Shown here: positions 1-34,133 of the stretch, piece after piece
Layout: every line of letters starts with the position of its first letter
Position numbering within the stretch: position 1 is the first letter of the stretch
Assembly (NCBI RefSeq): GCF_003206715.1
Contig: NZ_PZJU01000060.1
Coordinates: 1 to 34,133, forward strand
DNA: 34,133 nucleotides
Direction: 5' to 3'
DNA from: Salinicola peritrichatus
GTDB taxonomy: Bacteria; Pseudomonadota; Gammaproteobacteria; Pseudomonadales; Halomonadaceae
The notes under the pieces: generated by a model
What the model saw: the letters and a program-made list of their open reading frames with translations, nothing else
What the model was told of the DNA's origin: nothing
Database searches by the model: none
Position numbers and translations under genes: made by a program

Positions 1-464
1 TGGGGTCCACTTCACGATGAGTGTCGGATAAGGCGCCGACTTCGTCTGTTGTAAGTTCGGCATCGGCAGCCCTTCGGCCTTACGAATAGTATATTGTACT
101 ATTAGGCGTCCCATTAGAATTGAGGGTTCCGTGCTATTGGCGAGCAAACTACCGTCCTCGAGCAAGGGAAAGCTTTTCTTCACAAGGGTACTCGTCACGA
201 CACCAACATCAAGATGACGCTGCTTGACGGCCTGAGCAGCACCCATGCCCAGTGAAACCTGCGGTGTAAAGATAAATTTCGCGTCCGGATTTCTCTGCAG
301 CAAGTCGGAGGCCTGCGACAGGCCGTAAGAGATGCTCACCGCACCGCCTACGGGCCCCTCGACCAGATTGAGCCCTGGGCAATCCGCGACCGCTTCCTTC
401 AACCCTTCTTCACGCAAGTGCGCCCACTCCCCCCCCGCCGGTCCGGGAATCGACAGTACCTTGA
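1..464 (-). pseudogene. TorT-like periplasmic binding protein, C-terminal fragment cut by IS
   Basis: An open frame on the minus strand runs without a stop from the insertion-sequence border to the window edge, about 154 codons. The protein reads IPGPAGGEWAHLREEGL near its upstream end, and further on YGLSQASDLLQRNPDAKFIF and YPTLIVKW. This pattern fits the C-terminal lobe of type-1 periplasmic binding proteins, and TorT (the TMAO-sensing partner of TorS) is the closest match I recognise. A sugar-type ABC binding protein is the main alternative. The N-terminal half, with any signal peptide, is missing because the IS256-family element starts at about 463-465. The sequence beyond the element does not continue this frame, so the gene is broken. 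The far 3' end lies outside the window. Base composition is lower in GC than in the genes to the right. Confidence 0.55.
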
Positions 465-490
465 GAGCTATGGTGACATCTGGTGTATGG
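465..490. repeat. IS left terminal inverted repeat
   Basis: The left end of the IS256-family element pairs with 1821-1846 at 21 of 26 positions. It lies directly at the point where the TorT-like frame is interrupted. Confidence 0.75.
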
Positions 491-563
491 GAGGAGGTAG
501 GAAGGATGGCGTATCCTGTTGATTGATCTCGCCAGATCACAATCAACACGGAATGGATACGCC

Positions 564-1817
564 ATGACCGATTCTACCCTCCGAGCTCTTTCACAACCAG
601 AACCCCAGGCCACTGACCCGCTGCACGAGCTGCTGCGCCAAGGTGCCCGTGACCTGATCGCCAAGGCCGTCGAGGCCGAGTTGACCACCTTCCTGGCGCA
701 GTATGCCGATCAGCGGCTCGACGATGGGCGCCAGGCTGTGGTCCGCAACGGCTACCTACCTGAGCGCACGGTCCAGACCGGGGTCGGGGATGTCAGCGTG
801 CAGGTGCCCAAGGTGCGTGACCGCAGCGGGGGTGGCGCTCGCTTCAACAGCAGCCTGCTGCCGCCCTACCTGAAGCGAGCCCGCAGCATCGAGGAGCTGA
901 TCCCCTGGCTCTACCTGAAGGGGATTTCCACCGGCGACTACCAGGAGGCCCTGGCGGCGCTGCTGGGCGACCAGGCCAAGGGGCTGTCGGCCAACACGGT
1001 GTCACGACTCAAGAAGCAGTGGGAAGACGAGCATACCAAGTGGCGGAAGCGAGACCTGGCCGACCGGCGCTACGTCTACTGGTGGGCCGACGGTGTGTAC
1101 AGCAACGTCCGCATGGATGACCGCCTGTGCCTGTTGGTAATCATCGGTGTCACCGAGCATGGCCGTAAGGAGCTGGTGGCCGTCGAGGACGGCTTCCGCG
1201 AGTCGGCGGCCAGTTGGGAGACCCTGCTGACGGGCCTGCGAGAACGTGGCCTGACCACGACCCCAAAACTAGCGGTGGGCGACGGTGCCATGGGGTTCTG
1301 GGCGGCGCTGAGCAAGATTTACCCGGAAACTGACCATCAGCGCTGCTGGGTCCACAAGACAGCTAACGTGCTGAACAAGCTGCCAAAGTCGGTACAACCC
1401 AAGGTCAAGGCTGACCTCCATGACATCTGGATGGCTGAGACCCGCGACCAGGCACACCAGGCCTTTGATCGCACGGTGAAACGCTTCGAGGCCAAGTACC
1501 CCAAGGCGATGGCGTGCCTGGTCAAGGATCGGGACGAACTGCTGGCGTTCTACGATTACCCGGCAGAGCATTGGGTGCATATCCGCACCACCAACCCGAT
1601 CGAGTCGACCTTCGCCACGGTCCGTCTACGGACCAAGCGCAGCCGGAACTGCGGCTCCCGGGCGACGACCCTGGCGATGGTCTTCAAGCTGCTCCAGAGC
1701 GCCGAGAAGCGCTGGAAGCGCATCAAGGGGTTTAGAAAGCTGGTGCTGGTCGTGAACAATGTCCGGTTCCGGGATGGAGAGCAAGTAGCCGATCAATCAG
1801 ACAGGAATGCGGCCTGA
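564..1817 (+). CDS. IS256-family (mutator-type) transposase
   Basis: The protein has 417 residues, a normal length for the family, and appears intact. It catalyses cut-and-paste or copy-out transposition of its own element using a DDE active site. Visible landmarks are the first Asp in [10 protein letters not shown], the second Asp in [10 protein letters not shown], the H-R-C-W-V-H-K stretch after it, and the Glu in [13 protein letters not shown] followed by the basic [12 protein letters not shown] segment. The start at 564 (MTDSTLRAL) is chosen because the family usually begins just before such a stretch. An upstream in-frame TTG at 519 would add 15 residues that lie in the terminal region. 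The ribosome binding site is weak, as is common for transposases. The gene is probably functional and could have further copies elsewhere in the genome. Confidence 0.93.
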
Positions 1818-1820
1818 CCG

Positions 1821-1846
1821 CCATCCACCAGATTTGACGATAACTC
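1821..1846. repeat. IS right terminal inverted repeat
   Basis: The right end of the element, read on the minus strand, begins GAGTTATCGTCAAATCTGG and matches the left end at 21 of 26 positions. The transposase stop lies only a few bases inside it. Confidence 0.75.
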
Positions 1847-1848
1847 AC

Positions 1849-2146
1849 GGCAGGGTCTGTTCAGTCCAAAGGCTATATCGCCTAAAGGGCGTCACCTACA
1901 CGAATTGGCCATGGCGGCAACCACTTCGACGTAACGTCACATCCCGCTGATGACGCAGCATATCCAGCTCGGTGATCTCCTCCTCGAGGCGGTGGGCATC
2001 GATGTGGCGGAACAGGGCCTGCGACGCCGGATCAGGCCAACAGCGACGATGGTCAGCATGGCGCAGATCAGTATCAGCACGGCCTGCAAGCTCCCCGCGG
2101 CCGGGAAACGGCACGATCGCCAAGCTCGGCCGTCGACGCGATGCAT
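1849..2146 (-). pseudogene. Remnant or small membrane ORF after araC, translationally coupled start
   Basis: This stretch of about 300 bases between the IS and the AraC gene has no intact recognisable gene. On the minus strand an ATG at 2146-2144 overlaps the AraC stop as TAATG, a classic coupling arrangement. It opens a 69-codon frame ending at 1937 with one clear membrane helix (LQAVLILICAMLTIVAVGLI, about residues 20-39). After the helix the better-looking continuation lies in another frame, which reads LFRHIDAHRLEEEITELDML. This suggests a frameshifted small membrane protein with a cytoplasmic coiled tail. It could also be a genuine 69-residue protein. I do not recognise a family. The part from about 1849 to 1936 shows nothing further. 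Confidence 0.35.
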
Positions 2147-2997
2147 TAGCGCGAATAGTCGTCCATGACCCGCTGGTACTGGCTCGGCGCGGCCCCGATG
2201 TGGCGGCGAAAGAAGCGCGTGAAGTGGCCTTGCTCGGAGAAACCCAGTGCCAGGGAGAGCTCCCCCAGAGAGCCTTGACGATTATCGGACAACCATTGAA
2301 AAGCCGAGCGCATCCGCCCCATGTTGGCCAGCATCTGCGGTGTCATGCCGGTGGTCTTCTTGAACAGCGAGTAGAAGTGCGCGCGCGACAGCCCGCACTG
2401 GCGGGCGATGGCGTCGAGGTCCAGTTCGCCGGGCGGCGCCTCGAGAATGATCCCGGTCGCGCGTCGAATGCGAGCATCGTAGAAGTCGTTGGCGAGCCCC
2501 GCCTTCAAGCGGGCCAGATGATGCCAGTCGGAGTGCTTCTCCACGATCGAGATCAACAGCTCGAAAAGCATACTCTCCATCTTTTCCCGCGGTTTGGGGC
2601 CGAAACTCAACATCTCGTCGATCAATATATCGGCCTGGCGCCGCATGCGCGGCGTGAGTTCGATACATGGCTGCGAGAAGAAATCGGGGCGTGCACTGGT
2701 CGAAAGATCGGTCTGCAACGCCGCCAGCCAACGAGGCTCGATGTAGAGCGCCAGAATCACGCTTTCGGACTCACCCGCCTGGTGATCGTAATAGTGAGGC
2801 TCCCAGGCGTTCACCAGCACGGCGGTATTGTCGGTCAGCGGCAGGCGGCGACCGCGAACCGAAAAGAAAGTGTTCCGTCCGGTCGCCTTGAGCAGCACAT
2901 GGCATTCCGAATGCGCGTGCGGCACCAGCGGTTCGTCCATGTCCAGCAGGGCGATCCGTCCGAATCCTCCATGAAATATCCGATAAGCGTTCGACAT
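2146..2997 (-). CDS. AraC-family transcriptional regulator
   Basis: This 283-residue regulator has an N-terminal cupin-like sensing domain (about 1-170, with paired His residues in PHAHSECHVLL). Its C-terminal AraC DNA-binding domain has two helix-turn-helices, the first at IARQCGLSRAHFYSLFKKTTG and the second at LSLALGFSEQGHFTRFFRRHIG, followed by the typical P-x-x-Y (APSQYQRV). It lies downstream of the BenE permease gene on the same strand, after a gap of about 230 bases, so it may have its own promoter. By position it is the likely activator of the furoate-type operon. That role is inference. The ATG at 2997 is the only possible start, because an in-frame TAA lies five codons upstream. 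The Shine-Dalgarno sequence is weak. Confidence 0.9.
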   Translation of the reverse strand: MSNAYRIFHGGFGRIALLDMDEPLVPHAHSECHVLLKATGRNTFFSVRGRRLPLTDNTAVLVNAWEPHYYDHQAGESESVILALYIEPRWLAALQTDLSTSARPDFFSQPCIELTPRMRRQADILIDEMLSFGPKPREKMESMLFELLISIVEKHSDWHHLARLKAGLANDFYDARIRRATGIILEAPPGELDLDAIARQCGLSRAHFYSLFKKTTGMTPQMLANMGRMRSAFQWLSDNRQGSLGELSLALGFSEQGHFTRFFRRHIGAAPSQYQRVMDDYSR

Positions 2998-3231
2998 AAT
3001 GTTTCGGGCTTACCTGCGTTGCCTCCTGGGCTGGTAGCCTACCATTCCGGCGGACCCGCAAGAGCGGTATTGAACGAAAGGCGGATTCGGTTCGACGCCG
3101 TTGCGTCGCGGCCATCCCAGTGACGACACAAGGCTTCGAACAGGACGTGCCGTGCCGAAAACGCAGGCGCTGTCACGGCGCCAACGCCATCGCTCTCCCT
3201 GGCTGGAGCGACACCCGCCGAGACGTCATGC
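2998..3231. other. Intergenic region, benE to araC
   Basis: These 234 bases contain no gene that I can support. A small inverted repeat, TGGTAgccTACCA, lies near 3030-3045, and an AGGAGG sits about 24 bases before the AraC start, too far away to serve it. No T-rich terminator hairpin was seen behind benE. Read-through into araC is therefore possible. Confidence 0.4.
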
Positions 3232-4494
3232 TCACGCCGAATCGATCGATTGCCGATGTTTCCGTGTCTTCGCTGCTTCGCCGAGCAATTCCGACACCAC
3301 GATTCCCGCCACCAGGGCCCAGAAAGGCGAGCTGATACCCAGCAGACTGAGCTTGCTCATGGCCACGACCAGGGCAACGAAGGCGCCGACCTGATAACCG
3401 ACCGACTTGGTGAAGGCCTGCTGGAACGCCGCCAGCAACACGCCGATCATCGCCACGCCGGCAACGCTGGCAATCAATGCCTTGGGCAGCGCGAGAATCA
3501 GCGGCACCGCCATTCCCGCGAACAGGCCGAAGAGACAGAACAGCACCCCATTGACCAGGGTGGCGCCAAAGCGCTTGTCTCGATCGTCGCCGGCCTGCTC
3601 GGAGGCGCAGATCGCGGTCATCGGCCCGGCGATATTGGCGTTGTGACCACCCAGCGCGCCCGCCACGATGCCACCGATGCCGCTGATCACCGTCATTGCG
3701 TTGACCGGTGGCCGGTAACCCTCGGCCATCAACACGCCGGTGGCCTGGGCGTTCTCGGCGCCGATCACCAGCGCCGCCAGAGGCACCGATATCGAGATGA
3801 AGGCGTCGAACGAAAAATGCGGCAGCGTGAACTGCGGCGCCACCATGGCGATATCCACGTTGGCCGACTGCACCGCGCCACTGAAATAAGCCACGACGAA
3901 ACCGACCACCGCGGCGACCAGAACCGGCGGCACCGAATTCAGGAAGCGGGACGCCAGAAAAAACGCGGCGAGTGCCGTTCCCGCGATCAGTGGCGCCGTG
4001 CCGACGGATTCCACGGCACCCACGCCGAACCGGATCAATGCCCCGGCGATCATCGCCATCACGATCGGCATCGGCAGCCAGCGCATGATGCGACCGATCA
4101 GCCCGCTGATACCGAGCAGCAGCACGATGACGCCGCTCATGATGAAAGCGCCGACGGCCTCGGCAAACGGAATCGAGACCAGGGCGACGCTCATGATGGC
4201 TGCACCTGGAATCGAGTAAGCGCCAGTGATCGGCTGGCGGTACCGTATTGCCATGACCAGGCTGATCAGCCCTCCCAGGAAATAGACCGCGAACAACCAG
4301 GCCACGGTCTGGCCATTGGTCAGGTGACCAGCGTTCGCTGCACTGATCACGATCAATGCCGGCCCGGAGCAACCAAATAGCGCCGCCACTATGCCGGCAC
4401 TGATGCTCTTGACCGAGAGCGCCCGTGGTAGTTCCTGCCAGAATCCGGACCGGCGGTCCGCTGGTTGCGTGGACTGAAGCTGCTCGTGAGACAT
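3232..4494 (-). CDS. benE: BenE-family benzoate/H+ symporter-type permease
   Basis: This inner-membrane transporter has 420 residues and about 11-12 hydrophobic segments. Family landmarks are GIVAALFGCSGPALIVISAA near the N-terminus, YSIPGAAIMSVAL, IGAENAQATGVLMAEGYRPP in the middle, and GGHNANIAGPMTAICAS. BenE proteins import benzoate with protons. Here the gene is the last of a minus-strand catabolic operon, 60 bases after hmfE, so the likely cargo is the substrate of that pathway. I infer 2-furoate, a small aromatic acid similar to benzoate. The start at 4494 (MSHEQLQ) is preferred over an ATG 33 bases upstream because GAGGAG lies seven bases before it. No benzoate dioxygenase genes are present in the window. 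Confidence 0.88.
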   Translation of the reverse strand: MSHEQLQSTQPADRRSGFWQELPRALSVKSISAGIVAALFGCSGPALIVISAANAGHLTNGQTVAWLFAVYFLGGLISLVMAIRYRQPITGAYSIPGAAIMSVALVSIPFAEAVGAFIMSGVIVLLLGISGLIGRIMRWLPMPIVMAMIAGALIRFGVGAVESVGTAPLIAGTALAAFFLASRFLNSVPPVLVAAVVGFVVAYFSGAVQSANVDIAMVAPQFTLPHFSFDAFISISVPLAALVIGAENAQATGVLMAEGYRPPVNAMTVISGIGGIVAGALGGHNANIAGPMTAICASEQAGDDRDKRFGATLVNGVLFCLFGLFAGMAVPLILALPKALIASVAGVAMIGVLLAAFQQAFTKSVGYQVGAFVALVVAMSKLSLLGISSPFWALVAGIVVSELLGEAAKTRKHRQSIDSA

Positions 4495-4554
4495 GGCGTG
4501 GCTCCTCGTGATTGTTATGTTGCCCATCGATGCAGGCGGATCCGTCGCGAGGGG

Positions 4555-5358
4555 CTACTCTCCGCGGAATACCGCCTTGCGTTTGGCGTGGAATGCCTCG
4601 ACACCCTCGCGGAAGTCGTTCGAGCTGCGCAGGCGGCTGTAGCAGTGCCCTTCCATCTCGATGGCGACCGAGAGCGGTGCGTCTTCGTTGTCATTGATCA
4701 GCTTTTTGGCGGTGCGCTGGGCCAGCGGCGAGAAACGGCGCAACTCGTCGACCAGCGACTGCGTGGCGCCTTCCAGCTGGTCGTCCGCCACGCACTCGGT
4801 GGCGATGCCCCACTCCAGCGCCTGGGCCCCCGAGATACGCTTGGCGCGCATCACCATGTGCTTGGTACGGGTGATGCCGATGATCTTCTGCAGCCGTGCC
4901 GAGCCGCCCGAGCCCGGAATCTGACCCAGGTTCTGCTCCGGCAGGGCGTATAGCGTGGTTTCGGATGCGATACGAAAATCGCAGGCCAGCGAGAACTCGA
5001 AACCGACGCCGAAGGTGTAGCCGCGGTTGACCGCGATCACCGGCTTCTCGCAGCGCGCCGGCGCCGCCACGTTCCACGCCAGCTTGGAGACGTGCTCGGG
5101 CGAGGCTTCGAGGAAGCCCTTGATATCGCCACCGCTGGAGAAGTGCTCGCCTTCCCCGCGCAGCACGATCACGCGCACGCCGTCGTGAGCGTCCAATGCC
5201 TCGAAGACCTGGCGCATCGCCTCGCGCTGGGGCATGGAGATCACGTTCAGCGGTGGCCGCTTGAGCACGATGTCCGCACGCTCGCGATCGGTGTCGACAT
5301 GCACCTCGAAGCCATCGAATTCGGAAGCCAGGAAGTCCTGTGGAGAGTGTTGGTTCAT
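4555..5358 (-). CDS. hmfE: Enoyl-CoA hydratase family protein, probable 2-oxoglutaroyl-CoA hydrolase
   Basis: This 267-residue crotonase-fold protein has the oxyanion-hole segments SSGGDIKGF (about 72-80) and GYTFGVGFEFSLACDFRIAS, and the active-site loop LPEQNLGQIPGSGG. By family alone it could be an enoyl-CoA hydratase, isomerase or hydrolase. Its position directly after an acyl-CoA ligase and a three-subunit molybdenum hydroxylase matches the described hmfABCDE furoate cluster of Cupriavidus. There HmfE hydrolyses the ring-opened 2-oxoglutaroyl-CoA to 2-oxoglutarate. The specific assignment therefore rests on context. A good ribosome binding site (AAGAGGAAAA) precedes the ATG. The gap to the ligase gene is 33 bases and to benE 60 bases, consistent with one transcript. 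Confidence 0.7.
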   Translation of the reverse strand: MNQHSPQDFLASEFDGFEVHVDTDRERADIVLKRPPLNVISMPQREAMRQVFEALDAHDGVRVIVLRGEGEHFSSGGDIKGFLEASPEHVSKLAWNVAAPARCEKPVIAVNRGYTFGVGFEFSLACDFRIASETTLYALPEQNLGQIPGSGGSARLQKIIGITRTKHMVMRAKRISGAQALEWGIATECVADDQLEGATQSLVDELRRFSPLAQRTAKKLINDNEDAPLSVAIEMEGHCYSRLRSSNDFREGVEAFHAKRKAVFRGE

Positions 5359-5391
5359 TGCATTTTCCTCTTGGAATCGTTCGAAAGCGGA

Positions 5392-6921
5392 TTAACTGGC
5401 CTGCGCCTGGTCGGCGCGCTCGGCAAGCAGCACGCGGCGCAGCACCTTGCCGACGGCCGACTTGGGAATCTCTTCGACGAAAACGTAACGGCGCGGGCGC
5501 TTGAACCGCGCCAGTCCGGCGTCCACGCAGTGACGTCCCAGTTCCTCCTCGCTGATCGGCTCGCGACACTTGACGAAGGCGGCGACGACCTGCCCCCACT
5601 GTTCGTCGGGCAGGCCGGCGACGACGACCTCCTCGACCTTGGGATGCAGCGAAAGCACGTTCTCGATCTCCGCCGGGCTGACGTTTTCGCCGCCGGTGAT
5701 GATCAGGTCGTCGACCCGACCGGTGACGAACAGGTCGCCATCGGCATCGAAATAGCCGGTATCGCTGGTGAAGTACCAGCCCTGCTTGATTGCCTTGGCA
5801 TCGGCATCGGGGCGCCGCCAATAGCCCTGGAAGGCCTCGTCGCCGGCGAGATCGGCGATGATCTCGCCCTCTTCGCCGGGCGGCAGCACCTCGTCGGGCG
5901 ATTCGGCGCTGACCCGAACGACGCGGATGCGCTGGTTGAGCGAAGCGCGACCGGAGGACCCCGGTTTGCGGCTGGCACGCTGGTCGATGGTGAAGGTGTA
6001 GATCTCCGAGCAGCCGTAGTGATTGACGAACAGACTCGGCTGGAAAGCTTTCTCGACCCTGGTCATCAGACCGGCGCTCATCGCGGCGCCGGCAAAGCCG
6101 ATCTTGTCGACGCTGGCGACCCGCGAAGGTGAAAACCCGGGATGCTCGATCAGCATGTGATAGAGCGTCGGCACCAGATAGAGATTGGTGACGCCCTCGC
6201 GTTCGATCGCCTCCAGCGTCGTTTGCGGATCGAACTTGGGCACGCACACGAAGTGGCCGTCGATCAGCGTCATGGCCAGCAGCGAGCGCACGCCCATGGT
6301 GTGATACAGCGGCATCACGCCGAGCGTGCATTCGTCGTGGCGATAGAGATTCTGGGCGACATGGGCCAGCGCCGCGGCGCGCTCGGCCCGATGGGTGCGC
6401 GGCACGCCCTTGGGCTTGCCGCTGGTGCCGGAGGTGTAGAGCATCAGCGAGACATCTTCCGGCGCGGCGCGCAGGATCGTCTCCCCCGGCGCTCCCAACA
6501 GCGCCTCGAACGGCGTCATGCGATCATCCCGGGCCTCATCGACGACGATCCGAGGCAAGGCTTGCGCCTCGCGGCAGGCCTCGACCGCCTCGCGGCCGGA
6601 AGCGTCGTAGGCCACCGCGCGAATGTCGCCGTTATCGAGGCAGTAACGCACGTCCTGCGCACTCGAGCGCCAGTTGATCGGCGTCACAACGATGCCGGCG
6701 AACTGGCAGGCCCAGTGCAGCGTCGCCATCTGCCAGCGGTTCTGCATTACCACCAGCAGTCGATCGCCCTTGCCCAGTCCCAGATTCTCCAGGCCCCGCG
6801 CCGCGCTCTGAATGTCCTCGAACCAGGCGGCGTAGGTGCGTCGGAAAGCCCCGTCGGACACCGCCAGCGCCTGCGGGCGGCGCTCCACCGTGGCAAGAAA
6901 ACTGCGACCTAGATCGAACAT
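5392..6921 (-). CDS. hmfD: AMP-dependent acyl-CoA ligase, probable 2-furoate-CoA ligase
   Basis: This 509-residue ANL-superfamily enzyme activates a carboxylate with ATP and coenzyme A. The phosphate loop YTSGTSGKPKG lies near residue 160. The later signature YGCSEIYTFTIDQ is followed by the hinge region GRVDDLIITGGENVSPAEIE and the catalytic lysine in KSAVGKVLRR near residue 490. The start at 6921 (MFDLGRSF) is chosen because GGGAGA precedes it. The gene overlaps the end of the iron-sulfur subunit gene by 13 bases, which indicates translational coupling. A longer upstream open frame exists but lies wholly over the neighbouring gene. The 2-furoate specificity is inferred from the hmfABCDE order. 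A benzoate or other aromatic-acid ligase is the alternative. Confidence 0.78.
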   Translation of the reverse strand: MFDLGRSFLATVERRPQALAVSDGAFRRTYAAWFEDIQSAARGLENLGLGKGDRLLVVMQNRWQMATLHWACQFAGIVVTPINWRSSAQDVRYCLDNGDIRAVAYDASGREAVEACREAQALPRIVVDEARDDRMTPFEALLGAPGETILRAAPEDVSLMLYTSGTSGKPKGVPRTHRAERAAALAHVAQNLYRHDECTLGVMPLYHTMGVRSLLAMTLIDGHFVCVPKFDPQTTLEAIEREGVTNLYLVPTLYHMLIEHPGFSPSRVASVDKIGFAGAAMSAGLMTRVEKAFQPSLFVNHYGCSEIYTFTIDQRASRKPGSSGRASLNQRIRVVRVSAESPDEVLPPGEEGEIIADLAGDEAFQGYWRRPDADAKAIKQGWYFTSDTGYFDADGDLFVTGRVDDLIITGGENVSPAEIENVLSLHPKVEEVVVAGLPDEQWGQVVAAFVKCREPISEEELGRHCVDAGLARFKRPRRYVFVEEIPKSAVGKVLRRVLLAERADQAQAS

Positions 6922-7430
6922 GCGTCGTTCTCCCGTCGATTGGCTTGCTGGCGAGCGCGCGCGACCTCCAGCACGGCCCGGACGATGCCGGTATAGCCGG
7001 TGCAACGGCACAGATGCCCCGAAAGCATGTCGCGCACCTGTGCCTCGCTCGGATCGGGCACGCGGCCCAGAAACTCGTGGCACGACATCAGGATGCCGGC
7101 GGTGCAGAACCCGCACTGCAGCGCGTGATGCTCGCGAAACGCGCGCTGCAGATCGTTCATTTCTTCGTCCCCGGCCAGCGACTCGACCGTCTCCACGCTG
7201 CGGCCATCGGCCTGCACGGCGAGCATCAGACACGAGCGGGTCGCCCGGCCGTCGACCAGCACGGTGCAGGCACCGCAAACGCCGTGCTCGCAGCCCACGT
7301 GGGTGCCCGTCGCGCCGAGCTCGTGGCGCAGGAAATCGCACAGTTGCATGCGCGGCTCGGCACGGCCGCTGCGCTCCCTGCCGTTGAGCCTGAAGGTCAC
7401 GCGATGCCGTTCATCGCCTCGCACGTGCAT
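6909..7430 (-). CDS. hmfC: Molybdenum hydroxylase [2Fe-2S] subunit, probable furoyl-CoA dehydrogenase
   Basis: This small electron-transfer subunit of 173 residues carries all eight cluster cysteines. The plant-ferredoxin-type set is in CEHGVCGAC (47, 52, 55) with Cys67. The second set is in CGFC (106, 109) and CRC (141, 143). It passes electrons from the molybdenum centre to FAD in the xanthine-dehydrogenase family. The start at 7430 (MHVRGDERH) is chosen over the GTG at 7436 because GAGGAG lies seven bases before the ATG and only one before the GTG. The gene overlaps the FAD-subunit gene by 20 bases and the ligase gene by 13 bases, so the three are translated as one coupled block. Confidence 0.9.
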   Translation of the reverse strand: MHVRGDERHRVTFRLNGRERSGRAEPRMQLCDFLRHELGATGTHVGCEHGVCGACTVLVDGRATRSCLMLAVQADGRSVETVESLAGDEEMNDLQRAFREHHALQCGFCTAGILMSCHEFLGRVPDPSEAQVRDMLSGHLCRCTGYTGIVRAVLEVARARQQANRRENDACSI

Positions 7431-8274
7431 CGGCACTCTCCTCTACGGCTTGCTGTTCGAAAGTCGGCGCTTCCACGATCAGGCGACGCCCCAGTTCGCG
7501 GACCAGGTGGCGCCGGTAGGCGGCGCTGGCATGGACGTCATCCTGAGCTCCCAGCGACCACGCCAGGTGATTGAGGGCATCGTCGAGGTCGCCCTCTAGG
7601 GACAGCGTGCGCACGACCGGCCGGTCGGCGACGCCACCCACGCCGAGGCGCACTTCCGACTCGCCGATGTCGGCGGCCAGTGCGACGATGGCGAAGTCGC
7701 CATGGCGCATGGCGACTTCGCGGAAGCGATAGGCATGGCCTTCGCGCTTGAGTGGAAAACGCACTTCGGTGATCAGTTCGTCGGGACGGCGCGCGGTGGT
7801 CAGCACGCCCTGGAAGAAGTCCGCGCCGGCGACCCGCCGCGATTTGCCGCGGCGCGTCTCGAGCACCACCTCGCCGCCCAGCGTCGCCAGGCACAGCGGC
7901 AGCTCGGCGCTGGGATCGGCATGGGCGATGGAACCGCCGACGGTTCCACGGTTGCGTGTCTGGAAATGCCCCACCCACGGCAAGGCCTGCGCCACCAGCG
8001 GCAACTCATCGGCCAGGGCGGCGTACTCCAGCAGTTCGGCCTGCGTGGTCGCGGCACCGATCGCCAGGTGATCGTCGCGCCGCTCGATGTAGCGCAGTTC
8101 GTCGATGGCGCCGACATCGATCAGTATTCGCGGCTGGGCCAGGCGCATGTTGAGCACCGCCATCAACGACTGGCCGCCGGCGACGAGGCGGGCGTCGTCG
8201 CCGGACTCGATCAGCCGGTCGATGGCTTCCCGCCGCGTTTGCGGACGGTAATAGTCGAAAGCGCACGGTTTCAT
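7411..8274 (-). CDS. hmfB: Molybdenum hydroxylase FAD subunit, probable furoyl-CoA dehydrogenase
   Basis: This 287-residue FAD-binding middle subunit belongs to the xanthine dehydrogenase/CO dehydrogenase family. The two FAD-contacting motifs are present: LVAGGQSLMAVLNMRLAQP near the N-terminus and TRNRGTVGGSIAHADPSAE in the middle. A typical C-terminal CoxM-like domain follows. The start at 8274 (MKPCAFDYY) overlaps the stop of the large-subunit gene as ATGA, and the frame upstream of it lies inside that gene. The subunit accepts electrons from the iron-sulfur protein and passes them onward. The acceptor cannot be read from the sequence. The specific substrate is inferred from the operon. 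Confidence 0.88.
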   Translation of the reverse strand: MKPCAFDYYRPQTRREAIDRLIESGDDARLVAGGQSLMAVLNMRLAQPRILIDVGAIDELRYIERRDDHLAIGAATTQAELLEYAALADELPLVAQALPWVGHFQTRNRGTVGGSIAHADPSAELPLCLATLGGEVVLETRRGKSRRVAGADFFQGVLTTARRPDELITEVRFPLKREGHAYRFREVAMRHGDFAIVALAADIGESEVRLGVGGVADRPVVRTLSLEGDLDDALNHLAWSLGAQDDVHASAAYRRHLVRELGRRLIVEAPTFEQQAVEESADARARR

Positions 8275-11273
8275 GACTTGCCTCCGCCCTTGCCGAACCG
8301 GCCCAGCAGGCGCTGCAGCAACGGCTGGCGAACCCTGCCGCCGCTGACCCGTTGCGATAGCCGCGAGAAGATCTGACCGATGATCATCTTCGAGGCGCTG
8401 GAGAGCATGCGTCCGCCGACCGAGGCGATCTTGCCGCCGATCGTCACCTCGTAGTCGTAGTCGAGCCGGGTATGGCCGCCCTCGATCTCGCTCAGGCGGA
8501 TCCGCGCCGCGCCGTCGGCATTGCCCATGCCGCTGCTGCCGGCGCCGGAGAGGCGCAGCGCGTGCGGAGGATCGAGCTCGCTCAGCTCGACGCGGGCATC
8601 GAAGCGCGCCCGAATCATGCCCACGCCGACGGTGACATCGGCGCGGTAGGTGTTCTCGCCGGTGAGCTCCAGCGCATGGCAACCGGGAATGATCGCCTGC
8701 AGCGTGGCGGGGTCGAGAATGCTGTCGAAGACTTGCCGGGGCGAAGCGGGAATCTCGACGCTATCGCTGGCGGTCAATTTGGAACCGCCGCCGGCGGCCG
8801 CATCCGCTGGCTCTTCGCCGACGCCTTCGGGGCGCGCGGGTTCGTCGATGCCCAGCAGCGTGCGCACCTTCGAGGGCGTCAACGGCAATTCGATGGCGCC
8901 CGGGTCGACGCCTTCCCCCAGCGCATCGGCCACCGCGTTGGCGATGCACACCGGCGTGCTCATGTTGTTGCCTTCGCCGACGCCCTTGGCGCCGAGCGGC
9001 GTGAACGGCGACGGCGTCTCCATGTGCAGGATCACCGGCTCCGGCACTTCCACGCTGGTCGGGATCAGGTAGTCGGCCAGCGTGCCGGAGGCGAAGCTGC
9101 CGTCCTCGCCATAGCGGAACTCCTCGTAAAGCGCCGCGCCGACGGCCTGGGCGAAGGCGCCGCGCACCTGTCCGTCCACCAGTTGCGGGTTGAGCATGCG
9201 GCCGGCATCGTGCAGCGTCACGTAGCGATCGATACGTACCTGGCCGGTGACGGCGTCGATCTCGACGCCGCAGTAGTCGAAGATGAAGCCGTAGCAGAGC
9301 GAGCTGTTGATGCGTTCGTCATCGTCCGGCGCGGTCAGTTCGGCGGGGGTCCAGAAGGCCGTCTCGCGCAGGCCGCCGGCTTCGCTCTCGGGCAGCGTGC
9401 CCGGCGCCCAGTGGGTGGCGCCGGCGAGGCGGTGGAACGAGGCGGAATGCGCGCCATCCAGGGTGAACACACGGCCTTCGGCAAAGCGCACGTCGTCTTG
9501 CTCGACCCGCCACTGCGCGGCGGCAATCGCGGCCAGGCGCGTGCGAACCTTGAGCGCGGCCTTGTGTACGGCGCCCGCCACCGCGCCGGCGAAACGGCTG
9601 GAGTAATTGCCCGAGGCGATCGACCAGGCATCCTTGCCGGTATCCAGTTCGACATCGACGCGTATGGCTTCGATGGCGATACCGAGCACCTCGGCCACGA
9701 CCTGGGCGACCACCGTGCGATGGCCCTGGCCCTGCGGCGTCGAGGAGACGTGAACGCTGACGCCGCCGAGCGGATCGACGCTGATCGTCGCGGTACTCAC
9801 CGCACCGTTCTTGGGCCCGGCGCGACGCCGCTCCTCCGGCGTCATCGCCATGGTGATGTAGCCCATGTTGGAGATCGACGGCTCCACCGCCACGCAGTAA
9901 CCGATGCCGTAGAGCCGGCCTTCGCGGCAGGCGGCGTCGCGGCGCGCACGCAACTCGGCGAGGCCACCGTGTTCGACACCCAGCTCGATGCCATGTGCGT
10001 AATCGCCCGAGTCCAGCAGCGCTCCGGCGGCACAGCGGTAGGGAAAGGCATCCGCGGGGACGAGATTGCGCCGGATCACTTCCAGCGGATCGAGGTCGAG
10101 CTCGATCGCGATCCGCTGCATCAGGCGCTCGAGGGCGAAGTACACCTGCGGGCCGCCGAAGCCGCGGTTCAGCCCGCTCGGCGTCTTGTTGGTCATCACG
10201 ATGCGATTGCGAACCGCGAGATGGGGAATCGCGTAGGCGCCGGTGAGATTGCCGTGCATGCGATAGGTCGTGGCCGGCTCGGGTGCGCGCAGGTAGGCAC
10301 CGCAGTCGTCCAGTTGGTCGAAGCACAGCGCGGACACCTGCCCTTCGCCGTCGAAGGCGGCGTCGATCGTGGTGACCCGGTTGGTTGCCGACGAGGCTCC
10401 CTGCAGGTGTTCGAGGCGATCCTCGACCCACTTGACCGGCGCCCCGACCTTGCGCGCCGCCAGCGCCATCGTCACCACATAGGGAAAAACGCCCTGCTTG
10501 ATGCCGAAACTGCCGCCGGAATCCGCTGGCGTGCGCAGGCGCAGGCGATTGCCCGGCACTTGCAGCGCCCGCGCCATCACCGAATGGATCGCGAACGGCC
10601 CCTGGAAATTGGCCATCACGTCGTAACCGCCCTCGGCGGCGTCGTACTGGCCAACCACGACGTAGCACTCGATCGGCGTACAGGAACTGCGCGGGTAGCG
10701 CACCTTGAGCGAGAGCGTGCGATCCGCCGTCCGAAATGCAGCTTCCGGGTCGCCGTAGCGGAAGTGACGATCGTTGACCACGTTATCGCCCACGGCATCG
10801 TGCAGCAGCGTCTCCCGGTCGCCGGCCGCCGCTTCGGGATCGACGAGCGCGGGCAGAATCTCGTATTCGACCTTGACCGCGTCCAGCGCGTCTTCGGCGA
10901 GGTAACGATCCTCGGCGATGACGACCGCCACCGGCTCGCCGACGTAGCGCACCTTGTCGACCGCCAGGCACCAGTGCTCCATGGGCTGGCGCACTCCGAC
11001 CGCAAACGGTGACGCCCAGCGCTTGACGTCTTCGCCGGTCAGCACTCCGCGCACGCCCGGCAGGCCCAGGGCCGCCTCGATCGCGACCCGCTTCAGTCGT
11101 GCATGGGCATGCGGCGAGCGCACGATGGCGGCGTGAAGCGTGCCCGGCGGCACGGCGAGATCATCGGCGTAACGTCCCAGGCCACGCAGCAACGCCTCGT
11201 CCTCGACCCGCGCCTGGCGCTTGCCGATCAGCGAACATGACTGCTCGTCGCGAAGCGAAACTTCTGTATTCAT
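8271..11273 (-). CDS. hmfA: Molybdenum hydroxylase large subunit fused to CoxG/SRPBCC domain, probable furoyl-CoA dehydrogenase
   Basis: This 1000-residue catalytic subunit binds the molybdopterin cofactor. The N-terminal domain (LLRGLGRYADDL, RSPHAHARL) and the molybdenum-binding domains follow the aldehyde oxidase/xanthine dehydrogenase pattern. They include GGSFGIKQG, the arginine loop GLNRGFGGPQ near residue 367, and the catalytic glutamate in GAKGVGEGNN near residue 766. After about residue 832 comes a second domain of the CoxG/SRPBCC type (VEIPASPRQVFDSILDP, IIPGC) with a basic, probably helical tail. The start at 11273 (MNTEVSLRD) has GAGGAG seven bases upstream and is preferred to the GTG at 11300. 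It is the first gene of the operon. In known furoate clusters this subunit hydroxylates furoyl-CoA at ring position 5. CO dehydrogenase is less likely because the CO-specific cysteine loop is absent. Confidence 0.82.
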   Translation of the reverse strand: MNTEVSLRDEQSCSLIGKRQARVEDEALLRGLGRYADDLAVPPGTLHAAIVRSPHAHARLKRVAIEAALGLPGVRGVLTGEDVKRWASPFAVGVRQPMEHWCLAVDKVRYVGEPVAVVIAEDRYLAEDALDAVKVEYEILPALVDPEAAAGDRETLLHDAVGDNVVNDRHFRYGDPEAAFRTADRTLSLKVRYPRSSCTPIECYVVVGQYDAAEGGYDVMANFQGPFAIHSVMARALQVPGNRLRLRTPADSGGSFGIKQGVFPYVVTMALAARKVGAPVKWVEDRLEHLQGASSATNRVTTIDAAFDGEGQVSALCFDQLDDCGAYLRAPEPATTYRMHGNLTGAYAIPHLAVRNRIVMTNKTPSGLNRGFGGPQVYFALERLMQRIAIELDLDPLEVIRRNLVPADAFPYRCAAGALLDSGDYAHGIELGVEHGGLAELRARRDAACREGRLYGIGYCVAVEPSISNMGYITMAMTPEERRRAGPKNGAVSTATISVDPLGGVSVHVSSTPQGQGHRTVVAQVVAEVLGIAIEAIRVDVELDTGKDAWSIASGNYSSRFAGAVAGAVHKAALKVRTRLAAIAAAQWRVEQDDVRFAEGRVFTLDGAHSASFHRLAGATHWAPGTLPESEAGGLRETAFWTPAELTAPDDDERINSSLCYGFIFDYCGVEIDAVTGQVRIDRYVTLHDAGRMLNPQLVDGQVRGAFAQAVGAALYEEFRYGEDGSFASGTLADYLIPTSVEVPEPVILHMETPSPFTPLGAKGVGEGNNMSTPVCIANAVADALGEGVDPGAIELPLTPSKVRTLLGIDEPARPEGVGEEPADAAAGGGSKLTASDSVEIPASPRQVFDSILDPATLQAIIPGCHALELTGENTYRADVTVGVGMIRARFDARVELSELDPPHALRLSGAGSSGMGNADGAARIRLSEIEGGHTRLDYDYEVTIGGKIASVGGRMLSSASKMIIGQIFSRLSQRVSGGRVRQPLLQRLLGRFGKGGGKS

Positions 11274-11466
11274 CGATGACTCCTCGATGGGCGTGACCAC
11301 ATGGCGAGGAGTCTAGGGAGAGCAAGAGCGGCAGGCATTGCCGCTGAATATGGCGTTTGATGCCGGAGTCTACGGATTTGCCCGAGAGTCTGATTTCGCG
11401 ACTAAAGTCTAATGACGACAATGACTTAGTTGGCGCAAAGGCATTCGACGTTGGTCGCAAGCGGTC
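11274..11466 (-). promoter_or_regulatory. Promoter region of the furoate-type operon with phased AGACT repeats
   Basis: Read on the minus strand, AGACT occurs four times, at 11410-11406, 11391-11387, 11371-11367 and 11314-11310. The first three copies are 19 and 20 bases apart, about two helical turns, which is the spacing typical of paired AraC-family half-sites. A possible -10 box, CATATT (11352-11347), has a poor -35 region (CCGTAG) touching the third repeat, as expected for an activator-dependent promoter. All of this is pattern reading without experimental support. The AraC-family protein encoded at 2146-2997 would be the natural binder. Confidence 0.45.
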
Positions 11467-11952
11467 TCAATCGCGGAAGTTGTTGTACTGCAACGGCAGA
11501 TCGGGGCCGTCCTCGCCCTTCAGCAAGGCGATCGCCTGTTGCAGGTCGTCGCGCTTCTTGCCGCTGACACGGATCTTGTCGCCCTGGATCGCGGCCTGAA
11601 CCTTGAGCTTCGAATCCTTGAGCAGTTTGACGATCGCCTTGGCATCGGGCTGCTCCAGCCCTTGCTTGAGCTCGACCTGCTGGCGTGCCTTGACCCCGGA
11701 AGTCTGCGCCTCCTTGATCTCCATGCAACGCGGGTCGATACCGCGGCCGATCAGCTTGTTGCGCAGCACGTCGATCATCTGCTGCAGCTGGAACTCGGCG
11801 TCCGCCTCGATCGAGACGGTCTCGCCCTCCAGCGTGAAACTGGCATCCACGCCGCGGAAGTCGAAGCGGGTCTGGATTTCACGATTGGCCTGGTCGACCG
11901 CATTGGTGGCTTCGTGGCGATCGAACTCGGATACGATGTCGAAAGACGGCAT
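11467..11952 (-). CDS. yajQ: YajQ family nucleotide-binding protein
   Basis: This 161-residue cytoplasmic protein matches YajQ along its whole length: MPSFDIVSEFDRHE at the start, TRFDFRGVDASFTLEG, VKLLKDSKLKVQAAIQGDKI in the second half, and the ending LPLQYNNFRD. Family members have two ferredoxin-like folds and bind nucleotides. Some bind cyclic di-GMP, for example in Xanthomonas and Pseudomonas. The start at 11952 is the conserved family start, and the ATG or other start 51 bases upstream is not needed. The gene sits 60 bases downstream of the GNAT gene on the same strand. No clear terminator separates it from the furoate-type operon promoter. Confidence 0.95.
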   Translation of the reverse strand: MPSFDIVSEFDRHEATNAVDQANREIQTRFDFRGVDASFTLEGETVSIEADAEFQLQQMIDVLRNKLIGRGIDPRCMEIKEAQTSGVKARQQVELKQGLEQPDAKAIVKLLKDSKLKVQAAIQGDKIRVSGKKRDDLQQAIALLKGEDGPDLPLQYNNFRD

Positions 11953-12012
11953 GCTATTGATTCCTATATCAAAAAAGTCTCTGGCCAAAAAATTCGTCGG
12001 CAACCCAGCGGG

Positions 12013-12498
12013 TCATTCGGCGGACGCGACATTCGTCGCCTCGATGGCGTCGAGCCGCTTGTCCATCCGCCAGGCGGCACAGCCGTCGGCGTAGTAATCA
12101 TCGAGCCAGCGATGGGCAACGAATCCCATGCGGCGATAGAGCCCCATCGCCACCCGGTTGTCGGCGCGCACCTCCAACGCCAGGCGCTGGCTGCCCCGCT
12201 CCCGCGCGGCAGCCTCGAGCGCCTGGAGCAGTTCCCGGCCCAAACCGCTGCCGCGGGCTTCGGGATCGACGCAGAACGAGTAGAGCCGCGCCGTTCGGCT
12301 GTTGCGCCGGAACAGTAGCGTACCGTAACCGATCACGCGCTGGTCGTCGGTCACGGCAATCAGCGTCCGTGCATTGGCACGGGAGAGCAAGTGGGCGAGT
12401 TGCCGGCGACTGAAGCGGTCGCCTTCGAAGCAGCGTTCTTCCAATCGATACAGGGCATCGCAATCGGCCGGCTGGCCGGGGCGGAGGGTGCGAAGCAT
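12013..12498 (-). CDS. GNAT-family N-acetyltransferase (RimI-like)
   Basis: This 161-residue protein has a single GNAT fold. The acetyl-CoA binding signature V-D-P-E-A-R-G-S-G-L-G is central, followed by ALEVRADNRVAMGLYRRMGF, which is typical of RimI-like enzymes. The gene is divergent from an ATP-grasp ligase of the RLAN/RimK type. The pairing of such ligases with GNAT enzymes has been described in comparative genomics as a probable peptide or small-molecule modification system. The start at 12498 (MLRTLRPGQP) is preferred over the GTG at 12516 by homology-like length. Neither has a strong ribosome binding site. The substrate is unknown. Confidence 0.85.
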   Translation of the reverse strand: MLRTLRPGQPADCDALYRLEERCFEGDRFSRRQLAHLLSRANARTLIAVTDDQRVIGYGTLLFRRNSRTARLYSFCVDPEARGSGLGRELLQALEAAARERGSQRLALEVRADNRVAMGLYRRMGFVAHRWLDDYYADGCAAWRMDKRLDAIEATNVASAE

Positions 12499-12710
12499 GA
12501 GTGGCGCTCGTTCCACAGCAATTCGGTGTGATCCCGGCGCGAACCGGCAGATGAATCCGTCCGGCCCGCCGTGGGCGGCTATGATGAAATTATTTCACGG
12601 CGGCAACCGCTTGTCGCGATTCTCCGGCCAGCGCATGCTGGCGCCACGAAAAGCGCCGTTCGGAAAGCGCAAGCAGCCCCGCCAGGCACGCGCAGAGGAG
12701 CCACCGATTG
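12499..12710. promoter_or_regulatory. Divergent intergenic region, GNAT to ATP-grasp gene
   Basis: These bases lie between two divergent genes and must hold at least one promoter. A perfect 13-base palindrome, TGAAATtATTTCA, lies at 12585-12597. It directly overlaps a possible -10 box, TATGAT (12580-12585), for the rightward gene. No good -35 box was found. GAGGAG at 12695-12700 is the ribosome binding site of the ATP-grasp gene. The palindrome could be an operator, but no regulator is identified. Confidence 0.4.
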
Positions 12711-14198
12711 ATGTCACGCCTGCGTATCGTCGTCGACCGATTGGCCGACTGGCAGCCCTACTATCCTTCCGACGATCTGATCGCTGCGGCGGACTTTCTG
12801 GCACTGGATGGCGCGGCGAGCGCCGACGATGCCAGCCATGTGATCAACCTGTGCGCCAACCTCGACTATCTCGAGACCGGCTACTATGTCTCGCTGCTGG
12901 CCCAGGCTCACGATCAGCGCGTGCTGCCGAGCGTGGAGACGCTCAACCAACTATCGCGCAAGGCGCTGATCGACATGCAGCTGGCCTCGATCGATCCGCT
13001 GCTGCTGGAGCTGGATCGTCGCGGCGCCTTGAGCGGCGATTCGCTGACGCTGCGCGTGCTGTTCGGCGAGTGCCGCGAGCCGGAACTGCAGCGTCTGGCC
13101 CGGCGGCTGTTCGAGCGCCTGCCCCTGCCACTGCTCGAGGCCCGTTTCGAAAAGCGCCAGGGCGCGTGGCGACTGGCCCGGCTCAGGCCGTTGGCGCTGA
13201 CGGCGCTCGCCAACAGCGAAGAGGATCTGTTCGCCAGCGCCCTGAATCGTCATTCGATGAAGGTCTGGCGCACGCCGCGGGCACGCCGCCGCTATCGCTT
13301 CGACCTGGCGATCCTGGTCGACCCGCAGGAGAAACTGCCGCCGAGCAACAAGGGCGCGATCAAGCGTTTCATTCGCGCCGGACGCAAGCTCGGCATCGAC
13401 GTCAGCCTCATCACCCACCGCGACGCCGGCCGCCTGGCGGAGTTCGATGCGCTGTTCATTCGCGAAACCACGCGGCTCGATCATCATACCTACCGCATGG
13501 CCAAGAAGGCCGAGCACGAAGGGCTGGTGGTGATCGACGACCCGCAGTCGATCCTGCGCTGCACCAACAAGATCTATCTCCACGCGCTGCTGGGGACCCA
13601 CAAGATCCCCGCGCCTCGCGGCCGCCTGTTGCACCGCAGCGATATGCGCCAGCTCGGCGACAAGCTTGCCGGCCTCCACTATCCGCTGGTGCTGAAAGTG
13701 CCGGATGGCGCCTTTTCCCGAGGCGTGGTCAAGATCCGCTCGCGCGGCGAGCTGGAGGCCGAAGCGCCGTGCCTGTTCGAATCCTCGGCGCTGCTGCTGC
13801 TGCAGGAGTGGCTGCCGACCGATTTCGACTGGCGCATCGGCGTGCTCGACGGCCAGGTGCTGTTCGCCAGCCGCTACTTCATGGCACGCGGCCACTGGCA
13901 GATCTACGATCATTCCAGCGGCAAGACCCGTAGCGGCGGCTTCACCACCCACGATCCAGCGGAAGTACCGGTGCCGGTGGTCAAGGCCGCGCTACGCGCC
14001 ACCCGGTTGATCGGCAATGGGCTCTACGGCGTCGACCTCAAGCAGATCGGCGAACGCGTGGTGGTAATCGAGGTCAACGACAATCCTAACCTGGATGTCG
14101 GAGTCGAGGACGTGGTGCTCAAGGATGCGCTCTACGAGCGAGTGATGGCGGTATTCCTGCAGCGGATGGAACGCCGACTGGAGCGCAAGCCGGCATGA
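12711..14198 (+). CDS. RimK-type ATP-grasp ligase with N-terminal RLAN domain
   Basis: This 495-residue protein has an N-terminal domain (about 1-200) that resembles the RimK-like ATP-grasp N-terminal (RLAN) domain. A C-terminal ATP-grasp ligase domain follows. Landmarks of the ligase part are FDALFIRETT, DDPQSILRCTNKIYLHALL, the lysine-bearing PLVLKVPDGAFSRGVVKI and the metal-binding end GVDLKQIGERVVVIEVNDNP. Such enzymes join a carboxylate and an amine with ATP, often adding amino acids to a peptide or protein end. The real substrate here is not known. The gene is divergent from a GNAT gene. The start at 12711 is preferred to the TTG at 12708. GAGGAG stands 10 bases before the ATG. The family is common in Gammaproteobacteria. 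Confidence 0.85.
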   Translation: MSRLRIVVDRLADWQPYYPSDDLIAAADFLALDGAASADDASHVINLCANLDYLETGYYVSLLAQAHDQRVLPSVETLNQLSRKALIDMQLASIDPLLLELDRRGALSGDSLTLRVLFGECREPELQRLARRLFERLPLPLLEARFEKRQGAWRLARLRPLALTALANSEEDLFASALNRHSMKVWRTPRARRRYRFDLAILVDPQEKLPPSNKGAIKRFIRAGRKLGIDVSLITHRDAGRLAEFDALFIRETTRLDHHTYRMAKKAEHEGLVVIDDPQSILRCTNKIYLHALLGTHKIPAPRGRLLHRSDMRQLGDKLAGLHYPLVLKVPDGAFSRGVVKIRSRGELEAEAPCLFESSALLLLQEWLPTDFDWRIGVLDGQVLFASRYFMARGHWQIYDHSSGKTRSGGFTTHDPAEVPVPVVKAALRATRLIGNGLYGVDLKQIGERVVVIEVNDNPNLDVGVEDVVLKDALYERVMAVFLQRMERRLERKPA

Positions 14199-14205
14199 AG
14201 TGAAA

Positions 14206-14226
14206 CGCCGCCGGCCTCAGGCGGCG
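14206..14226. terminator. Hairpin between convergent genes
   Basis: CGCCGCC and GGCGGCG form a perfect 7-bp stem around a 7-base loop between the convergent ATP-grasp and DUF2797 genes. The right arm lies in the last codons of the DUF2797 gene. No T tract follows on either strand, so the efficiency as an intrinsic terminator is doubtful. Confidence 0.4.
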
Positions 14227-15077
14227 TCGACGTCGATCCGGTAGCCGGCGAATTTGCGCAGGTTGATCACCCCGCGATCCAGAATCAGGTACTGGCCCTT
14301 GAGCCCCATCAGGGTGCCCTCGACCAGCGGCGTCTTGTCGAAGTTGAACGACACGATCTTGCGCGGCCACTCGAGCACCGGATAGTCGATCGCCAGCGGC
14401 CGCGCATCGTCGATGGGCCGAATGGCACCCTCGCCGAAACGCTCGCGCAACGCCGCCAGGTCCGGCGCCAGCGCGCCCAGCAATCGATCCCTTTCCGCCA
14501 TCAGGTCGAGCGGCTCCACTTCGCCCTTGAGCATCGCCCGCCAGTTGGTGCGGTCGGAAACCCGCGACTTGAACAGCGTCTCCACCAGCCCGGACTGCTG
14601 CCGGGTGTCGACTTCGAGAATCGGCAGCGCCTGGATCGCGCCCTGGTCCAGCCAGCGTGTCGGCGTGTTGGTGCCGCGGGTGATGCCCACCTTGAGCCCC
14701 GAGGCGTTGGCCAGATAGACGAGGTGCGGACGAAAGCAGTGGCGCTCGCCCCACTCGGGCTCGCGGCAGGTGCCCTTGAAGTAATGGCAGGTTTCCGGCC
14801 GCACGAGGCATAGATCGCACTGCGCCAGCGTGCTGAAGCAGGGGTAGCAGTATCCCTGGCCGAAACTCTTGCGCGTCGCGCGACCGCAATGGACGCAGTG
14901 AATGGCACCCGTATGGTGCAGGCGGATCCGTTGCCCCAACTTGGCATTGAGCGCCAGATGCTGCTCACTGGCGCGCAAGCGGTAGTCGGCCGTACCGGAA
15001 GCGGGCAGCCGAATCTCCAGTTTGCGCAGTTGGCCGCTGACGCGCTCGCCGGGCTCCGTCAGGATCAGTTGATCCAT
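14217..15077 (-). CDS. DUF2797 domain-containing protein
   Basis: This 286-residue protein has a cysteine-rich zinc-ribbon-like region in its first half: CVHCGRATRKSFGQGYCYPC, then CDLC and a later CHYFKGTC. The middle segment HLVYLANASGLKVGITRGTN resembles a GIY-YIG-like core, with Y, L-K-V-G-I and a downstream R-W. That is the pattern I know for DUF2797. The function of the family is unknown. The start at 15077 overlaps the stop of the DUF1315 gene by 13 bases, so the two are translationally coupled. A longer upstream open frame of 56 codons lies over that gene and is not used. The conserved run glpG, DUF1315, DUF2797 looks like one operon. Confidence 0.82.
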   Translation of the reverse strand: MDQLILTEPGERVSGQLRKLEIRLPASGTADYRLRASEQHLALNAKLGQRIRLHHTGAIHCVHCGRATRKSFGQGYCYPCFSTLAQCDLCLVRPETCHYFKGTCREPEWGERHCFRPHLVYLANASGLKVGITRGTNTPTRWLDQGAIQALPILEVDTRQQSGLVETLFKSRVSDRTNWRAMLKGEVEPLDLMAERDRLLGALAPDLAALRERFGEGAIRPIDDARPLAIDYPVLEWPRKIVSFNFDKTPLVEGTLMGLKGQYLILDRGVINLRKFAGYRIDVDAA

Positions 15078-15331
15078 TTGACTGCCGCTTCCTCCGCGGA
15101 CGAGTGGCTTCCCGAGGCACATTCGTTGCGCTCCAGGTAGCCGACCCGCTGCTCGGCGGGGACATCGTGGATCATCTCGTACTTGATCACCGCCTCCAGA
15201 CAGAGCTCGGTCTGCTCCGCGCTCAAGCGGCGGCCATCGGGCCACTTGCGCAGTTGAATCGCCTGCTTGAAGTTCTCGTACATCGCCGGCGTCATCTGCG
15301 CGACCATGCGGTCGAAGTTCATCTCGTTCAT
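15065..15331 (-). CDS. DUF1315 (YeaC-like) family protein
   Basis: This small cytoplasmic protein of 88 residues has the family pattern: NFDRMVAQMTPAMYENFKQA, then LRKWPDGRRLSAEQTELCLEA and VIKYE. The start at 15331 (MNEMNFDRM) is preferred because CAGGAGA precedes it by about eight bases. The longer frame to 15373 would overlap the glpG stop. The tail after YLERNE is low in similarity and overlaps the next gene. The function is not known. The gene lies 16 bases after glpG and overlaps the DUF2797 gene by 13 bases. Confidence 0.85.
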   Translation of the reverse strand: MNEMNFDRMVAQMTPAMYENFKQAIQLRKWPDGRRLSAEQTELCLEAVIKYEMIHDVPAEQRVGYLERNECASGSHSSAEEAAVKWIN

Positions 15332-15347
15332 GATGTTTCTCCTGCGT

Positions 15348-16211
15348 TCACGATCCATTGCCCGAACCGCCATTCGCGACCGAGCGGCTGGCGAACCAGC
15401 CGACGATCAACCCGACCAGCAGCCCGCCGAGATGGGCCTCGTTGGCCACGTTGCCGAAGCCGATCGTGCCGGCCAGGTCGGTCATGGTAAAGACCATCCA
15501 CAGCAACATGAACACGACCAGCATCTGCGGCACGAAGTAGCCGCTGCCGGGGCGTCGACGCGACATCAGCCAGACGTAACCCAGCAATGCATAGTCGACG
15601 CCGGACATGCCGCCGAACAGCACCGTACCGGTCAGGTATTGCGCCAGGTTGGACACGACGGCCGCCACGACGACGATCAACCCCAACCTGCGCCAGCCCT
15701 GGATCGACTCGATCTGGCGACCGAAGTACCACAGCCAGAGCATGTTGAAGATCAAGTGCATCCAGCCAAAGTGCAGCAGCGCCGGGGTGAAGAGGCGCCA
15801 GATCTGGCCGCTGGTCAAGGTGGTACTCAGATCCCCGGCCACGAGCCGCTGCCCCACCACCTCCAGCGGAACGATGGTGAGGGCGCGGACAAGGATATCG
15901 CCGGCAAACATCATGGCCAGGAACAGCGCAATGCAGACGGCAATGAGTCCGGCCGCCAGCGGCGCCTGGCCGAAAGCCTGATCGGCGATGCTGGGCCGGC
16001 GCGGCGGCGCCGACGGCCTCGCGCTGCTCAGTTCGCCCCGATGCCACAGCTCGATCAGGCGCGCGGCCTCGTCGCGTTGTTTCGGGTTGGCCAGCCACAG
16101 GATCTGCTGACCCTCCTGCTGGGTGAAGCGATGACCGATATGGTGCGCCCACAGCGCCTGTCGCAGCGGTCGCGTATCGAGGTCGCCTGGCAAGGCGAGA
16201 AGTTTGTACAT
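15348..16211 (-). CDS. glpG: Rhomboid-family intramembrane serine protease, GlpG-like
   Basis: This 287-residue protein has an N-terminal cytosolic domain (about 1-80) and six membrane segments, as in GlpG. The catalytic serine is Ser203 in GMSG and the catalytic histidine is His260 in NEAHLGG. The oxyanion-stabilising His152 and Asn156 are in HLIFN, with WRLFTPALLHFGW just before them. It cleaves membrane proteins inside the bilayer. The natural targets are not visible here. The start at 16211 (MYKLLALPGD) has GGAAA a few bases upstream. The GTG or ATG at 16226 would add only five residues. It heads the run of glpG, DUF1315 and DUF2797 genes. Confidence 0.93.
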   Translation of the reverse strand: MYKLLALPGDLDTRPLRQALWAHHIGHRFTQQEGQQILWLANPKQRDEAARLIELWHRGELSSARPSAPPRRPSIADQAFGQAPLAAGLIAVCIALFLAMMFAGDILVRALTIVPLEVVGQRLVAGDLSTTLTSGQIWRLFTPALLHFGWMHLIFNMLWLWYFGRQIESIQGWRRLGLIVVVAAVVSNLAQYLTGTVLFGGMSGVDYALLGYVWLMSRRRPGSGYFVPQMLVVFMLLWMVFTMTDLAGTIGFGNVANEAHLGGLLVGLIVGWFASRSVANGGSGNGS

Positions 16212-16315
16212 GAGATTTCCGACCACTTGCCGAAAAGACCCGGCCCGACTCGCGAGAAGCGCGACGACGACCCGCTGACCCGCTGTTCATTTTACCGGAG
16301 CCCATTCTACAGGTG

Positions 16316-16350
16316 CCAAAAAGAAAAATCCGGCGGGAGGGCCGCCGGAT
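16316..16350 (-). terminator. Rho-independent terminator
   Basis: On the minus strand ATCCGGCGG and CCGCCGGAT form a perfect 9-bp stem with a 5-base loop, followed by TTTTTCTTTTT. It lies about 180 bases beyond the metallophosphatase stop, so it probably ends the nadK-metallophosphatase transcript or an unannotated short RNA just upstream. Confidence 0.8.
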
Positions 16351-16525
16351 AAGAGCAAGGGATCATTCAAGGGAACACTGCGTTTGAGGCGGTTCCGAGT
16401 CGAGAGTTCCAGCGCGTGGCGAAAAAAATCCCGCTTTTTTCGCATTGACCTGGTGTAAATACAAAAAATCCTGCCAAATCAGGCACAAGAAGCGATGTAA
16501 AAAAATGCAAAAATCGGATCGGAGG
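16351..16525. other. Gene-free stretch upstream of terminator
   Basis: These 175 bases lie between the metallophosphatase stop and the terminator. They are part of a stretch of about 314 bases with no protein gene. They hold an AT-rich inverted repeat, GCGAAAAAA and TTTTTTCGC (16419-16427 and 16435-16443), and a small CCTG/CAGG hairpin near 16470. The base composition changes sharply to A-rich. A long 3' untranslated region or a small RNA ending at the terminator is possible. No promoter for the latter is convincing. Confidence 0.4.
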
Positions 16526-17536
16526 TTATTCACCTCGCGCCCGGGGGGTGACGTCGGAAAAACCGGCGATGCTCTCCGGCGTGACCCGCACCCACACGAA
16601 GCGATCGGCATCGAGCCGTTCCTCGCCGTCCCAGCGGTAGGCGACCAGACGCCCGCATTTGACGGCGCTGTAGTCCAGGCAGGCGATGTTGGCCCGCGGC
16701 AGTGCCGGTACGCCCCTGCACCAGTAGTGACCGATGAACAGCGGCGGCGCCGTTTCCGGATACCAGCTCAATCGCTCGCGCTCGGCGTCGCTCAGCGGGC
16801 GATCTTCCAGATCGTGAGGCAGATTGTCGGGCTGGAACACCACGTCGCCATAGGTCCCGGGATTCCGGCACCAGAAATGCGTGCGGAACGAACGTCGCGT
16901 GAAGCCGTCCCCCGAACGAATCTCGACACCCGGCGGCAACGGTATCTGGGTCCCGCGAGTCAGCCGGTCCATCACCCGGTGGGCGAAACTGCCATGGCGG
17001 GTCGACTCGACCAGGAATTCGCGGTCGATCCGGCCATCCGGGTAGCGCTCGAGCAGGCGCGTGACCAGGGGCTCGTCCCAGCAGGCGTGAACCACGCGCA
17101 TGCCGTCGAGTTCCAGGCACAGCGGCAGCGTCAGGAACCAGGCGAGATAGCTCTCCCACTCCAGAGGATATTCGTGAAACTGTTCCAGCGTGCGAGCGAT
17201 GATCCGATTGTTGCGCGGGTTGTGGTCACGCAACCATTCCCGCGCGTGCCCGCTCGGTGCTTCCAGACAGTAGGCAAGCGCGTTGTATTCGTGATTGCCC
17301 ATGACGATCTGCGCTTCGCCGGCATCCACCATGCGCTTGGCGACCGATACCGCCAGACGAATATTCGGCCCGCGGTCGATCAGGTCGCCGAGAAAGATGA
17401 CCTTGCGCCGCGGATGGCGATAGACGCCGTCCTCGTCACGATAGCCGAGTTTCTCGAGCAGGCGCACCAAGGTGCGTCCGCAGCCGTGCACGTCGCCGAT
17501 CAGGTCGTAACCGTCGAGCCCTGCCTGCAATGCCAT
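16526..17536 (-). CDS. Calcineurin-like metallophosphoesterase (ApaH/PrpE-like)
   Basis: This 336-residue protein has the full metallophosphatase signature: GDVHG (14-18), GDLIDRG (50-56), GNHE (80-83), a later HACWDEPL and the final metal-binding GHYW. The family includes diadenosine tetraphosphate hydrolases and Ser/Thr phosphatases. The protein is longer than ApaH (about 280 residues) and carries a C-terminal extension. The precise substrate is therefore open. The start at 17536 (MALQAGLDGY) has GGGAGA upstream and lies one base after the nadK stop, so the two genes are co-transcribed. The extra 22 codons of the longer frame would lie in nadK. Confidence 0.88.
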   Translation of the reverse strand: MALQAGLDGYDLIGDVHGCGRTLVRLLEKLGYRDEDGVYRHPRRKVIFLGDLIDRGPNIRLAVSVAKRMVDAGEAQIVMGNHEYNALAYCLEAPSGHAREWLRDHNPRNNRIIARTLEQFHEYPLEWESYLAWFLTLPLCLELDGMRVVHACWDEPLVTRLLERYPDGRIDREFLVESTRHGSFAHRVMDRLTRGTQIPLPPGVEIRSGDGFTRRSFRTHFWCRNPGTYGDVVFQPDNLPHDLEDRPLSDAERERLSWYPETAPPLFIGHYWCRGVPALPRANIACLDYSAVKCGRLVAYRWDGEERLDADRFVWVRVTPESIAGFSDVTPRARGE

Positions 17537-17537
17537 C

Positions 17538-18419
17538 TCAGTCTCCCAGCCTGCTGCTCCAACCCAGTTTGGAACGGCAGGCTTCGAAGAAGCTGTGCCC
17601 ACGCGGGTGAATCAATGTCAACCGCTGCGCCTTGCGGCGCACGTAGAGCACGTCACCGGCCTTGCACACCACGCGGGTCTGGCCATCGCAGCTGACATGC
17701 GGATAGGTCTGATTGATGTCGCCGATGTGGATGCGGATCTCGCTGGCGGCATCGATCACGATCGGCCGGCTGGAGAGGGTATGCGGGAACATCGGCACCA
17801 GCGTGATCGCCTCCAGGCTGGGGTGGACGATGGGACCGCCACCGGAGAGCGCATAGGCGGTGGAACCGGTGGGCGTCGCCATGATCAGGCCATCCGAGCG
17901 CTGCGAGTAGACGAAGCGGTCATCGATGAACAACTCGAACTCGATCATCCGCGCCGCCTTGCCCGGGTGCACGACCACATCGTTGAGGCTGGAGCCGGTA
18001 CCGATGAGTCGCTCGCCACGATAGAGTTCGGCGTCGAGCAGGAAGCGGCGTTCGCTGTCGTACTGCCCCTCCAGCACCTCGGCAACCTTCTGTTCGACCT
18101 CGTCCGGCGAGATATCGGTCAGGAAACCCAGCCGGCCGCGATTGATGCCCAGTACCGGCGTGGCGCTGTGACATAGCGCCCGCGCCGCGCCCAGCAGGCT
18201 GCCATCGCCTCCCACCACGATCACCAGGTCGCACAGCGTACCCAGCTCACGCCGTTTGGCTTCGCGGTGATCATGCCCCAGCAACAGCGCCGCGGTACGA
18301 TCCTCGATCACGATCTCGAGCCCGCGCCGCTCGAGAAAGATCACCAGACGCCTGAGGGTCTCGACGACTTTGTCGCTGCCCAAACGGCCAACCAGGCCGA
18401 TGGTGTTGAAGGAATCCAT
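17538..18419 (-). CDS. nadK: NAD kinase
   Basis: This 293-residue enzyme phosphorylates NAD with ATP to give NADP. The active-site motif GGDGS is at residues 70-74, followed by NRGRLGFLTD. The second conserved block is SDGLIMATPTGSTAYALSGGGPIVHP. The length and both ends agree with the bacterial family. The ATG at 18419 begins MDSFNTIGLVGR, the usual gammaproteobacterial start. It is the first gene of a two-gene unit with the metallophosphatase, and its promoter can be read just upstream. Confidence 0.97.
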   Translation of the reverse strand: MDSFNTIGLVGRLGSDKVVETLRRLVIFLERRGLEIVIEDRTAALLLGHDHREAKRRELGTLCDLVIVVGGDGSLLGAARALCHSATPVLGINRGRLGFLTDISPDEVEQKVAEVLEGQYDSERRFLLDAELYRGERLIGTGSSLNDVVVHPGKAARMIEFELFIDDRFVYSQRSDGLIMATPTGSTAYALSGGGPIVHPSLEAITLVPMFPHTLSSRPIVIDAASEIRIHIGDINQTYPHVSCDGQTRVVCKAGDVLYVRRKAQRLTLIHPRGHSFFEACRSKLGWSSRLGD

Positions 18420-18451
18420 GCAACTTGTCTCTCGCGGCGTGACGGCCAGCC

Positions 18452-18480
18452 ATTATGCTGGCTGGCTCATATCGCGGCAA
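18452..18480 (-). promoter_or_regulatory. Probable sigma-70 promoter of nadK
   Basis: On the minus strand TTGCCG (18480-18475) and CATAAT (18457-18452) are separated by 17 bases. The -10 box lies in the loop of an inverted repeat, GCCAGCC/GGCTGGC (18445-18451 and 18460-18466), which might be an operator. Confidence 0.55.
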
Positions 18481-18757
18481 ACGGGACCTTCAGTACTACA
18501 TTCAGCACTGTGGAGGAAGGTTTCCCTCGATATGTGCCGGCGGCAACCGCTGCCTTTTGCCCCAACGCCCAGCACAATATTTTTTGCTGCCAATTATCCA
18601 ATAGTATGATTTTTTTACTATCATACCGAGCAAGCGACAGACTCAATGTCGCTCACTGCCCTGTTTCGTTCGTGCCTTTGACTTGGTGCAATACCAAGCC
18701 ACTGTCGAAAGGGCATCATTACGTCTCTCAAGGTCTTTCAAGGAGAAATATAACGTC
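18481..18757 (+). promoter_or_regulatory. Hairpin-rich leader upstream of the quinoprotein unit
   Basis: This stretch, with the nadK promoter, makes up a gene-free region of about 340 bases. Three hairpins follow each other on the plus strand. They are GTATGAT/ATCATAC (18604-18626, 9-base T-rich loop), AGCGACA/TGTCGCT (18633-18653, 7-base loop) and CTTGGT/ACCAAG (18682-18698, 5-base loop). A possible -35 box TTGACT (18679-18684) overlaps the third, but its -10 partner is poor. AAGGAG at 18740-18745 serves the next gene. The series may be an RNA leader, a terminator remnant or operators. I do not recognise a known riboswitch. Confidence 0.35.
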
Positions 18758-19123
18758 ATGCCACAATCTCGATCATCCAGGTTGGGCACGATAGTGCTCT
18801 TCGTGGCCTCGCTCGCGGGACTCGCCATCGCGCTTTATGCCTATTTCACGCCGCTGACCGGCGTCACCGGCACGCTTGGCGCGCTGGTCGTCATGCTGGC
18901 CTGCATCGTGCTTGCCATCCTGGCGCTGACGCTGCGTGTCTCCTCCTCACGCGGTGCCCGCATCGGCTGGGGAATCATCACGCTACTCGGCCTGATCGGC
19001 ACAGGCTTCGCTGCGCTGTTGCTTCACCAGTGGTGGATCGTGGTAGCCATGGTGGTGGGCCTCGTCGGCCTGATCGCCAGCATAGGTTGCCCCGTCAGTC
19101 ACGATAAATCCGCCACCGCTTGA
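18758..19123 (+). CDS. Small four-helix membrane protein upstream of quinoprotein
   Basis: This 121-residue inner-membrane protein has about four hydrophobic helices (roughly residues 10-27, 34-54, 68-87 and 90-108) and short polar ends. I do not recognise the family. It lies 10 bases before the quinoprotein gene and is probably co-translated with it. Glucose-type quinoprotein dehydrogenases often have an N-terminal membrane domain, and polyol dehydrogenases have a separate small membrane subunit (SldB). The present quinoprotein lacks that domain, so this protein may anchor it and pass electrons to ubiquinone. That role is inference, because I see no clear SldB motif. The start at 18758 (MPQSRSSRLG) is chosen since AAGGAG lies 12 bases upstream. 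The frame extends to 18683 without signal. Confidence 0.75.
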   Translation: MPQSRSSRLGTIVLFVASLAGLAIALYAYFTPLTGVTGTLGALVVMLACIVLAILALTLRVSSSRGARIGWGIITLLGLIGTGFAALLLHQWWIVVAMVVGLVGLIASIGCPVSHDKSATA

Positions 19124-19133
19124 GGAGTTCCCC

Positions 19134-21242
19134 ATGAAACCAAGACTCATGGCGCACGCACTCGGTAGCGTTACCGCCCTGGCCCTGCTGATGGCGCCGA
19201 TGACGTTGCTGGCACAGGACCAGGCCCCCCAGGCTTCGCAGGGAACGCAAACCGAAATCGACCCTCAGGCCGCCGACCAGCAAGATCCCGGCACGACGAA
19301 AGCGACCGATGCCGCCAGCGACTCGAACGATGCAGACGCGCCGTCGGCGCAGACGGCTTCCGCCGATCGTGAGCCGATTCCGCTGGTCCCGAACAGCACC
19401 GATTGGTCCAGCTTCCACGGCCAGTTGAACGCGCAGAAGTACAGCCCGCTCGATCAGATCACCGCGGACAACGTCGGCGATCTGGAAAAAGTGTGGGAAT
19501 ACCACACCGGTGACGTTGCCGACGGCTCCGGCGACACACCAGCCACCGTCTGGTCCGCCACCCCGGTGTTCGTCAACGACACCATGTATATCGGTACGCC
19601 TTTCGGCCGGTTGATCGCGCTGGACCCGGGCACCGGCGAGGAAAAATGGAGTTTCGACAGCAAGGCTCCGCTCAAGGCATTTACCCAGCCGGTACTGAAA
19701 AACCGCGGCGTCGCCTACTGGCAAGCCGAGAACCCCGTCGAAGACGAGTCGTGCCAGAAGATCGTCTACATGGGCACGGGAGATGCCAAGCTCTACGCAC
19801 TGGACGCCGATACCGGCGAACGCTGCGCGGACTTCGCCGACAACGGCATGCTCGACGTCAATCAGTGGAACGACATCAATGCCAAGTATCCACTGTCACT
19901 GCTGCAGCCGCCGACCGTGGTCGGTGATCACATCATCTTCGGCTGGGCCGGCAAGGACTGGGCTTATCAGGAAGCGCCCCCGGGCACCGTGTTCTCCGTC
20001 AACGCACGCACCGGCGAACGCGAGTGGACCTTCGAGGCCATCCCCGAAAGCATTCGCGAGAAGAGCGGTACCGCCAACGTGTGGACCCAAATGTCCGCCG
20101 ACGAAGAGCATGGCCTGATCTATCTGCCGGTCTCCTCGCCTTCGCCCAACTACTGGGGCGGCAACCGCCCGCTGGATTCCATCCCGCTCGGCACCTCCAC
20201 CACTGCGCTGGATGTCGATACCGGTGAGGTGGTGTGGTCGCGCCAGTGGGTGCATCACGATATCTGGGACTACGACATCAACGCCGCGCCGACGCTGATG
20301 GATATCACTGTCGATGGCAAACAGGTTCCGGCGCTGATACAAGCGACAAAAATGGGTTTCCTGTTCGTCGTCAACCGCCTGACCGGCGAGGACGTATGGC
20401 CGATCGAGGAGCGTCCTGTCCCCGGCGGCGATGGCTCCGTGGAAGGCGAATACTATGCCCCGACGCAGCCGTTCCCGACCAAGCCGGCTCCGCTGCTCGA
20501 CCAGTCCGAGAAGCCCAAGATCTGGGGCCTCGCCGATATCGTGAGCGGCGGTCAATGTTCGCGCCTGTGGGACAACCTCTGGTATGAAGGCATGTACACC
20601 CCGCCGACGACCAAGGGCGAAGGCACGTTGACCTATCCGGACAGTGCCGGTGGCGTGCAGTGGGGCGGCGTGGCCTTCGATCCCGAAAGCCAGACCGCGA
20701 TCGTCAACGTCTCGCACATCGTTCAGTACCTCAAGCTCTATTCCCGCGAGGACTATGAGCAGGCGGCCACGGGAGCGGGCAACGAAAGCGGTTTTGCCCC
20801 GCAGGAAGGCGCACCCTACGGCATGCGCCTGGAAGTGGCGCTGAACTGGCTCGGCATGCCCTGCTGGGAGCCGCCGTTCGGCGAGATCGTCGCGCTCGAC
20901 ATGCATACCGGCGATGTCAAATGGCGTCGTCCGATCGGCGCCTCGCAGCAGTACGGCTTCTTCATGCCGGAACGCTGGGGCTCGCCGACCATCGGTGGCC
21001 CGGCGGTGACGGCCGGCGGCGTGGTGTTCATTGGCGCCTCGATGGATTCCAAGGTCCGCGCCTACTCGCTCGAAACCGGCGAAGAACTGTGGGAAGACCA
21101 GGCCGAGGCACCCGCCGTGGCCAACCCATCGGTCTATGAGTACAATGGCCGCGAGTATGTCGCCTTCGTTGCCGGCGGCAACACCATCCTCAAGGACCAG
21201 GTTGGCGATCAGGTGGTGGTCTACGCCCTGCCGCAAGACTGA
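19134..21242 (+). CDS. PQQ-dependent membrane-type quinoprotein dehydrogenase, periplasmic
   Basis: This 702-residue enzyme belongs to the glucose/quinate/polyol branch of PQQ-dependent dehydrogenases. It begins with a signal peptide (to about residue 25, ending in TLLA). An acidic, low-complexity linker of about 55 residues follows, usual for exported proteins of halophiles. The eight-bladed propeller shows repeated tryptophan-docking elements (LDPGTGEEKWSF, VNARTGEREWTF, LDVDTGEVVWSR). The acid motif WDYD is at 378-381, KMGFLFVVNRLTGE follows it, and the late GGPAVTAGGVVFIGASMD is typical of the glucose dehydrogenase group. The N-terminal membrane domain of Gcd is missing. GAGGAG precedes the ATG. 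No PQQ synthesis gene is in the window. The substrate (sugar, polyol or cyclic acid) is not determined. Confidence 0.88.
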   Translation: MKPRLMAHALGSVTALALLMAPMTLLAQDQAPQASQGTQTEIDPQAADQQDPGTTKATDAASDSNDADAPSAQTASADREPIPLVPNSTDWSSFHGQLNAQKYSPLDQITADNVGDLEKVWEYHTGDVADGSGDTPATVWSATPVFVNDTMYIGTPFGRLIALDPGTGEEKWSFDSKAPLKAFTQPVLKNRGVAYWQAENPVEDESCQKIVYMGTGDAKLYALDADTGERCADFADNGMLDVNQWNDINAKYPLSLLQPPTVVGDHIIFGWAGKDWAYQEAPPGTVFSVNARTGEREWTFEAIPESIREKSGTANVWTQMSADEEHGLIYLPVSSPSPNYWGGNRPLDSIPLGTSTTALDVDTGEVVWSRQWVHHDIWDYDINAAPTLMDITVDGKQVPALIQATKMGFLFVVNRLTGEDVWPIEERPVPGGDGSVEGEYYAPTQPFPTKPAPLLDQSEKPKIWGLADIVSGGQCSRLWDNLWYEGMYTPPTTKGEGTLTYPDSAGGVQWGGVAFDPESQTAIVNVSHIVQYLKLYSREDYEQAATGAGNESGFAPQEGAPYGMRLEVALNWLGMPCWEPPFGEIVALDMHTGDVKWRRPIGASQQYGFFMPERWGSPTIGGPAVTAGGVVFIGASMDSKVRAYSLETGEELWEDQAEAPAVANPSVYEYNGREYVAFVAGGNTILKDQVGDQVVVYALPQD

Positions 21243-21263
21243 CCAGGTTGAAAACCACCGATG

Positions 21264-21294
21264 CGGGGTAGGCTACGGCCTACCCCGTTTTTTT
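21264..21294 (+). terminator. Rho-independent terminator after quinoprotein gene
   Basis: CGGGGTAGG and CCTACCCCG form a perfect 9-bp stem with a 6-base loop, followed by seven T residues. It lies 21 bases after the stop codon. It ends the membrane protein/quinoprotein transcript, so the following catabolic cluster needs its own promoter in 21295-21419. Confidence 0.92.
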
Positions 21295-21419
21295 GACGGA
21301 CGCCATTCCGGCCTCGCCCCTCGTCACAAAAAACAGAACACCCGAGCGCTTTCATTCGATCACCATCCCTCCCGATACTCGGTCGATAACCTCTCCACCA
21401 ACAATAAAGAGGTCACTCG

Positions 21420-22715
21420 ATGGCTCTTTCCGTCCTCCTCAATTGGCGCCTGCATCTACTGGTCGTGGTCCTGTCGCTGATCAGCGAATGGATCGGCATC
21501 CTCAAGATTCCGCTCGGACCGGGCACACTGCTGCTGTTGCCGCTGTTCTATGCCTTCATTCTGGGCGTGCTGCTCAATCCGCATCTCTTTTCCGGCACGC
21601 GTCGGCTGGTACCGGAAAGCGTCAGCCGGGCCGCCACGCCGCTGATCCTGATCTCGATCATGCCGTTCATCGCCCGCTTCGGCTCGACCATCGGGCCGGC
21701 CATCGAGCAGCTGATCGATGCCGGACCGGCGCTGGTACTGCAGGAACTGGGCAATCTCGGCACCATGCTGATCGCGTTGCCGGTCGCCGTGCTGCTGCTC
21801 AAGATGGGGCGCGAAGCCATCGGCGCGACCTATTCGATCGCCCGCGAACCCAATATCGCGATCATCTCCGACAAGTACGGCTTGAAAGGACCGGAAGGCA
21901 TCGGCGTGATGGGTGTCTATGTCGTCGGCACCATGTTCGGCACGCTGTGGTTCGCACTGATGGCCGGCTATCTCGCCTCGCTGGAACTGTTCGATCCACG
22001 CGCCCTGGCGATGGCCTGTGGCGTCGGCAGCGGCAGCATGGTCGCCGCCTGCTCCGGCGCCCTGGCCGGTGCCGTGCCGGCCATGGCCGATGACCTGCTC
22101 GCCTTTGCCGGTGCCAGCAATCTGCTGACCTACGCCACCGGCCTCTACGTCTCGCTGTTCATCGCCCTGCCCGTCGCCGAGTGGCTCTACCGCCGGCTCG
22201 CTGGACGAGCGCACGCTGCCGGCGGCGTCGACGCCGCGGCTAGCGAGACCCCTTCGGTGCCGCCGGTGACCGAGGAACGACCGGAGCAGCATCTCGCCAA
22301 GACGGCGGTGGTGCTCGCCATGGCCTGCGTCGTTGCCTGGATCGCCAACACCATCAACGGCGCCTCGCTGATCGCTGCCTTGCCGGGCATGCTGATTCTC
22401 TATGCCATGACGCTGATCGGGCTGGCGATCACCCGCGTCGCACCGTTCTACCTGCCCAGCGTGGCCTGGGTATCGCTGGTCAGCATCGTGATGACCCTGC
22501 CGTTCTTCCCGGGCAACGACTGGATCGTCGACCAACTCGCATCGGTCAATTTCCTGGCCATCGTCACCCCGGTGCTCGCCTATGCCGGCCTGGCGCTGAG
22601 CCGCCGCGAATTCACCATGTTCCGCCAGACCGGGTGGAAGCTGATCATCGTCTCGCTGCTGGTATTCACCGGCACCTATGTCGGTTCGGCCGTGGTGGCC
22701 CAGCTATTGCTGTAA
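21420..22715 (+). CDS. DUF3100 family membrane transporter-like protein
   Basis: This 431-residue integral membrane protein has about ten to twelve helices. The pattern IPLGPGTLLLLPLFYAFILG near the N-terminus, then PNIAIISDKYGLKGPEGIGVMGVY and ACGVGSGSMVAACSGAL, matches DUF3100 as I know it. The function of the family is not proven. The two-halved topology with a charged, proline-rich loop near residues 265-290 suggests a transporter. It is the first gene of a five-gene plus-strand run with an amidohydrolase directly after, so it may import the amide substrate. The Shine-Dalgarno sequence AGAGG precedes the ATG at a good distance. Confidence 0.8.
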   Translation: MALSVLLNWRLHLLVVVLSLISEWIGILKIPLGPGTLLLLPLFYAFILGVLLNPHLFSGTRRLVPESVSRAATPLILISIMPFIARFGSTIGPAIEQLIDAGPALVLQELGNLGTMLIALPVAVLLLKMGREAIGATYSIAREPNIAIISDKYGLKGPEGIGVMGVYVVGTMFGTLWFALMAGYLASLELFDPRALAMACGVGSGSMVAACSGALAGAVPAMADDLLAFAGASNLLTYATGLYVSLFIALPVAEWLYRRLAGRAHAAGGVDAAASETPSVPPVTEERPEQHLAKTAVVLAMACVVAWIANTINGASLIAALPGMLILYAMTLIGLAITRVAPFYLPSVAWVSLVSIVMTLPFFPGNDWIVDQLASVNFLAIVTPVLAYAGLALSRREFTMFRQTGWKLIIVSLLVFTGTYVGSAVVAQLLL

Positions 22716-22774
22716 TCGGTTTCCTTCATTCGCAACGGGCCATGGCGCATGGCCCTGATCAACCGGAGATGCGC

Positions 22775-23935
22775 ATGAACCGCCCCGTCTCTTTCCCCGA
22801 CCCGCAAACGCTGAGCGCATGGCGTCACGACTTTCACCGTCATCCGGAAATCGCTTTCGAGGAACGACGCACGCAGGGTCGCATCGTCGAAATCCTGCGC
22901 GAGCAGGGCCTGGCGCCGGTCACCGGCCTGGGCGGTGGCACCGGCGTCGTCGCCACCATCGAGGGCAAGCGCGGACCGGGGCGCAGCATCGGCCTGCGCG
23001 CCGACATCGATGCCCTGCCGATCGAGGAACTCAACGACTTCGACCACCGCTCCACCCTCCCCGGACGCATGCACGCCTGCGGGCACGACGGCCATACCAC
23101 GATGCTGCTGGGCGCGGCCTGCGCCCTGGCACGCGACCCCGACTTCGCCGGGCGTGTCCACTGCATCTTTCAGCCCGCCGAGGAGAGCGAAGGCGGCGGC
23201 CGGGTGATGGTCGAGGAAGGGTTGTTCGAGCGCTTCCCGATGGAAGCGGTCTATGGAATGCACAACTGGCCCGGACTGGCGGTGGGCGAAGCCGCCGTCC
23301 ACGACGGCCCGGTGATGGCGGCGTTCGATGTCTTCACGCTGCGCCTGAGCGGCCGGGGCTGCCACGCGGCGATGCCCCACCTGGGCACCGATGTGGTGCT
23401 TGCCGCCTGCCAGTTGGCGACGCAATTGCAGGGTCTGATCAGCCGCGAGACGCCACCTCACCAGGCTGCGGTGCTGAGCATCACCCAGTTCCACGCCGGC
23501 GACGCCTACAACGTGATCCCGGAAACGGTCGAGCTGCGCGGTACCGTGCGCTGTTACGACGCCGCGCTCAAGGCCCGGCTGGAGCAGCGCTTCCGCGACG
23601 CCGTCGACGCCACCGCCAGGTTCCACGGGCTCGAGGCGGAGTTCGACTATCAAGCCCGTTATCCGGCGACGCTCAACAGCGCCGAGCACGCCGCACGCTG
23701 CGCCGAGGTACTCGAAACCCTGCCGGGCATTCGCCGGGTCCATCGCGACCTGCCGCCGAGCATGGGCTCGGAGGACTTTGCCTTCATGCTCGCACGCTGT
23801 CCGGGCGCTTACATCTGGCTCGGCAACGGCGACAGCGCCGCCCTGCACAACCCGGCCTACGACTTCAACGACGCCATCGCACCGCTGGGCGTCGCCTACT
23901 GGCAGGCACTGGTGAGGTCGCTGCTGGCCGAGTGA
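22775..23935 (+). CDS. M20 family metallo-amidohydrolase (hippurate hydrolase-like)
   Basis: This 386-residue cytoplasmic hydrolase cleaves amide bonds of N-acyl amino acids or related compounds. Family landmarks are WRHDFHRHPEIAFEE, LRADIDALPI, the metal ligands in MHACGHDGHTTMLLGAA, and the acid pair in QPAEESEGGGRVMVEEG. Later come YGMHNWPGL and the metal ligand region near the end in MGSEDFAFML. It is the M20D type, as in hippurate hydrolase and IAA-amino acid hydrolases. The start at 22775 (MNRPVSFPDP) has GGAG seven bases upstream. An ATG six bases earlier is too close to it. The gene follows the DUF3100 gene by 59 bases. The actual substrate is not known. Confidence 0.9.
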   Translation: MNRPVSFPDPQTLSAWRHDFHRHPEIAFEERRTQGRIVEILREQGLAPVTGLGGGTGVVATIEGKRGPGRSIGLRADIDALPIEELNDFDHRSTLPGRMHACGHDGHTTMLLGAACALARDPDFAGRVHCIFQPAEESEGGGRVMVEEGLFERFPMEAVYGMHNWPGLAVGEAAVHDGPVMAAFDVFTLRLSGRGCHAAMPHLGTDVVLAACQLATQLQGLISRETPPHQAAVLSITQFHAGDAYNVIPETVELRGTVRCYDAALKARLEQRFRDAVDATARFHGLEAEFDYQARYPATLNSAEHAARCAEVLETLPGIRRVHRDLPPSMGSEDFAFMLARCPGAYIWLGNGDSAALHNPAYDFNDAIAPLGVAYWQALVRSLLAE

Positions 23936-23985
23936 CATCGCACGGTGGTCGCTTACGACATCCAATGACAACCCAGGAGAGCAAG

Positions 23986-24897
23986 ATGAAAATCACCGTC
24001 ATCGGCCTCGGCCAGATGGGCGGCAACATGGCCCTGACGCTCCGGCGCGCCGGCTTCGACGTCACCGGCAGCGATGTGTTCGCACAGGCCCGCCGGCGCC
24101 TCGCCGCCCAGGGGCTCGCGACCGTCGACCCGGAAGCGCTACCCGCCAGCGATGTCTACCTGTTGTCGCTACCGACCTCGGCCCAGGTGCGCGAGGTGAT
24201 CGAGTCCCGACCGAACCTGCTCGCCAGTGCGCCCAAGAGCAGCGTGATCGTCGACACTTCCACCAGCGACCCAGTGGTCAGCCGTGAACTCGCCGCCAAG
24301 GCGATCGCCGCCGGCCTGGAGTGGCTGGATGCGCCGGTCAGCGGCGGCCCCGCGGGCGCGGCCAGCGGCAAGCTCGGCATGCTGCTGGGCGGCGAGAGGG
24401 CCACCGTCGAGCGGGTGACGCCGATGCTGGAAGCGATGTCGGCCAAGCGCACTCACGTCGGCGGCCCCGGCAGCGGCCATGTGGTCAAGCTGGCCAACAA
24501 CTACCTGTGCGCCGCCAATCTGATCGCCACCGCCGAAGCGGTGACGCTGGCGGCCAAGGCCGGGGTCGATCCGGCAGCCTGTCTGGCCGGACTCAACAGC
24601 GGCTCCGGGCGCAGCGCGGTCAGTGAGGTCAATTTCCCCGCGTGGATCCTGAGTGGACGCTTCGATTCCGGCTTCACCAGCGGCCTGATGCGCAAGGATC
24701 TGCGCCTGGCGCGGGACGCCGCCGCCGGCCTGGAGCTCGATCTGGCGCTGCTGCAACGCGTGGTCGACGGCTGGCACGCCGATCCCGACCACCCCGGCGA
24801 CGGCGATGACTTCAATCACATCGCTTCACCGATCCTGGCCCAGGCCGGAGTCGACTTCACCGATGCCGCCGCCCGCGACGAGGAGACCTCCGCATGA
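23986..24897 (+). CDS. 3-hydroxyisobutyrate dehydrogenase-family NAD(P)-dependent oxidoreductase
   Basis: This 303-residue enzyme belongs to the beta-hydroxyacid dehydrogenase family. Its nucleotide-binding loop is GLGQMGGNMA. The substrate-binding sequence DAPVSGGPAGAASGKLGMLL and the catalytic lysine (Lys168 in GHVVKLANNYLCA) are present. Members oxidise or reduce 3-hydroxyisobutyrate, tartronate semialdehyde, threonate and similar compounds. The exact substrate cannot be fixed. AGGAG precedes the ATG at 23986. The stop overlaps the next start as ATGA (24894-24897), coupling it to the aldehyde dehydrogenase gene. The two would form a hydroxyacid-to-acid oxidation step. Confidence 0.9.
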   Translation: MKITVIGLGQMGGNMALTLRRAGFDVTGSDVFAQARRRLAAQGLATVDPEALPASDVYLLSLPTSAQVREVIESRPNLLASAPKSSVIVDTSTSDPVVSRELAAKAIAAGLEWLDAPVSGGPAGAASGKLGMLLGGERATVERVTPMLEAMSAKRTHVGGPGSGHVVKLANNYLCAANLIATAEAVTLAAKAGVDPAACLAGLNSGSGRSAVSEVNFPAWILSGRFDSGFTSGLMRKDLRLARDAAAGLELDLALLQRVVDGWHADPDHPGDGDDFNHIASPILAQAGVDFTDAAARDEETSA

Positions 24898-26453
24898 ACG
24901 CACTCGACACCCAGGCACGACGGCGTTTGGCCGGCTTGCTGACAAAGTTCGGTCTGTCGCTGGAAGCGGGGGACACGCCCTGCTCCAACTGGATCGACGG
25001 CGAACTGCGCGCCGGAGAGCAGGACTCGATCACGCTGATCAATCCCGCCACCGGCGGCGAATTGATCGCCTACCGGGACGCCGGTGCCGATCTGCTGGAA
25101 TGGGCGGTCGCCGCCGCCACCCGCGCCCAGGCCGAGTGGATGGCGCTGACCGCCAGCGAGCGTGGTCGGCGCATGAACGCCGCGGTGCGGCGGCTGGAAG
25201 GTTATGAAGAGGATCTGGCCCAGCTCGAGAGCGTGGTCGCCGGCAAGCCGATCCGCGACTGCCGCGGCGAAGTCGCCAAGGTCCGCGAGATGTTCGAATA
25301 CTACGCCGGCTGGTGCGACAAGCAGCACGGCGAAGTCATCCCGGTACCCACCTCGCATCTCAATTACGTGCGCCACGTGCCGTTCGGCGTGGTCGGCCAG
25401 ATCACGCCCTGGAACGCGCCGATGTTCACCTGCGCCTGGCAGTTGGCGCCGGCCATCGCCGCCGGCAACGGCGTGGTGCTCAAGCCATCGGAACTGACGC
25501 CGTTCTCTTCGCTGGCGATCGCCCGGCTGCTGGAATCCGGCGGCCTGCCCAAGGGCCTGATCAACATCGTCAACGGCCTCGGTCCGACCACCGGCGCGGC
25601 ACTGACAAGCCACGACGGCATCGGCAAGTTGGTGTTCGTCGGCTCTCCCGCCAGCGGCCGACTGATCGCCGAGGCCGGCGCCCGACGCCTGGTGCCGAGC
25701 GTGCTCGAACTGGGCGGCAAGTCGGCCAACATCGTGTTCAGCGATGCCAGGCTCGACGACGCCGTGGCCGGTGCCCAGGCGGCGGTCTTCGCCGCCGCCG
25801 GCCAGAGCTGCGTCGCCGGCTCGCGGTTGCTGATCCAGCGCGAGGTCTTCGACGCCGTAGTCGAGCGCGTGGCGCGTGCCGCCAGCCAGATCGCCGTCGG
25901 CCTGCCCGAGGACGAAGCGACCCGCATGGGGCCGCTGCAGAACGCCCGCCAGTTCGAACGCGTCAGTGGCATGATCGAGCGAGCCGCCGCCGCCGGGGCC
26001 CGCGTCGTCACCGGCGGTGGCCGCCCCGAAGATCTACCGCCAGGCGCCGACGGCTACTATCTCGCACCGACGGTCATCGCCGACGTCGATGAGACGATGG
26101 AGATCGCCTGCGAAGAAGTGTTCGGCCCGGTACTGGTGGCGCTGCCGTTCGACGACGAAGCCGATGCGATTCGGCTGGCCAACGCCACCCGTTTCGGTCT
26201 CGCCGGCGCGGTCTGGACCCAGGATCCGGCCCGGGCGCATCGCGTCGCCGGCCAACTGCGCGCGGGCACCGTGTGGATCAACAGCTACAAGGCGATCAAC
26301 GTGATGTCGCCCTTCGGCGGCTTCCGCGACAGCGGTTTCGGCCGTTCCAGCGGCCTCGACGGTCTGCGTGAATATAGCGTTCCGCAAAGCGTCTGGGTCG
26401 AAACCGGGCGCGAAGCCAGCGTGGCGATGGGCTACGGCGACGGCCGCGAGTGA
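24894..26453 (+). CDS. NAD(P)-dependent aldehyde dehydrogenase
   Basis: This 519-residue enzyme oxidises an aldehyde to the acid. The core shows FGVVGQITPWNAPMFTCAWQ, the conserved lysine region VVLKPSELTP, the catalytic glutamate Glu272 in LELGGKSANIVF and the catalytic cysteine Cys306 in GQSCVAGSR. The late EEVFGPVLVALPF and PFGGFRDSGFGR complete the family pattern. It starts inside the preceding stop codon (ATGA). Neighbouring genes point to a catabolic route in which an amidohydrolase product is oxidised. A betaine- or vanillin-type aldehyde dehydrogenase would also fit the sequence. The specific aldehyde is unknown. Confidence 0.93.
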   Translation: MNALDTQARRRLAGLLTKFGLSLEAGDTPCSNWIDGELRAGEQDSITLINPATGGELIAYRDAGADLLEWAVAAATRAQAEWMALTASERGRRMNAAVRRLEGYEEDLAQLESVVAGKPIRDCRGEVAKVREMFEYYAGWCDKQHGEVIPVPTSHLNYVRHVPFGVVGQITPWNAPMFTCAWQLAPAIAAGNGVVLKPSELTPFSSLAIARLLESGGLPKGLINIVNGLGPTTGAALTSHDGIGKLVFVGSPASGRLIAEAGARRLVPSVLELGGKSANIVFSDARLDDAVAGAQAAVFAAAGQSCVAGSRLLIQREVFDAVVERVARAASQIAVGLPEDEATRMGPLQNARQFERVSGMIERAAAAGARVVTGGGRPEDLPPGADGYYLAPTVIADVDETMEIACEEVFGPVLVALPFDDEADAIRLANATRFGLAGAVWTQDPARAHRVAGQLRAGTVWINSYKAINVMSPFGGFRDSGFGRSSGLDGLREYSVPQSVWVETGREASVAMGYGDGRE

Positions 26454-26615
26454 CGAGATGCCGTCGAGTCGCGGTCGCAGCGGCATCGGTTCCCGTCGCA
26501 CCGGCCCGGTGGCATGATGAAGGCGCGGTCCGTCGACCGACCGCCAGCGATATCCCCAGCCATGCATCGCACCAGGTTCGACGCCGGTGTGATCCCGACA
26601 ACCAGGAAGCCAGCC

Positions 26616-27647
26616 ATGGAAGCCAGCCCGGCCGACCACGACCCCGCAATCGAAGCCCATAGGACGATGATCCGGATGATCAGCGGGTACTGGGTCAGCC
26701 AGATGGTGCACTGCGCCGCGCGGTTCTCCTTGGCGGACTTGCTGGCGCCCCGGCCGCTGACCGCCGAAGCCGTCGCCAGCGCCTGCGAACTCGATGTCGA
26801 CGCGACCTTTCGCTTTCTCAGAGCCTGTGCCGCGCTGGGCATCGTCGGCCACCAGGGCGGAAAATTCACCGCCACGCCGCTGCTCGAAACGCTGAGCAGC
26901 CACCATCCGGCCTCGCTCAAGGGGCGTGCCCTGGGGCTGGTCACGCCGGGCCAATGGCAGCCGTGGGGGCGACTGGAGTCGGTACTGAAGCACGGCTGCA
27001 GCCAGGCGGAGGCCGTGCTGGGATCGGACCTTTTCACTTATCACGACAACCATCCCGAGGAAGCGAGCGCGTTCACGCAGGCCATGGACGGTTTCACCCA
27101 GACGCTGCTGGAAGACGTCACCGGCGCCGTGGCCGTGCCGCCGGGCGCGTTGATCGTCGACATCGGTGGTGCCAGCGGCCTGCTGCTGCGTACGCTGCTG
27201 CAGGCCAACCCGGATACCCGTGGCATCGTATTCGACCGCCCGGGCGTCGCCGCGGCGACGGCGGAAAGCCTGCGTGGCACCGAGCTGGCAGCGCGCGTCA
27301 CCGCCGAGGGTGGCGATTTCTTCGTCGCGGTACCCGCCGCCGACCGTTACTTGCTCAAACATATCCTGCACAACTGGAGCGACGACGACTGCGTCACGCT
27401 TTTGCGCAACTGTCATCGCCGCATGCATCCGGGCGGGCGCGTCGTGGTGTTCGAGATGTTGATGGGCGAGATCGGCGAGGGCGATCCCACCGCCGCGCTG
27501 GTGGACCTGCACATGCTGGTGGCGCTCTCCGGCCGGGAGCGCACGCCGGCGGAATACCGACGGCTGTTCGAGGCAGCCGGCTTTGCGCGGATGCAGGTCA
27601 CGCCGCTACGCAACGGCTGGGCGATGCTGGAAGCCTGGAACGCCTGA
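26616..27647 (+). CDS. SAM-dependent O-methyltransferase (COMT-like)
   Basis: This 343-residue protein has an N-terminal helical dimerisation domain (about 1-100) and a Rossmann methyltransferase domain. The SAM-binding motif DIGGASGLLLRTLL is followed by the acidic residue region IVFDRPGV, and the catalytic-type histidine lies in LLKHILHNWSDDD. The pattern matches O-methyltransferase family 2, which methylates hydroxyl groups of aromatic or polyketide-type compounds. The start at 26616 (MEASPADHDP) has AGGAAG upstream. An extension to 26514 is in frame but lacks a ribosome binding site. A gap of 162 bases separates it from the aldehyde dehydrogenase gene, so it may have its own promoter. The substrate is unknown. 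Confidence 0.85.
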   Translation: MEASPADHDPAIEAHRTMIRMISGYWVSQMVHCAARFSLADLLAPRPLTAEAVASACELDVDATFRFLRACAALGIVGHQGGKFTATPLLETLSSHHPASLKGRALGLVTPGQWQPWGRLESVLKHGCSQAEAVLGSDLFTYHDNHPEEASAFTQAMDGFTQTLLEDVTGAVAVPPGALIVDIGGASGLLLRTLLQANPDTRGIVFDRPGVAAATAESLRGTELAARVTAEGGDFFVAVPAADRYLLKHILHNWSDDDCVTLLRNCHRRMHPGGRVVVFEMLMGEIGEGDPTAALVDLHMLVALSGRERTPAEYRRLFEAAGFARMQVTPLRNGWAMLEAWNA

Positions 27648-27657
27648 AACCGGCGCG

Positions 27658-28578
27658 CTACTCGCCGGCCGACGAGCGAAACGCATGCATCCAGGCCCCG
27701 AGATGGCGCAGCAGCTTGAGACTTGCCTGCGGCTGGCGTCGGCCGACACGCGTGATCATGTGTGCCTGGGAGTTCTGGAACGGCTCGGACGCCACCCTGC
27801 GCGCCACCACGCTGCCCTGCTCGAGTTCGTGCGCGACGGAGAATCGGGGCAGCAGGGTGATGCCCATGCCGGCCACCACGGAACGCCGCAACACCGCCAT
27901 CGAGTTGGTCTCGAGCGCTACCTGCGGATGCAGGCCGGCCTGGGCGAAAGCCTCGTCAACCAGTCGCCGCACGCCGTGTCCCGGCTTCCACAAGGCCGTC
28001 GGTATTTCACCAAGCCGGCGCAGGGAAATCGGTTCGGGCTCGTCGGCGAGTGGATGATCCGCCGGGCAGATGGCCAAGAGCGGCTGGCCGCTGGAGACCC
28101 AGAAACGAATCTGCGGGTGTACCCGCTCATGGAACATCAGGCCGATATGGGCGCGGTCCTCGACCACCGACTCGATGATTTCATCGGTGCCCGCCTGCTG
28201 GATGTCCAGTCGAATACCGCGATAGCGCTCGGCGAAGGCTTTGAGCGGCGCATCGATCAGATCGTTGATGAAGCCTTCGCCGACGACCAGCGAGATCGTC
28301 CCCGTCTCCAGGCGCTGATAAGCTTCCAGTCGGGCAATGAAATCATCGTCCAGAGCGCCGCGCTGGCGACAGTAATCCAGCGCCATCTCCCCCACCGGGG
28401 TTGGACGGATGCCTCGCGGCGTGCGCTCTAGCAGCGGAGCCTCGAATGCCGCTTCGAGCAGCGCGATCTGCCGACTGACGGCGGAGGGCGCGATATCGAG
28501 CCGGGCGGCCGCCTTGCGCAGCGACCCCGACTCGACCGTGACGCGAAAATAGATCAGGCGTTGGTGCGGAATGTCCAT
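27658..28578 (-). CDS. LysR-family transcriptional regulator
   Basis: This 306-residue regulator has an N-terminal winged helix-turn-helix (SGSLRKAAARLDIAPSAVSRQIALLE, about 17-42) and a two-lobed substrate-binding domain. Near the C-terminus SVVAGMGITLLPRFSVAHEL is typical of the family. It is convergent with the methyltransferase gene (10 bases apart) and divergent from the IsdG-like monooxygenase gene. LysR proteins often regulate the divergent gene, so the monooxygenase is the first candidate target. Control of the amidohydrolase operon is also possible. The ligand is not known. Confidence 0.93.
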   Translation of the reverse strand: MDIPHQRLIYFRVTVESGSLRKAAARLDIAPSAVSRQIALLEAAFEAPLLERTPRGIRPTPVGEMALDYCRQRGALDDDFIARLEAYQRLETGTISLVVGEGFINDLIDAPLKAFAERYRGIRLDIQQAGTDEIIESVVEDRAHIGLMFHERVHPQIRFWVSSGQPLLAICPADHPLADEPEPISLRRLGEIPTALWKPGHGVRRLVDEAFAQAGLHPQVALETNSMAVLRRSVVAGMGITLLPRFSVAHELEQGSVVARRVASEPFQNSQAHMITRVGRRQPQASLKLLRHLGAWMHAFRSSAGE

Positions 28579-28747
28579 GCGTGATGATCCGGAAGAGTGT
28601 TGCGGTGATTAGTTCACTGACTCGCCACGGCGTCAACACACATCGAGTCGATGGCTTCGACGTCATCGGGGTCGACTTTTCCTAGTCGACGCTGTCAAAG
28701 TTGCACTCCGATAACGTTTTTTCCTTTTTTGCAGCTGGAGTCGTTCC
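28579..28747. promoter_or_regulatory. Divergent promoter region, lysR to monooxygenase gene
   Basis: The region holds an inverted repeat GTCGAtggctTCGAC (28647-28661) and further GTCGAC copies nearby, at about 28671-28676 and 28685-28691. These are possible LysR-binding sites. CTGGAGT at 28736-28742 is the ribosome binding site of the rightward gene. No Fur-like box was seen, although the rightward gene could take part in haem breakdown. Confidence 0.4.
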
Positions 28748-29083
28748 ATGTTCATCGCCATGAACCGCTTTCGAGTCAATCCCGCAAGAACCCAGGAGTT
28801 CGAAACGCTGTGGTTGGAGCGCGAGACGCGCCTTCAGGGCCTGCCTGGCTTCGTCGAGTTCCACATGCTGCGCGGCCCCGAGGAAGAGGACCATGTGCTC
28901 TATGCCTCCCACACCATTTGGCGCTCGCGCGGGGATTTCGAAGCCTGGACCCATTCGGAAGCGTTTCGCACCGCCCATGCCAACGCCGGTCAAAGCCGCC
29001 GCGAAGGGCTCTATCTGGGCCCGCCCAAGTTCGAGGGCTTCGAGGTCATTCAAACGATCGGCAGCGATGACGACGCTCGCTGA
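28748..29083 (+). CDS. IsdG/HmoA-like antibiotic biosynthesis monooxygenase domain protein
   Basis: This 111-residue protein has one ABM-type ferredoxin-like fold. The residues known as the haem-degrading triad of IsdG-type enzymes are present at matching spacing: Asn6 in AMNRF, Trp67 in FEAWTHS and His77 in FRTAHAN. IsdG-type enzymes cleave haem and release iron. The triad makes a haem-degrading role plausible, but other ABM proteins act on quinones or have unknown roles. The ribosome binding site CTGGAGT precedes the ATG by six to seven bases. The gene lies 36 bases upstream of the serine acetyltransferase gene and is divergent from the LysR gene. Confidence 0.82.
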   Translation: MFIAMNRFRVNPARTQEFETLWLERETRLQGLPGFVEFHMLRGPEEEDHVLYASHTIWRSRGDFEAWTHSEAFRTAHANAGQSRREGLYLGPPKFEGFEVIQTIGSDDDAR

Positions 29084-29119
29084 GCGTTTCCGCCTTCCAC
29101 TGCCGCGGAGCCAGCGCGG

Positions 29120-29854
29120 ATGAACGAGATATCCCGCGATGCCTTGTGGCCGATGCTGACCGAGGCGGCTCGCTCGGCGCTGGCAAGGGATCCGCTGCTC
29201 GGCGATCTCTATCGGCGCTACCTGCTGGAAGTCCCCGATTTCGCCGGGGCACTGGCCCGCGTCATTGCCGAGACGCTGGCCACGGCGGAAGTGACACCCG
29301 AGGCCGCGCTGGCACGGGTGGAAGCGACGCTGGGTCAACACCCCGAGATCGTCACGGCGGCCGAGCGCGACCTGTTCGCCCTGCTGCGCGAGGACGCCGC
29401 CATCCCCGAGCCCTTCACGCCGCTGCTGTTCTTTCCGGGCTACCGCGCCCTGCAGTGCTATCGAGTGGCGCATGCCTGGTGGCAAGCCGGGCTCACCGAT
29501 CTGGCCAGTCATCTGCAGTACCGCGCGGCCATCTGCTTCGCCGCGGATATCCATCCCGCCGCCGTCATCGGATCGGGACTGTTCATCGACCATGGCGCCG
29601 GTATCGTCATCGGCGAAACCGCGGTGGTGGAGGACAACGTCACGGTTTTCCACGGCGTGACGCTCGGCGGTACCGGTAAACTCAGCGGTGACCGCCACCC
29701 CAAGGTGCGCCGAGGCGCCTTCCTCGGTGCCGGCGCGTGCATCCTCGGCAATATCGAAATCGGCGAGCAGGCCCGTATCGCTGCCGGGGCGATCGTCACC
29801 AGGCCGGTGGCAGCGAAAACCACCGTGCTCGGCCCCAGCGCCAAACCCCGCTAG
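29120..29854 (+). CDS. cysE: Serine O-acetyltransferase lacking the C-terminal tail
   Basis: This 244-residue enzyme acetylates serine to O-acetylserine, the first step of cysteine synthesis. It aligns by eye with E. coli CysE residue for residue through the active site. The N-terminal helical domain is followed by Asp157-His158 in LFIDHGAG and His193 in GDRHPKV. The left-handed beta-helix repeats begin at DIHPAAVIGSG. The normal enzyme ends with about 30 further residues and a terminal Ile that docks into CysK. Here the chain ends after TTVLGPSAKPR, so binding to CysK and perhaps feedback control may be altered. The Shine-Dalgarno sequence is weak. The DUF1853 gene follows after 11 bases. 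Confidence 0.88.
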   Translation: MNEISRDALWPMLTEAARSALARDPLLGDLYRRYLLEVPDFAGALARVIAETLATAEVTPEAALARVEATLGQHPEIVTAAERDLFALLREDAAIPEPFTPLLFFPGYRALQCYRVAHAWWQAGLTDLASHLQYRAAICFAADIHPAAVIGSGLFIDHGAGIVIGETAVVEDNVTVFHGVTLGGTGKLSGDRHPKVRRGAFLGAGACILGNIEIGEQARIAAGAIVTRPVAAKTTVLGPSAKPR

Positions 29855-29865
29855 CTCGCACCGGC

Positions 29866-30888
29866 ATGTCGATCGCCGCGCGTCTGCTGGACGCCTTCCG
29901 TCCGCTCGATCCCGCTCTCGCGGCGGACCTGACCACGCTGGATAAACCCTGGCTGCGGGATGTCGCCTGGCTGCTGCACGCGCCCGACATGGCGACCATC
30001 GGCTATGCGGGCCGCCCGACGCTCACGGCATTGGGATTGGCGGAGTCGGAGACTCGTCGACGCTGGCTTGCCGCTTTGGCCGCTAAACAAGCGCTGTTCG
30101 ACGCGCAGCTGGCGGCGCGCCGCTCGCAGCGCCTGGGGATTTACCACGAGACGCTGTGGCAGTGGATCGTGCAGCATGCCCCGCGAACCCGACTGCTGGC
30201 GCATAACGTCGCGCTGCGCGACGGCAACCGTACGCTTGGCGAGTTGGACCTGCTCTATCGAACGCACGCTCCGGACACGCACGGCGACGACATTCCCCGC
30301 ATCGAGCATGCGGAGCTTGCGATCAAGTTCTTCCTGGGACTGCCCCAAGGCCCCGGCAACGATGACGATCCCTCCCGCTGGATCGGCACCGGCAGTTTCG
30401 ATTCACTGGCGATCAAGTGTCACCGGTTGCGCCATCGGCAATTGCCGATGGCGCTGTCGCCATCCGCGGCGCAGGCTTTGGCAAGGCTGTTGCCACGGGC
30501 ACGGCTGCATCAGCGGATCATCATGCCGGGAGTTCTCTATCATCCCTGGGAGCGGTCCCTTCGCCTGCCGGCATTCGCCAATCCGCAGGCTTATCAGGGG
30601 CTGTGGTGTCATCATCGAAGCTGGTCGACGCTGGCCGCTGCCTTGCCGGCCGACACGCGGGGCGATTTCCTGATCAAGCCTCATTGGCTGGCACCGCCAC
30701 GCGGTCCCGGCGTGCCGTTGAGTACGCTGGGCGATGCACTGGCCAAGCACTTCTCCGGGCGCTGCACGCCCTGCCATCTTCGACTGCGCCTGCCCGATGC
30801 GCGTGCCTGCCGGTTGTTCGTAGTCACGGACGACTGGCCGCCGGCGATACCGCTGCCGCCCCGAGCCCTCGAGCCCAGCGCGCGTTGA
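29866..30888 (+). CDS. DUF1853 family protein
   Basis: This 340-residue cytoplasmic protein has the family pattern: PWLRDVAWLLHAPDM near the N-terminus, RLGIYHETLWQWIVQHAP, GELDLLYR and the acid-rich HAELAIKFFLGL. The E-L-D and E-x-A-I-K-F elements resemble nuclease-type cores (PD-(D/E)XK), but this is an impression only. No function is established. The ATG at 29866 lies 11 bases after the cysE stop. Its 3' end overlaps the convergent EamA gene by 65 bases, with no room for a terminator between them. Confidence 0.82.
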   Translation: MSIAARLLDAFRPLDPALAADLTTLDKPWLRDVAWLLHAPDMATIGYAGRPTLTALGLAESETRRRWLAALAAKQALFDAQLAARRSQRLGIYHETLWQWIVQHAPRTRLLAHNVALRDGNRTLGELDLLYRTHAPDTHGDDIPRIEHAELAIKFFLGLPQGPGNDDDPSRWIGTGSFDSLAIKCHRLRHRQLPMALSPSAAQALARLLPRARLHQRIIMPGVLYHPWERSLRLPAFANPQAYQGLWCHHRSWSTLAAALPADTRGDFLIKPHWLAPPRGPGVPLSTLGDALAKHFSGRCTPCHLRLRLPDARACRLFVVTDDWPPAIPLPPRALEPSAR

Positions 30889-31714
30889 TCCACAGCGAGC
30901 CCACCAGGATGGCGGCACCGATCCCGAGCCGCAGCAAGTCGGCGTCACGATTCCAGATCAGCAGATTGACGATCAGCCCCGCCGGTATCAGCACGTTGTT
31001 CATCACCGCGAGCGTGCCGGCATCGACACGGCAGGCGCCCTTGTTCCAGAGGAAATAGCCCAGGCCGGAGGCCACGATCCCCAGCCATCCCAGTATGCCC
31101 CACTGCAGCGGCGTGGTCGGAAGTTGCGTCGAGTCGCCCAGCAGCGCAAAGGCCGGCACGGCAATACACAGCGCCCCGAGATAGAACCAGCCGAACAGGT
31201 GGCGGTGGGCGACATCCCTCGGCAGGCTGCGCGCCAGATGGCGGTAGCCGACCTGGCCGAGGGCGAAACTGAGATTGGAGCCCTGAACGACCAGGAAGCC
31301 CAGCCAGTAATCGGTGGTGATGCCGTCGTAGCGGATCACTGCCGCGCCCACAACCGCCAGCGCCGCGATGACCAGATAACGCGGCGAGAAACGGCGCGCC
31401 AGCAAATCGTCGACCAGGGTGATATAAAGCGGCGTGAAGATGGTGAACAGCAGCACCTCCGGCACGGTCAACAGCAGAAACGACTGATAGAAGAACAGGT
31501 ACATGACACCAAGCTGGATGGCACCGATCGTCATCAGGCCCAGGCGGCTGCGCCAGCTGAGCACGGCCGGCCGCAGCAGCGGCAGAAATATCAGCGTGGC
31601 CAGAACGATACGGGTCATGACGGCAAAGTAGCTATCCACTTGCCCCGAAAGGTAAGCACCGATCAAACTGAAGGAGAAGGCCCACAGGGCTGTGACGCCA
31701 ACGAGATAGGACAT
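30824..31714 (-). CDS. EamA-family (DMT superfamily) transporter
   Basis: This 296-residue inner-membrane protein has about ten hydrophobic helices arranged as two EamA repeats (about 1-135 and 145-280). Landmarks are VTALWAFSFSLIGAYL at the start, FTPLYITLVDDLLARRFSPR in the first repeat and GYFLWNKGACRVDAGTLAVM in the second. DMT exporters of this type move amino acids, carboxylates or metabolites. The substrate cannot be named. The ATG at 31714 has AAGG about ten bases upstream. The gene is convergent with and overlaps the DUF1853 gene by 65 bases. It is divergent from the DUF6314-like gene, with only 28 bases between the longest frames. Confidence 0.9.
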   Translation of the reverse strand: MSYLVGVTALWAFSFSLIGAYLSGQVDSYFAVMTRIVLATLIFLPLLRPAVLSWRSRLGLMTIGAIQLGVMYLFFYQSFLLLTVPEVLLFTIFTPLYITLVDDLLARRFSPRYLVIAALAVVGAAVIRYDGITTDYWLGFLVVQGSNLSFALGQVGYRHLARSLPRDVAHRHLFGWFYLGALCIAVPAFALLGDSTQLPTTPLQWGILGWLGIVASGLGYFLWNKGACRVDAGTLAVMNNVLIPAGLIVNLLIWNRDADLLRLGIGAAILVGSLWINARWARGLGAAAVSPAASRP

Positions 31715-31742
31715 GCGAGGTTAACCTTAGGATTATGAAAAG

Positions 31743-32198
31743 TTGACTGCCATTATACGGTTCCGCGAGCTGTTGCCTAGGGTGGAGCGATTCCTGTTCA
31801 CCGCGCATGCCGGCCCAGGCTCACGAACCGGCTGGCAAGGCCGGGGCGAAGGTCGATTGGCGGTGCAATGCCACGACTCGACGATCCGTTTTCATGAGTC
31901 CGGCAGCTTCACATTGGCGGGTCAGGCGCAGAGCGTCCCGATGCGCAACGTCTATCGGTGGGAGTGTCGGGCGGATCGCATTTCGCTGTTTCACGAAAGG
32001 CGCGGACCGGATGCCGCTGTCCATCTCTTCGACTTGATCGCGGAAGGCGAAGAGACGCTGATCAACGCGACGGTGCATCAATGCGCGGCCGATGCCTATA
32101 GCGGAAAGATAGTGCTGCGGCCCGATGGATTCGACCTGCAATGGAGAATCCTGGGTCCGCGCAAGGATGAGCGGATTCTCTACCACTATCGGACGTGA
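31743..32198 (+). CDS. DUF6314-like protein
   Basis: This protein of up to 151 residues is soluble and beta-rich by appearance. The central RNVYRWECRADRISLFHERRG, then HLFDLIAE and the ending FDLQWRILGPRKDERILYHY, match the DUF6314 family as I know it. The function is unknown. The start is uncertain. The longest frame begins with a TTG at 31743, 28 bases from the divergent EamA start, which leaves little room for promoters. A GTG at 31782 would give 138 residues. Neither has a strong ribosome binding site. Confidence 0.7.
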   Translation: MTAIIRFRELLPRVERFLFTAHAGPGSRTGWQGRGEGRLAVQCHDSTIRFHESGSFTLAGQAQSVPMRNVYRWECRADRISLFHERRGPDAAVHLFDLIAEGEETLINATVHQCAADAYSGKIVLRPDGFDLQWRILGPRKDERILYHYRT

Positions 32199-32227
32199 CC
32201 ATTGTCAGTGGTACCGAAAACGACGGA

Positions 32228-32245
32228 GGCTTCCCGTAGGAAGCC
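32228..32245. terminator. Hairpin between convergent small genes
   Basis: GGCTTCC and GGAAGCC form a perfect 7-bp stem around the tetraloop CGTA between the convergent DUF6314-like and Pmp3 genes. There is no T tract on either side, so an intrinsic terminator is possible but not certain. Confidence 0.45.
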
Positions 32246-32266
32246 GCCAATCGGTTACTGGATTGC

Positions 32267-32425
32267 CTATCGCGTCGCGATGATCCAGATGGCATGAATG
32301 ATGCCTGGAATATACCCCAGCAGCGTCAGCAGGATGTTGATCCAGAACTGTAAGCCCAACCCCACCTGCAGGAAAACCCCTACCGGCGGCAGAATGATGG
32401 CGAAGATGATACGAATGATGTCCAT
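32267..32425 (-). CDS. YqaE/Pmp3 family small membrane protein
   Basis: This 52-residue protein consists of two membrane helices joined by a short turn. The N-terminal half reads IFAIILPPVGVFLQVGLGLQ and the second ends GYIPGIIHAIWII. It is the bacterial form of the Pmp3 family, which is linked to salt and cold stress and to membrane potential. The start at 32425 has AGGAGG six bases upstream. The open frame continues further upstream without signal. The gene sits among other small probable stress genes, in agreement with a salt-adapted host. Confidence 0.95.
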   Translation of the reverse strand: MDIIRIIFAIILPPVGVFLQVGLGLQFWINILLTLLGYIPGIIHAIWIIATR

Positions 32426-32632
32426 GTAGCCTCCTATGCTTGGAACGACATCGCTACCGATTGTGTCAATCCGTTGCGGTGTTTCTTCGTCACCGAACTC
32501 GTAATTCATCGAGCCGAGCGAGCAATGCGCGCCTCCCGAATCGCTTTGAACATTCTCGACGCCCACACTCAGCATAGACGGGTTCCTCTCCCCATGCCGG
32601 ATCTCCCATGCCGGATTTCGGGTCGTGGAGCA
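32426..32632. other. Intergenic region with tandem 14-base repeat
   Basis: No gene was seen here. It contains a tandem direct repeat of the 14-base unit CCCATGCCGGATCT, with the second copy ending TT, at 32591-32618. The promoter of the Pmp3 gene should lie near 32430-32480, but no good box was identified. Confidence 0.5.
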
Positions 32633-32887
32633 CTAGCCTTTTCCGGCGTTTCCGTCGTCCTCACCCGACCGCGATCGGCGCGTCTTGGCACGAATCGATT
32701 GAGAATCGGCCGCTAATTCCTCGTGATAGCGTTCCCAATCCTCCCAGTCGTGGGGCGTACCGCTACGCGGGCCATGCTCGGCGGCTTCACGAGCGCGCGC
32801 CCAGGCTTTCTCTTCCAGCGTCTGAGGTTTGTCCTCCTCCTTGTCGAGGGGGATGCCTTGCTTGGCGAGATAGTCGCGAGCATTCAT
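32633..32887 (-). CDS. Small hypothetical hydrophilic protein
   Basis: This protein of 84 residues is rich in charge (Glu, Asp, Lys, Arg) and probably largely helical. It begins MNARDYLAKQGIPLDKEED and has a central WARAREAAEHGPRSGTPHDW. I do not recognise the family. The start at 32887 has GGGAG nine bases upstream. The alternative at 32893 has it only three bases away. The strong ribosome binding site and the even codon use support a real gene. It lies among small stress-related genes. Confidence 0.65.
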   Translation of the reverse strand: MNARDYLAKQGIPLDKEEDKPQTLEEKAWARAREAAEHGPRSGTPHDWEDWERYHEELAADSQSIRAKTRRSRSGEDDGNAGKG

Positions 32888-32975
32888 ATTCATTCTCTCC
32901 CTGCCGGTATTTACCGGCGCAAGGTTGCCTTCTCTTTACCTCTACATTTGCTTAGCTATGCGTCTTTACCGCATA

Positions 32976-32991
32976 CTGTATGCATAGACAG
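32976..32991 (+). promoter_or_regulatory. LexA (SOS) box upstream of the DUF1654-like gene
   Basis: CTGTATGCATAGACAG has the required CTGT and ACAG ends with an 8-base AT-rich centre. It is preceded by TA, as in the gammaproteobacterial consensus, and its downstream flank is CA, where the consensus has TA. It lies 18 bases before the start codon at 33010. A possible -35 box, TTGCTT (32948-32953), and -10 box, CATACT (32972-32977), overlap the site, so a bound repressor would block transcription. A second palindrome, GCATACtGTATGC (32971-32983), overlaps it. Confidence 0.72.
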
Positions 32992-33009
32992 CATATCGAG
33001 GAACTTCAC

Positions 33010-33252
33010 ATGGTACTCTCGTTCCCGACGCCCTACGAGCGCCTCGCCCGACGTGTCGCCAACGCCGTTGCCTCCGCGGGTAACCGGCAACGCCGTCAGC
33101 TTGTCGTTATCCGCAATCCTCACGAATCGATAATGGACTGGTCACAGTTGATGGCGCGACTGGAAATCGCAGCGGATATCCGTGTCGTGCAGATCACCGA
33201 CAGCGATGCGCTCCTGAGTTGGCGACACTGGAGTTGGGGAGCGGCGTCTTGA
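33010..33252 (+). CDS. DUF1654-like small protein, probably SOS-regulated
   Basis: This 80-residue cytoplasmic protein begins MVLSFPTPYERLARRVANAV and later has DWSQLMARLEIAADIRVVQI. The pattern recalls DUF1654, a family known mainly from pseudomonads. The match is by eye and not certain. The start at 33010 has GAGGA seven bases upstream and lies just after the LexA box. The longer frame from 32980 would begin inside that box and is rejected. Control by LexA suggests a role in the DNA damage response, for example cell-division control or DNA metabolism. The role is inferred from the box alone. Confidence 0.7.
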   Translation: MVLSFPTPYERLARRVANAVASAGNRQRRQLVVIRNPHESIMDWSQLMARLEIAADIRVVQITDSDALLSWRHWSWGAAS

Positions 33253-33361
33253 GTCCCCGCAAGACTCGGTTTTGCCATTATCGAAGTGGCGAATAAATAT
33301 TCATGGTCGGGCATAGATTCAACTGGTACGAGCGTGTCAGCGCACAGCGACAACCAAGAAT

Positions 33362-33391
33362 GGACAAGCGCCCCGGCCGGGACGCTTGTCC
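33362..33391 (+). terminator. Strong hairpin, probable terminator of the DUF1654-like gene
   Basis: GGACAAGCG and CGCTTGTCC form a 9-bp stem. The interior CCCGGCCGGG is itself palindromic, so the whole structure is very stable. It is followed only by TTGAGATTAA, so the T tract is poor. Confidence 0.6.
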
Positions 33392-33407
33392 TTGAGATTA
33401 AAATAAA

Positions 33408-33459
33408 CTTCACTTCATGCCGAATCGACACCGAGCGTTAACCATTCCATGAAGTGAAG
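33408..33459 (-). terminator. Long-loop inverted repeat downstream of the DUF2795 gene
   Basis: CTTCACTTCATG (33408-33419) and CATGAAGTGAAG (33448-33459) form a perfect 12-bp stem with a 28-base loop. On the minus strand it is followed by TTTATTTTAATC, so it may terminate the DUF2795 transcript. An operator or small mobile repeat would also fit. Confidence 0.5.
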
Positions 33460-33485
33460 CTTATCCAAGCAGAGTAAGAAATCGA

Positions 33486-33692
33486 CTATTCGACGTCGCC
33501 GACGCCTTTAGTCACGTCAGCCATGCTTCCATATTCCTGATCAGGCAACTGACGAATGATTTCCATTACATCATCTTCTGCACCATTCTCCTTGGCTTGC
33601 TTTTCGATATCCGCTCGGCTGGCAGGAAAATCGATACCCTTCAGATGATGAGTAATATTTGCGGGAGATTGCCCTCCGAGACCTCTAGTCAT
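33486..33692 (-). CDS. DUF2795 family protein
   Basis: This 68-residue protein follows the family pattern: RGLGGQSPANITHHLKGIDF, PASRADIEKQAKENGA, then QLPDQEYGSMADV. It is a small acidic helical protein of unknown function, often found with stress-related genes in Gammaproteobacteria and Actinobacteria. AAGGAGGGG lies directly upstream of the ATG and is a very strong ribosome binding site. It is transcribed in the same direction as the KGG protein gene, whose stop lies 44 bases upstream. The two may share one transcript. Confidence 0.9.
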   Translation of the reverse strand: MTRGLGGQSPANITHHLKGIDFPASRADIEKQAKENGAEDDVMEIIRQLPDQEYGSMADVTKGVGDVE

Positions 33693-33736
33693 AACCCCTC
33701 CTTTTCGTGGAATTGCATGACTTTCTTCACCAAGTT

Positions 33737-34024
33737 CTAGGAGCTACGTCCGCCACTATTGCTGTTGTGGCCACCCTTCTTACCAGCTTCGGAAGCTTTT
33801 TCAGGATCGTTGGCGAAGTTGCCCCCGCTATGCTTTCCGCCCTTCCGGCCGGCTTCAGAGGCTCTTTCGGGATCATTGGCGAAATTGCCGCCACTGCTTT
33901 GGCCACCCTTATGACCGATTTCCTCGAAGTGTTCATGGTCATGGCTCTCAGCATTCGCTTTGCCGCCTTTCTGACCAGCCTCTATCACGGACATGCCTTT
34001 ATCGTCTTTGCGCTTATCAGTCAT
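33737..34024 (-). CDS. KGG-repeat stress-induced protein
   Basis: This 95-residue, highly hydrophilic protein has repeated KGG motifs: EAGQKGGKAN, EIGHKGGQSS, EAGRKGGKHS and EAGKKGGHNS. The second and third are joined by the near-identical spacer GGNFANDPE-(R/K)-ASEAG. Proteins of this kind (GsiB-like, stress-induced acidophilic repeat motif) are produced under salt, desiccation or stationary-phase stress and are largely unfolded. The start at 34024 (MTDKRKDDKG) has GGAGGT four to five bases upstream. The open frame runs further upstream without signal. Each repeat unit of about 22 residues can vary in copy number by recombination. Confidence 0.93.
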   Translation of the reverse strand: MTDKRKDDKGMSVIEAGQKGGKANAESHDHEHFEEIGHKGGQSSGGNFANDPERASEAGRKGGKHSGGNFANDPEKASEAGKKGGHNSNSGGRSS

Positions 34025-34133
34025 ACAAACCTCCAGATTACTTAATGACCCTGATAAAAACTTTACTAAGTTGCATAACAAACGGTATGTAATGCATACC
34101 AGCATCATTTGATAGCTAGGCGGTCTCAAGTTC
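34025..34133 (-). promoter_or_regulatory. Upstream region of the KGG gene with a small palindrome
   Basis: On the minus strand a possible -35 box TTGTTA and a T-rich -10 region (TTTTTA) are spaced by 17 bases ahead of the gene. Farther upstream GGTATG and CATACC (34084-34089 and 34095-34100) form an inverted repeat with a 5-base loop. The core GTATGCAT also occurs in the LexA-box region near 32980, which may be chance. Confidence 0.35.

Follow-up and report, generated by a model that had tools for sequence, protein, structure and literature searches.

The window analysed here, a stretch of 34,133 nucleotides that forms contig C68 of a 4.62-Mb draft genome, carries genes for a molybdenum hydroxylase, a CoA ligase, and a crotonase-family hydrolase, followed by a permease whose family is named for benzoate. 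This raises the question of which acid the operon degrades and which acid its permease carries. Judged from its sequence, the locus is very probably an hmfABCDE-type operon for the catabolism of 2-furoate, with an AraC-type regulator and a BenE-type uptake permease of its own, in a Salinicola-like bacterium. The earlier note on this DNA had proposed a halophile-like genome; since the closest named loci (among the best 80 of 435 relatives, from which records of the window's own genome may be missing) were those of Salinicola, with HmfA proteins 83%–84% identical, that guess was right.

Organization of the six-gene operon

The operon was read on the minus strand from position 11273 to position 3232 in the order hmfA-B-C-D-E-benE. 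The first gene, hmfA-like (8271–11273), has an ATG start and encodes the putative molybdenum-binding large subunit of a 2-furoyl-CoA dehydrogenase (1000 aa), to whose C-terminus a CoxG domain is fused (PF06240, 85 bits), a feature absent from the earlier note. It was followed by the hmfB-like FAD subunit gene (7411–8274, 287 aa), the hmfC-like 2Fe-2S subunit gene (6909–7430, 173 aa), and the hmfD-like gene of an AMP-forming CoA ligase (5392–6921, 509 aa), each starting with ATG and overlapping its predecessor by 4 (ATGA), 20, and 13 bases, respectively. After a gap of 33 bases came the hmfE-like gene of a crotonase-family hydrolase (4555–5358, 267 aa), and after a further 27 bases the gene of a BenE-family permease (3232–4527, 431 aa), which matched the BenE models and was assigned to an hmf-linked subfamily with a Glu258 signature. 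The Pfam domains along the operon were MoCoBD_1/2, Ald_Xan_dh_C, FAD_binding_5, CO_deh_flav_C, Fer2/Fer2_2, AMP-binding, ECH_1, and BenE. All six reading frames were intact, with a start and a stop codon each, and the genes, positions, and overlaps given in the earlier note were exact.

Downstream on the same strand lay the open reading frame of an AraC-family regulator (2146–2997, 283 aa), also absent from the earlier note, whose relatives adjoin hmf genes in other bacteria. It was followed by a Mutator-family transposase ORF on the plus strand (519–1817, Pfam match), which is near the cluster and outside the pathway. A YajQ (DUF520) gene was found upstream of the operon. The AraC protein is likely the regulator of the operon; the presence of an AraC relative in only 21 of the 34 BenE loci among the 80 named loci (best 80 of 435), within the stretch covered, counts against a reading that includes this regulator. 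A scan for promoters and terminators returned two promoter-like and seven terminator-like sites, compared with shuffled means of 1.5 and 5.7, and was set aside.

Elsewhere on the plus strand of the window, an ORF of 692 aa (22819–24897) had a hydroxyisobutyrate-dehydrogenase-like match only at residues 391–669, its first 350 or so residues being without a Pfam match; a DUF3100 ORF lay upstream of it and aldehyde dehydrogenase and O-methyltransferase genes downstream. A PQQ-dependent dehydrogenase-type ORF of 702 aa was present at 19134–21242 (+).

Relationship of the five enzymes to known hmf clusters

Full-length relatives of all five enzymes, 56%–84% identical and in the same order, were found in the hmf clusters of Cupriavidus, Paraburkholderia, and Pseudomonas. 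When the large subunit was searched with tblastn against 72,556 plasmids, 1056 records matched, 26 of them at 60% identity or more. The 30 plasmid matches listed were 57%–62% identical over 95%–98% of the large subunit, including the CoxG part, with Azospirillum, Paraburkholderia, Burkholderia, Caballeronia, Cupriavidus, and some others as hosts. The annotated neighborhoods of Cupriavidus pinatubonensis, Azospirillum, and Paraburkholderia contained the identical five genes in the identical order, and in Paraburkholderia these were preceded by UbiD and UbiX and followed by a GMC oxidoreductase, which we take to be HmfH. Such flanks are the mark of the upper pathway for HMF and FDCA, HmfF being the FDCA decarboxylase according to the available text of PMC12064950.

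The earlier note had proposed a comparison of the five proteins with those of Cupriavidus, for which two Cupriavidus relatives, L002 and L124, stood in for Cupriavidus basilensis HMF14. The identities to L002 ran from 56% to 77% in the same gene order (HmfA 61%, HmfB 56%, HmfC 75%, HmfD 60%, and HmfE 77%), which at the level of sequence is the same pattern as that printed for HmfA–E of HMF14 versus Pseudomonas pseudoalcaligenes (64%, 59%, 77%, 61%, and 80%; available text of PMC6678421). HmfE was 76%–77% identical to the proteins of three Burkholderiales loci. As far as the same source describes them, the hmfABCDE genes of HMF14 agree with those of the window in number, order, and enzyme classes. 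It also describes P. pseudoalcaligenes CECT 5344, where hmfABCDE are accompanied by a downstream benE, AraC, and PsfD and where selection for growth on furfural yielded a regulator mutation; PsfD lies within that locus, whereas the XdhC/PsfD relative of the window genome is on another contig.

In a scan of named genomes, limited to the best 80 of 435 related loci, a script recovered the order A-B-C-D-E in 74. The six exceptions comprised the short contigs L061, L064, and L125, two loci in which no HmfE was found (L068 and L072), and L062, which contains all five genes with an extra ligase upstream and is thus a 75th locus with the set. Because five genes share one order in 74 of these 80 loci, the arrangement is not due to chance, and the gene order named in the earlier note, that of hmfABCDE, is borne out. 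Near the same 80 loci (best 80 of 435), UbiD was present in 32 cases, UbiD with UbiX in 24, UbiD with UbiX and GMC oxidase in 18, AraC in 36, and XdhC in 28; GMC oxidase was near 18 of them, and the UbiD relatives were 54%–90% identical to a Paraburkholderia UbiD.

A tree of 51 large-subunit sequences, obtained by a short search with SH-aLRT support and no bootstrap, gathered 30 HmfA rows from proteobacteria into a single group (support 100), with the window HmfA inside it and UbiD- and GMC-linked loci in the same clade. Two Bacillota and three haloarchaeal rows stood next to this group (joint group 98). Of 16 other molybdenum hydroxylases, 15 were apart, and the remaining one, L199, attached basally to the joint group by a long branch. 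Among 151 genomes of the family, an HmfA ortholog (71%–100% identical) was found in 17, and the only other genome with a match at E ≤ 1e-100 had one of 36%; in the six genomes of the same genus that possess HmfA, the protein was 83%–95% conserved. For the window itself the outcome is ordinary, its hmf cluster having the same make-up as the others of the family.

As a point against the furoate reading, the NCBIfam matches of the window included no furoyl-CoA dehydrogenase model, and the three dehydrogenase subunits reached the cut-off of none of the listed models, the large subunit scoring 358.9 against an equivalog cut-off of 994.55 for 4-HBCR, 410.5 against 991.15 for CODH, and 336.9 against 780 for XdhA. 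The nearest solved chains were CO dehydrogenase and quinoline 2-oxidoreductase for the large subunit, 2pcs for its C-terminus (a chain called CoxG-like from its Pfam match), and 4-chlorobenzoate CoA ligase for HmfD. Alignment of HmfE with crotonase-type hydratases of known structure showed that two glutamates (gfEfslacd and lpEqnlg), presumably the catalytic pair, were kept. The 56%–84% relatives, the conserved order, the HmfA clade, and the linkage of named loci to UbiD, UbiX, and GMC oxidase support the reading of the earlier note that the operon would degrade furoate.

Some of the related loci were unusual. L213 (genome G699) contained hmfABCD with UbiD and UbiX, and no HmfE was found within its 18-kb stretch. 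Pseudomonas borbori had two hmf clusters on one contig (NZ_FOWX01000034.1), L084 with BenE and L068 with an MFS permease. In the Halomonadaceae genome G033, contigs C50 and C53 carried another BenE, incomplete and 77% identical, and another HmfA, a broken fragment of 69% identity with two stops; these are probably what is left of a decayed second cluster.

Proposed pathway and its substrate

In the proposed pathway, BenE would take up furoate with a proton, HmfD would by homology convert it to 2-furoyl-CoA, and the Mo/FAD/2Fe-2S hydroxylase HmfABC would hydroxylate the latter at C5. The hydroxylated product would tautomerise to an enol-lactone, the opening of which may be spontaneous or proceed via HmfE or a hydrolase encoded elsewhere, and HmfE would release 2-oxoglutarate to the citric acid cycle. 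Molybdenum would be inserted with the help of the XdhC/PsfD relative, which is encoded on contig C32, unlinked to the operon, and matches the hmf-linked XdhC from the Halomonadaceae relative L032 with 64% identity across 314 aa. The description of the operon as likely complete in the earlier note calls for some caution, since this XdhC/PsfD relative is on another contig and the alpha/beta hydrolase of some other hmf loci is represented by a probable remnant.

Unlike the cluster of HMF14, the window operon has BenE after hmfE, and no UbiD (HmfF) or GMC oxidase (HmfH) was seen near it. The only UbiD found in the window genome was 29% identical to an hmf-linked UbiD and was rejected as HmfF. Given this distance, the genome seems, by sequence comparison, to lack an HmfF-dependent upper HMF pathway, and the operon would be fed with furoate, or with a precursor of it (furfural, for example), instead of FDCA.

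The lack of a nearby UbiD, which the window shares with 48 of the 80 named loci (best 80 of 435) within reach, would also be in keeping with an operon that degrades another heteroaromatic acid by the same chemistry, for instance thiophene-2-carboxylate or pyrrole-2-carboxylate, with furoate as a side substrate. Molybdenum hydroxylase, ligase, and crotonase chemistry would suit such acids. However, the large-subunit tree joins the window and the UbiD-linked loci in one group, HmfE is close to its Burkholderiales counterparts, and five BenE loci (5 of the 32 UbiD-bearing loci among the 80 named, best 80 of 435) have UbiD in reach, so that we regard another main substrate as quite unlikely.

Linkage of the BenE permease to hmf genes

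The permease matched PF03594 with 275 bits (cut-off 27) and TIGR00843 with 234.8 bits (cut-off 203.4), and is thus above the cut-offs of the family of benzoate permeases that includes, for example, BenE of Pseudomonas putida pWW53. It was the only BenE copy in the window genome. Among the 151 family genomes, BenE proteins of at least 72% identity were found in exactly the 17 genomes with an HmfA ortholog, directly after hmfE in all 17; in G128 the gene was cut by the contig end, with the remainder on contig C98. The other BenEs of the family were at most 39% identical among the matches listed, in which a short fragment could be missed, and some BenE at E ≤ 1e-10 was present in 101 of the 151 genomes.

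In a sample of 398 genomes of the phylum, HmfA (E ≤ 1e-140) was found in seven and a BenE of the window type (at least 68% identical) in four, all with HmfA about 4 kb away. Since three of these four (G000, G003, and G033) are shared with the family sample, G647 alone adds evidence. In the three remaining HmfA genomes, BenEs were at most 33% identical; two of these genomes had an MFS permease by hmfE, and the third was G699, with no HmfE found in the stretch. Among 94 plasmid records with BenE, five were at least 60% identical (Ensifer, Rhizobium, Shinella, and two of Paracoccus yeei), and in each of them HmfA lay at a distance of about 4 kb. In the 80 named loci (best 80 of 435), the scan of the 4.5 kb that follow hmfE found BenE in 34, MFS permeases in 38, and ABC transporters in 2, while one locus reached the contig end and five had no HmfE to start from. 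The MFS and ABC cases mean that the pathway as such does not depend on BenE. The earlier note had BenE replacing the usual transporter; it does follow hmfE, yet with 17 of 17 family hmf genomes and 34 of these 80 loci alike, it is no oddity.

The BenE tree was built from 86 sequences, 75 of which were kept after removal of rows with identical ends. All 43 hmf-linked rows formed a single clade (support 100/99), and the haloarchaeal rows stood beside it on a branch that was not starred (94/73), so that the haloarchaeal BenEs are, on this tree, the likely sister of the hmf-linked clade. BenE of the xyl plasmid pWW53, to which the window BenE was 37% identical, lay elsewhere in the tree, outside the clade of the window BenE, and so did the E. 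coli-type BenE group, which we take to be YdcO. The distances of BenE and HmfA were correlated (Mantel r 0.865, compared with at most 0.27 in 2000 permutations; n = 43, taken from 54 hmf loci so that no HmfA was counted twice), which fits joint inheritance, as would shared descent of the hosts. Because most BenE rows had been brought in by HmfA, the sampling favors hmf loci; as a control on this, BenE itself was the query in searches of the family, the phylum, and the plasmids.

Position 258 of the window BenE separated the hmf-linked and haloarchaeal proteins from the others. In a motif check of all 86 BenEs, glutamate was found in 54 of 54 hmf-linked and 4 of 4 haloarchaeal sequences and glutamine in 28 of 28 others. 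An aligned count, which used 48 of the 54 hmf rows (<450 aa), 3 of the 4 haloarchaeal rows, and 24 of the 28 others, gave glutamate in 48/48 and 3/3 and glutamine in 24/24. As it is fixed throughout the clade, Glu258 may mark descent instead of substrate. An AlphaFold model of BenE from a 14-row alignment had a mean pLDDT of 48.8 and a pTM of 0.46 and is too weak for assigning Glu258 to a binding site. A Foldseek search of the model against the PDB ranked SLC26Dg, SVCT1, UraA, and prestin first (16 matches at E ≤ 0.001, TM by query 0.42–0.51), which agrees with a UraA/SLC26 fold; with phmmer, the PDB yielded no relative of BenE at E ≤ 0.1.

BenE is likely a furoate/H+ symporter. The family name and the TIGR00843 match above the cut-off would suit a carrier of benzoate or some other aromatic acid that lies next to the furoate genes by chance. 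This reading is very unlikely, however, given the complete linkage in the family sample, where no relative above 39% lacking HmfA was among the matches listed, the single clade apart from the pWW53 and E. coli-type BenEs, and the glutamate in place of glutamine at position 258. Moreover, neither benzoate marker was above its cut-off in the draft genome (benA 97.3 bits, cut-off 780.95; boxB absent), in agreement with the earlier note, which had seen no benzoate ring-cleavage genes.

The furoate symporter proposed here has a precedent in the literature. The available text of PMC6678421 (2019) reports hmfABCDE-benE in CECT 5344 and offers furoate transport by BenE as a speculation, so that the core claim is not new; the suggestion of the earlier note that the BenE family extends to furoate fits the linkage and the clade, and had already been printed there. 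In P. umsongensis GO16, deletion of hmfI, labelled a putative furoic acid transporter, hurt growth on FDCA and not on furoate (available text of PMC12064950), which means that neighboring genes can mislead about substrates. In the literature searched, as far as these partly available sources go, furoate transport has hardly been tested, one offering the BenE speculation (PMC6678421) and the other a gene that affected growth on FDCA instead (PMC12064950). To the known hmfABCDE-benE arrangement, the analysis adds the BenE subfamily, its residue signature, its linkage in the family, and the archaeal parallel; Donoso 2021, on hmf genes in Proteobacteria, may already cover part of the BenE survey. 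A clade that is fully linked in the sample and has one diagnostic residue makes the substrate choice of BenE directly testable.

Probable remains of a hydrolase gene

L025, the closest relative, has an intact alpha/beta hydrolase gene (14074–14898) on the opposite strand, with BenE on one side and AraC on the other. Related hydrolases lie downstream of the hmf genes in L027 (60%) and, among the 80 named loci (best 80 of 435), in 14 loci, all of them from Pseudomonas (45%–50%). At the corresponding site of the window, 3099–3278 on the plus strand, overlapping the last bases of BenE, a trace of 61 aa and 41% identity scored 36.2 bits, compared with 24.3 for the best of 300 shuffles, and most of the short DNA matches there were collinear with the gene of the relative. 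By sequence, this is a probable remnant of the hydrolase gene. From its position, the hydrolase may be the hyd of PMC12064950, listed in Table 2 of the available text as a putative 5-hydroxy-2-furoyl-CoA hydrolase. An ORF after AraC in another Salinicola locus, L026, was rejected as a hydrolase, being a LigB-domain ORF.

Loss of the hydrolase in the window genome could mean a damaged pathway. A match was found in 4 of the 17 family hmf genomes and at the hmf locus in only 2, which means that most hmf loci of the family do without it, and the hydrolase was set aside as an essential step. That the cluster is decaying and the pathway falling out of use in this strain, as the remnant, the transposase at 519–1817, and the failure to find a second hydrolase copy in the window genome (G000) at E ≤ 1e-8 might suggest, is highly improbable in view of the six complete frames, the open AraC frame, the conservation of HmfA within the genus, and the common absence of the hydrolase from the hmf loci of the family.

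Related operons in haloarchaea and Bacillota

Four haloarchaeal plasmids, of Natrinema, two Halobaculum, and Halorussus (L041, L042, L043, and L167), carried operons with BenE (43%–47% identical to that of the window, with glutamate at position 258), a large subunit (41%–42%), and a ligase (44%–45%). They differ from the window operon in having no annotated crotonase, a DUF6282 protein and a PaaI-type thioesterase, a separate CoxG-like gene, another subunit order, and a second ligase. In the two Halobaculum and Halorussus the order was SRPBCC, BenE, DUF6282, PaaI thioesterase, ligase, FAD subunit, Fe-S subunit, molybdenum large subunit, second ligase, and XdhC, the SRPBCC gene being CoxG-like where tested (L042). 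In Natrinema the SRPBCC gene was about 10 kb away beside UbiD, which was 33%–40% identical to hmf-linked UbiDs and the only UbiD of the four in the stretches covered. Outside the archaea, the nearest relatives of the Natrinema large subunit were those of Geobacillus kaustophilus pHTA426 (47.5%) and Priestia (46%), followed by the HmfA type (40%–43%). The DUF6282 protein was weakly phosphotriesterase-like.

These plasmid operons are, by sequence, a candidate archaeal furoate pathway. Literature searches on haloarchaea with furoic acid or furfural returned no paper on haloarchaeal furoate use, and a search on Salinicola with furfural returned nothing. A broader reading, put forward tentatively and with rather less than even confidence, is that a furoate-specific BenE subfamily, marked by Glu258 and the motif G[GA]HNANIAGPMTA, accompanies furoyl-CoA dehydrogenases in Gammaproteobacteria and Alphaproteobacteria, with a sister among the haloarchaea, and that the haloarchaeal operon is a furoate pathway in which DUF6282 would open the lactone and the PaaI-type thioesterase would free 2-oxoglutarate, two steps for what HmfE may do in one. 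No gene is assigned to the lactone-opening step in the available text of PMC6678421, and if the haloarchaeal operons are furoate pathways, this step gains DUF6282 as a candidate. The pathway itself is ordinary; the part of interest is the transporter branch, with its closest cousins in salt-loving archaea.

An operon of the Geobacillus plasmid pHTA426 (L195) comprised UbiD, XdhC, molybdenum large subunit, CoxG, FAD subunit, Fe-S subunit, ligase, and crotonase, with proteins 39%–55% identical to HmfA–E of the window; it differs in its separate CoxG gene and its MFS permease, and no BenE was found in the 26-kb stretch. The Geobacillus UbiD has reportedly been studied as HmfF, which was given no weight in this analysis. 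On the Priestia megaterium plasmid pNCT2_4 (L193), a cluster at 12217–23535 contained crotonase, Fe-S subunit, FAD subunit, molybdenum large subunit, nucleotidyltransferase, and XdhC, with a hotdog protein and a BenE (41%) nearby, the latter having glutamine at the signature position.
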